Source of the DNA: Ignavibacteriales bacterium
Lineage (GTDB): Bacteria; Bacteroidota; Ignavibacteria; UBA10030
Assembly (NCBI GenBank): GCA_026390575.1
Contig: JAPLFR010000015.1
Span: forward strand, 1 to 64,000
DNA: 64,000 nt
Direction of reading: 5' to 3'
The position numbers were made by a program, and so were the translations under genes. The notes beneath the pieces were generated by a model that had not been told where the DNA came from, did no database searches, and saw only the letters and a program-made list of their open reading frames with translations. Shown here piece after piece: positions 1 through 64,000 of the stretch (position 1 is its first letter; every line of letters starts with the position of its first letter).

Positions 1-86
1 ATGTACCAAAATGGAGTAGGGATTTTTACCTTATCAATCTTGATCTCGGTTGGCGTTTCGTATATTTTAGATATTTTAGTATACAT
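1..86 (-). CDS. Partial cassette ORF running off the left edge
   Basis: An open frame starts at an ATG (86-84, minus) 27 bases after the attC core at 113 and stays open to the window edge, 28 codons in all. Its position is exactly where the next cassette gene should begin. The visible residues (MYTKISKIYETPTEIKID...) suggest no family. Real gene content is inferred only from location and an open frame. Confidence 0.35.
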   Translation of the reverse strand, partial: MYTKISKIYETPTEIKIDKVKIPTPFWY

Positions 87-112
87 TTGTTATTCTAAAA
101 TGTTCCATTGCT

Positions 113-300
113 GGCTAACGGACTGGCGCTAAGCTGCGGCGTGACCAAACCTCAACATGCACCCAGCGAAGTGAGTTCACGCTGAAAAAGAAATTATTAA
201 GACTAAATCCTATGCTCGCCATGTGCCGCTTTACGGCATCCCGTACAGCGGGATTTAACGTACTCAACTGGCAACCGTCAGCTTGAGCGCCTGGTTAGGC
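113..300 (-). repeat. attC recombination site 1
   Basis: On the minus strand the site opens with GCCTAAC (300-294), followed by the L box GCGCTCAAGCTGACGG, and closes with the partner GCTTAGCGCC and the variant core GTTAGCC (119-113). It is about 188 bp long. It follows the 151-residue cassette gene, and the next cassette begins at about 112. Confidence 0.88.
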
Positions 301-308
301 AGCCATTG

Positions 309-764
309 CTATTTTAATTTAATTGTTCTTGTTAGAATAGAATCCTTTGAATCGACTGTAAATATATGGAATTGGTACTTTCTATTTCGATAATTAGTCT
401 GCAATTCTTGCAATCCCCCCACGAAGCCACTATCAACATAAGTTTTCTCAAATTTTGTTCGCGAAACAAAACATTCAAATGTATAAACATTATTTGAATC
501 TCTGAAAAAGATTGCTTGAGCAGTTGGAACCCTGGGTGTGAAATAATGAATGTTCTCAAGAATTGTATATGCAACTTTTGCATCAGATTCAGAAATAGTA
601 GTGGAATCATATGTTAATGTACACTTAGAACGATTGTTGCTAATCTTTGTATATCTTTCTGGAATAGTTTTAGATTGACTTAAAAGATAAGCACTTGCCC
701 CGTACAGGAGAGCAAAGATGACAAAAAACAAATATTTTCTATTTATAGACTTTAGAAAGGGCAT
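309..764 (-). CDS. Cassette gene: small single-pass membrane or exported protein, unknown function
   Basis: This 151-residue protein is not recognised. It has a positively charged N-terminus and one hydrophobic segment at about residues 11-29 (YLFFVIFALLYGASAYLL), then a polar domain of about 115 residues that is probably periplasmic. Two cysteines are present, near residues 48 and 98. The stop at 309 lies 9 bases before attC 1, and the start is 34 bases after attC 2, so it fills its cassette as a typical cassette gene does. The unbroken frame and the location support a real gene. No domain or catalytic motif is visible. Confidence 0.7.
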   Translation of the reverse strand: MPFLKSINRKYLFFVIFALLYGASAYLLSQSKTIPERYTKISNNRSKCTLTYDSTTISESDAKVAYTILENIHYFTPRVPTAQAIFFRDSNNVYTFECFVSRTKFEKTYVDSGFVGGLQELQTNYRNRKYQFHIFTVDSKDSILTRTIKLK

Positions 765-797
765 TTTTCGATTATCCTTTTTAATTTAAGTATGGCT

Positions 798-994
798 GCC
801 TAACGGACTGGCGCTAAGCTGCGGCGCTGATAATTTTCAAAATACACTAAACGAAATGAGTTCATGCTGATAACCAAATTAATCTGCAATCAACCAACGA
901 GGTACTGAAAAGTAAATTTTTATAACCTAAAACCACCAGCAGCCATGCTTAACGTACCCAAGCTTTAGCCGTCAGCTTGAGCGCCTGGTTAGGC
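798..994 (-). repeat. attC recombination site 2
   Basis: The imperfect palindrome runs from GCCTAAC (994-988, minus) with L box GCGCTCAAGCTGACGG to GCTTAGCGCC and GTTAGGC (804-798). It is about 197 bp and has the same asymmetric extra C as the other sites. Confidence 0.9.
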
Positions 995-1049
995 GGCGTT
1001 ATTTTAAGTAGAAGAAACTTGTTCGGGTGAATATCTAAGTTCAACAATA

Positions 1050-2018
1050 TTATTTTGTTCTAAATAATTCGATTTCATTAGATTTGGTTATGATTGTTTT
1101 CCTGTCTAGAATACTAAAATTCTGATATTCTCTATCGGTAACAACGGCATAAACTTTGTACAATTTATTGAGATAAGCCTTGTCATTGCTTTTACCAAGG
1201 AAACAATCGCCAGAAAAATATCCGTCGACGCGAGCGCCCAAACCAGTTACAGGTTCGATCCATTCCGCAATGTCATCGTTTACTATGATATACACATAAT
1301 AATTCATTGCATTCGATACTGCCCCTTTCACACGAACATGGAGCGGTGCATGTCCTCTGTCTACCGGACCAATTGTATCTCTCATTTCACTTGTTATATC
1401 GCCATAAAGTGTAATGGTGCTTTTGTTTTCTTTTGCTGGTATATTTTTATTTTCAGATTTAAACCACTGAGGGGCAAAAACGCTTATGCTAGCAGTCGCA
1501 ATTAAAAAGAGACCAGCAATAATTGCAGCTTGATTTACACCTTTTTTATACCATTTGAAAATCTGCGGCTGGGGCTTTATTGTTTTTGCATTGGATTCTT
1601 TAGAAACGGGGTTAAGTTCTGATTGACTTATAGTCAAAGCATATTCAAAAGCATCTATTACTTCCCGACGGACTTTATCAATTTCGACAACAGGCGTTGG
1701 TAAAAAAAGATTTCGAGATTGATGGTGTTTAATAATATCATCCACTAGTTCTTGTCTTGATTTCAAAAGCTTTAAAAACCATTCGATTTTCTTGATAAGA
1801 GCCTGAGGAGAGGCGTGTTTCTCTGGAATGGATAAATATGAAAAATTATCTTCCAAGTTAAAATAAATATCCAAGATCATCTGATAAATCTCATCAGATC
1901 GGTGGAAATGACCATAACCGTTGTCAGGTCTATATTCTTTTTTTATTTCTCGATAGTCCTCCAATTTAGCCCGAACAAATTTTTCGAGATAATCGCGTGT
2001 ATTTGGGATAAGATTCAT
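1050..2018 (-). CDS. Cassette gene: membrane protein with helical cytoplasmic half and beta-rich outer half
   Basis: This 322-residue protein has three visible parts. A charged, mostly helical N-terminal region covers about residues 1-150. A single transmembrane segment lies at about 163-183 (AAIIAGLFLIATASISVFA). A C-terminal, probably extracytoplasmic, domain contains YVYIIVNDD, a conserved-looking WIEPVTGLGARVDGYFSG stretch and FLGKS. That C-terminal pattern resembles small Ig-like sensor modules of bacterial membrane proteins, but I cannot name the family. The start is 30 bases after attC 3 and the stop 55 bases before attC 2. A signalling or defence effector is possible but only inferred from the layout. 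Confidence 0.75.
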   Translation of the reverse strand: MNLIPNTRDYLEKFVRAKLEDYREIKKEYRPDNGYGHFHRSDEIYQMILDIYFNLEDNFSYLSIPEKHASPQALIKKIEWFLKLLKSRQELVDDIIKHHQSRNLFLPTPVVEIDKVRREVIDAFEYALTISQSELNPVSKESNAKTIKPQPQIFKWYKKGVNQAAIIAGLFLIATASISVFAPQWFKSENKNIPAKENKSTITLYGDITSEMRDTIGPVDRGHAPLHVRVKGAVSNAMNYYVYIIVNDDIAEWIEPVTGLGARVDGYFSGDCFLGKSNDKAYLNKLYKVYAVVTDREYQNFSILDRKTIITKSNEIELFRTK

Positions 2019-2048
2019 AAGATTCTTTCTTTAATATACGGTCACGCC

Positions 2049-2207
2049 GCCTAACGGACTGCGGCTAAGCTGACCGCGTGACCAACTTTAATGTTACACA
2101 AAACGAAACAGGTTCACGCTACCAAGTGAATTATTAAAAACAAAACCTCTATTTGCCATGTTAATTGCTCCCACGCTCATCCGGTCAGCTTGAGCCGCTG
2201 GTTAGGT
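2049..2207 (-). repeat. attC recombination site 3
   Basis: GTTAGGT/ACCTAAC core at 2201-2207 and GCCTAAC/GTTAGGC at 2049-2055 flank L boxes GCGGCTCAAGCTGACCGG and GCTTAGCCGC. The site is about 159 bp. The outer arms have changed together (GCGGCT pairs with AGCCGC), a compensatory difference from the other sites that supports selection on the folded structure. Confidence 0.9.
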
Positions 2208-2290
2208 GGCGCAATATGATAATTGCAATATAGATCGAAAATATTTTATTATTTATCATGCTTCTTTACTAAAACAAGCATTTCAATTTG

Positions 2291-2770
2291 CTATATGGTT
2301 TTATTATCAGGAGAAATACGGACGTTTAATTGCTGCGGAATTCCGACGAAGGGTGGAAATGGAAAATCGAGACACTTGCAAATATAACGGCCACATTCCT
2401 CGTGAATTCTCGTTACACGCAAAAGAGCGTGTGGCATACCAATCAAATCATCATACTTCATTGAAAGCGGATGATTCTGAACATGAAAGACAGCATTTCG
2501 AAAACGTTTTAAAGGTTCATATAACACACGTACCTCCTCAGCAATTGAGAGCGGAATTTCATGAAACTTATCCAAAAATTCGACAACGGAAAAAAGTAAG
2601 CCGTGCCAAATGATAACAAATTTGCCAGATGAAGAAGCAAACAAATCATGATAGGATTCAATTGGATCGCTGGTATGCGATTGATCAAAACATTCTCTCA
2701 CAATTTGTGCCCGACACCAAGCATAATAGACAGATTGTAATTGTTCATTGTTCATATATGATTGCGCCAC
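2291..2770 (-). CDS. Cassette gene: HEPN-like protein, putative RNase or toxin
   Basis: A 159-residue frame from a GTG at 2770 that overlaps the attC 4 core; an ATG at 2755 (residue 6) is an alternative start. The protein is mostly helical and contains RNAVFH at residues 91-96, which fits the Rx4-6H catalytic signature of HEPN domains. A preceding hydrophobic helix (VIIWHGLLFSVVEFLDKF) fits the HEPN four-helix bundle. HEPN proteins are commonly metal-independent RNases in toxin-antitoxin and phage-exclusion systems. Family assignment rests on this motif and general helical character, so it is provisional. No separate antitoxin frame is visible. An antisense 135-codon frame (2206-2613) is treated as a shadow. 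Confidence 0.6.
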   Translation of the reverse strand: MAQSYMNNEQLQSVYYAWCRAQIVRECFDQSHTSDPIESYHDLFASSSGKFVIIWHGLLFSVVEFLDKFHEIPLSIAEEVRVLYEPLKRFRNAVFHVQNHPLSMKYDDLIGMPHALLRVTRIHEECGRYICKCLDFPFPPFVGIPQQLNVRISPDNKTI

Positions 2771-2962
2771 CTAACGGATGGGCGCTAAGCTGCGGCGTTG
2801 ATAACTTTCAAGTTGCTGAAAACGAAACAGGTTCATGCACAAAACCAAATTAATAAGTCTCAAAGTTATAGGTACTAAAAACTGAATAACAAAAACGTAA
2901 ACCACCACGAGCAATGTAAATTGCACCCAGCTCATTCCGTCAGCTTGAGCGCTTGGTTAGGC
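2769..2962 (-). repeat. attC recombination site 4
   Basis: GCCTAAC (2962-2956) with L box AGCGCTCAAGCTGACGG pairs with GCTTAGCGCC and core GTTAGGT (2775-2769). It is about 194 bp. The preceding gene reads into it: the last residues RPNQALKLTE of the HXXEE protein are encoded by the attC arm. Confidence 0.9.
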
Positions 2963-3582
2963 CGCTTGAATTTGTGACGGATATATAGAATGACACCAGC
3001 TATCACCATGTAGAAACAGATCGATAGGCCATCCCACAGATATTCATTCCAATACGGATTGACAATCACTCCAGCTTGAATCAACAACCAGATAGTCCAA
3101 ATCCCCCACGGAACATGAACCAACCAAGCGGAAACCATGCCAGGATTAAAAAACCGTTTGCCAACTATCCCGAGAATGAGATGAATCACAGCCTGGAAGA
3201 TGAAGAAATAGGGTATCCATGCCGCTTGAGTCAGATCAGCTTTGGAAACTGCATTAAGGCTGGCGAGTGGAAAAAAGAACCAGACAACCATATTGATCCA
3301 GAAAATAGCGGTCGAGTCAACGAGTCCAGTTTCAGGATCCATCTTGTAAATATTCTTGTTTATAAATTTGGCAAAGCCACCCGGAAAAATATATTCATCA
3401 ATCTCGTGGAGCATATAAAGCGGGGTGGACATCAGCAATGCAAACAAGACCGTACTTTTTGGTAGGACAATTACGACCAGATAGATTGTAAGGAAAATGC
3501 TAACGATCACACCAGTCTTTTGCCAGTTTTCCTTGAACCAGAAGAAATATTCTTTGAAAGTCATATCTGTTTCCTGTTTCAT
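2932..3582 (-). CDS. Cassette gene: HXXEE-family membrane protein
   Basis: This 216-residue integral membrane protein has about five or six hydrophobic segments. The motif HEIDEYIFPGGF at residues 59-70 matches the HXXEE family signature with Asp in the first acidic position. The function of HXXEE proteins is not established; the conserved His and acidic residues suggest metal binding or an intramembrane reaction. The C-terminal RPNQALKLTE is not part of the fold: it is translation of the attC arm, a well-known signature of genes captured as integron cassettes. Start ATG 3582 lies 35 bases after attC 5. Confidence 0.85.
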   Translation of the reverse strand: MKQETDMTFKEYFFWFKENWQKTGVIVSIFLTIYLVVIVLPKSTVLFALLMSTPLYMLHEIDEYIFPGGFAKFINKNIYKMDPETGLVDSTAIFWINMVVWFFFPLASLNAVSKADLTQAAWIPYFFIFQAVIHLILGIVGKRFFNPGMVSAWLVHVPWGIWTIWLLIQAGVIVNPYWNEYLWDGLSICFYMVIAGVILYIRHKFKRPNQALKLTE

Positions 3583-3616
3583 GCGACTGAGCGCATATTA
3601 ATGTTCAAATAAAGCG

Positions 3617-3773
3617 GCCTAACGGACTGTTGCTAAGCTGCGGCGCTGAAAAGTTTCGTAATGCACCAACGAAACAAGTCCCACAACGAAAGTTTTATCT
3701 TTTGCACCCAGCCATTGCTCGCCATGTTTAACGCACACAGCTGGCAACCGTCAGCTTGAGCAACTGGTTATGT
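3617..3773 (-). repeat. attC recombination site 5
   Basis: Cores ACATAAC (3773-3767, minus) and GTTAGGC (3623-3617, minus) flank L boxes TTGCTCAAGCTGACGG and GCTTAGCAAC. The site is about 157 bp. The arm sequence differs from its neighbours (TTGCTC pairs with AGCAAC), again with matched changes on both arms. Confidence 0.85.
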
Positions 3774-3875
3774 TATAGTTTCTTTGTTGTACAAACTTTC
3801 CACACAACAATGCTTGCTCACGCCATCATAACTTGAATTATTCTGAGCACGGGCAGCGCATTACCGAGATTCTTT

Positions 3876-4031
3876 TTAGAACTTAACGTGTACCGCTTTT
3901 ATGATTTCGTACCAAACAAAACTTGTTAACGACTCGACCATGTAGAAAGCAACAAACTTCTAATTCCGTACGACGCCAATAAATAACCAAAGCCAGTAGA
4001 AAGAAATTACCAATCTAAATAAGTAACGCAA
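3876..4031 (-). pseudogene. Amber-interrupted mini-ORF in an otherwise ORF-less cassette
   Basis: The cassette between attC 6 and attC 5 has no frame above 60 codons. On the minus strand one frame runs from a TTG at 4031 to a TAA at 3876-3878 with a single in-frame TAG at 3960-3962. The 5' part encodes a hydrophobic peptide (RYLFRLVISFYWLWLFIG). The 3' part encodes 27 codons including FVWYEIIKAVHVKF. The protein-like composition on both sides of the TAG suggests a small membrane protein of about 51 residues broken by one substitution. It could also be chance; a regulatory or non-coding role for the cassette is the alternative. Confidence 0.35.
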
Positions 4032-4052
4032 ACAATGTGCGCTGCACGTGCA

Positions 4053-4211
4053 ACATAACGGATCGGCGCTAAGCTGCGGCGCTGATGAATTTCGTAATGC
4101 GACCAACGAAGCGAGTTCATGCTGATAAATATATTATTAAGCATCTAAAACTTTGCGCGCAATGTAAATTGCTCCCACGCTCAATCCGTCAGCTTGAGCG
4201 CCTGGTTAGGC
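4053..4211 (-). repeat. attC recombination site 6 (array-proximal)
   Basis: GCCTAAC (4211-4205, minus) with L box GCGCTCAAGCTGACGG pairs with GCTTAGCGCC and core GTTATGT (4059-4053). It is about 159 bp. It closes the first cassette after the attI-like site. The TAA stop of the AbiU2-like gene is supplied by the GCCTAAC core itself. Confidence 0.88.
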
Positions 4212-4916
4212 AACAAATTCTTCAGATATTTTTAAAAGATCGTTAATGATATTTTTCAAAGACAGAGAACTTCTTTCGGCATCTTCGCCAAGAAAGAAAT
4301 CTTCATTGATAAAACCATGAACAGTACTTGTGTAAGCAGTCCCAACAACGATTACAAAGTTTTGCGCGTAAGTAATTAAATTATATGCATCTCTGAAACT
4401 TGTAGTCGGAGATCCAGAAATATCCATAAGCTCTCTATGGGCAATTCGTTTATCGCGTATTACCTTCAAGGCAAGAAGCGAATTAGAATTATCCAATGAA
4501 GGCATCGTTGATTGAAAGTGATCAACAATGATCCTATTTAGTTCTGCCGAAGTAATTGACCATGAATTATTGAGGAGAATTCCAAGGTTTGCCAAATGCT
4601 GACAAACCAGTGGGCGTTCGATTATTTCAAGATTATCAACATTTTCAGAAATTATTTGGAGAGTTGTTGGGACACTTATTACTTCATAGCGTTTGTCTAT
4701 CGGTTCAAATAGCTTGGTAATGTGAACTATGAGATGATCAGAAAGAATCATCTGGAGATTCTGAAAAAAGAGAACATATGGTGTTCCTTCTAATTGTTTA
4801 CCATACTTGCCGATTGACATTAAGAGCGAATACGACAACCGAGACATATAAATGTCTTGAACGATGCCCTTGTCTAAATAATAGACGAATTTCTCTTTTA
4901 GATTATCGAAATCCAT
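4206..4916 (-). CDS. Cassette gene: AbiU2-like HEPN protein
   Basis: This 236-residue helical protein contains IRDKRIAHREL around residues 153-163. Arg154 and His160 form an Rx5H HEPN catalytic signature, and the surrounding LKVIRDKRIAH block is the hallmark I associate with the AbiU2 HEPN family of abortive-infection proteins. FEPIDKR (residues 70-76) also fits that family. Likely role, by family knowledge: an RNA-targeting phage-exclusion or toxin component. It is the first cassette after the integron platform, the position usually best expressed. Its stop codon overlaps attC 6, so the gene fills its cassette completely. Confidence 0.75.
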   Translation of the reverse strand: MDFDNLKEKFVYYLDKGIVQDIYMSRLSYSLLMSIGKYGKQLEGTPYVLFFQNLQMILSDHLIVHITKLFEPIDKRYEVISVPTTLQIISENVDNLEIIERPLVCQHLANLGILLNNSWSITSAELNRIIVDHFQSTMPSLDNSNSLLALKVIRDKRIAHRELMDISGSPTTSFRDAYNLITYAQNFVIVVGTAYTSTVHGFINEDFFLGEDAERSSLSLKNIINDLLKISEEFVA

Positions 4917-4931
4917 ATTTATGAATTTGTT

Positions 4932-5000
4932 GCCTAACTACTGATTAGATAGACATTGTCTATGTTCCACGCTTATAAGCGTAAAATATAGATTCTTATT
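4932..5000 (-). other. attI-like integration site (platform end of array)
   Basis: GTTAGGC reads on the minus strand at 4938-4932, immediately before the first cassette, but without the long palindromic partner that attC sites have. A single core between the first cassette gene and the divergent integrase remnant is what an attI site looks like. The outer limit (about 5000) is a guess, because attI sequences outside the core are not conserved. Confidence 0.55.
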
Positions 5001-5045
5001 AAAACAAATTGTAACTTTTACCAATCGCTAATATAGGAGGCTACC

Positions 5046-5311
5046 CTGGCGACTAAACTTCTTGACCTAGTGCGGGAACTGCCCAACTTAAACACCTCAG
5101 CCCCCGTTCGGAAGATTCTTATGCTCAACGGATTAAACGCTTTGTTCTCTTCCATAACAAACGCCATCCTGTCGAAATGGGAGAAAAAGAAATTCGTAGC
5201 TACCCGATATACCTCACTTGCGATAAATATGTCTCTTCCTCTAATCAAAATCAAGTATCGAATGCAATAATATTTTATTTCTCACAAGTACTGCATAAAT
5301 CACTTGGGTAA
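5046..5311 (+). pseudogene. intI: Integron integrase (IntI) remnant, N-terminal fragment
   Basis: A strong AGGAGG at 5035-5040 precedes a CTG (5046) where an ATG is expected. The frame reads LATKLLDLVREL, then a one-base deletion near 5085 shifts it. The next frame, from 5087, reads LKHLSPRSEDSYAQRIKRF, LFHNKRHPVEMGEKEIRSY and SSSNQNQVSNAIIF to a TAA at 5309. These blocks align in order with the N-terminal core-binding domain of IntI tyrosine recombinases (LDQLR, LHYSLRTEQAY, RFHGVRHP, VSVSTHRQALAALLFFY in IntI1). The catalytic domain with the Arg-His-Arg-Tyr residues is absent. About one third of a normal ~320-residue IntI remains. Orientation is divergent from the cassettes, as in functional integrons. 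Confidence 0.85.
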
Positions 5312-5421
5312 TTTGGCGATATTCTGCCTCCGTTCTGCCGGAGTTGCGAAAAGGTTTTGAGATAGGATCTCATTATTTTTCTCTTTTTCCTTTTCACTTA
5401 ATATCTTATACTTGAGTTAGT

Positions 5422-6843
5422 ATGGGACCACTAAAAACAGATGTGATCGTTATTGGCGAAGGCATTACCGGACTTTGTCTTGCCTACTGGCTGAAGAAAC
5501 GCGGTATCAATGTTACGGTGCTTGCAAAAGATAGTGAAGTGGGCGGAACAATGAAGTCGGTGCAGGAGCAAGGTTTTTTGTATGAGACCGGCGCAAACAC
5601 CGCGCTCGAAACAACCCCTCTCTTCAAAGAACTTATCTCAGACTTGAGGTTGGAATCAGAATTCACTTACGCCAACCCGGAAGGCAAGAATCGTTATATC
5701 CTCCGCGATGGTATTTTACATTCGATGCCGCTGGGACCCGGTTCTTTTTTCTCAACCAAACTCTTTTCCACCGCTGCAAAATTTCGTGTCATGAAAGAAC
5801 CATTCATTGGACGCGCAGAGAAAGAGGAAAGTATCGCTGAGTTTGTTGAACGAAGATTAGGACGCGAATTTCTTGATTACGCCATCGATCCGTTCGTGGC
5901 AGGTGTTTTTGCCGGAAAGCCGGAACAGTTAAGCGTACGCTCCGCATTCCCTAAACTGTATGCGCTGGAAGAAAAGTACGGCGGATTGGTAAAAGGGATG
6001 ATCAAAGGCGCGCAGGAAAGAAAACAACGGGCAGAGAAAGCGAAAGACCGCGCTGAAACATTTTCCTTCGTCAGCGGGATGCAAACATTACCGCACGCTA
6101 TCGGCGATTCGCTTGGCAAGACGGTTCTTTTTAACGCAAAAGTTACCGGTATCCGCAACCTGACAACTGCACGCGAAGAGCCGTCGGATGAACCCGATGC
6201 GCGGCGTTACCTTGTTGAATACCTCCGCAACGGCAAAGAGGAAGAGATTGAAGCGGATGTCGTCGTGTTTGCTATTCCCGCCTACGACGCTGCGCCCATT
6301 ATCAAATCATTGTCGATGGAAACAGCACATGTGCTTTCCTCCATTTATTATTCCCCGATTATCTCTATATTCTTGGGTGTGAAGCGAGATGACATCGGGC
6401 ACACGCTGGATGGTTTTGGATTCCTTATTCCATCGAAGGAAAAACGAAAAATCCTCGGCTGTTTATGGAACTCATGCTTATTTGGAAATCGCGCACCCGC
6501 AGGATTAGTGGCACTCAATGCATTCGTTGGCGGCGCCCGTCAGCCGGAATTGACCGGGTTCAATGATGAACAAATTATTCAGATGACGCTTGATGAGCTC
6601 AAATCTATTATGCAATTTTCAGGAAAACCCGTATATTTAAACATAACACGCTGGCAAAAATCCATTCCGCAATACGAAATAGGATACCAGCAAAAAATGG
6701 ACTTGCTTGCCCAGTTTGAAGAAGCCAATCAGGGTATTTTGCTGGCTGGAAACTATCGCGGCGGCATTTCGGTTGGCGACTGTGTGAAAAATGCGTATGA
6801 GATTGCAGAGAGTATTTCCTCGCAGATACTCTCAACACGTTAG
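5422..6843 (+). CDS. hemY: Protoporphyrinogen oxidase, HemY type
   Basis: This 473-residue FAD enzyme is expected to oxidise protoporphyrinogen IX to protoporphyrin IX in heme synthesis. The N-terminal dinucleotide fold is clear (VIVIGEGITGL, residues 9-19), followed by the conserved GG(T)-type stretch EVGGTMKS. The DPFVAGVFAG block near residue 155 is typical of PPOX enzymes, as is the C-terminal FAD-binding stretch with LAGNYRGGISVGDCVKNAYE. Length fits HemY (450-480). The start ATG 5422 gives the motif at the usual position. It stands alone, but heme supply fits the cytochrome-rich region nearby. Confidence 0.9.
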   Translation: MGPLKTDVIVIGEGITGLCLAYWLKKRGINVTVLAKDSEVGGTMKSVQEQGFLYETGANTALETTPLFKELISDLRLESEFTYANPEGKNRYILRDGILHSMPLGPGSFFSTKLFSTAAKFRVMKEPFIGRAEKEESIAEFVERRLGREFLDYAIDPFVAGVFAGKPEQLSVRSAFPKLYALEEKYGGLVKGMIKGAQERKQRAEKAKDRAETFSFVSGMQTLPHAIGDSLGKTVLFNAKVTGIRNLTTAREEPSDEPDARRYLVEYLRNGKEEEIEADVVVFAIPAYDAAPIIKSLSMETAHVLSSIYYSPIISIFLGVKRDDIGHTLDGFGFLIPSKEKRKILGCLWNSCLFGNRAPAGLVALNAFVGGARQPELTGFNDEQIIQMTLDELKSIMQFSGKPVYLNITRWQKSIPQYEIGYQQKMDLLAQFEEANQGILLAGNYRGGISVGDCVKNAYEIAESISSQILSTR

Positions 6844-6877
6844 ACTTTATTTGATGTTCTCCTTGAAAGGATTTGCT

Positions 6878-7591
6878 ATGAAAAAGAATATCCCGCTTTT
6901 CGTTTTATTGTGCAGTTTTATAACAACCGCTGCGCTGCTGGCACAAGTACAGCAGGCAGTATATCAAGATGAAGATACCCCGTCTGAATCGTTCACCATC
7001 CTGCTGAAAGATGAGTGGGCGTACTTGAATGATGCCGTTACCCAGCTGAAAAATGAAACAGAAAAAAAAGGTGAATTTGAGACAACAAATGAATTTCAAG
7101 CTCGTGTAGCTCGTTCCCGCGATTTCCTTCAAAACAAACTGAATACACATCTCAAGGATACAAAGCTGGACCGCAGAGTGTTTGGTTTGTGGTTTAAAGC
7201 AGCGCTTATCTTATACAACGCTGACTCGGAAATATATTCTCTGAAATGTCCAACGATTATCGAAGCGCCGTACAGCGTTCCGACCGTGGATTGTCTTATT
7301 CCGTCTAATCAGTATGTTGATTTGGCGGACAGCATCCGGGGCGGTTATCGGACATCAAGTATCTTTTTGAAATTCAATCCGGATTTTGAATGGAAAGTCG
7401 GAAGAAACGAAGCACAATCAGCAAAAGGAAATGAATCCAATATATTTTTCAAAATTCATTTTGTTGTAAATTTGAGCCAGGAAGGATCAGCCATTCACGG
7501 GCAATTGAAAATAATTCCAAAAGATATTGCCTTGATAAATAAAAGCAATAATTACGTCTACTGGAAAACTGAGATACAAGAGAAGCAATGA
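6878..7591 (+). CDS. Exported protein of unknown function
   Basis: The frame is open from 6791, but I place the start at ATG 6878, preceded by GAAAGG at 6865-6870, because it gives a clean signal peptide (MKKNIPLFVLLCSFITTAALLAQ). The mature part is about 214 residues, rich in charged residues in its first half (TQLKNETEKKGEFETTNEF), then beta-like. Two cysteines occur in mid-protein (LKCP, VDCLIP). No family is recognised. It lies 34 bases after hemY and may be co-transcribed. Confidence 0.7.
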   Translation: MKKNIPLFVLLCSFITTAALLAQVQQAVYQDEDTPSESFTILLKDEWAYLNDAVTQLKNETEKKGEFETTNEFQARVARSRDFLQNKLNTHLKDTKLDRRVFGLWFKAALILYNADSEIYSLKCPTIIEAPYSVPTVDCLIPSNQYVDLADSIRGGYRTSSIFLKFNPDFEWKVGRNEAQSAKGNESNIFFKIHFVVNLSQEGSAIHGQLKIIPKDIALINKSNNYVYWKTEIQEKQ

Positions 7592-7684
7592 AGGTAGTTG
7601 TCGAGAACCCAGTGAGGCTGTCTAAAAAGTCCGGAGTTGTCATGCTGAACTCGTTTCAGCATCTGTCTTTTGTAAAAAATTAGA

Positions 7685-7703
7685 CCCCGAAACAAGTTCG
7701 GGG
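7685..7703. repeat. Intergenic inverted repeat between convergent genes
   Basis: CCCCGAA (7685-7691) and TTCGGGG (7697-7703) form a 7-bp stem with a 5-base loop in the gap between the plus-strand gene ending at 7591 and ccmF ending at 7767. Nearby GTCATGCTGAAC...TTCAGCATCTG (about 7638-7664) is a second hairpin. The pair looks like a dispersed intergenic repeat of the 'GTCAT...CGGGGTGACA' kind and may also terminate transcription. Confidence 0.5.
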
Positions 7704-7766
7704 TGACATTTTCTTTCTTTTTGGACAACCCCGTTGGGTTTCAAAAAGACACGTTACAAAATTTTC

Positions 7767-10016
7767 TTAAACAGTATTCTGCTTCAGTCGCCGCAGCATC
7801 GCAACCAACAATCCAAGGACGATGAGTACAGCAGCAATCCATACAAAACTCATAAATGGTTTTATACTTACCTCGGCAATGAGAATTTCCGGTTTTTGTT
7901 CCGAGCCATGAGCCATACTTTCCAGACCGACGACATTTATATGAACGGTTGATTTTCCCCCTTTTGTTGTGGCAACATTCATAGAAGCAAGTTGGAATCC
8001 TATCGTCCCGCTTTTGAGATAACCGGTCTTCATCTCAGGTTTTCCCCGTACACTAAATGTTGTCACTGGAATAATTGTCTGAATGTCTTTTTCTGTTTTG
8101 ACTTCCAGCATCGCACCAATAGTCATCGCATTGCTGGCGCCGCCCATCATACCGCTGCCAGTATGTGATCCTAGATCGAATTGCTTAAACGTAATCTGAA
8201 GAGGACCATACAGCACCGGTTCGCCTTTTGGAAGAACCAGTACGCTCTGCTCTGCCGCTTCACTGCCTTCCTCGATAGAGACTGGTTCAATATAGAAATC
8301 CTTTGTAAGATAACTGATATAATCCGGATTTCTCATCAAACTATTGTTGTAGGTACTTTCAAACATAACCGGTCGAAGAATCGTCGGCGTTCCATTCTGA
8401 ACCATTTTTACTTCGCATTTCATTTTTCCATCAGGTGTAGCCGAGGTTCCGATATATGTTAACGTGTCACCGAAAACTACTTGCGGTTGATTCAACGGAA
8501 GTACAACCGACTGTTTCTGTCCATAGCGCCCGGAAGCAATAATGCCAAGGAAAAGAATTGCTAAACCCACATGCGAAAGTGCACTGCCGATGAACCGAGG
8601 CTGTTCTTTTGCGATTCGATATCCCTGCCCGGCTGCAACGACGAGTGCAAAAAGAGATGTGAACGCTAACAATGCAGCAGATATGTCATGCAGTCCCAAG
8701 ACAACGAGTACTGCAAGCACAAGGACGGATAAAACTCCTGGCACAATAAGTTTCTTGAATAACTGTTGTTTGCCTTCTTGATTCCATTTTGTGAGGATAC
8801 TCAGACCGAGCAAGAACGTCATGAGAACAGCAAAGGGAAGATTCGTGCGGTCGTAGAAAGAAGGTTCAACCGTAGCGTTTGAGAAAAGCGGCTTGCTTGT
8901 TCCGAAAAGAATCACCGCCGCGCAAACTCCCATGACAATTGTCGCAATGGACAACAGCGATTCGCGTGAGAGCCAGGTACTGGGGAGTGTCTTGATGTTC
9001 AATTCTTTTCTGCGAAACACAATCATACCAAATCCACCGAGGGCAGCGGCGGCAAGCCATATCACAAGCAGCGTATAAGCAAGCGAACCGGGATCGACAA
9101 AAGAATGGACAGAAGCATTTGCTAAAATTCCACTGCGCGTCAGGAAAGTACTATAAATTACCAACAGGTATGTAAGTACGGCGAGAACAAAATTCGTCCT
9201 GACAAGTTTACCCGTGAGCATCTGGATCAGCATGGTATGGACAAGTATGACCGCGACGATCCACGGAATGAGTGAAGAATTTTCTACCGGATCCCATCCC
9301 CACCAGCCGCCCCAGCCGAGTACACCGTATGCCCAGTAACCGCCAAGCATAAGTCCGGCACCAAGTGAGAGCGCGCTAAACAACACCCATGGCAGCGCTG
9401 CATGCAGCCAGTCGCTGTATCTTTTTTGCCAGAGCGCTGTAATCGCCAATACAAATGGAATGGCAAGAGATGCAAAACCGAGAAAGAGTACCGGCGGATG
9501 AATGATCATCCAGAAATTCTGTAATAACGGATTTAATCCTCTACCATCCTGCGGAATAAAACCCTTTGGAACATCTTTCTGCACATCCCATATATATTGG
9601 AAAGGTGACTTAATGGCGATGAGAAGTAAAAGAAACGCCAGCACAAGCGAGTAAGTCGCCATAGCCGGTCTTTCCATATCTGTCCGCCGGGTGTAGGCTT
9701 GCAGGAATAAACCAATCACAGTGGCAAAGAGCGCCCAGAGTAAGAAACTGCCTTCCTGACCAGCCCAGAATGTTGTGATCAATAATGCTATCGGGAGATC
9801 GCGGGAACTATAGCTTGATACATAATGATATTCAAATCTATGTTGAAGGATATAAAGAAGTAGTATAGCGGAAACTGATGCGACGCCGATAACGGAGATG
9901 AAGAAGCTGCTGCGTGCCACCTGCAATAAATTTTGTTTTGAGAGTGAAAGATAGTAAAAACAGGCTGAGGTCAGCGATGCCGTAAAAGCGATCCAGAGGA
10001 CAGTTGTACCAATCAT
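7767..10016 (-). CDS. ccmF: Cytochrome c heme lyase subunit CcmF
   Basis: This 749-residue polytopic membrane protein belongs to the heme-handling family. The WWD motif WGGWWGWDPVENSS (residues 235-248) binds heme in the CcmF/CcsA superfamily, and IIHPPVLFLGF (171-181) is the usual preceding His-containing segment. A periplasmic C-terminal region of about 200 residues (QKSVVLPLNQPQVVFGDTL onward) and a final TM segment match CcmF. It would attach heme to apocytochromes. It directly follows the multiheme cytochrome genes, which would need it, though a terminator-like hairpin at 10115-10142 separates them. No other ccm genes are in the window. Confidence 0.92.
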   Translation of the reverse strand: MIGTTVLWIAFTASLTSACFYYLSLSKQNLLQVARSSFFISVIGVASVSAILLLYILQHRFEYHYVSSYSSRDLPIALLITTFWAGQEGSFLLWALFATVIGLFLQAYTRRTDMERPAMATYSLVLAFLLLLIAIKSPFQYIWDVQKDVPKGFIPQDGRGLNPLLQNFWMIIHPPVLFLGFASLAIPFVLAITALWQKRYSDWLHAALPWVLFSALSLGAGLMLGGYWAYGVLGWGGWWGWDPVENSSLIPWIVAVILVHTMLIQMLTGKLVRTNFVLAVLTYLLVIYSTFLTRSGILANASVHSFVDPGSLAYTLLVIWLAAAALGGFGMIVFRRKELNIKTLPSTWLSRESLLSIATIVMGVCAAVILFGTSKPLFSNATVEPSFYDRTNLPFAVLMTFLLGLSILTKWNQEGKQQLFKKLIVPGVLSVLVLAVLVVLGLHDISAALLAFTSLFALVVAAGQGYRIAKEQPRFIGSALSHVGLAILFLGIIASGRYGQKQSVVLPLNQPQVVFGDTLTYIGTSATPDGKMKCEVKMVQNGTPTILRPVMFESTYNNSLMRNPDYISYLTKDFYIEPVSIEEGSEAAEQSVLVLPKGEPVLYGPLQITFKQFDLGSHTGSGMMGGASNAMTIGAMLEVKTEKDIQTIIPVTTFSVRGKPEMKTGYLKSGTIGFQLASMNVATTKGGKSTVHINVVGLESMAHGSEQKPEILIAEVSIKPFMSFVWIAAVLIVLGLLVAMLRRLKQNTV

Positions 10017-10114
10017 GCGAGCTTTCCTTTAAAAAATGAATAATGCGCTTCTGACATAGAACACCGAGGTACGCTTGAAGGGTTCCAAGAACAACGTATA
10101 ACCCGTATAAAACA

Positions 10115-10142
10115 CGTGTGCGGGAAGTAACTCCCGCACACG
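10115..10142 (-). terminator. Terminator-like hairpin after the 6-heme cytochrome gene
   Basis: CGTGTGCGGGA (10115-10125) pairs perfectly with TCCCGCACACG (10132-10142), loop 6 bases. On the minus strand it is followed by TGTTTTAT. It separates the cytochrome gene from ccmF. Confidence 0.65.
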
Positions 10143-10174
10143 GCTTGATACAAAAATATAAACCCAAAATAAGA

Positions 10175-11347
10175 TTACGGCTTGTTCAGCTCTGCAATCG
10201 ATGCATCAAGCATGCTCGCGGCATAGTCCGGATTGTGAATTCCATGACTTCCGTCATGCAGCAGCATCATATAATTGAAGAGTGCTCCACTGCGGGATGC
10301 TGGAACGATCTTTAAATTAGAAGAAGAAGTTCCCAAGATTACATCGTTCGCGTCAATCCACCCTCTTGCAACTAACTGCGCTTTCAACGTCGCCATTTTT
10401 GTGTTGAACTGTGTAATCCTGCTGTTGTAATCAAGCTTTGTGATTGACGAGTGGCAGTTCTTACAGCCGTTCACCATCTCAACTGCAGTTGTTGAACCTT
10501 CTGGAACATATGTAATTTTCATTGTATGTCCGCCAATATGATCACCGTACGCGTTTGCCGGTAAATAATCAGCCATATGACATACCGTGCAGCCATCAGT
10601 GGTGATAGGTGCCATCGTGCTGTGCGCGGACGTTTTGCTATAGGTTGTAGCATCGGTCCATTGGAACGCACCGACACCTGTAAGAATTTGACCCTGTACA
10701 CCATAGTGAGCATACCAACGATTCGAAGTGATTTTCAATGTGTCTGTTGTTGCGGTCTTTGTAGGATCGGGGAGAGGACTCAATGTTCGTGGACGGTGAC
10801 ATCCAACGCACAAATCTCCTTTTCCAAGGCTGAACGTAGAAGCAGGGACGCCGGTAATATTGGAATTTAAAGTATGTTGAGCTGTTGAGGTTACGCGCAG
10901 CGAAAAATCTCCCTTCGAATGCGGTGAGTGGCACGCAAAACAGCCCGGAGGCGTAGCATTTGGAAGGTCGGTTAAGGTCAATCCTTTAGCCTTCAACATG
11001 AATCCTTCTGTCGTATGGCATTCTGCACAACCAGAACGGTTTTCTTCCGATGCAGTTCCGGCGCCATGTTTCGATTCTTCCCATTGACGTGCACGGGCGG
11101 CAATATAATATGTTGTATCTGTTTCAGGATTATGGCAAGAGGCGCATCTCAAACTGTCTTTGAATCCATCAAAATAAACAAAACCAGCATTCAGACCATT
11201 ATTACCATTAGTGCCGTTTGTTCCCGCATCACCTTTATCACCTTGCGGCCCGGTTGGGCCTTCCGGTCCTTTACAGCCCGAGAGACTTGCAATTACGAAG
11301 AGACTTACCAAACCGATAGCAAGACTCCAGAGTATTTTTTTCATCAT
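10175..11347 (-). CDS. Hexaheme c-type cytochrome lipoprotein with collagen-like stretch
   Basis: This 390-residue protein has a lipoprotein signal peptide (lipobox LSGC, Cys25). It is followed at once by nine Gly-X-Y triplets (residues 27-53, GPEGPTGPQGDKGDAG...). Six CXXCH heme sites follow: CASCH, CAECH, CFACH, CVGCH, CTVCH, CKNCH. Several extra histidines could serve as distal ligands. The Gly-X-Y run may form a short collagen-like spacer or trimerising stalk lifting the heme domain off the membrane. Placed with a porin and other cytochromes, it is a candidate cell-surface electron carrier; surface exposure is inferred. Confidence 0.88.
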   Translation of the reverse strand: MMKKILWSLAIGLVSLFVIASLSGCKGPEGPTGPQGDKGDAGTNGTNGNNGLNAGFVYFDGFKDSLRCASCHNPETDTTYYIAARARQWEESKHGAGTASEENRSGCAECHTTEGFMLKAKGLTLTDLPNATPPGCFACHSPHSKGDFSLRVTSTAQHTLNSNITGVPASTFSLGKGDLCVGCHRPRTLSPLPDPTKTATTDTLKITSNRWYAHYGVQGQILTGVGAFQWTDATTYSKTSAHSTMAPITTDGCTVCHMADYLPANAYGDHIGGHTMKITYVPEGSTTAVEMVNGCKNCHSSITKLDYNSRITQFNTKMATLKAQLVARGWIDANDVILGTSSSNLKIVPASRSGALFNYMMLLHDGSHGIHNPDYAASMLDASIAELNKP

Positions 11348-11440
11348 AAATCACCTTTATATTACAGGTTTGTAATTAGTTGTTTAATGGTATTTTAATT
11401 GATAGCCCGATGTTGATAATTGTTTCCTTTTTGTTCCTCG

Positions 11441-12271
11441 TTAATTGAATTCAATTTGTCCATCTATGTGTTTCGAAAGAGTAAGCTTATAATTGGCGTC
11501 AATAACATGCGGATGACAGTTTACACAGCGAGTATCATTCGGGTGAGTGCCGCCATTGAGCGATGTCTTCGGCAATGCTTTATCACCAATTGTGGATTTT
11601 GTTACGTCTCCATGGCAAGAGCCGCACGCGCTTGCCTGACCTGAAACATCATTCCACACGACCGACTGCTTATTACCATTTGAAAAATTTCCATGACAGT
11701 ATGTATTAGTACAAGTCAATGTTGATTGTGAAAAACTTTGCCCTGCAGCGTAACGCGGCGTAACCAGGAACATTACTTCTGCCCCGGCTGTGCTATCAAT
11801 ATGTCCAGCCGCAGAAAGCGACGCAGGCACTATATGACATTCATTGCAGGCGATCGGTGTTGCAATAGAATCTGTACCAAGGAGATGGGATTGATGAACT
11901 CCAACGCCAGGAGAAGAAGATGAAGTATTGCCCGCGAGATCTTTTGGTGGAGCAGCATTAACACCACCATGGCACACGGTGCAATTTTCTGGTCCACCCG
12001 GCTTGTTATGACATGTGAAACACGATGAACCGGAACTTCCGCCTCGATAATCCGGGCCATGGCATTCTTTGCAGCTGTTCATACTCCATCCAGCACTTTG
12101 AATTGCAAGTCCATGAAAATTAGCTGATGCCGTGTCCTTCCATCCCTGGCCATGAATTTGCGGCCCTGCGGTTGTTTCGGTTGGCAAATCTTTCTTCAAA
12201 TCACTGCATGAGAGTGCGAGAAACGCGAGTGACAGAATCGTAAGAATGAGAGCTTGTTGTTGTTTCTTCAT
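11441..12271 (-). CDS. Heptaheme c-type cytochrome lipoprotein (CxxxxCH type)
   Basis: I start at ATG 12271 (MKKQQQALILT); the frame also has an ATG at 12286 whose TGGATGGA sequence looks like the ribosome-binding site for the later ATG. The signal ends in LALSC, a lipobox. Six CXXCH sites (CKECH, CFTCH, CTVCH, CNECH, CGSCH, CVNCH) and one CX4CH (CTNTYCH) make seven candidate hemes. The CxxxxCH family with this mixture is known from Geobacter-like metal reducers. The gene follows the 14-heme cytochrome by 15 bases and is probably in the same operon as the porin. Confidence 0.88.
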   Translation of the reverse strand: MKKQQQALILTILSLAFLALSCSDLKKDLPTETTAGPQIHGQGWKDTASANFHGLAIQSAGWSMNSCKECHGPDYRGGSSGSSCFTCHNKPGGPENCTVCHGGVNAAPPKDLAGNTSSSSPGVGVHQSHLLGTDSIATPIACNECHIVPASLSAAGHIDSTAGAEVMFLVTPRYAAGQSFSQSTLTCTNTYCHGNFSNGNKQSVVWNDVSGQASACGSCHGDVTKSTIGDKALPKTSLNGGTHPNDTRCVNCHPHVIDANYKLTLSKHIDGQIEFN

Positions 12272-12286
12272 ATTCAATCCATCCAA

Positions 12287-13519
12287 TTAACGGTGGCAGT
12301 AGCCGCAGAATTTTTGTCCCTTCACACCACCCGGACGCGCATTGACATCGGTATGGCAGGTATAGCACGTTGCTCCCGGGTCTGTATGCCAATTCCCATG
12401 AGTGTCCGACATGAATCCTTGATCGTGTGTCTTGGGATCGGTACCTTTGATTCCATCAACATCTGTATGACATGTTATACAAATTGGATCCGCACCTTCA
12501 ATGCTGTGGCACGCTGCGCAAGATTCGATATCACGCTTCGCCTGCCGTGCATGCTCACCTCCGCCGGTTCCAACACCCAATGTCGTAAACCCTGCAACGG
12601 AATGCGATGTCGGTTTGAATTCTCCTTGATTTACATTCCCGCCTGCTTTATGGCATTCGGAACAGAATTGTTCTGCGCTGTGGCATGTCTGGCATTCCAT
12701 CGCTTTGCCCTTTGCAGAAATGCCATGGGTGAATTTAAAATTCAGATCATGAACCTTTGTCAATCGCATGCCCTGTCCGCGGTCAATCGCCATGAGTCGG
12801 GGTGAGTGAAGCGACATGAGATCTTTACCCGGCACATCCACTTTCATCAATTCGCTTCCATTGTGGCAGTCGATACAGGTTTCCTGCGTATGACAGGCGC
12901 CGCATTTTGCATCGCCAAGTCTTGCGGAAAACTTATGTTCACGCACGAAGTTGGTTCGATTATGTTCTGCGGGCCGGAGAGCGGCTAAATTTGTGTGGCA
13001 TGTTTCGCACGTGCCTGTTGCTTTCACATCATTATGACATGTTGCGCACGTCGCCATAGCCGGAACGAGTTCTCCTGTGCCGGCATCTGCTTTATCAAGA
13101 ACGGTGTGGCATGTTTCGCAAGCTGTCTTTTGTTCTTCTACATGTTTTTGATGTGAAAAGATTAATTCTCTTACCGGGTTTGGCGTTGCTGTATATGTTG
13201 TTGAATCGGCGCTGACATGGCAATACGTACAATTATTGCTTACCTGTTCGTGACAACTTTTGCATACTTCCATTTTGGCAAGCAGGTTGTCCGAAGCTTT
13301 TACGCTTGCAGCCGCTTCACTATGGCAATCCGCACAAGCAGCACCGTTTTCTTTATGGAGCTGGTGCGAAAATTTGATCCGTTTTGGTTGTTTATCGATA
13401 CCGGTTGCTTCGCGTGACGTCAGAACAACAGTGAAAGCAATCAGCAGCATCAGCACTAAACTGAATAACGGGTACCTGTGTTTTCTCAGGAGTAACGATT
13501 TAATTTTTATTGTTGGCAT
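12287..13519 (-). CDS. Fourteen-heme c-type cytochrome
   Basis: This 410-residue protein has an N-terminal hydrophobic segment at about residues 17-35 that is a signal peptide or membrane anchor. It carries 14 CXXCH sites, about one per 29 residues, many paired with nearby HxxH-type histidines (FSHQLHKENG, FSHQKHVEEQ). This density is typical of decaheme-like electron wires. The gene starts 7 bases after the porin gene, so both are almost surely co-transcribed. By analogy with porin-cytochrome complexes it is the best candidate for the heme chain inserted in the barrel or sitting on its periplasmic side. Confidence 0.9.
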   Translation of the reverse strand: MPTIKIKSLLLRKHRYPLFSLVLMLLIAFTVVLTSREATGIDKQPKRIKFSHQLHKENGAACADCHSEAAASVKASDNLLAKMEVCKSCHEQVSNNCTYCHVSADSTTYTATPNPVRELIFSHQKHVEEQKTACETCHTVLDKADAGTGELVPAMATCATCHNDVKATGTCETCHTNLAALRPAEHNRTNFVREHKFSARLGDAKCGACHTQETCIDCHNGSELMKVDVPGKDLMSLHSPRLMAIDRGQGMRLTKVHDLNFKFTHGISAKGKAMECQTCHSAEQFCSECHKAGGNVNQGEFKPTSHSVAGFTTLGVGTGGGEHARQAKRDIESCAACHSIEGADPICITCHTDVDGIKGTDPKTHDQGFMSDTHGNWHTDPGATCYTCHTDVNARPGGVKGQKFCGYCHR

Positions 13520-13526
13520 GATGATC

Positions 13527-14834
13527 TCAGAAAATATTCAAACGTTCACTCAAGTAATAGCTGCCCCGGAAAAAGAGGCGCGTATCGTTGCTGTATACTT
13601 TATTTTGAATCCATTGCAGCTGCAGATCAAGCGACAAAGCGGACAACGGACGGTAGACAGCCCCGAGCGCAGCGCTTAAGGCATTTGCTGTCGGTGCATT
13701 GCTGTCTAATTTATAATGCGCATAGCTTATCATTACTGTCGGTGTTAATTTGTTATTCAATATTGGATAGCCTGCATTTGCAGAAACCGCTGCCAACTCA
13801 CCGCCATAGCCGGTATTCCAGCTGAAACTGGCTGAGGCGTATTTCGTACTGCCGCCGAGCGTGATACGGTTTGAATTCTCATCGCCGTACGAAACCGCTC
13901 CAAACTTTCCAAATACTTGCCAATCTTTGCAGATGGCGTATTCTGCGCCAAGTTCATATTCACTGATCGTGTTGTATGCGAACACCCAAAAGATGGAATT
14001 GTATGAGAGACGCGGCTCTCGGTGAATATATTCGCCAGTGAACGAGAGCGGCTCCATGACCTTGACACGAGTGAAAAGTTGAATCCTTGATAACTTTTCG
14101 AGATTGAGATCAACGTCACCGCGCGCATACGCAGACACTCTGCTATAGTCAACACTCACATCACCGCTCACATATTGTTCTGAAGAAGCAGTGGGATTGA
14201 TCTCGGTCAGGATTGGATTCAAGAGTGAGTCTCTGCGGAGCGCCCAATATAATTCAGGCTTGATATTCTTTGCCATATAGCTCAAAGACAAACGAGCAAA
14301 GTCAACCGGTGTGCCAACCACTTGGGCTCCGTACATATTGTTATTCTTTTGGTCCTTGATCATCTCAAATTGATGTCCCGGTTCCGGAAGTGCGCCGTAA
14401 TAACCGAGCACCTTGACCTTTGAATCCAATAAGCGTACGGATGCAACACCGCCATCGATCGTGCCGTTACCGACACCGGCAAAGACCGCTTGTCTGCCAA
14501 GACTCAGATCAGCAATGTCGTAGAGATTAGAATACTTTAAATAAAAATTATAGAACCTGAAGGCACCACGATCATTTAAAGGACCAGCAAAATCCTGGGA
14601 CCCCTGCATGTACGTGTGAAACGAGAGATGTTCACCTGCAAGCGAGAGTTGCACAGTTTGATATCCAAGCAGATGGTTGGATGATTTGCCTACTGAATCC
14701 TGCCGCTGCCAAGCATTGGCGGACGAGACAAGTCTCATCTGAAACAGTTGAGCGAATGCTTCACTTTGTACAATGAAAGACAGAAAAAGCATTGTCAAGG
14801 GTATCAGAAAACAATATCGTATTGAACGTTTCAT
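13527..14834 (-). CDS. Outer-membrane beta-barrel protein, putative porin of a porin-cytochrome conduit
   Basis: This 435-residue protein has a signal peptide (MKRSIRYCFLIPLTMLFLSFIVQSEAFA). A long series of alternating polar/hydrophobic strands follows, such as SLGRQAVFAGVGNGTIDGG. It ends in Phe (YLSERLNIF), the usual C-terminal signal for barrel insertion. About 18-22 strands are plausible from length. It lies 7 bases upstream of the 14-heme gene and two cytochrome lipoprotein genes follow. This is the gene content, though not a recognised sequence, of porin-cytochrome conduits that move electrons across the outer membrane. Confidence 0.8.
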   Translation of the reverse strand: MKRSIRYCFLIPLTMLFLSFIVQSEAFAQLFQMRLVSSANAWQRQDSVGKSSNHLLGYQTVQLSLAGEHLSFHTYMQGSQDFAGPLNDRGAFRFYNFYLKYSNLYDIADLSLGRQAVFAGVGNGTIDGGVASVRLLDSKVKVLGYYGALPEPGHQFEMIKDQKNNNMYGAQVVGTPVDFARLSLSYMAKNIKPELYWALRRDSLLNPILTEINPTASSEQYVSGDVSVDYSRVSAYARGDVDLNLEKLSRIQLFTRVKVMEPLSFTGEYIHREPRLSYNSIFWVFAYNTISEYELGAEYAICKDWQVFGKFGAVSYGDENSNRITLGGSTKYASASFSWNTGYGGELAAVSANAGYPILNNKLTPTVMISYAHYKLDSNAPTANALSAALGAVYRPLSALSLDLQLQWIQNKVYSNDTRLFFRGSYYLSERLNIF

Positions 14835-14882
14835 TGGTTATTGTTATTTATGTGATCACGTTGAGTTGAACCGTGGATAATT

Positions 14883-14911
14883 GAGCGCTTCAAAAATCTC
14901 TTGAAGCGCTC
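14883..14911 (-). terminator. Hairpin downstream of the tetraheme cytochrome gene
   Basis: GAGCGCTTCA (14883-14892) pairs with TGAAGCGCTC (14902-14911), a 10-bp stem with a 9-base loop. It lies 28 bases past the stop at 14940 on the minus strand. No long T run follows, so it may be an mRNA-stabilising hairpin rather than an intrinsic terminator. Confidence 0.5.
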
Positions 14912-14939
14912 GATCGAATAATGAGACTCTCTTTAAAAG

Positions 14940-15455
14940 TTATCCTTTTGGAATCGGGTGCTTAATTTTTGCCCACATTTCTTCAAGTTTAAACCCTTTG
15001 TGAGTTGGGCTTTTCTCATTGTGGCATGTCTTGCACTTCTTTTCAATAGCACCCTTGTCTTTGAAATCTGTTAATCCGGCAGCAATTGCTTTTGCCTGGT
15101 CTTTCATGATGGGCATGGTTTTGTATGCCGATCCTGCACCGTGGCATAATTCGCATTGCACTCCATCGGCGGTAAGCTTTGCATCAGCTGTAATGGCATG
15201 GCACTCGAGGCATTCGGGTGATTCGTTTGCCGCTTTCTTCAAACCCTTCGCTTTCGCAATTTCAGCCGATTTAGCATTCGAAAGTGTTTTGTATGCTTCC
15301 GCATGTTTACTCTTTTGCCATATGTCAAATTGTTTGCCCTGTTTGTCGGATTGATGACACATCTTACACATCTTTGCACCGACGTATTTGTTTTGAGCAT
15401 TTAATATAAAAGGAACGACAAGAAAAATGATTAACAACAACTTTATTGCTTTCAT
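14940..15455 (-). CDS. Tetraheme periplasmic cytochrome c (c554-like)
   Basis: This 171-residue protein has a signal peptide (MKAIKLLLIIFLVVPFILNAQ). Four CXXCH sites follow: CKMCH, CLECH, CELCH and CKTCH. The opening YVGAKMCKMCHQSDKQG followed by WQKSKHAEAYKTL matches the cytochrome c554/NrfB-like 'KxCxxCH...W..S.HA.A...L' pattern. A soluble shuttle between inner-membrane quinol-oxidising complexes and the outer-membrane conduit is the natural reading. It sits between the two gene groups and has 410 bases of its own upstream sequence. Confidence 0.88.
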   Translation of the reverse strand: MKAIKLLLIIFLVVPFILNAQNKYVGAKMCKMCHQSDKQGKQFDIWQKSKHAEAYKTLSNAKSAEIAKAKGLKKAANESPECLECHAITADAKLTADGVQCELCHGAGSAYKTMPIMKDQAKAIAAGLTDFKDKGAIEKKCKTCHNEKSPTHKGFKLEEMWAKIKHPIPKG

Positions 15456-15865
15456 AGAACTCTCCTTTGCATATTGTTATGATAATTCAATTTCATTCTG
15501 CCTCTTGCTGTATAAGTTAAATACACACAACAACTTGCGTACCTAAATTATCTATTTAAAACATTTAAAAAATCAAAAATCACAATGGTTTAAAGATATT
15601 CAAGTGATGAATTATTCAACAGTCGCTTAAATTCAACGTTGAGTTCCAACACTTAGGAAAATACGTATCCAAAATAGGAAAATCCAAAATGCACACAACA
15701 TTTTTTGTGATCATGTGACTTTAGAAACTGGGGAAGTCATATTTTGGGTTATATTTAGCTGGTTAAGGAAACAAATGATATATGCACACCAATCCGACGC
15801 TTATCTGGTAATCGGTCTATTTGGGAATAAAATTACACGCAAAAGCTAGAAAAACATCAAATGAG
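15456..15865. other. Intergenic region between the cytochrome operons
   Basis: These 410 bases lie between the 11-heme gene and the tetraheme gene and should hold the 3' end of one transcript and the promoter of the next. They are A/T rich. I see no frame of note, no strong hairpin with a T run and no recognisable operator. TGTGATCATGTGAC at about 15706-15719 is not a proper inverted repeat. Confidence 0.5.
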
Positions 15866-17332
15866 CTAATTCTTATTTTGTTTTTTTTCCAGACGCCTCA
15901 CGTAGAGGTACAGTGATATTGCAAGTAAAGTAATAATTAATGTTGAAATCACCAGCCCAAATCTACGAAAATAATATTCTTGGATTGCTGCTGTAGCTTC
16001 TTCTGCAATCACACTAGATACTTTTATTCCATTATCTACAATTTCCCGGAATTTTCCTTCGTTAAAAGCATGCACCATTGTCCGCGACTGTAACCGTGCT
16101 TGTCGTACATCCCGAAGTTTGAATTTCGCTTCGCTGATCTCCATTCCTTTTTGCTCAGCTTCGTCCACCAGGCTCCGAACCCGCTGTTCCTGCGCTTCCA
16201 GACTGTCTATCGATCCGCGCATATTCTTCGCAGCCTGATACCCTTTGACGTTTAGATGTTCACCGTGGCATCGGCTGCATACTGCGTCTCGTGTTACCCC
16301 TAATAATTTATCGGTAGCGGCAATAATTTCATGATTGCCATGACAAGTTTCGCATTCAGGAAGCTTGCGGTCATCGAAAGCTTTTTTATGCGGGCTTGAA
16401 GAAAAAAGATCAGCGTTCAATGCGTGGCAAGTTCCGCACACTTTTGAGATTGATTCTACTCCCGGCGGCATAGCACCGTGATTTCCATGGCAGCTGTTGC
16501 AAGCTGGGGCGCCTTGATCATGCTTTTGGAGCAACGCAACACCGTGAACACTCTTTGCATACTTCTCGTATTGATCTGTCGGAATTTTGTACGGCTTCAT
16601 ATAATCAACATTGCTGTGGCATGCTGCACATGTTCCAGGCAGATTTGAAGCATACACTTTTGATTTCACATCTTTTGCTGATCGGATGTCATGACTCCCG
16701 TGACAATTTGCACACGCGGCTGTCTTTGCATCTCCTTTCGCGTTACGTTTTCCGTGAATACTCGTACGGTATTTTTCTAATTGATCAACGGGAAGTGATG
16801 GATTGTAGGATCGCATTAACGCAATGTCGGCATGGCAACGGGTGCAGGTTTTAACGACATTCAAAGGATACACCGGAGAAGATGGATTTTTCACTGATAC
16901 AATTCCGTGCGCGTTATGACAGGTGATGCATTGTACAATGTGCTCTTTTCCTTTTAATGAAAGTTTCGCATGTACACTTGTTTGCAGAAATTCCCATTGA
17001 TTTGTCGGCAGGGATGAACCAAACGATTTCATCTTTTCAAGAGAAGAATGACAGGCCGCACAAGCTTTGGAAATATCATCACCTTTCGGTATCCCATGAA
17101 AACCCGCTTTCTTATCCATTGCTTGTTCCATGTCTTCACTCTTGGCATTACCGCCATGGCATCCAGCACAGGTGATTCCTTTTTGGTAATGAACATCATG
17201 CTTAAACAATTCTGACGGCTTATCTCCCGCCGTGAGATGACATTCTAAACATTGGTCTTTGGCACATGCAGATTCGAGAGGAAAAAGTACAGCAACAATG
17301 GCGGCGGCAATAATAAGAATGTACTGTTTCAT
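15866..17332 (-). CDS. Eleven-heme membrane-anchored cytochrome c
   Basis: I start at ATG 17332, which overlaps the cytochrome b stop as ATGA, rather than at the longer open frame. This gives a 488-residue protein with a proper signal peptide ([24 protein letters not shown]). Eleven CXXCH sites follow in repeated units of the pattern 'CxxCHxxHGI...Y..N...TCxxCH'. A helical stretch (about 385-440) and a C-terminal TM anchor ([19 protein letters not shown]) close the protein. It takes the place that cytochrome c1 or f holds in bc complexes: last gene after Rieske and cytochrome b. It is therefore the likely electron acceptor of this quinol oxidase complex. Confidence 0.9.
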
Positions 17333-18402
17333 GCAAGCCACCCGATAATAGTGAAGAGAATGATATACATCACGGCAAACAACCCAAGATAGTTCACAAA
17401 TCGATTCTGCTCGCCCCGCGAACTCTTGTAATCCCAAAAAGGCACCACAGTCCATAAGATGCCTGCAATGCTAAACAGAAGAATTCCTAACACCTCACCA
17501 TCTAAAAACCATAACCTGCCGGGAATATATTTCAATGTCTGAAACATAAAAAGGAAATACCATTCAGGTTTAATACCAGCAGGAGCAGGTGCAAATGCTT
17601 CGGCTTTCTTTCCTAATTCCCAGGGAAAGAATACTGCAAGAATTGCGAGAAGATTCAGCACAAGAAGCCACAGAGTCAGATCACGTAAAATAAAATTGGG
17701 GAAGAACGGCATTGACTTGCGCTCAGATTCTGCTTTGATATGCAGCGGCTCGCTCATCCCTTGTCGCTGCACAAGAAGAAGATGAATACCGAGAAAAATT
17801 GTGAAAAGCCCGGGCAGTACCGCCACATGGAAACCAAAAAATCGAGAAAGAGTTGCACCGGTTACTTCATCTCCACCGCGGAGGAAAGTCAACAATGGTT
17901 TACCTATGACCGGCACGACACCGGCGATGTCGGTGCCAACCTTTGTAGCAAAGAAGGCAAGTTCATTCCATGGCAAAAGATATCCGCTGAATCCGAATCC
18001 TAATAAGAGAAAAAACATAAGCATTCCGGTGACCCACGTAATCTCGCGCGGTTTCCGATATGCTTTTTCAAAATAGACGCTGAACATATGGATCATTGCC
18101 GAAAGAATAAAGAGATTTGCCGTCCAGCTATGGACAGAACGAATGAGCCAGCCGAATTGAACTTTCGACATAATAAAATTAATACTCTCGAAAGCAAGCT
18201 CTTCCCCGCTCTTATAATAGAGAAGCAGGAGAATCCCCGTCACAACTTGAATAATAAAGAGAAAGAGAGAAACGCCTCCAAAGTAATACCACACAGAATG
18301 ACGATGCACGGGAACATATTTTTTTCCCATGTAATTAACCAAACCCTCGAGCTCAACACGCTCGTCAATCCAGTTATAGATTCGTTTCAGAAATGATTTC
18401 AT
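17329..18402 (-). CDS. Cytochrome b of a bc-type quinol:acceptor complex
   Basis: This 357-residue protein combines the b6-like four-helix part and the subunit IV-like part. Heme ligands are His91/His105 and His192/His207. The 13- and 14-residue gaps match the b6f type rather than mitochondrial bc1. The quinol-site motif reads PEWYF. It overlaps both neighbours by 4 bases (Rieske upstream, 11-heme cytochrome downstream), so the three form one translation-coupled unit in the inner membrane. Expected role: bifurcated oxidation of menaquinol, passing electrons to Rieske and on to a multiheme c-type subunit. Confidence 0.93.
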
Positions 18403-18854
18403 ACTTTTTTTGAAATTAGAATATCGTCACCCTGAACCACAACCCGGAGTTCATCAAGAGGACGCGGCGGTGGACCAGAGATGTTTCTGCCATGTAAATC
18501 ATATTTACCATTATGACATGCGCACCAGATCGTGCCATAATCTTTCCGGTATTGCACCGTGCAGTCGAGATGTGTACATGTTGCGGAGAAGGCACGCAAA
18601 TCGCCATCGGTGGTTCGAATTAAAATTACCGGCTTCGTGCCAAACTTAATAATTTTTCCGCTGTCTTTTTCAATTTCGCTCAACTTTCCCGCTTTGACAC
18701 TCGACACTTCAACTTCTGCCTGTCTTGGCGGGATGAGATATTCAAGGATCGGATACAGAACCGCACCAAGAAACGCAATCACTCCGCCGGAAAGAATAAT
18801 CTTGAGGAAATCTCTTTTCGTTTGTTGCTCTGGAATCTCAGGTTGTTGATTCAT
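18399..18854 (-). CDS. Rieske iron-sulfur protein
   Basis: This 151-residue protein has one N-terminal TM segment (residues 18-40, preceded by TKRDFLK, a Tat-like start with KR rather than RR). The [2Fe-2S] ligand boxes are CTHLDC (93-98) and CACHNG (111-116), then the GPPPRPL loop. Length and boxes match the b6f/menaquinol-type Rieske family. It is the high-potential acceptor of the bc complex encoded by the next two genes. Confidence 0.94.
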
Positions 18855-18868
18855 GAAAAAATATCTCT

Positions 18869-20362
18869 CTATTGAGCATTATGACAATCACTGCAATTCA
18901 TTTCTTTCCAGGCGTTTCCAATATCGACCGGATGTCGGTATTCAACACCGCTTAACGACAAACGCAATCCTTCCTTCTCGAATTGCTGGGCAAGGATTGT
19001 ATGGCAAACATTGCAATCCCGTGACAGAACTTTTCCGTCGCCAGAAACATGCTTTCCGTCATGACAGCGAAAACAGCCGGGATAGTACATGTGCCCTATA
19101 TTATCCGGAAATTTTTTCCAACTTACATGCATTTCAGGAAAATAGTTACGGCTAAATATCTTTTGAACTTCCGATATAACTTTCGCGATTGTGTCTTGTT
19201 TCGTTTTGGCAAGTTCCGGATAATTCATCTGATAATATCCTTCGATTGCCAGTTGTATGCTGTCAAGTCCGATCTGTTTTGTGGAATATGAATTCTCGAG
19301 TGCTTTTAGAGAAACGCTCTTCACATTAGGAAGGTTTGGATCAATCCAGCCCAATGACATCACATGATTGATCGACCTTGCAGGCGGATGATAAATATGT
19401 GTAGGACGGTTATGACAATCTATGCAATCCATCCGGCGAGTTTTCATTGTGCGAATCTGCTCATCTGTCAAAGAGTTTTCTGTACTTTGATAGACAACAA
19501 CTTTTCCTTCCGGGTTTTTTGACCGTATCCAAGGAATGCTTTGACGCTGTGAATCCGTTGCGATATACGTCAACTCGTTTGCAATGTTCATGTGCCAATG
19601 GATTCCGGATGTTGGACCTGCTTCGATATTCCCGCCGCCAATCTTGATAAGGAGATCCAGCATCCAGCGTGTATTTTTTTCATCGGAGAGGAAGTACGTA
19701 TTCTTCAGCATTTTCTCACTGAAAAAATGCTTAGGCCAATGACACTGTTCGCATGTCTCTTGAGCAGGACGCAGGTTCTCAATCGGTGTCGGTATTGGTT
19801 TGGGATACTTATTGAAAAGCGTTGCATACACTTGATACGCCCCGGAAAGCTTCGCCCGCACGAACCAGCCGGCCCCCGGTCCGATATGACACTTAACACA
19901 TCCAACACGGGCGTGCGGTGAAAATTCGTACGCAGTGTATTCCGGACTCATGACTGTATGACACATCGTGCCGCAGAATTTATCGGAATCCGTATACTCG
20001 TACGCTTTGAAACTGCCAAAAGCAGAAAAGATTAAGAGCATCAACCCGCCAAGTGAAATCCAGAAGAATGCATTTCTCTGCCGTGGATCGTTCAAGTCGA
20101 TGCGGGGCAGTTTCAACTCATGCGGCAGCCCCCTTTTTTCACGGCGATGCTCGCGCCATGTACCATAAAACACCAGTCCCAGCCCAAAGAGAATAAAAAT
20201 CGGCAAAATAATAAAAGTAAGTATTCCTACATACGGTTTCTGCTCTCCTGCGAAAAGATCGAGAACGGTGAGGAAAAGCACTAGTCCGAAGCTGACCGAT
20301 GCAATTGCAGCACCGATCAATGTTCGCATATTGTAAAAAGCTGGCGGAAAGAAACGTTTCAT
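18869..20362 (-). CDS. NapC/NirT-type heptaheme cytochrome, membrane quinol dehydrogenase
   Basis: This 497-residue protein has three N-terminal hydrophobic segments (about 12-35, 43-67, 98-118). A NapC/NirT domain follows with an unusual CX3CH first heme (FCGTMCHTVMSPEYTAY) and CVKCH, CEQCH, CIDCH. A C-terminal extension adds CFRCH, CNVCH and CSDCH, giving seven heme sites. The EYTAYEFSPHARVGCVKCH block is the conserved core of these proteins. NapC/NirT proteins oxidise menaquinol and pass electrons to periplasmic partners. Together with the bc complex in the same operon it would give a second quinol exit. Confidence 0.9.
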   Translation of the reverse strand: MKRFFPPAFYNMRTLIGAAIASVSFGLVLFLTVLDLFAGEQKPYVGILTFIILPIFILFGLGLVFYGTWREHRREKRGLPHELKLPRIDLNDPRQRNAFFWISLGGLMLLIFSAFGSFKAYEYTDSDKFCGTMCHTVMSPEYTAYEFSPHARVGCVKCHIGPGAGWFVRAKLSGAYQVYATLFNKYPKPIPTPIENLRPAQETCEQCHWPKHFFSEKMLKNTYFLSDEKNTRWMLDLLIKIGGGNIEAGPTSGIHWHMNIANELTYIATDSQRQSIPWIRSKNPEGKVVVYQSTENSLTDEQIRTMKTRRMDCIDCHNRPTHIYHPPARSINHVMSLGWIDPNLPNVKSVSLKALENSYSTKQIGLDSIQLAIEGYYQMNYPELAKTKQDTIAKVISEVQKIFSRNYFPEMHVSWKKFPDNIGHMYYPGCFRCHDGKHVSGDGKVLSRDCNVCHTILAQQFEKEGLRLSLSGVEYRHPVDIGNAWKEMNCSDCHNAQ

Positions 20363-20392
20363 CGTTTGATCACCGTGTTATGAATAATGTGG

Positions 20393-21247
20393 TTACTGAT
20401 ACGCGAAGACCATTGCATAAATGATCAAGATGACCATGCTGGCACCGATCGACAATGCTGTCCAACCAAATATACGAATAACCCGCACAACAATTTCAGG
20501 GTATGGTTCTACCAAATGTTTTTCGAGATCACCGTTTTTCACCATGGCCTCATATTCGAGTGGTTTATCTTCTTTGAGTTCTTCAAGCGTCATGCGTCCT
20601 GTAAATACAACAAGATCCATTGGAAATTTCTCAGGACGGAAGTGAGTGTTGAAAAAATGCACCGTAAAAATAAATCCGGTAGCAAGCAATGCCTCATCAC
20701 TATGAATGATCGTTGCTACATTGATGAGCCACCCCGGAAGCAATAACGTAAAGAATTCGGGAAACCACAGCATCAAGCCTGTTGAACCGATAACAATCAT
20801 TCCCCAGAACACGGCAAAGTAATCGAACTTCTCCCAGTATGTCCATCGGCCATAATCGGGACGTGGTCCCTTGCCGATGAACCATTTGAAATTTCCAATG
20901 AGATCCTGCAAGTCTTTTTTATTGAAGACCATAGAATCCGAACCCAACAACATTGCACGCCATGTTCCATACTCGCGCCGTTTACGCCGAATCAGGTCGA
21001 TGATGTGAGTGACAAACAAGAAGATCATCGTTCCAGCGGCAACCCGATGAATATATCCCGCGGATTCAAATCCGCCAAAGAGATGAGAAAGGAATACAGC
21101 CCAAGAGGTATAGGCAAATTTCAGTGTCATCCCTGTCGATGCCAGGCTTAAGAAACAAACGATCATGACAACATGCAGCAGCCGATTCAATCGTGTGAAC
21201 CGCTGATATTGTTTCTCGGTGCTATTTTCTGCAACTGATTCCATCAC
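20393..21247 (-). CDS. Membrane cytochrome b, FdnI/HydC-like
   Basis: This 284-residue protein has four to five TM segments with histidines spaced as in the diheme formate dehydrogenase gamma/Ni-Fe hydrogenase cytochrome b family. These include LNRLLHVVMIVCF, GYIHRVAAGTMIFLFVTHIID and a C-terminal HSDEALLATGFIFTVHFFNTHFRP. Its start overlaps the stop of the 19-heme gene by 4 bases, so the two are likely partner subunits. Together they repeat, as two polypeptides, the architecture fused in the neighbouring 742-residue-class protein. Confidence 0.88.
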   Translation of the reverse strand: MMESVAENSTEKQYQRFTRLNRLLHVVMIVCFLSLASTGMTLKFAYTSWAVFLSHLFGGFESAGYIHRVAAGTMIFLFVTHIIDLIRRKRREYGTWRAMLLGSDSMVFNKKDLQDLIGNFKWFIGKGPRPDYGRWTYWEKFDYFAVFWGMIVIGSTGLMLWFPEFFTLLLPGWLINVATIIHSDEALLATGFIFTVHFFNTHFRPEKFPMDLVVFTGRMTLEELKEDKPLEYEAMVKNGDLEKHLVEPYPEIVVRVIRIFGWTALSIGASMVILIIYAMVFAYQ

Positions 21248-23283
21248 TTCTTATCCCCTGATGTTTCTTCCTTTTTGTCTTCCTCAGTTGGTGTTTCTGC
21301 GGGCAAGGAGAGTTTCTTTCTCTTGTCACGTTTCATTTTCAAAGCTCGCGGCAGCCAAAGCAATGTATGTATTCCGCTGACGGTAAACGTAACAACGAGT
21401 AACCCTGTCATTCCCCAGAAAACCCAGAACAGAATCGGATACTTGTGAGGATCGTGGTGCGTTGCGTGTGTCAAGTAACCGGCAAACCTGCGTGTTGCAC
21501 CTGAATGACACTTCTGGCACGTACCGACAACATTTTCATGACTTAAATGTGATTTTGGGTCAGAAACCAGTAAAATATCATGCGCACCATGACAATCATA
21601 ACATTTCGCGGTCTTGGTATAGCCCAATTGCGATACCTTACCGTGGTATGTGTCAAAATAGGTTTTGGAAATCTGCTCATGGCAACGGCCGCATTTTGTC
21701 ATAATATCAAGCTTGAACACGTTTTCGTCTGCACGACGAATTGTATGAGCAGAATGACAATCGTTGCACACAGGAAGCGGTTTGTCACTTTTGCTCACGA
21801 GCTTTGAGTGGATGCTCTTTTCAAATTGCTGCTCAATCCCATTATGACATTTACCGCAAGTCTCTGGAAGATTCTTTGGATTCACACTCGAAGCTTCATC
21901 GTTGCGGGGCAGCACACTGTGCGCAGTATGGCAATTCGTGCACATAGCGGTCACCGTCAAACCGCTCTTCATCAACCCTTTCCCATGAATGCTTTCAGCA
22001 TAATGTTCGATGATTTCGTGTTGATCACCGGTGTAACGGACAGCTGCTTTTTTTCCTTCACGATGACATCGCGCGCACAGGGCTGGAACATTTGTCGCAA
22101 ATGTGGGAGAGGTTTGTTCCGCTTTTCCTAGAACCTTGTGTGTCCCATGACATTCTTTACAATTCGGTGCGTTCGCATCGCCTTTTGCAAGCAGCATACC
22201 ATGCGTACTCTTCAAATATTTTTGACCAACTTCTGCGTGGCAAGATGCACAATCCACTTTTTTCTGAATGGTTTCGCACGCACGAACCCGTGAGGCATTC
22301 ACATCCGAATGACACTGGCTGCATGCGGTTTTGGCATGGCGTGAATGATTCAGATCATCCACCTGGACAAACAGGGATCGTCCGTCTTTCTTTGCCTTGA
22401 TGTCTTTGTTCTCATGGCAGCGTAAGCAATCACGGTCCGCCATGCCTTGATCATAGAATACTTTACGTACTTTGTGCGGTTGATGACAGTCAATACATGC
22501 CGGGAGGGTGTGTGCTTCCTTTTCCCATAATTCCCCTTTGATCACTTTACGATGCACTAACTCGATCTGCGCATGGCATTTTGTGCATGTCTTGGCAATA
22601 TTCTTCCTTGCTATAGATGAGGCGGGATCCGTGTGCGGAAGAATTGAATGCGCTGTATGACATGTCGCGCAGTTCGGTGCAACGATCAGCCCCTTCCTTA
22701 ACAATCCTTCACCGTGGATACTTTCAGAAAAATTTTCGATGATATTATCTTGATGAATAGTACGCTGTTTCTGAACAATGGAACCTTCTTGGTGACACTT
22801 CCCGCACGTATATGGTACCTTCAAGGGCGAAACAGATGAACGTGAATCTTTTGCGGAATAAATTTCGTGGGTACCATGACATTCCTTGCAGTGTGGTGCA
22901 AGTACATCTCCTCGTGCGATTGCTTTTCCGTGCAGTGACTTGGCGTGGAGTTCCTGTTCTGTTGAATGACATTTCCCACAATCCACCGGAGTAAGTTCTT
23001 CATCATGTGGCAGCTCTTTGCCGGCAATATCAATATGGCAATCAATACAGGCAAGTTTGGCATGAGTTGACTCGCCAAACTTCTTATCGTCGACAAACAC
23101 AGAGATCGTTTTCCCCTTCTTCATTCCGGTCAACGATTTATCGTTGTGGCATGCGAGGCAGTCTGTATTTTCTTGTGAAACGAGAACAGAGGCACAACAC
23201 GAAAGGAGCATTACCAAGAGCATGCTACAGCGAACGATATTCATCTGTACCCAATATTTCGTTCGAATACTCATCTTGTCCAA
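21244..23283 (-). CDS. Nineteen-heme membrane-anchored cytochrome c
   Basis: This 679-residue protein has 19 CXXCH motifs, the most heme-rich in the window. Units recur: DCLACHNDKSL...FVDDKKFGESTHAKLACIDCH near residue 40 is echoed by DCLRCHENKD...FVQVDDLNHSRHAKTACSQCH near residue 290, so the protein looks internally duplicated. A C-terminal TM segment (PILFWVFWGMTGLLVVTFTVSGI) and a charged tail follow. The start is TTG 23283, with AAGGTGA seven bases upstream; an ATG at 23274 is the alternative. The protein is probably periplasmic, anchored in the inner membrane and paired with the cytochrome b encoded next. Confidence 0.9.
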   Translation of the reverse strand: MDKMSIRTKYWVQMNIVRCSMLLVMLLSCCASVLVSQENTDCLACHNDKSLTGMKKGKTISVFVDDKKFGESTHAKLACIDCHIDIAGKELPHDEELTPVDCGKCHSTEQELHAKSLHGKAIARGDVLAPHCKECHGTHEIYSAKDSRSSVSPLKVPYTCGKCHQEGSIVQKQRTIHQDNIIENFSESIHGEGLLRKGLIVAPNCATCHTAHSILPHTDPASSIARKNIAKTCTKCHAQIELVHRKVIKGELWEKEAHTLPACIDCHQPHKVRKVFYDQGMADRDCLRCHENKDIKAKKDGRSLFVQVDDLNHSRHAKTACSQCHSDVNASRVRACETIQKKVDCASCHAEVGQKYLKSTHGMLLAKGDANAPNCKECHGTHKVLGKAEQTSPTFATNVPALCARCHREGKKAAVRYTGDQHEIIEHYAESIHGKGLMKSGLTVTAMCTNCHTAHSVLPRNDEASSVNPKNLPETCGKCHNGIEQQFEKSIHSKLVSKSDKPLPVCNDCHSAHTIRRADENVFKLDIMTKCGRCHEQISKTYFDTYHGKVSQLGYTKTAKCYDCHGAHDILLVSDPKSHLSHENVVGTCQKCHSGATRRFAGYLTHATHHDPHKYPILFWVFWGMTGLLVVTFTVSGIHTLLWLPRALKMKRDKRKKLSLPAETPTEEDKKEETSGDKK

Positions 23284-23295
23284 CGTACATTCACC

Positions 23296-25476
23296 TTACA
23301 ATTTGTCTGGAGACTGCTTTTCGTCAATTTCTATGTATTTCATTTCTTTTCGCTTGATCTCTTCCAGCTCAAGCGGATGTTCTTCTTCCATTTCCTCTTC
23401 CGTTAACGTACCCTTCCAGAATGCAAGATTTAAAGGATAGATATCCGGATTGAAGATAATGAAATAAAAATGCCAAACGACAATTGCAAGCGTAGCAAGC
23501 CATGCTTCATAATAGTGGACGGTGCGGGCAACATCCCACCAAAGCTTCGTTATAAGGCCAAGAAATGTGTTGTCAAACCAAAGGATCACGCCGGTCACGG
23601 CCATCACAATCGTACCCCAGACCAACGCCCAGTATTCGCTTTTTTCGATATAACTGAACCGGGCAAACTGTGGTTTGTCCTTCGAAAAGCCGAGATTGAA
23701 TTTCATCACACCAAGCGCATCTGTCACATCCTTCCAGACCGGCAGAAGATCTCGAACAAGTTGTTTCCCGCGCTCGGTGAAAAATATATAGTAGAGATGA
23801 TAGAGGCTTGCCATCACTAAGATCACAGCCGCAATACGATGAAGAATCCCGCGCAATTCAAACATCACTGGACTGATTTGCCGAAACCCGGCAACCCACC
23901 ACGCATCGGGAAAGCGTAATGCGAACCCTGTCAATACCAGTGTTAAGAAGCTTACTAACAATGTTCCGTGTTGGATTCGTTCTTCAAACGTCATTCGTAG
24001 GTATAATCGATGACCGGGATGATGTCGCTCAATGAGTCCGCGGCGATACATCAGTTGACGTCTCGACTTCTTGATGAAATCCAACAGGTTATGAACAATC
24101 ATTCCACCAATCACCACAACAATAAGGATGATGTACGTGCTGGTTACAAAATAGAGTAGATCCTCCTGGCGTTGTTCTGCGATAACGTGCACGGATCCTT
24201 TTGTGAAATTCTCATTTGCACCGGGATGACATTTACCGCACGTCTTTACCAAATTATTTTTGCTGATGCGCGAGGTCGTATCTGACGATGGCTTGATATC
24301 ATGAACACCATGACAGCTTGCACAATTCGCAACTTCCACTGAACCATGCTTACCGGCTAAACCATGATAACTATCAGCGAAACTTTGATACCGATCGCTG
24401 GTAAACCCGAATTTCTGACTTAACTTTACTGAAGAATGACATGGTGAGCAAACCTGCGAGGAAACATTTCCTGCAGCGACAGGCGATTTTGGATCAGTAT
24501 GTTTTAATATGTTATGTTCGCCATGACAGTCAGTGCAGGTCGGAGCGGCGTTAACCCCTTTTTGCAAAGCAGAACCATGTATGCTGTATTGGAATTGAAT
24601 AGCAATATTCGTATGACATGTACCACAAGTTTTTGGAATATTTTGTTTATAAACACGTGAAGCAGGATTAGAACCTTTATTCATTTCGTGACTACCATGA
24701 CAGTCAACGCAATTTGCAGCGTTGCCATTGCCGCGTGTTATTGCCGCACCGTGCACGCTCGCATCGTATGAAGCAATAAATCCCGCCGTCGGAGACGTCC
24801 TCGCTTTTACGTTAGGGTCATCCAAGTGGCAGGAGAGACAGACTTTTTCTTGTGCACGCTTGAACTGTGCAGTATCAAGGCCTGCAGAGATTTTCGAGAT
24901 CGGATTCTTATGACACGTGATACAATCCGGAGCGCCCTTCACGCCAGCAATAAGCGCTTTGGCATGTTCGGAATGTATAAAAGTGTCTTTCACCTTCGTA
25001 TGGCAACTACCACAGGTTTCGATTAAGTTAGCACCTGCATGCTTAGAATCTTTCGCCTTCACGGCAACAACATCGTGTGTACCATGGCATTGCTTACAGG
25101 CAGATACAAGAGCATTACTTCCGCTTTTTGCTTTTAGTACTGGACCATGGAATGCATGTCGATTGATTGCGTCCTTGTGGCAAGGGAGGCAATTGACAGG
25201 TTCAATTTTTTCCTTGTGCGGTACATTTTGTGCATCGAATCCGGTATGGCAAGCCGTACATATAAGTTTCGCATGTGGTGATCTTTTTTGTACAGCACGA
25301 TTAACAAAAAGCGAGACTACTTTGCCATTTCGCTCCGTCGTCAGCGATGAATCTTCGTGACAGGCGAGGCAATCATCCACTGTTTGTGCTGAGGCAATCA
25401 ATGCTGGTATCGCAGTCAATATCAACAGGAAACAAAATCTTTTTGATCGGCTTAAAAATATCTTATTCGTCATCAT
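23296..25476 (-). CDS. CbcL-like fusion: 13-heme cytochrome c plus diheme cytochrome b
   Basis: After a signal peptide (ending ALIASAQ) come 13 CXXCH motifs over about residues 35-445. A TM helix and an FdnI/HydC-like cytochrome b domain occupy the last ~290 residues (EERIQHGTLLVSFLTLVLTGF, LRGILHRIAAVILVMASLYHLYY, ARTVHYYEAWLATLAIVVWHFYF). This order, periplasmic multiheme then diheme b, is that of CbcL-type inner-membrane menaquinol oxidoreductases of metal reducers. I choose ATG 25476; a GTG at 25521 would lie within a few bases of the predicted transcription start. It heads the seven-gene operon. Confidence 0.88.
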   Translation of the reverse strand: MMTNKIFLSRSKRFCFLLILTAIPALIASAQTVDDCLACHEDSSLTTERNGKVVSLFVNRAVQKRSPHAKLICTACHTGFDAQNVPHKEKIEPVNCLPCHKDAINRHAFHGPVLKAKSGSNALVSACKQCHGTHDVVAVKAKDSKHAGANLIETCGSCHTKVKDTFIHSEHAKALIAGVKGAPDCITCHKNPISKISAGLDTAQFKRAQEKVCLSCHLDDPNVKARTSPTAGFIASYDASVHGAAITRGNGNAANCVDCHGSHEMNKGSNPASRVYKQNIPKTCGTCHTNIAIQFQYSIHGSALQKGVNAAPTCTDCHGEHNILKHTDPKSPVAAGNVSSQVCSPCHSSVKLSQKFGFTSDRYQSFADSYHGLAGKHGSVEVANCASCHGVHDIKPSSDTTSRISKNNLVKTCGKCHPGANENFTKGSVHVIAEQRQEDLLYFVTSTYIILIVVVIGGMIVHNLLDFIKKSRRQLMYRRGLIERHHPGHRLYLRMTFEERIQHGTLLVSFLTLVLTGFALRFPDAWWVAGFRQISPVMFELRGILHRIAAVILVMASLYHLYYIFFTERGKQLVRDLLPVWKDVTDALGVMKFNLGFSKDKPQFARFSYIEKSEYWALVWGTIVMAVTGVILWFDNTFLGLITKLWWDVARTVHYYEAWLATLAIVVWHFYFIIFNPDIYPLNLAFWKGTLTEEEMEEEHPLELEEIKRKEMKYIEIDEKQSPDKL

Positions 25477-25838
25477 TGCATAAATTGGAATGTATTTTTT
25501 TTGGACAATATGTATACTCACGTTCTTATTGTATACTTAAGGTGAGAATTTATATGCAAAAAATAAAACTTTATTGATTAAGTATCTCATTCAATTGCCT
25601 TGCTTTACAGCATCCATCAGAATGCAAAACACTTAATAATTGGCAATGTTTGTACCAAGAATCAGATTGCAACTGTATGATAATTCAGCGTAAATCACGC
25701 ATTTTTGTAGATAAATTCATCATAGATATCTTGAGAATTGGAATTTCTTGCTAAAAACAGGAATGTAAGCGGATGAACCCAGACAGCACCCACATCAAGG
25801 AAGGAACCTGAAGTTTAATTCAGTCTATACTTTAATTC
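25477..25838. other. Intergenic region upstream of the cytochrome operon
   Basis: This gap lies between the CoA-transferase stop and the CbcL-like gene. It holds a promoter candidate (25530-25559) and otherwise A/T-rich sequence with no frame or hairpin of note. Confidence 0.5.
25530..25559 (-). promoter_or_regulatory. Sigma-70-like promoter of the seven-gene cytochrome operon
   Basis: On the minus strand TTGCAT (25559-25554) and TATACA (25535-25530) are separated by 18 bases. Transcription would start near 25523, giving a leader of about 45 bases before ATG 25476. That spacing is the main reason to prefer this start over GTG 25521. Confidence 0.4.
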
Positions 25839-27164
25839 TCAGACAGGACCACCGGCATTTGGATTGTACTGTTTGGGATTTCGTAAATACTCTTCAAGTT
25901 CTGAGCGAAACGATGGGTGCGCAATAGCGATGAGAGCTTCCGCTCGTTGGTGAAGATTTTTTCCATGGAGTGAAGCAACTCCGTACTCTGTTACGACATA
26001 GTGTACATCTGCCCGCGATGTTACTACGCCTGCACCGGGCTTGAGTTGAGGAACGATTCGGGAGACCGTACCATTCTTCGTTGTCGAAGGGAGCGCAATA
26101 ATTGGTTTGCCGTCTTTGGAATGTGCTGCTCCGCGGATGAAATCCACCTGCCCGCCGAAGCCGCTGTAAATTTTCGTGCCGATAGAATCAGAACAGACCT
26201 GTCCCGTAATATCCACTTCGATGCAAGAATTGATTGCCACCATCTTTTCGTTTTGCGCAATGATGAAGGGATTATTGGTATAGTCGCATGGGTGCAGTTC
26301 GAAGAGCGGGTTGTTGTGAACATAGTCATAGAGCTTTTGAGTGCCCATTACGAATGTAGCCACTACTTTCCCCGGATGAAGCGTTTTCTTCTGACTTGTA
26401 ATAATTCCTTTCTCAATTGCTTCCACAACACCGTCGGAAATCATTTCTGTGTGAATGCCTAAATGCTGTCTGCCTTCAATACGTGCCAGTACTGCATCCG
26501 GTATACCTCCAATGCCTAATTGCAGAGTCGCATTGTCTTCAATAAGAGGAGTAATGAAATCAGCAATCCGCTCTTCAATCTCTGATGCTGTGATAGGTTG
26601 AAGTTCCAAGATCGGCACAGAGCATTCCACGATTTTGTGTACTCGTGAAACGTGAATGAACACATCACCCAGCGTGCGCGGCATACGCTCATTCACCTGT
26701 GCAACAACGATCTTTGCATTTTCCGCCGCTGCTTTCGTAGCAGCGCACTCGGCACCGAAACTCATAAATCCATGCGCATCCGGCGGTGAAAGGTGAATCA
26801 ATACAACATCAAGAGGAATGTATTTTTCAGAAAAAAGTGCTGGAACCTGTGAGAGATGTACAGGTACATAATCCGAATTTCCATCAGCAATAGACTGCCG
26901 ATCGCCGGGGCCGACAAACAGTGAATTGTGTCGGAAATGCTGAGCCATGCCGGGCTTGGAAAGCGGATCATCTCCCAGCAACAAAATGTGATTGACTACA
27001 ACATTGGAAAGTTCCGGCGCTCGTTTTGCAAGTGCGTTTGTAAGCAGAAGTGGTGTTGCAGCATTCCCGCTGAGAAAAATCCGGTCTTTCGATTTGACAA
27101 CCTTTACCGCCTCCTCAACCGTCACAACTTTCGACTTGTATTGATCGAGCCAATTCATAGTCAT
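25839..27164 (-). CDS. Acetyl-CoA hydrolase / 4-hydroxybutyrate CoA-transferase family protein
   Basis: This 441-residue protein belongs to the acetate/4-hydroxybutyrate CoA-transferase family. Visible blocks are VLIHLSPPDAHGFMSFGAE (about 130-150), LQLGIGGIPDAVL, the HTEMISDGVVEAIEKG segment and SDSIGTKIYSGFGGQVDFIRGA near residue 335. The enzyme exchanges CoA between acyl-CoAs and acetate, or releases acetate. Beside the 2-oxoacid oxidoreductase and alanine dehydrogenase it could convert the acyl-CoA product or recycle CoA during amino-acid use. The exact substrate cannot be read from sequence. Confidence 0.88.
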   Translation of the reverse strand: MTMNWLDQYKSKVVTVEEAVKVVKSKDRIFLSGNAATPLLLTNALAKRAPELSNVVVNHILLLGDDPLSKPGMAQHFRHNSLFVGPGDRQSIADGNSDYVPVHLSQVPALFSEKYIPLDVVLIHLSPPDAHGFMSFGAECAATKAAAENAKIVVAQVNERMPRTLGDVFIHVSRVHKIVECSVPILELQPITASEIEERIADFITPLIEDNATLQLGIGGIPDAVLARIEGRQHLGIHTEMISDGVVEAIEKGIITSQKKTLHPGKVVATFVMGTQKLYDYVHNNPLFELHPCDYTNNPFIIAQNEKMVAINSCIEVDITGQVCSDSIGTKIYSGFGGQVDFIRGAAHSKDGKPIIALPSTTKNGTVSRIVPQLKPGAGVVTSRADVHYVVTEYGVASLHGKNLHQRAEALIAIAHPSFRSELEEYLRNPKQYNPNAGGPV

Positions 27165-27166
27165 TC

Positions 27167-28306
27167 CTATTGGATTTTATTTGTCGGAGAGTTGAGTAAT
27201 GTTTGAACGTCGTTCGCTTTAAGATCGAACGCTTTGGCCGCAGCTTTATTCGTACAGCATCCCCGGAATGTACAGACACCTTTGGAAAACCCAATATCAG
27301 TGCGAAGAACTTGTTCCAGGCCAAGCTCGGTTGCTTCCCGTAAGAAAGGAAGAAGTACGTTTGTCCATCCGACAGTTGCTGTGCGCGGTACCGAAGCCGG
27401 AGTATTTGGAACACAATAATGTACAATGCCGTGAGTTATATACACCGGATCAGTCAATGTTGTTGGACGGCTCGTTTCTACACACCCGCCTTGGTCAATA
27501 GAAATATCGACAATGACAGAACCAGGTTTCATCTGTTTCACCAACTCTTCAGAAACTAAATGCGGAGTCCTTTCGCCTTTCAACAGAACAGCACCAATGA
27601 GCGCGTCTGCTTCGCGCACCGCACACTCAATATTGTATTGATCGGAAACGGCAGTGGCGATTCTCCATTGAAACAAATCCTCCACTTCGCGCAAGCGGCT
27701 AATGTTCTTGTCGATAATCATCACCTTCGCTCCAACTCCAAGCGCGACACGCGCTGCAGTGCGTCCCACAGTTCCAGCGCCAAGAATGAGCACATCGGCG
27801 GCAGGGACACCCGGAATACTTCCCAAAAGTACGCCGCGTCCGCCTTCGCGGGCCTGAAGATAATGCGCCGCCACTTGAATTGAAATCTGCCCGGCAATTT
27901 CTGCCATCGTTTGGACAATCGGCAAATCGCCCCGCTCATTTTCAATCAATTCATACCCGATTGCAGTCACATGCTTTTCAAGAAGTGTTTCTATTGTTTT
28001 TCGTTTGGAGATGGCAAGATGCAATGCGGAAAAGAGTGTTTGTCCCTCATGAAGAATTTTGAGCTCCGACTCAGCAGGCGGCGCAATTTTTAAAACTATC
28101 TCGGAACGATTAATAACTTCCTCCGGACTGTACACAATCACTGCGCCTGCACTGATGTACTCATCGTCCTTAAAGAAACTAAGCGCCCCAGCATTCCGTT
28201 CTACATATACAACAGCGCCTAAACTTACCAATGTTTGCACACCGCCCGGTGTCAGCGCTACCCGCCGTTCCGATGGAGCCGTTTCTTTAAGTATGCCGAT
28301 GTTCAT
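27167..28306 (-). CDS. ald: Alanine dehydrogenase
   Basis: This 379-residue protein starts MNIGILKETAPSERRVALTP, the family signature. It has an NAD-binding Rossmann segment VLILGAGTVGRTAARVALGVGA (about 170-190) and the conserved VDISIDQGGCVETSRPTT stretch (about 265). It interconverts alanine and pyruvate with NAD. NAD(P) transhydrogenase alpha subunits share the fold, but no beta subunit is nearby and the length fits alanine dehydrogenase. The stop lies 2 bases before the CoA-transferase start, so the two are co-transcribed. Confidence 0.85.
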   Translation of the reverse strand: MNIGILKETAPSERRVALTPGGVQTLVSLGAVVYVERNAGALSFFKDDEYISAGAVIVYSPEEVINRSEIVLKIAPPAESELKILHEGQTLFSALHLAISKRKTIETLLEKHVTAIGYELIENERGDLPIVQTMAEIAGQISIQVAAHYLQAREGGRGVLLGSIPGVPAADVLILGAGTVGRTAARVALGVGAKVMIIDKNISRLREVEDLFQWRIATAVSDQYNIECAVREADALIGAVLLKGERTPHLVSEELVKQMKPGSVIVDISIDQGGCVETSRPTTLTDPVYITHGIVHYCVPNTPASVPRTATVGWTNVLLPFLREATELGLEQVLRTDIGFSKGVCTFRGCCTNKAAAKAFDLKANDVQTLLNSPTNKIQ

Positions 28307-28379
28307 GCCAACAATCCTTCCTGTAATTTATTTCTTGCCGTACCTTAGAAAATGATTGCGTAAAGTGCAAGATGCGTTT

Positions 28380-28634
28380 TCAGTTTGAAAACATTCCGTT
28401 TGATGATTCTGCAGGTGGTATATACTCTGCCGCGATTGAGCATCCAATTCTTTTTGAACAAACATGCCCACAGTACATTTCTCGGAGTAACCAGCCGTAT
28501 GTTTCTATAAAATCTATCATACCCTGTTCCTGATCTGGAATATGTCTAAGCCATTTATGCACATCGATGTGGCGCCGAATAATAACTTCTTGAATTTTTA
28601 GTAAGTCAGCTAATTGTTCGCAAGCAGAATTCAT
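28380..28634 (-). CDS. Small cysteine-containing protein, unknown function
   Basis: I use ATG 28634 (MNSACEQLADLLK), preceded by TTGAGAAT; the frame is open to 28673. About 84 residues, helical, with a CGHVCSKRIGC cluster near the middle and WLRHIP and FIETYGWLLRE stretches. The cluster could bind metal. It lies downstream of the oxidoreductase operon and upstream of ald with no obvious terminator. No family is recognised. Confidence 0.5.
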   Translation of the reverse strand: MNSACEQLADLLKIQEVIIRRHIDVHKWLRHIPDQEQGMIDFIETYGWLLREMYCGHVCSKRIGCSIAAEYIPPAESSNGMFSN

Positions 28635-28874
28635 GTTTATTCTCAATTTAAACAGGTCGTGAACCCGTTCCAATACAAAAATTTGTAAAGGCGAATCGCC
28701 TACCGTTCATTACATCATTCGTTTTTGTTTTATTATTGTACGGTGAAGGGGCACAAAGATGATTATGTTTGGGTTTGATACGTTGAAATATTTTGGTATT
28801 CATAAAAGAATCTCCGTTCAACGTTCTTAGAAATAGTATTTCTAAACGAAGATTTGTTTTCCGTTCAGGCAGAG

Positions 28875-29198
28875 TTATAAGAATTCCGGATTACATCCCG
28901 AAATAACACCATTGCTCACTTGACCGCAGGCGCGGATTTCATTCAATTTCTGGTTAATGCGCAGTACAATACGGCTCTTCTCCTCTAACAGTCCCCGTAC
29001 AAAGGAATTCACATCCGGATAATCACACTCTGCCATGATGGTCTCATAGAAATGGATCATCTCTGCTTCTTTTCGCATTGCTTCAGTCAACATTCTACAC
29101 GTAATACGGCAGTCGTGGTTGCATTGTGCACTGCCAGACTCAATTACTTGTTCACTCCACGCTTGAATTGCAGATTGTGTTTTATCCATCTGCTTCAT
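28875..29198 (-). CDS. Small helical protein coupled to the 2-oxoacid oxidoreductase operon
   Basis: This 107-residue protein starts with ATG 29198, overlapping the gamma-subunit stop as ATGA, so it is translationally coupled. It is helical with a His/Glu-rich central part (MRKEAEMIHFYETIMAECDYPDV), which recalls short ferritin-like or rubrerythrin-like helices, and cysteines CNHDCRITC near residue 26. I do not recognise the family. An assembly or redox accessory role for the oxidoreductase is inferred from coupling only. Confidence 0.6.
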   Translation of the reverse strand: MKQMDKTQSAIQAWSEQVIESGSAQCNHDCRITCRMLTEAMRKEAEMIHFYETIMAECDYPDVNSFVRGLLEEKSRIVLRINQKLNEIRACGQVSNGVISGCNPEFL

Positions 29199-29764
29199 CG
29201 TGCCCCCGTTTCAGCTGCTGCTTCCATCGCCAATTCCCTGCCTCGCACTAATGCTTGTTCATTCAAAGGAATTAAATGCTGTCTATGCGGAGGCAGAACA
29301 TTGTGCAGAGCACTTAGTACATGTTCCAATTTTACAATCGGACATAATTCAAGAAAAGCACCCAGCAGCACCATGTTTGCTACCTGTTTACTTTTGAGTT
29401 TTTGAGCTTCTTCTAATCCAGGAATTGCAAGAACCTCGATATCTTTTCTTACCGGCGGCCGGAGGATCGTGGACTTTTCATAGATCAAGATGCCGCCCGG
29501 TTTCACAGCGTTTTCAAATTTTTCAACCGACGGCTGATTGAGCACAATAGCAGTATCAAACTTTGTGATAATAGGAGAACTAATGCGTGAATCAGAAACG
29601 ATCACCGTGCAATTTGCTGTACCGCCGCGCATCTCGGGGCCGTACGAGGGCATCCAGCTTACTTCTTTATTCCCTTCCATTGCGGCGTACGCAATAATTT
29701 GCCCCATGGAAAGAACGCCCTGACCGCCAAAGCCGGCAATAATTATTTCTTGAGTTGTGCTCAT
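29195..29764 (-). CDS. 2-oxoacid:ferredoxin oxidoreductase, gamma subunit
   Basis: This 189-residue protein carries the subunit's signature IIAGFGGQGVLSMGQIIAYAA (residues 7-27) and the SWMPSYGPEMRGGTANCTVI block. These shape the CoA-site domain. With alpha, beta and delta encoded just upstream it completes a four-subunit enzyme of the VOR/KOR type that converts a 2-oxoacid and CoA to acyl-CoA, CO2 and reduced ferredoxin. It starts 90 bases after the beta stop. Confidence 0.92.
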   Translation of the reverse strand: MSTTQEIIIAGFGGQGVLSMGQIIAYAAMEGNKEVSWMPSYGPEMRGGTANCTVIVSDSRISSPIITKFDTAIVLNQPSVEKFENAVKPGGILIYEKSTILRPPVRKDIEVLAIPGLEEAQKLKSKQVANMVLLGAFLELCPIVKLEHVLSALHNVLPPHRQHLIPLNEQALVRGRELAMEAAAETGAR

Positions 29765-29854
29765 ATTCTTCGTCGTTTCGTTTTCAAAAAGAATTTTTGC
29801 TTCATCATTTTACAAATTTCTACATTGTTCCACCAAGCCAGTACTTTTTCAGCG

Positions 29855-30637
29855 TTAACTCTTCGGCACTTTGATATCGCCAAGCGGATATGTTGGAAAC
29901 ATGTTTTTCTCTAACCACTCATTGGATTCAACCGGCGTCATTTTCCAGCCGGACGGGCAGTTAGAGACGACTTCGATAAAACAGGTTCCTCTTTTTTCCT
30001 TTTGATATTTGAATGAGAGAGAAATTGCCTTCTTCAGCCTACGCACTGCGGCCGTATTGTGCACCGAGTGCCGTGAGACATAGTACGCGCCGGGAAGCTG
30101 TGCAATCAATTCTGTGATCTTCAACGGATTGCCCATGGTTGCAACTTCGCGTCCGAATGGCGATGTTGTTGTTTTCATGCCCAATAATGATGTCGGAGCC
30201 ATCTGACCGCCCGTCATTCCGTATATACCATTGTTGATGAAGAGCATAAGAATATTCTCGCCGCGGTTGACGGTATGGATTGTTTCACCGGTACCAATTG
30301 CCGCAAGATCGCCGTCGCCTTGATAAGAAAAAACATATTTATCGGGAAGAACTCGTTTGACCCCTGTCGCCACTGCGCTTGCGCGTCCGTGTGCGGCTTC
30401 CTGCATGTCGATGTTCATATAGTCGTATGCAAACACCGCGCATCCGACCGGTGCTACACCGATGATTTCTTCCTGAATAGTCATTTCATCAACGACTTCC
30501 ATCAGAATTTTATGCACGACGCCATGTCCGCATCCCGGGCAATAGTGTGTCGGGGTATCGGTAAGTGTTTTCGGTTTTGCATAAACGACTTCTAAGCCGT
30601 CAATTTTCGCTGCTGTTTCCATTTCTTCCACCTTCAT
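29855..30637 (-). CDS. 2-oxoacid:ferredoxin oxidoreductase, beta (thiamine diphosphate) subunit
   Basis: The start is ATG 30637, overlapping the alpha stop as ATGA, giving 260 residues. It has HYCPGCGHGVVHKIL near residue 30 (conserved Cys-Pro-Gly-Cys-Gly-His). The thiamine diphosphate/Mg motif GDGDLAAIGTGETIH follows, then NNGIYGMTGGQMAPTS. This subunit carries out decarboxylation. The sequence suggests the branched-chain or 2-oxoglutarate class rather than pyruvate, because the subunits are split into four, but substrate cannot be fixed. Confidence 0.92.
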   Translation of the reverse strand: MKVEEMETAAKIDGLEVVYAKPKTLTDTPTHYCPGCGHGVVHKILMEVVDEMTIQEEIIGVAPVGCAVFAYDYMNIDMQEAAHGRASAVATGVKRVLPDKYVFSYQGDGDLAAIGTGETIHTVNRGENILMLFINNGIYGMTGGQMAPTSLLGMKTTTSPFGREVATMGNPLKITELIAQLPGAYYVSRHSVHNTAAVRRLKKAISLSFKYQKEKRGTCFIEVVSNCPSGWKMTPVESNEWLEKNMFPTYPLGDIKVPKS

Positions 30638-31728
30638 GCATGCGCCGTTTGAAATTCTTTGGCAATTGATTCCACCTGTGCCAGCACTTCTTCCGGCGAT
30701 GGAATCATTCCGCCCATCCGTCCGTAGAAATGTACCTCGCATTTGCCGTTGATCGCGAGCCGTACATCTTCCACCATTTGTCCTGCATTCATTTCGACCG
30801 TCAGAAATACTTTTGCACGCTCTGCTAATGCTGCAAGCGCAGCTGTCGGAAATGGATACAGCGTGATTGGACGGAGCAATCCAACCTTCAGTCCTTTTTC
30901 GCGCGCCAGGGTCATGGTTTTATTGCAAATGCGGGATGTTAATCCGAACGCGACAAGAACAATGTCTGCATCTTCGGTTTGAAATTCTTCCGACCGCACT
31001 TCCTTCTGCAGCTGACGATACTTTTCCTGCAGGACTAAATTGAGTTTCTCCATCCGCTCCGGCTGGATGAACAGAGAAGTAATAATATTTCGTTCGCGCG
31101 AATTTGGTTTGCCGATCGTCGTCCAGGGGAAATTCGTTTTTGGAAGAGAGCCCGCCGCAGGCAATGTGACCTTCTCCATCATTTGACCGAGCGCGCCGTC
31201 GGCAAGAATCATCGCCGGGTTACGGTACTTCTCCGATAAACGAAATGCATCGAATACAAAATCCACCATTTCCTGCACCGAAGACGGTGCAAGTACGATG
31301 AGATGATAATCACCATGACCGCCTCCTTTTACCGCCTGAAAATAATCTGCCTGCGACGGCTGAATAGTGCCAAGACCGGGTCCGCCTCGCTGAACATTGA
31401 CAACCACAGCCGGCAATTGCGCTGATGCCATATAGGAAAGACATTCCTGCATCAAGCTGATGCCGGGGCTCGATGATGAAATCATTGCACGCGCACCGGC
31501 GCCGGAAGCACCGTGCACCATATTAATTGCTGCAAGTTCGCTTTCTGCTTGAAGGATTACAACGCCCGGATAGTTTGGCGCCTGAATTGCAAGATACTCC
31601 ATTACTTCTGTTTGCGGTGTGATGGGATATCCAAAGTATGCCTGCATACCTGCCCGCAATGCGGCTTCAGCGAGTGCTTCGTTGCCTTTCATTAATCGAG
31701 TGTTAGATTTTCCGTTTCCACCTGCCAT
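30634..31728 (-). CDS. 2-oxoacid:ferredoxin oxidoreductase, alpha subunit
   Basis: I start at ATG 31728 (MAGGNGKSNTRLMKGNEALAEAAL). The upstream open frame to 31884 crosses a hairpin and lacks conserved sequence. The 364-residue protein has the pyrimidine-binding domain features GYPITPQTEVMEYLA, ESELAAINMVHGASGAGARAMISSSSPG and the NVQRGGPGLGTIQPSQAD block of VorB/KorA. It pairs with the coupled beta subunit. Confidence 0.92.
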   Translation of the reverse strand: MAGGNGKSNTRLMKGNEALAEAALRAGMQAYFGYPITPQTEVMEYLAIQAPNYPGVVILQAESELAAINMVHGASGAGARAMISSSSPGISLMQECLSYMASAQLPAVVVNVQRGGPGLGTIQPSQADYFQAVKGGGHGDYHLIVLAPSSVQEMVDFVFDAFRLSEKYRNPAMILADGALGQMMEKVTLPAAGSLPKTNFPWTTIGKPNSRERNIITSLFIQPERMEKLNLVLQEKYRQLQKEVRSEEFQTEDADIVLVAFGLTSRICNKTMTLAREKGLKVGLLRPITLYPFPTAALAALAERAKVFLTVEMNAGQMVEDVRLAINGKCEVHFYGRMGGMIPSPEEVLAQVESIAKEFQTAHA

Positions 31729-31776
31729 GGGTTCACATTTCTTAAGTGAATAATTTTTGTAATTGCTCGTTATGCC

Positions 31777-31800
31777 CTTCAGCTCCATAAGGAGCTGAAG
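31777..31800. repeat. Perfect hairpin between the delta and alpha genes
   Basis: CTTCAGCTCC (31777-31786) and GGAGCTGAAG (31791-31800) form a 10-bp stem with an ATAA loop. It lies in the only large gap of the operon, together with two copies of a GTTC-A-(A/G)CCTACGG motif (31845-31864, 31896-31915). It may set different expression of the ferredoxin subunit or be a small inserted repeat. Confidence 0.5.
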
Positions 31801-32001
31801 ATTTGTAAATTGAAAACCACTCACATATAAAGAACACTCTAGACGTTCAACACCTACGGAGTTGGATATTCCTTTCGAGATCAAATCTTAAAAATGTTCG
31901 ATGCCTACGGCGTCAAAGAGTTATGTGTGTAAAGGGTTTTCGATATCTTCGTAAGTTATTATATATGTATCACCGCGTTGTTATATCCCGCTGTCGTCCT
32001 T

Positions 32002-32244
32002 TTAGATTTTCGGTGCCGCTGATTTCATCGCTTTTATTTGGCGGTATACTGTTATAGCACTGTCAGGGCAGACGATAGCGCAATTGATACATCCGGTACA
32101 AGAATCATTCTTCAACTGTGCGTAGCGGTAACCTTTCAAATTCAATTGGGATGACAGCTCCAAACAATCCTGCGGACAAGCTGTAATGCACAACTCGCAT
32201 GCTTTACAAATTTCCGTTGCAACAATAACTGTTCCTCGAATCAT
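32002..32244 (-). CDS. 2-oxoacid:ferredoxin oxidoreductase, delta (2x[4Fe-4S] ferredoxin) subunit
   Basis: This 80-residue protein has two full [4Fe-4S] motifs: CKACELCITACPQDC and CTGCINCAIVCPDSA. Ferredoxins of this type form the delta subunit that carries electrons out of VOR/KOR enzymes. It is the first gene of the operon, about 270 bases before the alpha start. Confidence 0.93.
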   Translation of the reverse strand: MIRGTVIVATEICKACELCITACPQDCLELSSQLNLKGYRYAQLKNDSCTGCINCAIVCPDSAITVYRQIKAMKSAAPKI

Positions 32245-32583
32245 GTAACACTCCGGTGGATTTTTTTTTCAACCGACGAACCAAAGAAGACATCATATAT
32301 TATTTTGATGTACGTTCAAGTAGCGTGCCACGTTGTGTATTACTTGCCAGAACGGCTTAAATGCTGTATTTTAGAAGAAAAAAAAGGACACTTGGCACTT
32401 TTAAGAAGATTTTAAAATTGTTTCCCGAAAGCAATAAGGTTGATGAAAAAGTAAGCAGATCAATTTTCCTCTTTAAAATTATATCTTTGATACTTTTGTA
32501 ATAGTACCAAAAGAATATATTCGCAAATAAAAAATGAAGTCCACCTTCGCAGGCGGACTTCATCATTACGTTTTTCAGTTCAG
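32245..32583. other. Intergenic region between malic enzyme and the oxidoreductase operon
   Basis: This 339-base gap contains the malic enzyme terminator at its right end and A/T-rich sequence, presumably with the promoter of the ferredoxin subunit gene. A 76-codon frame (32357-32587) reads back through the terminator and is not considered a gene. Confidence 0.5.
32534..32563 (-). terminator. Intrinsic terminator of the malic enzyme gene
   Basis: ATGAAGTCC (32534-32542) pairs with GGACTTCAT (32555-32563), with an inner CCT/AGG extension. On the minus strand it is followed by TTTTTTATTT. Confidence 0.8.
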
Positions 32584-34887
32584 TCATTTTACATAACTGC
32601 GCAGAACTTCATCAGGAGATCCAGGAGGATTTTCTGCAATGCGCTGTGCTTCGGAAACAGCAACTGCTGTAATATTGACGATGTCGTTGACATCGCAACC
32701 AGGTACGAGTAAATACACCGGCTTGCGAATTCCTAACAACATCGGTCCAATCGCTGTTGCACCGCCAAGTTTCGCTAAAACTTTATATGCAATGTTTGCT
32801 GATGTCAAATCAGGACAAATCAGCACATTTGCATCACCTTTGATTTCGCTGAACGGGAAGACTTCAGATACGATATCAGGATCTAACGCAGTATCTGCCA
32901 TGATCTCTCCCTCGACAACCAGATTAGGCGCTTTCTTTTTGATAATCTCTACCGCTTTCCTCACTTTTTCCGTTAAAGGATGCTGCGTGCTGCCAAAATT
33001 ACTGAAGGACAACATCGCCACACGCGGAATCACATTCATATAAAGTGCTTTCTCCGCAGTCAGCAAGGCGATATCCGCAAGGTCCTCTGCATCCGGCTCA
33101 ATATTGACGGTCGCGTCCGAAATAAAGATCGTTTTGTTTTTAAAAACCATCATATAAGCGCCGCAAATTTTTCGTACACCTGCACGTGTGCCGATAATCT
33201 GAAGCGCTGGCCGAATTGTTTCCGGATAATGTTCCGTCAATCCGGAGATTAAACCATCGGCATCGCCCATCTCCACCATCATCATGCCGTAGACATTATA
33301 ATTATTTCTCAACAGATGTCTCGCCGATGCAGAGGTCATTCCTTTCCGTTTGCGAAGATTGTAGAGCGCCGACACATATTCTTCAAAGCGCGGAGATTTT
33401 CTTGGACGGATGATTTCCACATCCTTCAACTCAAGACCAAGATCCTTGATGTGTTGATTTACTGCATCCGGAGCTCCTAACAATATCGGTTTAGCAATTC
33501 CTTCATCAAGCAGTACTTGCGCTGCACGAAGGATTTTATCTTCTTCGCCTTCCGGGAAAACGATACGCTTCGGTTCGCTCTTTGCTTTGTTGATATAGAA
33601 TCGCATAACTTCCCGCGACTTACCAAGACGTGCTTCAAGCTGATCGCGATACTTTTCAAAATCTGTAATCGGGTTTCTTGCCACGCCTGTATCCATCGCA
33701 GCTTTTGCCACTGCGATCGCTTCCCAAAACAGCACGCGCGGATCAAAAGGTTTTGGAATAATGTATTCCCTGCCAAACTCGATCCGTTTCTTTCCGTAGG
33801 CTTTCAGAACATTATCAGGAACATCTTCCTTCGCGAGTTTCGCTAATGCATGCGACGCAGCAATCTTCATTTCATCGTTGATGGTCGTAGCGCGCACATC
33901 AAGCGTTCCCCGGAAAATAAACGGGAAACCCAGCACATTATTGACTTGATTCGGAAAATCTGAACGCCCTGTCGCCATAATAATATCGTCGCGAGCGCTT
34001 GTTGCGTCTTCATAGGTAATTTCCGGATCAGGATTAGCCATGGCAAATACGATCGGGTTATCCGCCATCGACCTGACCATTTCCTTCGTTAACACTCCTT
34101 TTGCCGAAACACCGCAGAAGACATCTGCTCCTTTGACAGCATCGGCAAGAGACCGGGCATTTGTTTGAATGGCAAAATACTCTTTGTATTGATTCATTCC
34201 TTCCGTTCTGCCTTTGTACACAACGCCTTTTGTATCCACAAGAAATATGTTCTCCCGCCTGACGCCTAACTTTTCATAGAGCTTCGCGCATGCAATACCG
34301 GCAGCTCCTGCACCGCTGAAGACAACCCTGACCTGCTCTATTTTCTTTCCCTGAATTTCCAGAGCATTTACGAGCGCCGCACCGCTGATGATAGCTGTGC
34401 CATGCTGGTCGTCATGAAAAACAGGGATGTTCATTGTCTTTTTCAGCGCTTCTTCAATATAGAAACATTCCGGTGCTTTGATGTCTTCGAGATTGATACC
34501 GCCGAAAGTCGGTTCCAGCAGCTGCACGGCTTTAATAATCTCATCAGCATTGTGTGTGTTCAACTCGATATCGAACACATCGATATCCGCAAAGCGTTTG
34601 AAGAGCACGCCCTTGCCTTCCATGACCGGTTTACCGGCAAGTGCACCGATATCGCCTAAACCAAGAACTGCCGTTCCATTTGAAACCACGGCGACAAGAT
34701 TTCCCTTGGCTGTGTACTTGTAGGCATCTTCCGGATTCGCATGAATTTCGAGACATGGATCGGCAACTCCCGGCGTGTACGCCAGCGACAAATCGCGCTG
34801 TGTCTGACATGGTTTGGATGAAACAACTTCTATTTTGCCTTTGCGGCCCATCGAATGGTAATCGAGTGCTTCTTGTTTACGAACCAT
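32584..34887 (-). CDS. maeB: NADP-type malic enzyme with phosphotransacetylase-like domain
   Basis: I start at ATG 34887, preceded by GGAGG four bases upstream, giving 767 residues. The N-terminal malic enzyme half (about 1-425) has [27 protein letters not shown] and the NAD(P)-binding [17 protein letters not shown]. The C-terminal ~330 residues (from [17 protein letters not shown]) are phosphotransacetylase-like, ending in the [12 protein letters not shown] block. This two-domain form is standard for MaeB; its second domain usually mediates allosteric control by acetyl-CoA. It makes pyruvate and NADPH from malate, fitting the neighbouring 2-oxoacid and alanine enzymes. Confidence 0.93.
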
Positions 34888-35132
34888 AAAACCTCCGTTC
34901 AAAGAATTATTGTGACTTCTTGAAGTAATGGTAAAGTATAATGAGTTTTAAGAATGAACGCAACCCAGGCTTTCATCTTGCCATCTCTTGAAGCATGGAG
35001 AAAGTGCATTCATTCTCTCTGAAACTACTATACTACTACCGTTTAACCAATTTGGTTCAATAAAGCACCTCGATCAAGACGTTGTAGAGGCTCAAAAAAC
35101 GAAATACAATACTCTGCAGCCTGTAAAACACA

Positions 35133-35164
35133 AAGCCCGATTCCATACCTACAGAATCGGGCTT
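35133..35164 (-). terminator. Terminator of the CHASE2 cyclase gene
   Basis: AAGCCCGATTC (35133-35143) and GAATCGGGCTT (35154-35164) form an 11-bp stem with a 10-base loop, 18 bases past the cyclase stop. On the minus strand TTTGTGTTTT follows. Confidence 0.75.
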
Positions 35165-35182
35165 CTTTGACGTTAAACAGCA

Positions 35183-37423
35183 TCATTTTGTCGTCATCAC
35201 AAAGACGCCGTTCCATTCAGCCGGCGGCGGAGTAATTTGATACAAGTTCGCACGCTCTGAATAAATCTGTGCAACATAACAGGTCTCGTCTAATGAGTAT
35301 GCCTGCTGCAAATACGCAATCGCTTCTTCCCATTTCCTTGCGCGGTAAAGTTTCAATCCCTCGTGATACATCTCCAGCGACTGTTTCTGGTTTTCGGTCA
35401 TCTCCATGTCGGCAGTACCAAGCAGTTCGTACACTTTCACCGGTTCTGTTTTGCCTTTCACTTGGATCAAATCAAGTTCCCGCACAATGACCTTATTTTT
35501 TACATGTGTATAGGTAAAGTCGCTGACCATAATATTAGATTTATATTGTTTGTTCGCGCCTTCGAGCCGCGAAGCAAGATTCACACTGTCGCCGATAACG
35601 GTGTAGTCAAACCTGTCCTTGCCGCCCATGTTACCAACAATGACAATACCGGTGTTGATACCCATCCGCACAGAAAGCGGGGGTTTGCCTTCTTTTATCC
35701 ATTTTGGCCTGAGCGATTCCAAACGCTTCTGCATCTCCAATGCTGCAAGACATGTTCGGAGCGCATGATCTTTTTGCGGAAGCGGTGCGCCCCAGAATGC
35801 CATAATCGCGTCGCCTTCGTATTTATCTAATGTTCCTTCGAACTTGAGTACAATACGGGTCATCTCGTCTAAGAATTCATTAAGCAAAGCCACCAATCCC
35901 TCCGGTTTGGCATGGTATTGTTCCGAGATAGTTGTGAAGCCGGCTATATCGGAGAAGAACACTGTCAGTTCACGACGATCGCCGCCGAGCTTTGCCTTTT
36001 CTGGATTCGAAACCAATTCGTTCACCACGGCGGGATTAATATAGTGACCGAACATATTTTTGATGACTGCCTTTTGCTGCCGCTCGGTCAAGTATTGATA
36101 AACTGCTGTACCGAAATATGCAAAAACAACTGCAAGACTCGGATTCACAACATTCATCAATACATTGTTATTACTAAACACGATAATGGAAACTTCGAAC
36201 ACTGCACCAACAAGAATGACGGTCAAAAGAAATGCCCCGATCTCCAGCAGCCACATGTGCCGTATGCGAACCTGCTTCAACGCCAGCAAACCGATGAAAC
36301 AGATGAGAGATAAAAGAATGATGACAATGCTTTCAATCATCGGATCAGCAGTTGTGATGAAGTTGCTGTCGATAACATTCTGAATGGCAGTGGCATGAAT
36401 TTCAACACCATTCATCGCATAATTCTTCTTTCCGCCTTCTTCTTTGTACAGGGGCACATTGTGATAATCACGCTCTTCAGCCATGACGGAGCCGATGATG
36501 ACGATCTTATTCTTTACAAGGTTCATCGTTATCGCGTCGAAGGTATTGAGCTGCTCTCCTAATTCCCGTATATCAAACTCGTCCTTCGTTTCGAATGTTG
36601 AGTCGTCAATAACCTGCGAAAATGGAATATAGCGGAACGTATGATCTGGCCCATAATAGTTTAAGAGAAATGTTGATGTCTCACTGCTGGGAATAGTTCT
36701 GATTATTTTACTCACGCGTGCAGAATCTCTTGTCAAGTAAAAAAAGTTGTCCCTTTCTTTGACCGTATTCAAAGGGGGTAACTTGAAGTATTGATTGAGT
36801 GCTGCAAATCCGAGTGATGGAGTTAAAAAGCCTTTCACGTCTAACATGGGGAAGTATGAACGGCACACATCGTCTCTATCTTTATAGATATTCACCACAC
36901 CGATATTTTTATCAACATCAAAAAAGATATTATTATACGTCGGTTCTGTAGCTTGCACTATTGCTTTCTCGTACACGGTGCCTGTTTCAACTTTTGTGGC
37001 AATGACAACATTATTGTATTTCTGAAGCGTTGCGCGTAAGACACTATCTCCTTGAACATCCCGGATTGATTCCCAGGTCATATCAAATACAATTGTTCTT
37101 GCACCTGCGTCATTCAAATTTTTAATGACGTGTGCATAGTATGAACGCGGGAAAGGAAACGGTTCGATAAAAGCTTTTAGATCGTCGTCCGAAATCCCTA
37201 CGATGACAACGTCACCGTCTTTTTTGAGATCGCGCGTCTGCTCGGTTCGTACATATTTGCTTTGGTAACGGAGATCAATCGTCAACAAATCGATATTCTT
37301 CAGAAAGGTCAATTCGAAGAGCCACCCTTGGCCGATGATAATAACGAAGACGCCTATGCCGAGACCGATGGACAGCTTCACAAGCATCGGCAATATTTTT
37401 CTTTTGAATTCATAGGAAGTCAT
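35183..37423 (-). CDS. CHASE2-domain adenylate/guanylate cyclase
   Basis: This 746-residue membrane protein begins with an N-terminal TM helix and a CHASE2 sensor (about 35-360, with VVIVGISDDDLKAF and NAGARTIVFDM-like blocks, outside the membrane). Three closely spaced TM helices follow at about 365-450. A class III cyclase domain follows (ELTVFFSDIAGFTT, DKYEGDAIMAFWG, YTVIGDSVNLASRLEG). The metal Asp, the Lys of DKYEGD and the Asn/Arg pair of VNLASRLE are all present, so it should be active, most likely on ATP. About 85 residues after the domain (TPR-like, EEAIAYLQQAYSLDE) end the protein. The neighbouring FecR protein is a common partner of CHASE2 proteins. Confidence 0.92.
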   Translation of the reverse strand: MTSYEFKRKILPMLVKLSIGLGIGVFVIIIGQGWLFELTFLKNIDLLTIDLRYQSKYVRTEQTRDLKKDGDVVIVGISDDDLKAFIEPFPFPRSYYAHVIKNLNDAGARTIVFDMTWESIRDVQGDSVLRATLQKYNNVVIATKVETGTVYEKAIVQATEPTYNNIFFDVDKNIGVVNIYKDRDDVCRSYFPMLDVKGFLTPSLGFAALNQYFKLPPLNTVKERDNFFYLTRDSARVSKIIRTIPSSETSTFLLNYYGPDHTFRYIPFSQVIDDSTFETKDEFDIRELGEQLNTFDAITMNLVKNKIVIIGSVMAEERDYHNVPLYKEEGGKKNYAMNGVEIHATAIQNVIDSNFITTADPMIESIVIILLSLICFIGLLALKQVRIRHMWLLEIGAFLLTVILVGAVFEVSIIVFSNNNVLMNVVNPSLAVVFAYFGTAVYQYLTERQQKAVIKNMFGHYINPAVVNELVSNPEKAKLGGDRRELTVFFSDIAGFTTISEQYHAKPEGLVALLNEFLDEMTRIVLKFEGTLDKYEGDAIMAFWGAPLPQKDHALRTCLAALEMQKRLESLRPKWIKEGKPPLSVRMGINTGIVIVGNMGGKDRFDYTVIGDSVNLASRLEGANKQYKSNIMVSDFTYTHVKNKVIVRELDLIQVKGKTEPVKVYELLGTADMEMTENQKQSLEMYHEGLKLYRARKWEEAIAYLQQAYSLDETCYVAQIYSERANLYQITPPPAEWNGVFVMTTK

Positions 37424-37459
37424 AATTCTAATTCCTTTTGCGGTGAACGGGAGGAATAC

Positions 37460-37493
37460 TCCCGCTTCTCATGTACGGTGAAGAGAAGCGGGA
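37460..37493 (-). terminator. Hairpin between the barrel gene and the cyclase gene
   Basis: TCCCGCTTCTC (37460-37470) pairs with GAGAAGCGGGA (37483-37493). It lies 25 bases past the barrel gene stop and 37 bases before the cyclase start on the minus strand. No T run follows. An overlapping CGGGAGGAATACTCCCG palindrome could form an alternative fold, so control of the downstream gene is possible. Confidence 0.5.
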
Positions 37494-37517
37494 ATTGATA
37501 CGCAAGTGAATACTTCG

Positions 37518-40089
37518 TTAGAACGTAAACCGATATACAATACTTGCAATAACGTCGTTTTCTTTGCCCGGATTTTGGATTACATCAAGCTGGCCTACGA
37601 TATAATGTCCATCCATAATCTGATAATCAACACCGGCTTGAATGAGCGTCCGTTTGAAATCACCGAACGACGGTGCCAGTGTTGCCAACAAATTAAGGCG
37701 ATCATTCATGAGCCGATATCGCGCATTCAGGGAAAAAGTTTGATAGTTAAATGTTTGTTGAGAAGTAGTACTCAGATATCGTTTTGTGAGCGTATCTTGC
37801 AATGCAAAATATGTAGCATTATGACTGATGATAATTGCAATAGTTGTTTGTAACGGTATCTTATAGAATGTTGTCAGTGCAGTAGCAACACTAACGTTAT
37901 CCTGATTACGCAAATTGAACGTGTTATCCTTTTTGTTTGCAATACTGACGGTTGCATTTAAACTTTGACGCGCAAGCACATTGAAGTCATAATTTACTGC
38001 GAAGAAGAAACGATTTGTCTTCTCATCAGCGTAATTTAAAGAATCCGCTTTTGAAGATGGGAACGTCGTATCTACCACAGCTGTTACAAGAGTATCCTGA
38101 TTAAGTTCTATAGGATTTTTGCGTGTATTAAATCCGTATCCAAATGTCATGGTAGGCAGTTTCACACCCGGGTACACTGTCGCCGATCCGTTGAAGGTAT
38201 TAAATGTTGTAACCGGTAAGCTGCTTTCGTTCTGAATGTTGTTCCACTTCGTCTCGTACGAAAAACTTGTCATGAGCCGGTTGTCGAGCAGGCGGATCCT
38301 ATCGGAAAGATTAATGCCTGCGATATCCGTTTGAACATATTCATTGCCGTACGATTTGAAATTCTTGCCGCGGCGAAATGCCATTGCCCGAATATAGTTG
38401 TTGAAATAATTTAACGTCAACTCGGATTCAACTGATAACGATGGCAATCCACTTATCGGATCCAAAGGCGTTAAATTTTCATTTATGGTAATGAACTGGC
38501 TGCCAATTTTCGCCATCTTTTTGAGATCATCGGCATCTTTTAAAGCTTTTGCATGATCAGCCGCCGATTTCGTCGTATCATAGACACCTTTTACGGAATC
38601 AATTTGCACGTCAGACAGATTCCCCTTTGAAATATCAGTGTTCTCAAGACTGAAAGCAACCTGCGTAGTCCACTTTATTTTCTGATTATCAAAAGCAATC
38701 AACAAATCTGTGCCTGCGACTAAATTTTCCGCAGGATAATTGCCATATTTAATAGAATTTTTGTCATCTTTCGCTTTAATAAAAGTGAGTCCAAATTGAA
38801 ATGATTCTCCGCTTCCAAAACTTGGACGAACGGCTAAGAAATCTCTATCAAATGTGCCATTTGTGTACGAACGGTAGTTCTGTATTAATGTATCGGTAGA
38901 TCCTGGCGTTGTATTCGTATTGCGCCCGCCATAACTCTCAAAAAATGTTTCCTTTGGACGAGATGATGCGGCCGAAGAATCATTGTAGAGAACTATGCCG
39001 CCCAGGGGGCCCTCAATTTTGCGTTCCGTTTTACCAAATGAAACATCAAGGTTGAAGAAGCCCAATGTCAATGCACCGGTAATTCCGCGTACGCGTTTTC
39101 CACTAATGAACAACGACGGGAACATCGGATACGCATCACCAATCTGCACTTTTGCATAATCTTCCGCCTGCAAGGTACCCAGGAAGCGATTTTTGCGGCT
39201 GACGGTCGTCGGTGTTTTCATTCGTTAAGTGCATATCGTATCCAAAAGCAAGAAATTTATATGTACCGTTGAGGTGGACATCTGCGCGCTGGTAGGATGT
39301 ACTCGTGACATCCACTTTTTCATTTCGTAATTCAACTTGAGCATTTCCCATATACTGCAACGAGCTCTTCACCTCTTCTATGGCAGCGGCCGTCGATAAG
39401 TTAAAGTCCGCTTGTTTCGTATAGTACACCCGTCCCTTCGTGTCAACCAATTCTATCTTAACGGTATGTGTTCCCAAATTCAGCGGTCTATCAAAATTTT
39501 TTGGACTGTAGAGAATCACATCATCTGAGAGCAACGCTTCTTTTGTTACATCGGCACCATCAAGGTAGATACGTGTTCGCTGCTTATCAACCGCATCAGA
39601 AACAAACATCAACGATACAGCAACCGCCAAATCTTCTGCCGCTAACGTCTCTCCGGGTTCCGGGCTCAGAAAGCGAACTTCTGCATCTTTTGGATCCACT
39701 CCTTTTACTGCAACCTTAATTGGATTGACTTCAGGATTATCTGATGGATATGTTGCTTGTGTATTATCTGCAAGCTGAAACTTGATATAGTACTCAATAT
39801 AAGGCGGCAAGACAGCTTTACCCGGCAGCGTAGCAACTGCTGTCCGGCCGGAAAGGAGCATCTCGAGTTCTTTGTACTCTGTCTCTCCAAATTGACGATA
39901 GTTGAGTAATACTCTCTGAACTTGAGCGTTCTGCGCTATCTCAACGCTCACAGAAAGCGGTTCTTGTTCAATAGCTGGCGGTACTTTTACCTCTATGACG
40001 TATTGACTGACCTGTCCATAGGTGATAGAACATAGCAAAGCAGTAAGGAGGAATGATAAACGAATGGCGGATTGATGAATGCGTTTCAT
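37518..40089 (-). pseudogene. Outer-membrane barrel gene broken by a frameshift
   Basis: Two frames, 40089-39136 and 39221-37518, overlap by 86 bases and together make one sensible protein of about 850 residues. The first has a signal peptide (ending CSITYGQ), one copy of a ~95-residue beta module and a second Ig-like domain. It stops making sense after GYDMHLTNE. The second continues directly with TPTTVSRKNRFLGTLQ and a long beta-barrel ending in YRFTF. Removing one A from GAAAAC at about 39214-39219 joins them. The barrel half alone lacks a signal peptide, so separate translation is unlikely to work. Sequencing error, true mutation or programmed slippage cannot be separated here. Confidence 0.7.
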
Positions 40090-40149
40090 AGTAATCCCCT
40101 CATGATGAACGTGCAGCTATTGATGGTGGCGATTATCGGAAAATAAAAA

Positions 40150-40178
40150 AACGGCGGGTGCGTACTGCGCCCGCCGTT
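40150..40178 (-). terminator. Intrinsic terminator of the FecR gene
   Basis: AACGGCGGG (40150-40158) pairs with CCCGCCGTT (40170-40178). On the minus strand the stem is followed by TTTTTTTATTTT. It lies 54 bases after the FecR stop and separates that gene from the barrel gene downstream. Confidence 0.85.
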
Positions 40179-40231
40179 CAATGTATTAAAAGCAACTATA
40201 TAATGCAAGACCCGGCATAGCTCGGATCAGA

Positions 40232-41938
40232 TTATTCGCTCCATTTCAGGACGAGAACTTTTTTCTGCAGCGATCCGGTTTGGCCCGGGATGCGAAGTTC
40301 GCGTTGGACCGATTGCACCTGCACTGCCGCAGGATTGGTTGCTCCATCTTGTGGTACGGTAATCGTTGATCCGTCGTCAAAACGGATGGAAACATAATAT
40401 TCTAGTTGCGGAAATTTTACTTTCTCTCCATCTAACTGTCCGGTTGCAACCTGTCCGGAAGGTGTGAGAATAAGTTCCGTAAATGTCGGCTCATTCTGCT
40501 TGCGGTGGAAAAGACTTATCGCGCTTACATTCGCCTGTAACGAGGAAAAATCTACCCGCACCGATCCTGCGTTTTTCGACTTTAACTGGCCAAATTCAGG
40601 AACAATTCTCATCAACGGCGGAACGCTCAACTTCATTGGACTTGTGACACCATCACCTGGAAGTGTGATTTCGGTACTGACAGAATCTTGCAATTTAATG
40701 ACGAAATAGAATTCAATTTCAGGCGCGCGCACATCGACACCTGGAATTGTGCCTGATGCAACTTTGTTGGAAAGCGTCATCACCAAAGATTTGAAAGCCG
40801 CATCACCGCCGCGGCGATAGTTGAGTGTAACAGAATTGAGTTGTCCGGCAACAGAAGAAAGATCGAGCGATGATTGAAGGTTCGTGAACGAACGAATCGG
40901 CGATGGACTAAACATGGGTGTGGCGGTGATAGTAATTCCGGTACCGCTAGTGGAAAAAACCGCTTTCGCAACCGATACTGAACCGGGTGAACTTGCTCCG
41001 CCTGATGGTAAGGTAATGCTCTGTTTGCCAATGGTAATGGAAAAATAATATTCCAACGCCGGGCTTGCAACTTTTGCGGCTGGGATTTCAACTGACGCAA
41101 TTTTCCCATCCAACGCCATCGTTGCTTGTGTGTAGTCTGTTGTACCCTTTGTTCGATAAAACAAATTTACACCTGCAATGACAGTATCCGTTTGGTTCAA
41201 ATCTAATTTGGCTGTCGTTGTATTGCCAACTGAAGGAGACGGATCGAATGCAATGGTACCGGAAACAACGACACCTTTTGCCGAAGATGTTTCTCCTCTG
41301 CCTCTGTGTTCGCCTTCGCCCTCAGATGCTCCACTTTTAATATTATCGAGTTCCTTTTTACTCGCTTTGCGAAGATCCAGACCTCCTGTGCTGTCAGCAA
41401 TCGCTGTGTTACCCGTACTGACGTGTGTGGAACGGCCGGAGATAGAATTAGTGAATTCTGCCAAACCAAGAGAAATGGTAAAAAAGTCTGCATTGCCGCC
41501 GGTGCTATATCCGCCTTCAGTGCCGCGAATGGATGCAACCGAAATCGGAGAAGAAAACCGAAATTGTTCAGTCTCCGCTTTCTTCACATTGAAAATCATG
41601 TTTCCACGATCCATGTGAACGCTGCGGCTGAGGATCTCTTTTCCCTGCACTTCACCTTTAATTGTTACGATAGATTTCTCGCGAAGAATAAGCTTCGATT
41701 GATCCGCGAAGAGAATCATTGCTAAGGATCCTTTATCCGTTTGTACTTCATACCCAGATTTTAATTTGCTTAATGGAACCGCCTTTTGCCATCCTGTTGC
41801 AGGAGATTTCATATTCACATCCCGGATAACTTTCACAATGTAGGCGGAAATATCTTTTTTGTCCTGCTGTGTTTTTTGCCCCAGCGAAAGCACACCAAGG
41901 AGCACCAACACACTAACGACAACGATCTTCTTTATCAT
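40232..41938 (-). CDS. Exported FecR-domain protein with three repeated beta modules
   Basis: This 568-residue protein has a signal peptide (MIKKIVVVSVLVLLGVLSLG). A FecR domain spans about residues 55-180 (GYEVQTDKGSLAMILFADQSKLILRE, FRFSSPISVASIRGTEGGY). Three copies of a ~95-residue module follow at about 230-325, 340-440 and 445-545. Each reads 'SL.YR..G...F....M...G..A...IP...V..P..EYY..I......TLP..G..SP..V.V'. The same module occurs once in the neighbouring barrel protein. FecR domains bind or sense at the periplasmic face; here no anti-sigma part is present, so a scaffold or ligand-binding role with the barrel and the CHASE2 cyclase is the inference. Confidence 0.85.
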   Translation of the reverse strand: MIKKIVVVSVLVLLGVLSLGQKTQQDKKDISAYIVKVIRDVNMKSPATGWQKAVPLSKLKSGYEVQTDKGSLAMILFADQSKLILREKSIVTIKGEVQGKEILSRSVHMDRGNMIFNVKKAETEQFRFSSPISVASIRGTEGGYSTGGNADFFTISLGLAEFTNSISGRSTHVSTGNTAIADSTGGLDLRKASKKELDNIKSGASEGEGEHRGRGETSSAKGVVVSGTIAFDPSPSVGNTTTAKLDLNQTDTVIAGVNLFYRTKGTTDYTQATMALDGKIASVEIPAAKVASPALEYYFSITIGKQSITLPSGGASSPGSVSVAKAVFSTSGTGITITATPMFSPSPIRSFTNLQSSLDLSSVAGQLNSVTLNYRRGGDAAFKSLVMTLSNKVASGTIPGVDVRAPEIEFYFVIKLQDSVSTEITLPGDGVTSPMKLSVPPLMRIVPEFGQLKSKNAGSVRVDFSSLQANVSAISLFHRKQNEPTFTELILTPSGQVATGQLDGEKVKFPQLEYYVSIRFDDGSTITVPQDGATNPAAVQVQSVQRELRIPGQTGSLQKKVLVLKWSE

Positions 41939-41956
41939 GGCTTTCTCCTTCAGCGC

Positions 41957-43126
41957 TTATTGGTTTTCAACACCAAGTTGTAGTTTCAAATCGGTACGGT
42001 TAGATAGATCATTGATAAGTGTTTGCAGATCGGTCTCTGTTAACGTACTGCCATCGAGTATGATGTTTCCGTAGGACGGCCATGCTACCCAGTTCACCGG
42101 GTCTGCTCGAAGCGTTGCATATGTTGCTGATGCGGAACCGCTGAAAGCGTTCAAAAAATTATCCAGCATTTGTCCGACCTTATCATCAGTAATGCGGAAC
42201 ACCACCGGAAGACTCTTACGCATCACGTCGCCACGATTCGTTGCTACTTTTGCCTCAACCTGAAGAACATAGGCTTTGTTTTGTTCCAGCTTGCGTTCAG
42301 CATTAGAGGGATAGGTGAGCGATGTTCCGCTGAAGTCAGGAGGATCGCCGTATGATGTCCGAACGAGACTTGGATTTCCACCCGTGAGTGCATCTTGTGG
42401 TGAACGGTGATTCGCTAAAGCTTCGTACACTGAAACTCTCACAGGTGCACTCGATGTCCAGTTAAACGTAGGTGCAAGATTGCTAAAGAAGCTTCCGTTC
42501 TTCGGATCTGTAATCTCCACAAATACTTCATCAGCCGTTGAGAACTGAACGGTAATCGTTTTCGTGTCTCCGCCGAGAACTTCTGTTGTACGTGGAACAC
42601 CCCTATCATTGGGATTTTCAGAAGTCGCTTTAAACACTTTCATAATGACAGTATATTTACCGGGAGGCGCGGTCGGGTTTTTCGCTGCCATATCTTCCAG
42701 GCGTTTGCGCAGAGTCGCGTTTTCTACATACGTTCCAACGCCATCCCGGATATAAATCTCGCTGCTCCCGCCTTTTGCAAAATCACGCGCCGCAAGCACA
42801 CGTGATCCATTCACTCTGAAATTATTTGTATACGCATGCATCAATTCTTGATCAGCTTCACCGCGAAGTTGAACATGCATCTCGACATAGACACAGACCC
42901 ACGCTGTTGGTTCGACACCTACTGTCTGCAAAGTAAGCGATATTCCAGAGATGTTTGGGTTAAGTTGTTGGCTTTTAACATCAACAAAATCGGTGAGATA
43001 GACGACATCGTACATCTGGAAATCGAGAGACACCTTCATGGTTTGAGCAAAGGTCCTTGAACAGCTCAGTACAGCGGCCAGAAGAACGATGCCGATGAGT
43101 GCATTCCTATTCATTGTCCATTTCAT
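41957..43126 (-). CDS. Exported protein of unknown function
   Basis: I start at ATG 43126, with GGAGGAG upstream, which gives 389 residues and a signal peptide ending in CSRTFAQ; the frame is open further upstream. The mature protein is beta-rich, with a middle segment ITDPKNGSFFSNLAPTFNWTSSAPVRVSVYE typical of fibronectin/Ig-like domains that describe 'data' extracted from repeats. The C-terminal 70 residues contain many Thr/Leu/Asn repeats. It lies 18 bases before the FecR start, so the two are co-transcribed. No family name is offered. Confidence 0.75.
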   Translation of the reverse strand: MKWTMNRNALIGIVLLAAVLSCSRTFAQTMKVSLDFQMYDVVYLTDFVDVKSQQLNPNISGISLTLQTVGVEPTAWVCVYVEMHVQLRGEADQELMHAYTNNFRVNGSRVLAARDFAKGGSSEIYIRDGVGTYVENATLRKRLEDMAAKNPTAPPGKYTVIMKVFKATSENPNDRGVPRTTEVLGGDTKTITVQFSTADEVFVEITDPKNGSFFSNLAPTFNWTSSAPVRVSVYEALANHRSPQDALTGGNPSLVRTSYGDPPDFSGTSLTYPSNAERKLEQNKAYVLQVEAKVATNRGDVMRKSLPVVFRITDDKVGQMLDNFLNAFSGSASATYATLRADPVNWVAWPSYGNIILDGSTLTETDLQTLINDLSNRTDLKLQLGVENQ

Positions 43127-43216
43127 GGTGTGTAACTCCTCCGTATTGTTTGTTTTCTCTACTAGTATAGCCGATGGAGCAATAAAAAACGTTGACAACT
43201 ATCACACAGACAGGGT

Positions 43217-44530
43217 TTAAAAATTCACGACATCATTATAAAGAACGAACGCCATAAATACAAGCAGCAAGATAAACCCTGCTTGTTGAATGGCAATTCT
43301 TACTTTACTTGGTACTTCCCGCCTAAACACAGCCTCATAGACGAGAAAGACAAGATGTCCTCCATCGAGTGCTGGGAATGGAAGAATATTCAGCAAAGCA
43401 AGACTAATACTTAATAAGCTGATGAATCCGAAGAACTCCAAGACGCCAGTATCAGCAGAGCGCTTTGCCAACTGAGCAATCTTTATAGGTCCGCCCATCG
43501 ATTTACTAAGCGAAGCTTTTCCTGCTACTATTTGGTATATATTGGAAAGAAACAGAACGCTTATTGTTTTTAATTCTCTCATACTAATCGGAAGAGCTTC
43601 GAAGAAGGAATATTGTTCGTGAATGATTGGTCCCTGATATACTCGATCTAAAGAAACTCCAATGCGTCCTTCGGCAGTTGGCTTTACATGCGCATTCATT
43701 TTCTGATTTCCACGTGCCCATGACAGCAAAATTTCTTTCCCGGCATTTGTTCGAATCGCTTCCTGGAGTGAACCAAAGCTCACTGGTTTTTCGTTCACCG
43801 CAAGAAGTGTATCTCCGGGCTGTAAGCCAATCTGTTCAGCTGGCTTTCCATGCTCCACAAGATCTACAACAGGAACGAACCCAGCAGGGAAAACGCCAAA
43901 TCGTTCTTCAGTAAAATCTGGCAGTTCTGAACGACGGATAAAAAAAGTATTGACTGTACCGGAACGTTGTATCTGTATCGTTAAATCATGTGCCACCGAT
44001 TCTGTATACAGCGTGCTTTCAATTTCATCCCACTGTTTCATAGGATGATTATTGATGGAAACGAATTTATCGCCCATGTGCAAACCGGATTTTGCGGCGG
44101 GACTATTTGGTTCTACATAACCGATTTCCGTCACAGGGTGAATCGTCTTGCCCTGATGGAAAATTATTCCCCAAAAAATTAAAATAGCGAGCAAAAGATT
44201 CATAATGACACCAGCGGAAATAACGATCATGCGCTGCCATATAGGCTTCGAACGAAACTCCCATGGTTGCGGCTCTTTATTCAAAAATTCATTGTCGAAG
44301 CTCTCGTCGATCATACCGGCAATCTTCACATAGCCGCCAATGGGAACCCATGAAATACAGTAATCGGTTTCGCCAATTTTTTTGCCAAACGCGCGCGGCG
44401 GAAATCCTAAACTGAAGGTATCGACACGCATCTTAAAAAACTTGGCGGCAAGGAAGTGTCCCAGTTCGTGCACCAGTACAAGAATACCAATCGTGATGAT
44501 AAAATAGAATATCGTACTTACTATCGCCAT
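43217..44530 (-). CDS. rseP: Site-2 intramembrane metalloprotease RseP
   Basis: This 437-residue M50 protease has the zinc motif HELGH (residues 21-25) in the first TM helix. Two PDZ domains follow (GYVEPNSPAAKSGLHMGDKF near 125; LVEHGKPAEQIGLQPGDTLL near 215). The third ligand segment is NILPFPALDGGHLVF near 390. It cleaves membrane-bound anti-sigma factors and remnant signal peptides. An ECF sigma factor occurs in this window (60721) but with no visible anti-sigma gene. It sits 53 bases downstream of dxr, the usual pairing. Confidence 0.93.
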   Translation of the reverse strand: MAIVSTIFYFIITIGILVLVHELGHFLAAKFFKMRVDTFSLGFPPRAFGKKIGETDYCISWVPIGGYVKIAGMIDESFDNEFLNKEPQPWEFRSKPIWQRMIVISAGVIMNLLLAILIFWGIIFHQGKTIHPVTEIGYVEPNSPAAKSGLHMGDKFVSINNHPMKQWDEIESTLYTESVAHDLTIQIQRSGTVNTFFIRRSELPDFTEERFGVFPAGFVPVVDLVEHGKPAEQIGLQPGDTLLAVNEKPVSFGSLQEAIRTNAGKEILLSWARGNQKMNAHVKPTAEGRIGVSLDRVYQGPIIHEQYSFFEALPISMRELKTISVLFLSNIYQIVAGKASLSKSMGGPIKIAQLAKRSADTGVLEFFGFISLLSISLALLNILPFPALDGGHLVFLVYEAVFRREVPSKVRIAIQQAGFILLLVFMAFVLYNDVVNF

Positions 44531-44583
44531 AAATTTAATTCACTCTTGTTTTTATTATTGTGTAAGCTCTTTAACACTGCAGG

Positions 44584-45738
44584 TTACAATAAAGTTCGGA
44601 CATATTCGCGCGTATTATGGTCGCTTTGAAATGTGTGTTCAAGATCAGGCGAAACGTGGTTTGTTTGTTTGGCAAGCGCCTGCTCAATGAGTTCTGGAAT
44701 TCGGCAAAATGTAATTTTCTTTTCTAAAAAAGCCTGCACTGCAACTTCATTTGCCGCATTCATAATGGCGGGAGCAGTTCCGCCCAACGCCATTGCATCG
44801 TATGCTAATTGCAGGCAGCGAAATTTATTGCGGTCAGGCGCAAAAAATGTCATCGAGTGCAACTTTGGAAAATCTACATGGTTGCCGCTCATCGGGCATC
44901 GTTCAGGATATGTTAATGCGTATTGAATCGGAAGTTTCATATCCGGTACGCCAAGCTGAGCTTTTATGGAACCATCCACGAACTCGACCATCGAATGAAT
45001 AATGGATTGCGGGTGAATGACAACATCAATGCGTTCTACCGGAAGACCAAAGAGCCAGCGCGCTTCAATCACTTCCAAACCCTTGTTCATCAATGTGGCT
45101 GAGTCGATGGTAATCTTATTTCCCATTTTCCAATTAGGATGATTCAGCGCTTGTTCAACTGTAATCGATGCGAATGTATCTTGAGGCGTGTTCAGAAGCG
45201 GTCCGCCGGATGCTGTCAGGATAATCCTGTTCGCGCTGTTCCGATCTTCGCCTACAAGACATTGCAGAATAGCGCTGTGCTCACTATCAATGGGAACGAG
45301 ATGAACACCGTATTCCTTGACTAACGAAGTAACAAGGTCTCCGGCAACGACAAGTGTCTCTTTGTTCGCGAGTGCAATGTGTTTTCGATGTTTGATTGCC
45401 TCGACGGTCGGCTTCAATCCGGCAAACCCGACAATGGAGTTGATGACGAGATCGACATCATCCCTGCGAACAATTTCCAGCAATCCCTCGCGGCCGGCGA
45501 GTACTTCCACCGAATCGCCAACTATCGATCGCAACACTGCAGCTTTGGCTTCGTCTAACACGACAACACCGCGCGGGTGAAAATGCGCAATCTGATTTTG
45601 CAGCAGTTCGATGTTGGTATTAGTTGTAAGATAAGTAATGCTGAATCTGTCTGCGAGATTATGAATAACTGAAAGGCAGTTCCGGCCGATAGATCCGGTT
45701 GAACCAAGGATAGCAATATGCTTTGGATTCTGACTCAT
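44584..45738 (-). CDS. dxr: 1-deoxy-D-xylulose 5-phosphate reductoisomerase
   Basis: This 384-residue enzyme makes 2-C-methyl-D-erythritol 4-phosphate from DXP with NADPH, the second step of the MEP isoprenoid pathway. The N-terminal NADPH motif reads ILGSTGSIGRNCL. LANKETLVVAGDLV, VPIDSEHSAILQCL, LTASGGPLL and WKMGNKITIDSATLMNKGLEVIEA blocks give substrate and metal residues. Length is normal. The order dxr-rseP is shared by many bacteria. Confidence 0.95.
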   Translation of the reverse strand: MSQNPKHIAILGSTGSIGRNCLSVIHNLADRFSITYLTTNTNIELLQNQIAHFHPRGVVVLDEAKAAVLRSIVGDSVEVLAGREGLLEIVRRDDVDLVINSIVGFAGLKPTVEAIKHRKHIALANKETLVVAGDLVTSLVKEYGVHLVPIDSEHSAILQCLVGEDRNSANRIILTASGGPLLNTPQDTFASITVEQALNHPNWKMGNKITIDSATLMNKGLEVIEARWLFGLPVERIDVVIHPQSIIHSMVEFVDGSIKAQLGVPDMKLPIQYALTYPERCPMSGNHVDFPKLHSMTFFAPDRNKFRCLQLAYDAMALGGTAPAIMNAANEVAVQAFLEKKITFCRIPELIEQALAKQTNHVSPDLEHTFQSDHNTREYVRTLL

Positions 45739-45924
45739 GCTGCTGTTTCAAGGTAATCAAATTCGCTAGGCATGTCAAGGAAGGCGATTAACAGGTAGTG
45801 TTAACATAGTCGGACAAATCGGACTGACCGCACTACACCGAGTCACTACCAATTGACGCAATCCATCATCGCAAATCGAAATTGCTTTTTGTATATTGAC
45901 GGAGAATAAAGTAGAAAGTAGAAA

Positions 45925-47760
45925 GTGAAAAGTAAAAATAAAATTTGGATAGTATTCTTGTTTGGGATTCTTACACTTTTCCAATTCGCTCGCGCTCAGG
46001 AAACCGATAAACTCATGAAGCTTCGTCTCGCGCAGGGATTTGAAGAAGCTGGCGAATGGGAACGTGCAGTAGCTCTCTACGAAGACCTGAGCACATTAGA
46101 ACCAACTAATTTTTTATTCCTCGATGGACTCCAGCGCAGTTACACGCAAATCAAAGAGTACGGCAAAGCTATCAACGTTATTCGCCGATGGCTGATCATT
46201 CAACCGCGAGATATCAGTAAGATGACAACCCTCGGCGGGCTCTATTATGATTCCGGTAACGAGGCGGCCGCCGACTCGGTGTGGAAATCGGTCATTGCCA
46301 TCGATCCGCGAAATGTGCAAATGTACCGCGTTGTTGCCAACGAAATGCTGCAGCACCGGATGTATGATCAATGCATCCGCGTTTATCTTGACGGACGTTC
46401 GATGAGTAAGAGTGACGCAGCATTTGCAGATGAATTAGGAAATCTTTACACGGCGCTTCAGCAGTACACATCTGCAACAAAAGAATATCTCCGTCTCATC
46501 AAGGCAACACCGGATCAATTGCCTTTTATTCAGTCGCGCCTTAGTGCTTTTACTTCAAAACCGGAAGGTCTCAGTGCCGCATCCGAGACGGTAAGGGATG
46601 AATTGAAAAACTTGCCGGACAATATCGCTCTGCACAGATTGTATGCGTGGCTCTTATCAGAGGAACGGCGCTACGATACAGCATTGGAGCAATATCGTAT
46701 CATCGATCGTCTCTCGAACGCGAAAGGGAATGAACTCTACAATTTTGCCCAGCGGTTACATCAAGAACGAGCATACAAAACGGCAGCGGAAGCATTCAAA
46801 GAAGTTATTGATGAGCATAAAAGTCCTCAGCTTCTTCCCTATGCACGTTTCGGATATGCTCGAGCACTTGAAGAACCTATTGGTCTGACGGATACGGCGG
46901 CATCGTCGTCAGGATCACAGCTCACGTACAGCAACTCGATTCCATTGTATGAATCGATTGCTGCCGAATATGCGAATTCCGAACTCGCCGCTCAATCATT
47001 GTATCGTATCGGCGTCATCAAGTTTGAAAAACTCTTCGATCTTGATGGTGCGCTCAATGCATTCAACCGATTGAAAGACGTACCGTCAACAATAAATATT
47101 TCTCATGATGCTGTGCTCAAGAGTGGTGATATACAAATTGCGCGGAACAATCTTACCGAAGCACGGAAAGAATATGAACGGCTGAGCAAGATTTCACTGG
47201 TGGTGTATCAAGACCAGGCGGCATTCAAATTAGCGGAACTGGATTACTTCGAGGCAAAGTTCGATACGGCATTATCAATGCTGAAGCGATTCAATACGAA
47301 TCTCACGACGGATTTAACGAATGACGCATTGCAGCTGCAATACTTTATTCAGGAAAATAATACTTCTGCACCGCAAGCGTTGACCGAGTTTGCCAAAGCC
47401 GACTTGATGATGCGCCAGCGTAAATACTCGGAGTCGCTCATGCAGTTTCAAGATATTGTCAAACACTATTCAACCGCATTGTTGGTGGATGACGCGATGA
47501 TGAAGGTTGGTGAGTTGCATCTTTTATTGAATCGTCCCAATGAAGCAATAACGGCGTTTCGTTTTATTGCCGACTCAATTCAGTTGAGCATTCTCAAAGA
47601 CCGGGCGCAGTTAAGGATCGCAGAAATTTATCAAACGGTTTTGAACGACAAAGCACAAGCGATTGAAGCGTACGAAAAACTGCTTGCACAATTTCCAAAT
47701 TCTCTTTATGCGGAAGAATCCCGGAAGAGAATACGGCTCTTGAGGGGAGATAATCTGTAA
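45925..47760 (+). CDS. Exported tetratricopeptide-repeat protein
   Basis: This 611-residue protein starts with GTG 45925 and has a signal peptide (KSKNKIWIVFLFGILTLFQFARAQ). At least a dozen TPR-like helical pairs follow (EAGEWERAVALYEDLSTLEPTNFLFL, KEYGKAINVIRRWLIIQPRD, and the C-terminal DKAQAIEAYEKLLAQFPNSLYAEESRKRI). It is a periplasmic or outer-membrane-associated scaffold by analogy. It is divergent from dxr. Partner unknown. Confidence 0.85.
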   Translation: MKSKNKIWIVFLFGILTLFQFARAQETDKLMKLRLAQGFEEAGEWERAVALYEDLSTLEPTNFLFLDGLQRSYTQIKEYGKAINVIRRWLIIQPRDISKMTTLGGLYYDSGNEAAADSVWKSVIAIDPRNVQMYRVVANEMLQHRMYDQCIRVYLDGRSMSKSDAAFADELGNLYTALQQYTSATKEYLRLIKATPDQLPFIQSRLSAFTSKPEGLSAASETVRDELKNLPDNIALHRLYAWLLSEERRYDTALEQYRIIDRLSNAKGNELYNFAQRLHQERAYKTAAEAFKEVIDEHKSPQLLPYARFGYARALEEPIGLTDTAASSSGSQLTYSNSIPLYESIAAEYANSELAAQSLYRIGVIKFEKLFDLDGALNAFNRLKDVPSTINISHDAVLKSGDIQIARNNLTEARKEYERLSKISLVVYQDQAAFKLAELDYFEAKFDTALSMLKRFNTNLTTDLTNDALQLQYFIQENNTSAPQALTEFAKADLMMRQRKYSESLMQFQDIVKHYSTALLVDDAMMKVGELHLLLNRPNEAITAFRFIADSIQLSILKDRAQLRIAEIYQTVLNDKAQAIEAYEKLLAQFPNSLYAEESRKRIRLLRGDNL

Positions 47761-47765
47761 TAAAC

Positions 47766-47792
47766 AAAAGGCTCAGATTCTCTGAGCCTTTT
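47766..47792. terminator. Bidirectional terminator between convergent genes
   Basis: AAAAGGCTCAG (47766-47776) pairs with CTGAGCCTTTT (47782-47792). A-rich and T-rich flanks on both sides allow use on both strands, for the TPR gene (+) and the hydrogenase operon (-). Confidence 0.8.
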
Positions 47793-47813
47793 GTTGCATT
47801 TACTTCCATGATA

Positions 47814-47846
47814 ACCAATCCGACCGCTTAAAGCGATCGGATTGGT
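47814..47846 (-). terminator. Second hairpin at the 3' end of the hydrogenase operon
   Basis: ACCAATCCGA (47814-47823) pairs with TCGGATTGGT (47837-47846), with an inner CGCTT/AAGCG stem. It begins 5 bases past the hydA stop on the minus strand. Confidence 0.65.
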
Positions 47847-47850
47847 GTAC

Positions 47851-49677
47851 CTATAATGCGTGTTCCGTTTCTTTCTTTTTCTTTTCCACTCCATTTGTTT
47901 TCCAAACAAAGATCCCGCGTTTCTCATAATGTGTATGGAGAAGATGATGGGAAAGATGTCCCAAGGGTTCTTTCAGGAACTCTTTGTACAACGCAGCGAC
48001 CTGAGTATTCTCATGCGACTTGCGAATTGGTTTGTTTGCATCTTCCAGATAAATGGATTCGGCTCTTTTCTTTCTTATTGCCCATGTTGTTGGAATCGGC
48101 TGGCCACCGCCGCCAAGACATCCGCCCGGGCATGTCATCACTTCGATGAATGCGTACGGTGATTCCTTCTTTTCTATTTGTTCGAAAAGCTTCCGCGCAT
48201 TACCCAGCGTGTGTGCAACTGCAACTTTGACTTTCGTACCGTTCATATCAACTTCAGCTTCTTTGATTCCCTCCATACCGCGAACAGCCGTGAAATTGAT
48301 GTTCGCAAGCGGCTTACCGGTCACTACTTCATACGCAGTTCTGAGTGCGGCTTCCATAACACCGCCTGTTGCGCCAAAAATCACTGCAGCGCCCGTCGAT
48401 TCGCCCAACGGGTTGTCAAATTCTTCGGCTGGAAGATGAGAAAATTGAATTCCAGATTCCTTAAACATCCGGGCAAGCTCTCTTGTCGTCAATACATAAT
48501 CGACATCATAAAACGCATCGTCTTGCGACCATCCTTTTTTATCTTTCCAATGCTCAAAGGCACTCATCATCTCGGGACGCTTTGCTTCATATTTCTTCGC
48601 TGTGCATGGCATAATGGAAACAACGACCATCTTTCGCGGATCGATTCCCATCTTCGCAGCATAGTACGTTTTCGCTACAGAGCCGAACATTTGCTGCGGT
48701 GATTTGCAAGTAGACAGATGTGCGAGAGAATTCGGGAAAAAATGCTCTGCAAATTTTATCCATCCCGGTGAGCAGGAGGTGATCATCGGCAGAGTACCTT
48801 TGTTGGTGATGCGTTTGATTAATTCATGCCCTTCTTCCATAATTGTTAAATCGGCAGTGAATTGTGTATCGAAAACTTTGTTAAAGCCGAGCCGGCGCAA
48901 ACCTGCAACCATTTTTCCCGTTACAAGACTTCCGGACTCCATTCCCATCGCTTCACCAATACCAACGCGAATAGCCGGTGCAGTCTGCACGACAACAACT
49001 TTGTCCGGATTCATGAGTTCTTCAAACACATTGTCTGTGTCATCACGTTCGACGATGGCGCCGGTAGGACACACGAGCGCGCATTGCCCGCAATTCGTAC
49101 AGGCAACATTCCCAAGCCCTTTTTCCATATAGGTCGTGACTTTTGTTCTGATGCCGCGTCCGGAGAGACCGATAGCATATACTGTTTGAACAGTGCCGCA
49201 GACAGCTATACACCTGCCGCACAAGATGCACTTGTTCGGATCTCTGATGATGGAAGACGAGGTCTCGTCACAGAGTTGTTCTTTTTTGGTACGAACAAAT
49301 TGACCGTCTTTTATACCAAGATCAGAAGCAATCGTCTGCAATTCGCAGTTCTGATTGCGCAAACATGAAAGACAGTCTTTTGGATGATTGGCAAGAATCA
49401 ATTCGACGTTCGTTTTTCTTGCATCACGGATACGTGCCGAGTTTGTCGCAATCTCGGTTCCTTCATGTACACAAGCAGTGCAGGAGCGAACAAGCGACCG
49501 CGCACCTTTCACTTCAACGACACAAACTCCGCATGAAGAATTTCGAGAAACATCTTCAAGATAGCAGAGTGTTGGTATTTCAATTCCAGCGCGTTTGCAG
49601 GCATCGAGTATTGTTATACCATCGGGAGCCTGGTAATCGGTACCGTTAATTTTAATATTGATCATCTTCGTTTCCAT
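47851..49677 (-). CDS. hydA: [FeFe] hydrogenase catalytic subunit, NAD-linked multimeric type
   Basis: This 608-residue protein has a [2Fe-2S] domain (Cys38, 49, 52, 66 region), a His-Cys3-type site (HPKDCLSCLRNQNC, 98-111) and two [4Fe-4S] motifs (CILCGRCIAVC; CTNCGQCALVC). The H-cluster domain follows: L1 TSCSPGW (300-306), L2 MPCTAKKYE (356-364) and L3 MTCPGGCLGGGGQP (515-528). With NuoF- and NuoE-like genes overlapping upstream this is the trimeric, possibly electron-bifurcating, type that makes or uses H2 with NADH and ferredoxin. L1 has Ser where the canonical TSCCP has its second Cys. The C-terminal ~80 residues extend past the family core. Confidence 0.92.
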   Translation of the reverse strand: METKMINIKINGTDYQAPDGITILDACKRAGIEIPTLCYLEDVSRNSSCGVCVVEVKGARSLVRSCTACVHEGTEIATNSARIRDARKTNVELILANHPKDCLSCLRNQNCELQTIASDLGIKDGQFVRTKKEQLCDETSSSIIRDPNKCILCGRCIAVCGTVQTVYAIGLSGRGIRTKVTTYMEKGLGNVACTNCGQCALVCPTGAIVERDDTDNVFEELMNPDKVVVVQTAPAIRVGIGEAMGMESGSLVTGKMVAGLRRLGFNKVFDTQFTADLTIMEEGHELIKRITNKGTLPMITSCSPGWIKFAEHFFPNSLAHLSTCKSPQQMFGSVAKTYYAAKMGIDPRKMVVVSIMPCTAKKYEAKRPEMMSAFEHWKDKKGWSQDDAFYDVDYVLTTRELARMFKESGIQFSHLPAEEFDNPLGESTGAAVIFGATGGVMEAALRTAYEVVTGKPLANINFTAVRGMEGIKEAEVDMNGTKVKVAVAHTLGNARKLFEQIEKKESPYAFIEVMTCPGGCLGGGGQPIPTTWAIRKKRAESIYLEDANKPIRKSHENTQVAALYKEFLKEPLGHLSHHLLHTHYEKRGIFVWKTNGVEKKKKETEHAL

Positions 49678-49686
49678 GGGATCCTC

Positions 49687-52600
49687 TTAGTTTTCCTCTT
49701 CTTGGTGGCATTTGACATCGCATCGCAGACAACGGGCAGCTTCCTGCAGGGCTTCTTCGCCGGAATATCCGCCGAGAACTTCCTGGAAGCTTGAAATGCG
49801 CTCCTTGACGGGAAGTTTTTTTGGATCGATTTTTTTGCCGCCTTCCGGTTCAGGGATCACTTCATCTTTGTATTTGAAATCCCTGAATAAACGGTGGAAT
49901 CGTTTCTCCTTCATGAGATCAATATCGATTGCTTCTGCTGCCTGGCGGGCAAGTCCCATAGCTTCGGAAACCGTTGCCGGTCCGGTCACTGCATCGCCAC
50001 CTGCATAGACCTTCGATAAGTTGGTACGACAGCTTGGCTGCTGCACTTTGATTGAACCATTCTTTCGGAGTTCCAAGCCGATTTCCTTTGCAGATTCAAA
50101 TTCAACTTTCTCACCGACGGAAAGAATAATCGTATTGCATTCCACAATTGCTGTCTCGCCGGTTTCTATCGGTTTCTTTCGTCCAGTATTATCAAAGCCA
50201 TCAAATTTCATTTTGTGAATTTCAAGGCCTGTGACTCTTCCTTTTATATCACTAATGACTCGATGAGGTGCAGACAAAAACATAAATCGGATATTCTCAT
50301 CTATGGCATCTTTAATTTCATGCGCATTTGCCGGCATTTCATCTTTATCGCGGCGATAGACGATTGTTACATCAGCACCAAGCCGCAGACATGAACGTGC
50401 AGCATCAATTGCCACATTGCCAGCGCCGACCACAACCACTTTCTTTCCAACGTGAAGTTTCTTCCCGCTGGCAAATTCCTCAAGGAATTCATAACCTTGA
50501 AGAACTCCTGCAAGATGGTTGCCCGGAATATCAAGTTCAATATCTTTCTGGGCACCGATGGCAAGGAAGACAGCATCGTTTTGCTTTTGCAGATTTTTAA
50601 AGGACAATTCTTTGCCAATACGCGTATGGAAAACGAACTTGACTCCAAGCTTTTTAAAGAGTTCGAGTTCCTTGTTGAGACCGTCCTTCGGAAGACGATA
50701 TGCGGGAATTCCATATTGCAGAATTCCACCGGCCTTTGCATGGTTATCATACACGGTGACGCTGTGGCCTAGACGAACAAGAAAATATGCTGCTGTCAAT
50801 CCTGCAGGTCCTGCCCCAACAATGGCAACTTTCTTCCCAGTAGGTGATAGTTTTTCTTTGATCAGCCGTTGATAAATTTCTCGCTCCTTGCCCATTTTGT
50901 ACATCGTATCTGCAAGGTAACGGTGAATATCGCCTTGTGAGACCGGATCATCCACCATATCTCTGCGGCATCGCATCTGGCAATGGAAATAGCAAATTCT
51001 TCCAACCGTACCCGGCAGGGGATTATCACGCAGTGTCAGTTCAAATGCTTCTTCGATCCGTCCTTCTTTTAACAATTGAAGGTACCCAGGAATATTCATA
51101 TGCATGGGGCAGCTGTTTTCACAGAGCGCCATAAACAAACTTTCACACACACCGGCTTTACACCGCTTTTGGATTATATGTTTTTCGTATTCATCACGGA
51201 AGTAACGCAACGTGCTCAAGACGGGATTCGAACTCGTTTGTCCCAATCCACAAAGCGCAGAATCCCGAATCACATATGCTAATCGCTCAAGTGTGTCGAG
51301 ATCTTGCATCGTCGCTTCGCCGCGTGTGATTTTATTGAGAAGTGCGAGTGCTTGCGCAAGTCCTTCACGGCAGGGTGTGCACTTCCCGCACGATTCAGAA
51401 TACGTCACTTCAACGAAGTACCTCGCAACATCCACCATACAATTGTCCTGATCCATCACAACCATACCGCCGGAGCCCATAATTGTGCCCAGCTTTGTGA
51501 GGGATTCATAATCAACCGGAGTATTGAAGTGTTCAACCGGGATGCATCCGCCTGATGGACCGCCCGTTTGTACTGCACGAATTTTCTTTTTGTTTCCCGT
51601 TCCTTCGCCCATCTGATAGATAATGTTTTCCAGCGGTGTACCAAGCGGCAGTTCAACAAGACCGGTGTTCTTTATTTTTCCGACAAGTGAAAAGACTTTT
51701 GTCCCCGTGCTCGTCTGTGTTCCAAACTTTGCAAATGCATCTCCGCCAATCGTGAGAATGAGAGGGATATTAATCCATGTCTCCACATTATTAATATTGG
51801 TCGGTTTACCCCAGAGTCCTTTTTGTGCGGGATACGGAGGCCGGGGAAGCGGTCGTCCGGCTCTGCCTTCGATCGAAGCGATGAGAGCAGTTTCCTCGCC
51901 GCACACAAATGCACCAGCTCCTTCCACATAGGACATGTCGAAACTAAATGAAGATCCGAAAATATTCTTGCCGAGTATTCCGTATTCCCTCGCAACGGCG
52001 ACCGCTTTTTTGAATCGTTCTACTGCAAGAGGATACTCTGCGCGCACATACATAATGCCTTCAGAAGCACCCATCACATATGCGCCAATCAGCATTCCCT
52101 CTATAAGGGCATGAGGATCGCTTTCAATTTCGTTCCGGTTCATATAAGCGCCGGGATCACCTTCATCCGCGTTGCAGATAATATATTTTTTATCTGTTTC
52201 GACTTTCTTCATCATTTCCCATTTGATAGCTGTCGGGAAACCTGCTCCGCCGCGACCGCGCAGTTTGGATTTCTTGACCTCATCGAGAACAGCATCAGGG
52301 GTCATTTGTGTTAATGCCTTCATCAAGGCGCTGTACCCGCCAACGGCGATGTATTCTTCAATATCTTCGGGATTAATCAATCCGGAATCGCGAAGGACGA
52401 TCTTCTTTTGCCCCTTGAAGAATGGAATTTCATTCCATAAAGGAACACTGCTCAGTCCGGTCCCAAACTCTACTCTGGATGTATAGAAATTCCAATTCTC
52501 GATTCTACACAGCGCCTTCTTCAGCGGTATCATACCCCTGCACAGACCATCAACAATACTCTCTGCATCTTTTGGGGTTACTTTATGTAAGATGACAAGC

Positions 52601-52848
52601 GGCTGTCCCGGCACATAACAATTGACAAGAGTCTCTTCGGCACAAAAACCAAAGCAGCCCACAGAGGTAAGTTGTATCTTCGCTCTTTTTGCTTTGATAG
52701 CTTTTTGCAGACTTTCGTACACTTCTTTTGCACCATTTCCGAGGCCGCATGTTCCCATGCCGACTGAAATTTTTGGAACAGGAGGAACAAACTTTGCCAT
52801 TCCCTCGTGCCGCAACTTTTCTAACATTGAAGCTTGCTGTATCTTCAT
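49687..52848 (-). CDS. hydB: Hydrogenase NuoF-like flavoprotein fused to a GltD/NfnB-like domain
   Basis: This 1053-residue protein has an N-terminal thioredoxin-like [2Fe-2S] domain (about 25-115, CFGFC at 65-69). A NuoF-like domain (about 130-560) carries NADH/FMN motifs GRGGAGFP (198-205) and CNADEGDPGAY (225-235) and the [4Fe-4S] motif CGKCTPC (487-493). From about residue 565 it becomes a small-subunit glutamate-synthase-like flavoprotein: N-terminal cysteines CENSCPMH and CYFHCQMRC, FAD motif GAGPAGL (678-684), a second dinucleotide motif VVGAGNVAIDAA and C-terminal CLRCDVKC. A usual HydB ends with ferredoxin motifs instead. The added half could give a second NAD(P) site. Confidence 0.9.
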   Translation of the reverse strand: MKIQQASMLEKLRHEGMAKFVPPVPKISVGMGTCGLGNGAKEVYESLQKAIKAKRAKIQLTSVGCFGFCAEETLVNCYVPGQPLVILHKVTPKDAESIVDGLCRGMIPLKKALCRIENWNFYTSRVEFGTGLSSVPLWNEIPFFKGQKKIVLRDSGLINPEDIEEYIAVGGYSALMKALTQMTPDAVLDEVKKSKLRGRGGAGFPTAIKWEMMKKVETDKKYIICNADEGDPGAYMNRNEIESDPHALIEGMLIGAYVMGASEGIMYVRAEYPLAVERFKKAVAVAREYGILGKNIFGSSFSFDMSYVEGAGAFVCGEETALIASIEGRAGRPLPRPPYPAQKGLWGKPTNINNVETWINIPLILTIGGDAFAKFGTQTSTGTKVFSLVGKIKNTGLVELPLGTPLENIIYQMGEGTGNKKKIRAVQTGGPSGGCIPVEHFNTPVDYESLTKLGTIMGSGGMVVMDQDNCMVDVARYFVEVTYSESCGKCTPCREGLAQALALLNKITRGEATMQDLDTLERLAYVIRDSALCGLGQTSSNPVLSTLRYFRDEYEKHIIQKRCKAGVCESLFMALCENSCPMHMNIPGYLQLLKEGRIEEAFELTLRDNPLPGTVGRICYFHCQMRCRRDMVDDPVSQGDIHRYLADTMYKMGKEREIYQRLIKEKLSPTGKKVAIVGAGPAGLTAAYFLVRLGHSVTVYDNHAKAGGILQYGIPAYRLPKDGLNKELELFKKLGVKFVFHTRIGKELSFKNLQKQNDAVFLAIGAQKDIELDIPGNHLAGVLQGYEFLEEFASGKKLHVGKKVVVVGAGNVAIDAARSCLRLGADVTIVYRRDKDEMPANAHEIKDAIDENIRFMFLSAPHRVISDIKGRVTGLEIHKMKFDGFDNTGRKKPIETGETAIVECNTIILSVGEKVEFESAKEIGLELRKNGSIKVQQPSCRTNLSKVYAGGDAVTGPATVSEAMGLARQAAEAIDIDLMKEKRFHRLFRDFKYKDEVIPEPEGGKKIDPKKLPVKERISSFQEVLGGYSGEEALQEAARCLRCDVKCHQEEEN

Positions 52849-53366
52849 GATTTTTTCTTCTCCTTAGAAATTTTTCCAAGAAGCTTTTGCAGTTTAGCGG
52901 TTGTCACATTACTGTAAATGATTCCGTCGATCGCGACGACTGGTGCGAGTGCACATTGGCCGAAACATGCTACCGTGGAAATTGTGAACTGGTTGTCTGG
53001 CGTGGTAAAAAAAGATTCTCCTTCTTCAAGCTCTTTACTGCATCCCAGCATGAGTCCCAGATCATCGAGTAACGCTTTTGATCCTTTTGTATGGCAGGCG
53101 GTTCCCCGGCAGACAGTGAGAGTATGTTTGCCTTGAGGTTTGAGATTGAAGAATGAAAAAAAAGTGACGACGTTATATACCCGGGAGAGAGGAACGCCGG
53201 TCCGGAGTGCAACGTGGTTGAGAGCTTCCTCGGAAAGAAATTTTTGTTCGTTCAGAAGTTGAGTTTCCTCAAGGATACTTAACAATTCCCCATGCTGCCC
53301 CTTGTGTTTTGTGACGACTGAATCGATTTCCTGCAATTCCCGCGATAACGTTTGTGTTCCATCCAT
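52845..53366 (-). CDS. hydC: Hydrogenase NuoE-like [2Fe-2S] subunit
   Basis: This 173-residue thioredoxin-like protein has ligands Cys86, Cys91 (CRGTAC), Cys134 and Cys138 (CFGQC), as in NuoE and HydC. A helical N-terminal part with LNHVALRTGVPLSRVYNVVTFFSFF is typical. It is first in the operon, and its stop overlaps the next start by 4 bases, so stoichiometric translation is expected. It passes electrons inside the hydrogenase complex. Confidence 0.92.
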   Translation of the reverse strand: MDGTQTLSRELQEIDSVVTKHKGQHGELLSILEETQLLNEQKFLSEEALNHVALRTGVPLSRVYNVVTFFSFFNLKPQGKHTLTVCRGTACHTKGSKALLDDLGLMLGCSKELEEGESFFTTPDNQFTISTVACFGQCALAPVVAIDGIIYSNVTTAKLQKLLGKISKEKKKS

Positions 53367-53610
53367 AATGGCTCCTCATAATATTTTTTCAGTGCGTATC
53401 GAGACGATGCGTTATTCTCTGCAACTTTCATTCCAAAAGAAATGAGAGCAAAAGGTCATCATTTTTTTTAGAAATGATATAAAAGCACTTTGAGTTCTTG
53501 GTATTCGGAAAGTGAAGCGGCTGGTCATTCACATCGCATAAGTACGGTGTACGCAGAATGCGGTGCTTGATATTGGTGATGTATGAAGATTAGAGAATTC
53601 TAAACTTCTT

Positions 53611-53787
53611 TTATACTCGCAACGTTTTCGCTTGACGATTAATTATTTTAAAAAACGAAAAACGGTTTCCTGGATCAAATTCAACAAGAATATCCTCAAA
53701 GGGAACGAGCTGCTTATCAATATATGATGTCACTTTTACTTCATCGAATGCCAATAGGCACGGGTATAATATAAAGAAGAAAGACAT
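53611..53787 (-). CDS. Possible small exported protein, unknown function
   Basis: A 58-codon frame starts at ATG 53787 and ends with TAA at 53611-53613. The first residues (MSFFFILYPCLLAFDEV) are hydrophobic like a short signal or anchor. The remainder (DKQLVPFEDILVEFDPGN...) has a protein-like composition. There is no convincing ribosome-binding site and no family, so it may be a chance frame or a decayed gene. Confidence 0.3.
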   Translation of the reverse strand: MSFFFILYPCLLAFDEVKVTSYIDKQLVPFEDILVEFDPGNRFSFFKIINRQAKTLRV

Positions 53788-54102
53788 AAACAGTTAAACT
53801 TTTTCATCGTGTACCGTAAAAATAAAATATATTGAACGGTACTTTTCAAATATTCATTTTATTGTGATGAAAATACAAACAACAAACGTCCTGTTTTCAT
53901 ATAAACCTCAACAATCCATCGACGCGATAGAAATTCTTTGACTGTTGGAAATAGTGTTGTTGAGAATACAAGTTCTCATCTTAACAGTTCGATGAAATAA
54001 TCTCGTAAGATGAATTTATCTTTTGTTGCCATTGGGTTGATACATTGAATCATCGTTCAAGTTCATACTGAAATAGAAATCATGAGTAGAGAGCTATTTT
54101 AG

Positions 54103-54127
54103 ATTCCCGCTTACAGTCCGCGGGAAT
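54103..54127. repeat. Intergenic hairpin repeat (ATTCCCGC type)
   Basis: ATTCCCGC (54103-54110) pairs with GCGGGAAT (54120-54127). A related GTCATTCCCGAATG sequence follows at about 54143-54156. Both belong to the 'cgggaatgac/gtcattcccg' class of dispersed bacterial intergenic repeats. Confidence 0.55.
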
Positions 54128-54166
54128 GACAGAGCCTCCTTTGTCATTCCCGAATGTTTCAATCGG

Positions 54167-54201
54167 CCTGCCTGCGTGCCGAAGGTACTTCGGCGGGCAG
54201 G
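54167..54201. repeat. Long hairpin repeat
   Basis: CCTGCC (54167-54172) pairs with GGCAGG (54196-54201), and inside it GCCGAAG (54178-54184) pairs with CTTCGGC (54188-54194) around a GTA loop. The stem is highly stable by inspection and not followed by a T run. It looks like a REP-type element. Confidence 0.6.
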
Positions 54202-54232
54202 GAATCTTACTGGGGGCTTAAATAAGATGCCA

Positions 54233-54318
54233 ATCCGACTTTGCCCGACTGCCATATGGCAGTCGCGGTCGCGACTAAAGTCGGATCGAGATCTCGATTC
54301 GATGCATACATCGAATCG
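54233..54318. repeat. Cluster of nested and tandem palindromes
   Basis: Outer arms ATCCGACTTT (54233-54242) and AAAGTCGGAT (54277-54286) enclose two palindromes: a 20-bp perfect one (54246-54265, centre CATATG) and AGTCGCG-GT-CGCGACT (54261-54276). Next come ATCGAGATCTCGAT (54285-54298) and CGATTCGATG...CATCGAATCG (54295-54318). Neighbouring palindromes share bases, so alternative cruciform folds compete. Confidence 0.75.
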
Positions 54319-54434
54319 GACTAAAAGTGTGGTGAGAATCTATCTTTTAAATAATAAACTATGTGAAAATAGAACACTACGAGATCGTTGCTTCAATCGA
54401 TAAAAATAATTAGTTTATAATAGTATACTCGTAG

Positions 54435-54464
54435 GCCGGTACATTGTGTACCGGCATTTTTTTT
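54435..54464 (+). terminator. Terminator-like hairpin in the TonB-receptor leader
   Basis: GCCGGTACA (54435-54443) pairs with TGTACCGGC (54447-54455), then A and eight Ts. It ends one base before the GGAG ribosome-binding site (54465-54468) of the next gene. No gene lies upstream on this strand, and TATAAT at 54416-54421 could be the -10 of a promoter just before it. An attenuator or leftover repeat is therefore possible. Confidence 0.65.
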
Positions 54465-54478
54465 GGAGCACTGTACCT

Positions 54479-56800
54479 ATGAAAGTCTGTTGGTTCTATC
54501 GTAAGCAAATATCAGTATATTTCATGCTCTTTGTTTTTGATTTTTCGTTAGCCCTTTCACAATCAATTTCGCTCAATGGAAAAGTTGTCGATGCGTCGAC
54601 GCATCAACCGGTAGCTCAAGCAATCGTAGAAGTGCTCGAAACAGGGAAGCGAAAGAGCACGGACGATGAAGGTCGTTTTCAGTATGAACAGCTTTCTTCC
54701 GGACAATATACACTCTCCGTGCGTCATATTGCCTATGCCCAGACTGAGTGTCGTATCGTTCTTTCTCTTCATCAAAAGGATAGTATCGTCATCAATCTTC
54801 GTCCTGCGCTATTTAAGTCTGATGAAGTGGTTGTTCGAAGCACACGTACATCGTCTGTCATGAGCAATATACCATATCCCGTTGTTATTGAAATGAACGA
54901 CCGTCTCACACAATTTTCCACTGTGACCATCTCCGATGCACTGAGTAAATTGCCAGGTATTGCTCTTGTGCGCGATGGAACATGGGAGACCGCTATTTCG
55001 ATCCGTGGCATGAGCCGGTCCAATATTGTCTCTTTAATTGATAATACAAGAATTGAAACTGCCAACGATATTGCCGGAGCGCTTTCTCTTATCAACATCC
55101 TTGATCTTGAAAGAGTCGAAATACTGAAATCTTCCGGGTCGGTGCTTTATGGAACGGGAGCGCTGGGAGGTGTCTTCCATCTCGTAACAAAGCGTGCCTC
55201 GTTCACCGATCAAATGCAGATGAAAGCCGAATTGACAAATAGTGCATCCAGCGTCGATGGAGGATGGTCACAGTATGCGGCTGTTGAAGGTTCGTCAGAT
55301 CACTATGCAGCGCGAATGAGCGGCGGATACCGAAACGCGGGGAATACTGCCACACCCGACGGTGTTCTTCCGAACTCTCAGTATCATGATTTCAGTCTCA
55401 CGGGCTCTTTGGGAATAAAAACAATTGATGAACAATCTCTCTTTATTTCTTATCAGCGTTCGCAAGCGGAGGATACCGGTATACCCGGTGGTTCTGCCTT
55501 TGGTGCAACATCGGCAGTTCGGTACACACTTGCTCGCCGCGAACTTTTTGCAATAGAATATGACATTCCAAATAGTTTTTCAAGACTGCCGCTGATCGCG
55601 TTCCGGATGTCGCGACAGGAAATTGATCGGAATGTTGAGATTATTCAAAGTCCGACACTCACCGTGACGCCGCATGCAATCCATACAACAATGAGCATCC
55701 AGCTGGAATCCAAGATAGTTCCAACAACCGATCATCTTCTTGTTCTGGGCGCAGAAGCATGGGAACGAGAATTAGACAGCCGGAGAGAAAAAAACAATAA
55801 GAGTGCGGACAAAATTATTGGAGAACGTCCGATTCCTTCATCAAAGTTTTTCAGCGGAGGCATCTATGCACAAGACGAGTGGAGCATCCTGCCCAACAAA
55901 TTGACAATGACAGTAGGAGCTCGATACGATTGGATTCGTGTCAGCAATGACAAAACATTTAATCCTGAATATGTAATCGTCTCCGGAGTTCTGTATACGA
56001 ATACTGTAGATTCTACTATTCTCTGGAACGGTAGCTCCGCGCACGATGAATCGTGGAGCGCAAACGCGGGATTGCAGTATGCGCTCAATTCTCATATGGA
56101 TCTGACGTTTCTTGCAGCAACCGCATTTCGATCTCCTTCACTTGAAGAACGATACCAATTTTTGGATCTTGGGAATGGAAGTGTTCAGGTGGGAAATCCA
56201 AATCTCCAACCCGAAAGAAGTCTCTGTTTAAATTCAGGAGTTCATATCCATGCGGATGTTTTAAATATTCGAACGGATTTTTTTTTGAATCAACTGAGGA
56301 ACCTTGTGAGTGTCGCACCAGGTGTGTTCGAAGGACGTCCAGCCACAATGAATACCAATATTGGAGAAGCCAGATTGTACGGGTATGAGTTTTTCGGTGA
56401 AATAGAACTCACAGCGTGGAGCGTTCTGAAAACATCACTGGCGTACGTCCGCGGACAAGATACGCGCAAGCACGCCGATTTGCCTCAGATTGCACCGTTC
56501 AACGGGCGAGTTGAATGGAGCAGCTACATCCGGCGTGTTGGTACGATGAGTATTTCTTGCTCAGGTGCTGCTTCACAAGGAAATCTTTCATCAGGAGAAA
56601 TACACACAGCCGGGTATGCGGTTGTTGACGTCACTATTGTAAGTGTTCCATGGAATATCGGCTGCTGCACATGGACTCTTCGATCTGGGATTCAAAATGT
56701 GTTGAACAACGCGTACCAAAATCATCTTTCAACCTTGCGCGGTCTCCTCAAAGAGGAACCTGGCAGGAATTATTTTCTTTCTCTCACCGTTGCTGTATGA
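54479..56800 (+). CDS. TonB-dependent outer-membrane receptor
   Basis: The start is ATG 54479, with GGAG 10 bases upstream; an earlier frame start falls inside the terminator hairpin. The 773-residue protein has a signal region ending SLALSQ. A carboxypeptidase-regulatory-like beta domain follows (about 18-95, GKVVDASTHQPVAQAIVEV). The plug domain is at about 115-235 (ALSKLPGIALVRDG, AISIRGMSRSNIVSLID, LDLERVEILKSSGSVLYGTGALGGVFHLVTK). A 22-strand-type barrel completes the protein. It imports a siderophore, vitamin B12 or similar ligand using TonB. The ligand is unknown, and there are no substrate-binding or ABC genes beside it. Confidence 0.9.
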   Translation: MKVCWFYRKQISVYFMLFVFDFSLALSQSISLNGKVVDASTHQPVAQAIVEVLETGKRKSTDDEGRFQYEQLSSGQYTLSVRHIAYAQTECRIVLSLHQKDSIVINLRPALFKSDEVVVRSTRTSSVMSNIPYPVVIEMNDRLTQFSTVTISDALSKLPGIALVRDGTWETAISIRGMSRSNIVSLIDNTRIETANDIAGALSLINILDLERVEILKSSGSVLYGTGALGGVFHLVTKRASFTDQMQMKAELTNSASSVDGGWSQYAAVEGSSDHYAARMSGGYRNAGNTATPDGVLPNSQYHDFSLTGSLGIKTIDEQSLFISYQRSQAEDTGIPGGSAFGATSAVRYTLARRELFAIEYDIPNSFSRLPLIAFRMSRQEIDRNVEIIQSPTLTVTPHAIHTTMSIQLESKIVPTTDHLLVLGAEAWERELDSRREKNNKSADKIIGERPIPSSKFFSGGIYAQDEWSILPNKLTMTVGARYDWIRVSNDKTFNPEYVIVSGVLYTNTVDSTILWNGSSAHDESWSANAGLQYALNSHMDLTFLAATAFRSPSLEERYQFLDLGNGSVQVGNPNLQPERSLCLNSGVHIHADVLNIRTDFFLNQLRNLVSVAPGVFEGRPATMNTNIGEARLYGYEFFGEIELTAWSVLKTSLAYVRGQDTRKHADLPQIAPFNGRVEWSSYIRRVGTMSISCSGAASQGNLSSGEIHTAGYAVVDVTIVSVPWNIGCCTWTLRSGIQNVLNNAYQNHLSTLRGLLKEEPGRNYFLSLTVAV

Positions 56801-56824
56801 TGAATTCTTAAGAGGATCAAGAGA

Positions 56825-57706
56825 ATGTTCTGGTTCGCATTAGCTTCCTGCTCTGCACTGCTCTCGGCGGCAGCAGCGGTCATTCAGAAAAAAGTTCTAT
56901 TTCGGCTCACTGCCCTAGAATTTTCGTTTTTTGTTTCCGTCATCATTTTGATTTTTTCATTATTCATACCATTATCGATGGATGTCACTTCCATCACACC
57001 ATCAATGTTCTTGATCATCGTCGGAAAAAGTATTCTTGGTGGAGCCGCATTTCTTTTCGTGATGATGTCCTTAGAATATAATCAGATTAGCACTGCGTTA
57101 CCGATTCTTGGTATGACACCCGCTGTCACGGCCCTTGCCGCCCTGTTGATTATTGGAGAATCACTTCATCAGTGGGAATGGCTGGGGATTGGAATGATGA
57201 TGGCAGGAACCTATGTTTTAGAAAAGCGTCCGGCGCAAAAATTCTTTCAGCCATTCAAAGAAATGCTTCGCTTAAAAAATCATTACTATATGTACGGTGC
57301 GCTCGGGTTGTTTTCGGTTTCATCTGTCTTTGACAAACTTCTTATGAGTGGATATAAAACCGATCCACTTGTCGTCCTCTTCTATCAGCACATTGTCTAT
57401 TGTGTAATGTTCGGTTCTCTCTTGTTCATTCGCAAACAATCTTTTCAAGCGGCAGTACAAAAAGGAGCGCTCCAACTTCCGTTTATTGTTGCAGTGGCAT
57501 TTTTAACTATTGCGTATCGCTTTACTCAACTTGAAGCAACAAAATTTGCACCGGTAGCATTGGTATTAGCTGTCAAACGTACTTCCATACTCTATGCATC
57601 ATTCTATGGCGGTAAAATCTTTTCTGAAGAGAGGCTTGCACAAAAACTTATTGGGGGAGCGCTTATCGTCGGAGCCGGGTTTATCATTCTCAGAAATGTT
57701 GGATAG
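56825..57706 (+). CDS. EamA/DMT-family permease
   Basis: This 293-residue protein has about ten TM helices in two similar halves, as in the drug/metabolite transporter family. The first half carries ALPILGMTPAVTALAALLIIGESLHQWEWLGIGMMMAGTYVLEKRP, the second SILYASFYGGKIFSEERLAQKLIGGALIVGAGFIIL. It is 24 bases after the TonB-receptor gene, so the pair may act on the same substrate, the receptor at the outer membrane and this protein at the inner one. Direction and substrate are not readable. Confidence 0.85.
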   Translation: MFWFALASCSALLSAAAAVIQKKVLFRLTALEFSFFVSVIILIFSLFIPLSMDVTSITPSMFLIIVGKSILGGAAFLFVMMSLEYNQISTALPILGMTPAVTALAALLIIGESLHQWEWLGIGMMMAGTYVLEKRPAQKFFQPFKEMLRLKNHYYMYGALGLFSVSSVFDKLLMSGYKTDPLVVLFYQHIVYCVMFGSLLFIRKQSFQAAVQKGALQLPFIVAVAFLTIAYRFTQLEATKFAPVALVLAVKRTSILYASFYGGKIFSEERLAQKLIGGALIVGAGFIILRNVG

Positions 57707-57747
57707 AGTATACTACTGAACTGCTGAAGACTCATCAACTCAATGAG

Positions 57748-59124
57748 TTACTTCGGTTCCGCGTGAATCATGATTCTTCGCAGCTGTTTGAAATGTCGGA
57801 AAAGCACTGCCTCCACGTCCGAAATAATCTGATGTACTTCATCGAGTGTTTTTGTCTTTTCAATCTGACATGTGAGTGTAGCGTTATACTGATGTCCCTC
57901 TTTCAGTAAGGTTAAATCCTTGCAGGCAAAAACATCTTTATGCCGTTCTGTCGCTTCTTGGATTTCCTTCGACAGATGTATCTCGGCGTCTGTGACGTCC
58001 ATGAGAATACGCTCGGATGGATGATATTCTTCCATATGAATCGTTACCTTGCCGATGGAGGGAAGCGCGGTTTGAATTTGCCGCTCAATCTCTGAAGTCA
58101 TTTCGTGCGCATCGGTAAAACTTTTTCCTTCTGCATATTCCACGTCGAAGTCGATAAAATATTTCCCGTCAGTAAGATGCACTTCGATATTATGCGGTGC
58201 ACGCAGTCCCTTGTCCATCACAATCATCCGAATTTTATCGATGATGGTTTCATCCTTTGATTCGAATGGTTCCGAGTGCACAACAACATCGGCGTTAGGA
58301 TGAATGTCATGCACCGCCCGTTCAATGCTGTCCATAATTGCATGAGCACTTTGAAATGGAATTGTCCGGCGAATAGCAACAACGGTATCCACAAACATGT
58401 GCGCGCCGGAAGTACGAATGCGTACCTTGCGCAGTTCTTCTACGCCTTCTACTGATTGAATAGTGCGTTCCACTTCTTTCGTTAAACTTTGCGGCACACG
58501 ATCCATCAGGGCATCAATCGTGCGTCGACCTAACCGATAGCTGACAAATAGCACCAGCAGTGCTACACCGATCGCGGCAACAGCATCAAATTCAGGATAT
58601 CCAAGCCACACAAAAAATAATCCGCCGATAACTGTCAGCGACGACCAGACATCGCTTGAAAAATGAAGCGCATCGGCCTCAAGCGCCTGACTGTTGTGTT
58701 TCCTTGCAACCCGGTACAAAGCGCGTGACCGGCTTGTGTCGATTACAATGGACACACCCATCACAATAAAACTCCAAATATTTGTTTCGACATGGTGAGA
58801 ATGAGCGAGCAAACGGCTCACACCTTCCCAAACAATCCACGCGCATGTCATGACAAGGAGAAGCGTTTCTATAAACGCAGAAATATTTTCTAACTTCCCA
58901 TGACCGTAGGGATGATCGTCATCAGCAGGGCGATCTGCAAACGAAACTGCAAACAGTGTAATGATGGCTGCGAGAAGATCAAGTCCGGAGTGCGCCGCTT
59001 CGGAGAGAATGCCAAGACTGTTCGTCCATAATCCAATGCCAAGTTTAAAACTTGTCAAGAATACTGCTGCAAGCACTGACGTGAGTGCTATAAATTGTTT
59101 TTCTCTGCCGGCTGCGATCTTCAT
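57748..59124 (-). CDS. Cation diffusion facilitator (CDF) transporter with extended C-terminus
   Basis: This 458-residue protein has a six-TM cation efflux core with zinc/manganese-site motifs HSGLD in TM2 and HFSSD in TM5, and DDDHPYGHGK in the loop. Typical CDF proteins have about 300 residues with one cytoplasmic domain. Here the tail is about 250 residues and holds two dimerisation-like modules (VEGVEELRKVRIRTSGAHMFVDTVV; PHNIEVHLTDGKYFIDFDVEY) and a third partial one. It exports a divalent metal in exchange for protons. Specificity (Zn, Mn, Fe) is unclear. Confidence 0.9.
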   Translation of the reverse strand: MKIAAGREKQFIALTSVLAAVFLTSFKLGIGLWTNSLGILSEAAHSGLDLLAAIITLFAVSFADRPADDDHPYGHGKLENISAFIETLLLVMTCAWIVWEGVSRLLAHSHHVETNIWSFIVMGVSIVIDTSRSRALYRVARKHNSQALEADALHFSSDVWSSLTVIGGLFFVWLGYPEFDAVAAIGVALLVLFVSYRLGRRTIDALMDRVPQSLTKEVERTIQSVEGVEELRKVRIRTSGAHMFVDTVVAIRRTIPFQSAHAIMDSIERAVHDIHPNADVVVHSEPFESKDETIIDKIRMIVMDKGLRAPHNIEVHLTDGKYFIDFDVEYAEGKSFTDAHEMTSEIERQIQTALPSIGKVTIHMEEYHPSERILMDVTDAEIHLSKEIQEATERHKDVFACKDLTLLKEGHQYNATLTCQIEKTKTLDEVHQIISDVEAVLFRHFKQLRRIMIHAEPK

Positions 59125-59303
59125 AGATACTTGTGTTCTTATGACCGCTCAATATACAGAGCGTTTCTATAGAGTGCAACGAACATTGCAAAGCACAGTG
59201 AGTTTGCATATATTCACAATAATGAAGTAAGAGAATAATGTCACCGCTGCGTATCTAGAACGAAAAGAACAAACAACAATGGGATATCGGATTGAGAACG
59301 ACC

Positions 59304-60005
59304 ATGCGTATTGCTATCATTTCTGATATTCATTCCAACCTTGAAGCATTAACAAAAGCACTTGAGATTATTGATAGACAATCTGTTGATGAGATTGTTT
59401 GTCTTGGCGATATTGTTGGGTACGGCGCGAATCCTAATGAGTGTGTCGAACTGGTGCGTCAACGATGCGATACTGTCATCAAAGGCAATCATGAAGATGC
59501 CGTCGAAAATATTTCTCAAACAGAATTCTTCAACGACGATGCACGCGCCGCAATCTTATGGACACAAAAGCAATTGACGGAAAAGAATTTCGAGTATCTC
59601 CGTACACTTCCTCTTTCTCACAAAGCCGATGATCTTCTCTTTGTGCACGCCTCGCCATGTCAACCTGCAGAATGGCATTATATTCTTGATACCTATGGTG
59701 CGTCTGCTGAATTTCATTGTTTTTCAGAATTGATTTGTTTCATCGGTCATACACACACTCCCGAAATATTCTCAACCGGTGGACGGGGAAGCAAGATGAC
59801 AAAAGAAGAACGTTTGATCATCAATGTAGGAAGTATCGGCCAACCGCGTGATCGGAATTCAGATTTGAGTTTTGGCGTTTTTGATACCGATACGTGGTCA
59901 TACGAAAATATCCGCAGTCCGTACGATATGCACACAGCTGCACGAAAAATATTGAACAGTACACTACCCCCAAAACTGGGACATCGATTGTTCATGGGAA
60001 TATGA
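59304..60005 (+). CDS. Metallophosphoesterase of the calcineurin-like family
   Basis: I prefer ATG 59304 to the in-frame TTG 59292. The 233-residue protein has the five metal motifs: DIHSN, GDIVGYG, GNHED, an internal His in LLFVHASP and GHTH. This is the YfcE/MJ0936-like group of small phosphodiesterases; the physiological substrate is unknown. It is cytoplasmic, with no signal peptide. Its neighbours on both sides read the opposite way. Confidence 0.88.
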   Translation: MRIAIISDIHSNLEALTKALEIIDRQSVDEIVCLGDIVGYGANPNECVELVRQRCDTVIKGNHEDAVENISQTEFFNDDARAAILWTQKQLTEKNFEYLRTLPLSHKADDLLFVHASPCQPAEWHYILDTYGASAEFHCFSELICFIGHTHTPEIFSTGGRGSKMTKEERLIINVGSIGQPRDRNSDLSFGVFDTDTWSYENIRSPYDMHTAARKILNSTLPPKLGHRLFMGI

Positions 60006-60106
60006 TTGAATTTCGAATCGAGCGTGGGCAATGATGAATAACGATTGAACATTCCAGCGACAATAAAAGAGAGAGCGAGGGAGAGAGTGCAAAGTGAATG
60101 GGGAGT

Positions 60107-60721
60107 TTAATCTACAGTGATGCCGCGCTCTTTTGCGTAATCGTGCAGCTTTTCCTCCAGTATTTTCCTGCCGCGATGCAAACGAGAACGGACAGTACCG
60201 ATTGGGCAATTCAAAAAATCTGATATTTCTTCATACGTCAGTTGTTCAATATCGCACAAAATGACCACAGTTCGAAAATCTTCCGGCAAAGATTGCAGCG
60301 CGCCGGTCACTTCGTCACTCAGCATATTACTGTACATTCGTTTCTGCAGATCGTTGGAATCTGTACTGTCGTCGCGAATGGAATCATAAAAATTTTCAAC
60401 GTCATCGTAGTCAACCATTCCCGGCTCGCGTGTTTCTTTACGATAACGGTTGATGTAGGAGTTTTTCATGATGCGGAAGAGCCACGCGCGAATGTTTGTT
60501 CCTTTCTCGTACTTATCCCAAAAGCGGAATGCTTTCATAAACGTTTCCTGCAGAAGGTCTTTCGCGTCATCTGCATCACCTGTGGTGCGTAATGCAAAGT
60601 TGAGCAAAATATCCTTGTGCGGAAACGCTTCCGCTTCAAATTCCGCCTGCCGTTTGCGGAGCGCGTGAGAGGCAGTAGGGTCAGCTACGCTATCTGTGTG
60701 TTTGTGAGCCATCCTGTTCAC
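60107..60721 (-). CDS. ECF-type RNA polymerase sigma factor
   Basis: This 204-residue protein has region 2 (DLLQETFMKAFRFWDKY, NIRAWLFRIMKNSYINRYRK) and region 4 (LPEDFRTVVILCDIEQLTYEEISDFLNCPIGTVRSRLHRGRKIL) with an acidic linker between them. The start overlaps the peptidase stop as ATGA, so it is translated together with that gene. No anti-sigma factor is adjacent, which is unusual for ECF sigma factors, although some ECF groups lack one. Confidence 0.92.
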   Translation of the reverse strand: MNRMAHKHTDSVADPTASHALRKRQAEFEAEAFPHKDILLNFALRTTGDADDAKDLLQETFMKAFRFWDKYEKGTNIRAWLFRIMKNSYINRYRKETREPGMVDYDDVENFYDSIRDDSTDSNDLQKRMYSNMLSDEVTGALQSLPEDFRTVVILCDIEQLTYEEISDFLNCPIGTVRSRLHRGRKILEEKLHDYAKERGITVD

Positions 60722-61914
60722 TTGTGCTTTAAGAGCAGCGACAACTCGTTTGCAGAAAATGAATGATCAAGTTTGATTCTCTTCGCTTCAAGCTCCGCTC
60801 CCTTTGCATCTACATCTTCCTCTAATGCCGTGAAAGTACTGAGATCGCCAACCTCTACAATCGTAGCAATCTGTTCCAGTGAATCTGTTGATTCGTCCCT
60901 TCGTGTTTCAAAGTTGATACCGACATCGACTCGGATTGGAGCAGTTTGATTGTCCGACTGTAGTACTGCATTCCGAATGATATGATCACATCCTAATTTC
61001 ATATTGAATGGAATTTGTTCATACACCGCGGTGTCTGCATGCGCACTCTCGCCAGTAGCGATTGCGTACAGCGTCGTTAACAGTGCAATACAATTCAATT
61101 TACGAATAAAAAATTTATTGAGATCGCCTTTCCATCCGCCGGATTCGACCAGCACCGTGCTTGTGCCCCATTTCTGAATATTATCGCCAAACGCGCGCGG
61201 TTCGAACGTATCGTCCCATTTTGCCACAAAGCCGGGAATAAATAGAGCTAAAATTTGTGCACATATAGAAGCAACTTTTTTTGCCCTTATTCGCACCGGA
61301 GTATCTGAACGCGATTCGTCTGTAGAAGGAGCAAGCAATGCGATTGCGGTGATTTTTTTCGTAGTACCGACTGTCAGCCGCGTATCTTGATCGTGAAGAT
61401 TAAATCCGTATTCCGGCTGATATTTAATGCATGCTTCTTTTAGAATTCGAGCTTCTGGAGTTTCTAGTGCTAACGCATCACGGTTCAAATCCACGAGTTG
61501 AGCTGTCCGGCGAGTGAATCGTTCGGCTCCATCAGGGTTCAGCATCGGAATCATCAGCAGGTTCAATTTTTCCCGGATGGTGTTCGTTACAATATGGTCC
61601 GGATGCTTCGTGAAGAAGTTGAATATATCTATAAGTGCCATGGTCGCTGTCGGTTCATCGCCGTGCATTTGCGACCAGAGCATTGCTTTCGTTAATCCAG
61701 TTCCTATTGAATAGAGGGAGATTGTTCTGCCTTCACCCGATGTTCCTAAGGGCATTTTGGTGAACAGATTTTGCTCTTTAAACGACCGAAGCCATTTCAT
61801 CATTTCCGCGTGTGTGATTCGGCACGAAATAATTTCAGCCGCCTTGAAAGAATCGTATGAATCGAACAATTCGCGTGCAATATTTTGTGCAGCTGGTTGA
61901 ATCAATGTTGTCAT
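60718..61914 (-). CDS. M14-family zinc carboxypeptidase-like protein
   Basis: This 398-residue protein has zinc ligands in HGDE (His84, Glu87) and His174 of FNLHDQD, plus the family motifs NPDG (126-129) and NRD (144-146). The C-terminal part (DRVDVGINFETRRDE region) is an added beta domain. No signal peptide is visible, so it is probably cytoplasmic. It may process peptides or cell-wall peptides. Translation coupling to the downstream sigma factor suggests joint regulation. Confidence 0.85.
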   Translation of the reverse strand: MTTLIQPAAQNIARELFDSYDSFKAAEIISCRITHAEMMKWLRSFKEQNLFTKMPLGTSGEGRTISLYSIGTGLTKAMLWSQMHGDEPTATMALIDIFNFFTKHPDHIVTNTIREKLNLLMIPMLNPDGAERFTRRTAQLVDLNRDALALETPEARILKEACIKYQPEYGFNLHDQDTRLTVGTTKKITAIALLAPSTDESRSDTPVRIRAKKVASICAQILALFIPGFVAKWDDTFEPRAFGDNIQKWGTSTVLVESGGWKGDLNKFFIRKLNCIALLTTLYAIATGESAHADTAVYEQIPFNMKLGCDHIIRNAVLQSDNQTAPIRVDVGINFETRRDESTDSLEQIATIVEVGDLSTFTALEEDVDAKGAELEAKRIKLDHSFSANELSLLLKHK

Positions 61915-62052
61915 GCTGGGAACTATTTACAATTGAAAGTTAATTCCATGTTCTCGTAGTTATAAGATAGCGCATTCTTCTATTCTTTGCACCGATTTTC
62001 TGTTTTCTTGTTTGTGTTGAAAAAAAACAAATTTCAAAAATGGAAACGTATG

Positions 62053-62081
62053 TTGACATTCAGATGGTCATTCTTTATATT
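62053..62081 (+). promoter_or_regulatory. Strong sigma-70-type promoter of the BMC genes
   Basis: TTGACA (62053-62058) and TATATT (62076-62081) are separated by 17 bases, close to the consensus. The transcript would start near 62088 and reach AAGGAG (62119-62124) seven bases before ATG 62132. Confidence 0.7.
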
Positions 62082-62131
62082 GGCGTCAGCGTGAAACTTC
62101 CATTCTGACCACACACGTAAGGAGAATTTCA

Positions 62132-62428
62132 ATGTCAGACATTTCATTAGACGCACTTGGCATGGTCGAAACCAAAGGACTTGTCGGCGCTATCGAAGCA
62201 GCCGATGCAATGGTCAAGGCGGCTAAAGTGACACTGATCGGTAAAGAACAAATCGGCGGCGGATATGTCACCGTTATGGTACGCGGCGATGTTGGTGCCG
62301 TGAAAGCAGCAACCGATGCCGGAGCGGCAGCGGCACAGCGCGTTGGCGAGTTGGTATCGGTGCATGTTATTCCGCGTCCGCACAGTGATGTGGAAACCAT
62401 TCTCCCTAAACGTCCAGCGCAAAAATAA
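62132..62428 (+). CDS. Bacterial microcompartment shell protein, BMC-H type
   Basis: This 98-residue single BMC domain protein, close to PduA/EutM/CcmK, opens with [24 protein letters not shown]. It has [28 protein letters not shown] and the C-terminal [13 protein letters not shown] stretch. Such proteins form flat hexamers that tile the shell, with the GGGY-type loop lining the pore. Expression should be high (near-consensus promoter, strong ribosome-binding site). No enzyme of a microcompartment pathway lies in the window. Confidence 0.95.
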
Positions 62429-62443
62429 TTATTTCTGAATCAT

Positions 62444-62478
62444 AATCCCGAATGATTGTACACCGTCGGGATTTTTTT
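62444..62478 (+). terminator. Terminator between the two BMC genes
   Basis: AATCCCGA (62444-62451) pairs with TCGGGATT (62466-62473), and the T run of the second arm continues to 62478. It would end most transcripts after the first shell gene and leave the second at a lower level. Confidence 0.75.
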
Positions 62479-62493
62479 ATCGGATCATCATGC

Positions 62494-63117
62494 ATGGTTG
62501 ACTACGCTCTCGGCTTAGTGGAGACCAAAGGACTTGTTGCCGCCATTGAAGCGGCTGACACAATGGTGAAAACTGCCAATGTCATTCTGGTTGGTAAGGA
62601 GATAACACGAGGTGCGCTCGTCACAATCAAAGTCGTCGGCGACACTGCAGCAGTGCGTTCCGCAGTTGAAGCCGGAGCAGCGGCGGCACAACGTGTTGGC
62701 GAACTTATTTCTCAGCACATCATTCCACGCCCTGGAGACGGACTGGAAGAACTGATCTTTGCAAAAAGTCAACTCTCGCAGAATGATGTAGAAAGAATTC
62801 TCAACGGGGAAACAGCGGTCTCAGAAAAAAAGGACTTTCCTCTTCAGGAAGAAGAACCGATCGCGCCACAAAGCGAGAATATTCAAGAGGCCGGTGAAGA
62901 GCCCAAGGAAGAACAGGCTCCAGAAGAAGTGTATACAATGCCGGAAGGATTGAGTCCGGAACTGCAAGCGTACTTCAAAGAGTTAGATAGTATGACGGTG
63001 CATGAACTACGCCGTCTTGCGCGGACTCTTGAAGGGCTTTCGATTTATGGCAGACAGATTTCGCGAGCCAATAAAAAAGAATTAATGGAAGAGTTGCTGA
63101 AAGTAAGGAAAGCATAG
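62494..63117 (+). CDS. BMC-H shell protein fused to a Rho-N/SAP-like domain
   Basis: I start at ATG 62494 (MVDYALGLVETKGLVAAIEAA), which aligns with the start of the preceding shell protein; the frame is open to 62452. The 207-residue protein has a complete BMC domain (about 1-90). An acidic linker rich in Glu and Pro follows (about 100-155). The C-terminal module is SPELQAYFKELDSMTVHELRRLARTLEG...RANKKELMEELLKV. That last part has the 'MTVxELRxLAxxLxI...KKxELIxxIL' form of Rho-N or SAP helix-extended-helix domains, which bind nucleic acid or proteins. Shell proteins with C-terminal extensions (PduK, EutK) exist; this type of extension is unfamiliar to me. Confidence 0.9.
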   Translation: MVDYALGLVETKGLVAAIEAADTMVKTANVILVGKEITRGALVTIKVVGDTAAVRSAVEAGAAAAQRVGELISQHIIPRPGDGLEELIFAKSQLSQNDVERILNGETAVSEKKDFPLQEEEPIAPQSENIQEAGEEPKEEQAPEEVYTMPEGLSPELQAYFKELDSMTVHELRRLARTLEGLSIYGRQISRANKKELMEELLKVRKA

Positions 63118-63299
63118 CATTCAGAATTCAGTCATCAGCTGTTAGTTCCCCGATCATATATTACCGCTTTCAACGTTGACTTCTAACCTCTCCCAATTGC
63201 TTGTCTTCGTAAAAAAAATACATGGGCATAATAATTTTAAAAAAGAAAAATGATTTATATACCGACAATCCATGATGCCTTTCTTGAAAATAGTTTTGA

Positions 63300-63890
63300 A
63301 TGCATATGAAAACAATTGAAGTGCCTGCATATATCAAGGGATTAATATTTGATTGTGACGGAACATTGATAGACTCAATGCCTCTCCACATGAAAGCGTG
63401 GGAGCATGCTATCACGCAAGCAGATGGAGAATGGGATTATGATTTTATCTTCTCCAAGAAAGGGATGCAAGGCAAAGACATTCTTGCATCATATAATGAA
63501 TCTTTTGGAATGAATCTGGATGTTGAATACACAGCGCGCTTAAAACAAGAATATTTCCGAAAGTATTGTGCGGAGATGAAACCGATCGATGCGGTTGTCA
63601 ATGTTGTGCACCGGTATGCATCACGGCTTCCGATGGCGATTGCTTCCGGCGGGTCACGAGAAAATGTATTGCTCTCATTAGAATTGATTGGGATCAAAGA
63701 ATACTTTACAGTTATTATCACTGCTGATGATAAAGATGTTCCACCGAAACCATCGCCGGAAATATTTTTGGAAGCCGCTCGGCGTATTCATGTAAATCCG
63801 CAGTTATGTCAAGTGTTTGAAGACGGGGATATTGGGCTGAAAGCGGCACGCATGGCAGGCATGGTAGCAACTGATATCCGTGAGTCGTAA
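63300..63890 (+). CDS. HAD-family phosphatase, beta-phosphoglucomutase-like
   Basis: This 196-residue protein has HAD motif I FDCDGTLIDS, motif II IASGGSRENV, motif III PPKPSPEIF and motif IV VFEDGDIGLKAA. The cap domain is the small helical type of the beta-phosphoglucomutase/phosphatase subfamily. The substrate is probably a sugar or polyol phosphate. It may form part of the BMC neighbourhood, but 182 bases separate it from the shell gene. The start ATG 63300 or 63306 cannot be distinguished. Confidence 0.88.
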   Translation: MHMKTIEVPAYIKGLIFDCDGTLIDSMPLHMKAWEHAITQADGEWDYDFIFSKKGMQGKDILASYNESFGMNLDVEYTARLKQEYFRKYCAEMKPIDAVVNVVHRYASRLPMAIASGGSRENVLLSLELIGIKEYFTVIITADDKDVPPKPSPEIFLEAARRIHVNPQLCQVFEDGDIGLKAARMAGMVATDIRES

Positions 63891-64000
63891 AGAAAAGGGT
63901 ATTTCTTTAACTACAAAAATCTACATGAATATCATCGTAGCTCTTTTTGTCCCAGCCGATCCACCTCCTCGGCACGTTGCTAATGACTTTCTATCTTCTT

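Follow-up and report, generated by a model that had tools for sequence, protein, structure and literature searches.

A probable Pcc-type porin and multiheme cytochrome gene set with neighbouring candidate quinol oxidases in an Ignavibacteriales genome

Gene content of the locus

The window analysed here is a 64,000 bp stretch of DNA, part of the 3.82-Mb genome, in 16 contigs, of an uncultured Ignavibacteriales bacterium whose nearest named relatives are Ignavibacteriae MAGs. It contains the following block of genes, all on the minus strand.

7767–10016 (−): CcmF/NrfE-type heme lyase (PF01578, 7.7e-28; TIGR03145, 3e-73, and TIGR00353, 1.6e-69, both below cut-off)
10175–11347 (−): 6-heme lipoprotein, 390 aa, proposed second surface cytochrome (6 CXXCH, LSGC, collagen-like GPxGPxG run)
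11441–12271 (−): multiheme protein with a lipoprotein-like start, 276 aa, proposed surface terminal reductase (6 CXXCH and 1 CX4CH)
12287–13519 (−): 14-heme c-type cytochrome, 410 aa, proposed wire inside or under the barrel (14 CXXCH)
13527–14834 (−): outer-membrane beta-barrel (Pcc-type porin), 435 aa (hydrophobic signal-like start, ends ...RLNIF)
14940–15455 (−): tetraheme c554-type cytochrome (PF13435, 1.7e-14; counterpart of IALB_1840 by position only)
15866–17332 (−): 11-heme cytochrome with a C-terminal membrane anchor, probably the third subunit of a bc-type complex (heme motifs, TM)
17329–18402 (−): cytochrome b/b6 subunit (PF00033, 2.6e-50)
18399–18854 (−): Rieske iron-sulfur subunit (PF00355, 1.4e-13)
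18869–20362 (−): ImcH-like quinol oxidase (3 TM segments, CX3CH, 6 CXXCH)
20393–21247 (−): membrane protein with 4 TM segments, proposed b-type cytochrome (family assigned by eye)
21244–23283 (−): 19-CXXCH cytochrome with a C-terminal TM segment (motif count, TM)
23296–25521 (−): CbcL-like protein (13 CXXCH and a C-terminal b-type cytochrome domain, PF01292, b561-type)

The preliminary description of this DNA, which covered 11441–14834, reported a beta-barrel gene with a C-terminal Phe followed after seven bases by a 14-heme cytochrome gene, and both points are confirmed: the 435-residue product ends in Phe, and the two genes lie on the same strand (−) exactly 7 bp apart. The 14 CXXCH motifs of the cytochrome far exceed chance, as shuffling its residues 1000 times gives a mean of 0.12 and a maximum of 2. 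The 7- and 6-heme lipoproteins that were placed downstream are also present as genes, the second (10175–11347) lying outside the interval named at first. The first begins at an ATG, with a listed TTG 15 bp upstream of it; the ‘7-heme’ label is right only if its CX4CH motif carries heme, and its ALSC is not a strict lipobox.

A strict lipobox is present in 14 of 57 first-lipoprotein sequences (window included, which fails), and a cysteine behind a hydrophobic run in 56 of the 57; from this lipoprotein-like start the protein is predicted to reside in the outer membrane. The CX4CH motif is found in all 56 of its best homologues. The residues after the cysteine are kept as [GASN]C[STARK][DEKQRNS][LT][KRQEN] in 45 of the 56 homologues, typically CSDLK or CSELK, and are possibly a surface-export signal. 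In the second lipoprotein the collagen-like run lies right behind the lipid cysteine, a Gly-rich run occurs in 18 of 20 homologous ORFs, and the run perhaps acts as a stalk.

From 25521 to 15866 the genes are nearly contiguous. Two gaps would leave room for separate promoters, one of 410 bp ahead of the tetraheme gene and one of 105 bp ahead of the barrel gene. The product of 18869–20362 has the features of ImcH (three TM segments, an atypical CX3CH motif, a number of CX2CH motifs within the range of five to nine, and a NapC/NirT-like part), an assignment by features rather than sequence alignment. That of 23296–25521 resembles the CbcL/MtrH/MtoC proteins in joining a multiheme part at the N-terminus to a b-type cytochrome with TM segments at the C-terminus (PF01292 at residues 514–692), although a hydropathy scan gives five TM segments besides the signal and CbcL has six.

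Several other genes lie in the window. At the end of the block, an amine-oxidase-family FAD protein (5422–6843, +; PF01593), perhaps a protoporphyrinogen oxidase, is divergent from the CcmF gene. A pair of ORFs that overlap in different frames (37518–39221 and 39136–40089, −) has no Pfam match and by eye resembles a single outer-membrane protein gene broken by a frameshift; it adjoins a FecR-domain gene (40232–41938) and a CHASE2-adenylate cyclase gene (35183–37423). A [FeFe]-hydrogenase large-subunit protein is encoded at 47851–49677 (−; PF02906, 4.8e-100).

The barrel and the 14-heme protein

The barrel family is unnamed in Pfam and NCBIfam. The window barrel has no Pfam match at E≤1, and its sole NCBIfam match, to SurE (E 0.0062), is attributed to chance. 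Comparison of 38 family members with both collections gave nothing convincing and no match to a Pcc family; weak matches were to OMP_b-brl (8 of 38, best 3.7e-5), Porin_4 (5 of 38, best 5.2e-4), LptD (4 of 38, best 5.2e-4) and FilD (1 of 38, 6.4e-5). Sequence and profile searches of the PDB found no convincing relative, the two profile matches (E 0.48 and 0.55) being judged chance, and a plasmid search with the barrel gave no match. The earlier statement that the barrel is not MtrB is supported at the sequence level: PF11854 (MtrB/PioB) matches neither the window barrel, nor 37 relatives, nor any protein of the window's own genome, and no MtrB chain came up among PDB sequences at E≤10. An Mtr conduit alongside this one is unsupported, the MtrB family not having been found in that genome.

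The C-terminal Phe is not a fixed feature of the family: 21 of the 40 barrels end in it, a count that takes in the window and one broken gene. In two relatives the barrel gene is broken, by a frame change in L046 and an in-frame stop in L072, which may reflect assembly error or decay.

A script with hand-set, unvalidated scales predicts 18–28 strands across thresholds and 22 at the middle one, with outer loops longer than inner turns (mean 9.5 versus 2.9, p 0.006, a difference partly favoured by the set minima). For 22 strands the lumen calculated by formula is about 28–32 Å, and a lumen of this width suffices for c7-type domains. AlphaFold models of the barrel and the 14-heme protein, built from 5-row alignments, are too poor for measuring pore or wire: the barrel model has a pLDDT of 41.8 and no strands at residues 273–344, and the 14-heme model a pLDDT of 32.2.

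The best PDB match of a 14-heme profile is 3ov0 (‘Cytochrome c family protein’, 318 residues; E 1e-35), which we take to be the Geobacter dodecaheme GSU1996, and the c7 triheme PpcA is also matched; the profile match is shared with these proteins, whereas length and gene context differ. TIGR03508 (MtrA/DmsE decaheme) scores 26.3 bits against a cut-off of 192.2. Twelve-heme variants occur without the C-terminal part that carries the last two motifs. By eye there is no clear cleavage site at the hydrophobic N-terminal stretch, so the 14-heme protein might stay in the inner membrane.

Occurrence and gene order in relatives

A search with the barrel protein matched 76 of 100 genomes, and within the class a barrel profile matched 187 of 294, usually once per genome (own genome included in both counts). 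The 14-heme profile at E≤1e-60 matched 180 of the 294, and the two sets are nested: 180 genomes have both, seven the barrel only and none the 14-heme protein only. In a sample of the phylum 58 of 395 genomes matched, 57 within the class (own included) and one outside. The latter (locus L119, genome G430, from another class of the phylum and locally 66% GC) has a similar gene order at 4738–11821, judged from heme counts and order rather than BLAST per gene, with genes for a tetraheme, a barrel, a 12-heme, an 8-heme lipoprotein-like and a 19-heme protein and a 310-aa membrane protein in a row. A 3.67-Mb genome of the class itself (locally 34% GC) has in a row genes for a tetraheme protein, a 421-aa barrel, a 400-aa protein with 14 hemes, and a protein with 6 CXXCH and CX4CH, a foursome like the one described for Ignavibacterium album.

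Fifty-seven loci, all chosen for having the barrel, were compared: 40 from the window's family and order plus one, and 17 from other class members. A 14-heme-type homologue (11–14 CXXCH) directly follows the barrel in every one, and a lipoprotein homologue detected by BLAST lies downstream in 56 (40 of 40 and 16 of 17); in the sole exception, L098, only 18 bases of contig extend beyond the 14-heme match. A tetraheme homologue precedes the barrel at 29 of the 40 and 13 of the 17 loci. For the first set, further upstream neighbours were counted at loci with at least 9 kb of upstream sequence (n=34), and are ImcH-like (24), Rieske (19), cytochrome b (20), 11-heme (20), CbcL-like (19) and 19-heme (11); in the second (n=13) the upstream counts are two, one, one, one, five and two, respectively. 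A CcmF gene follows downstream at 22 of 35 first-set and 0 of 11 second-set loci. These counts make the barrel, 14-heme and lipoprotein genes a class-wide core, whereas the oxidase block is common near the window's order and not in the rest of the class. The block (CbcL-like, ImcH-like, Rieske/cytochrome b and CcmF), in line with the conduit genes in many relatives, is the less expected feature of the locus.

Divergence of the barrel follows that of the 14-heme protein. Among 17 loci with six proteins (window included), the barrel and 14-heme distance matrices correlate at r=0.964, the top of 15 pairs, with species history uncorrected and the pairs not independent; on the same uncorrected basis the barrel correlates with the ImcH-like protein at 0.860, the tetraheme protein at 0.845 and the lipoprotein at 0.244. 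Across 55 loci the values are 0.803 for barrel and 14-heme protein versus 0.453 for barrel and lipoprotein, again uncorrected for species history.

A probable outward conduit and its known counterparts

The 7-bp spacing of the barrel and 14-heme genes, the conserved order, the nested occurrence and the co-divergence at r=0.964, together with the 3ov0 match at 1e-35, the corresponding gene set of Ignavibacterium album, the upstream ImcH and CbcL features and the similar order outside the class, lead us to conclude that these genes very probably build a Pcc-type electron conduit leading outward through the outer membrane. Conserved order, nested occurrence and matched divergence give good support to the arrangement proposed in the preliminary description, a barrel with an inner heme wire and surface cytochromes. 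From genes, motifs, order and co-occurrence we infer where the proteins reside, that the 14-heme protein inserts into the barrel and which way the electrons flow. Inner-membrane quinol would be oxidised by the ImcH-like protein, the CbcL-like protein or the Rieske/b/11-heme module, and electrons would pass to the tetraheme cytochrome and on to the 14-heme protein, which, held in the barrel, would take them across the outer membrane and hand them to the surface lipoprotein cytochromes, either one or both. The presumed acceptor outside could be a mineral, humic matter, an electrode or a partner cell. Counting against the conduit are the poor models, the 18–28 strand spread, the failed strict lipobox, the possibly uncleaved 14-heme N-terminus and the uncorrected correlations, as well as the reported inability of I. 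album to use Fe(III) or Mn(IV) oxides (PMC4245776, in the parts available).

The same components could run inward, with the wire feeding the quinone pool with electrons taken from a cathode or from Fe(II) outside the cell. CbcL/MtrH/MtoC-type proteins also occur in Fe(II) oxidisers according to the available part of PMC6295460, but ImcH homologues are found there only in Fe(III) reducers, and an in-line ImcH-like gene precedes the barrel at 24 of 34 first-set loci, though at only 2 of 13 of the second; we consider this direction unlikely.

A second alternative is that a cytochrome operon happens to carry a barrel of another function, either a common porin for solutes or ions or an AlgE/Wzi-type exporter. 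The nearest structures to the low-confidence barrel model (Foldseek, VIA-align) are indeed ordinary solute porins and exporters (MOMP at Z 17.0, AlgE, a sucrose porin and OprD-type porins), with BamA, FhaC and CirA ranked lower; such porins and exporters have 16–18 strands, and the resemblance, if the model is followed, would mean a narrow pore and count against the conduit. That MtrB is not among the best 50 matches listed by either program is taken as uninformative. The weak Porin_4 and OMP_b-brl matches (in 5 and 8 of the 38 members, best 5.2e-4 and 3.7e-5) point the same way as the model, but the window barrel itself lacks a Pfam match at E≤1, the 14-heme gene was not found without the barrel in the 294 genomes and adjoins it at all 57 loci, and the two proteins diverge together, which makes a solute porin quite improbable. 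Instead of sheathing a wire, the barrel could also export the cytochrome lipoproteins or give them a platform at the surface, as the downstream lipoprotein homologue at 56 of 57 loci and the post-cysteine pattern in 45 of 56 homologues (a potential export signal) might suggest, but its divergence tracks the 14-heme protein and not the lipoprotein (0.964 versus 0.244; 0.803 versus 0.453), and we regard this as the least probable of the three.

The conduit had also been described as a candidate new one, which is not supported: a gene set of this make-up was reported from I. album JCM 16511 in 2014. In the available parts of that study (Shi et al. 2014, PMC4245776), IALB_1839 is a Pcc porin, IALB_1838, at 400 aa and 14 hemes, the largest of the Pcc periplasmic cytochromes, IALB_1837 an outer-membrane cytochrome whose heme motif is atypical and IALB_1840 an associated periplasmic cytochrome; IALB_1839 and IALB_1838 fall outside its five groups. 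OmbB-like or pcc porins are also reported from further Ignavibacteria and Melioribacter roseus in the portions seen of PMC7399161 and PMC6137239 and, if of the same family as the window barrel, would speak against its supposed unlikeness to the Geobacter porins. Within the literature searched, IALB_1837–1840 are named only by Shi et al. and we found no description of a combined oxidase-conduit block in Ignavibacteria; ‘Ignavibacter’ is absent from the main text, as far as available, of a 2025 Nature paper on sulfide-driven iron reduction (PMC12545173). A Pcc set reported as an outlier from one Ignavibacterium strain has counterparts in 187 of 294 class genomes. Near the window's order, candidate quinol oxidases are frequently encoded alongside it, which makes whole-pathway transfer or deletion experiments feasible.

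With Shewanella MtrCAB and PioAB the window genes share in principle a barrel around a heme wire, but those wires have 10 hemes rather than 14 and the window barrel does not match PF11854. The triad of porin, periplasmic and outer-membrane cytochrome is common to Geobacter OmbB-OmaB-OmcB, where these cytochromes have 8 and 12 hemes (PMC4245776, in the parts available) as against 14 and 6–7 in the window. In the Pcc clusters of Shi et al., as far as their text was available, a porin-like gene (18–22 predicted strands) lies beside a periplasmic multiheme cytochrome gene (5–14 hemes), most clusters have an outer-membrane multiheme cytochrome, often with an atypical motif, and porin and periplasmic cytochrome co-diverge while the outer-membrane cytochrome does not. 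The window likewise has a porin gene adjacent to a multiheme cytochrome that is presumably periplasmic, a multiheme cytochrome with an atypical motif that its lipoprotein-like start would place in the outer membrane, and, with species history uncorrected, the same pattern of co-divergence in its family. Compared by description rather than sequence, the I. album genes IALB_1840–1837 and the window core are of the same kinds and, by locus number, in the same order; unlike the I. album set as described there, the window block also encodes a further surface lipoprotein, CcmF and oxidases of the inner membrane. On present evidence the window set belongs to the known Pcc kind, in the ignavibacterial lineage and with an extended gene block, and is not a new kind of conduit.
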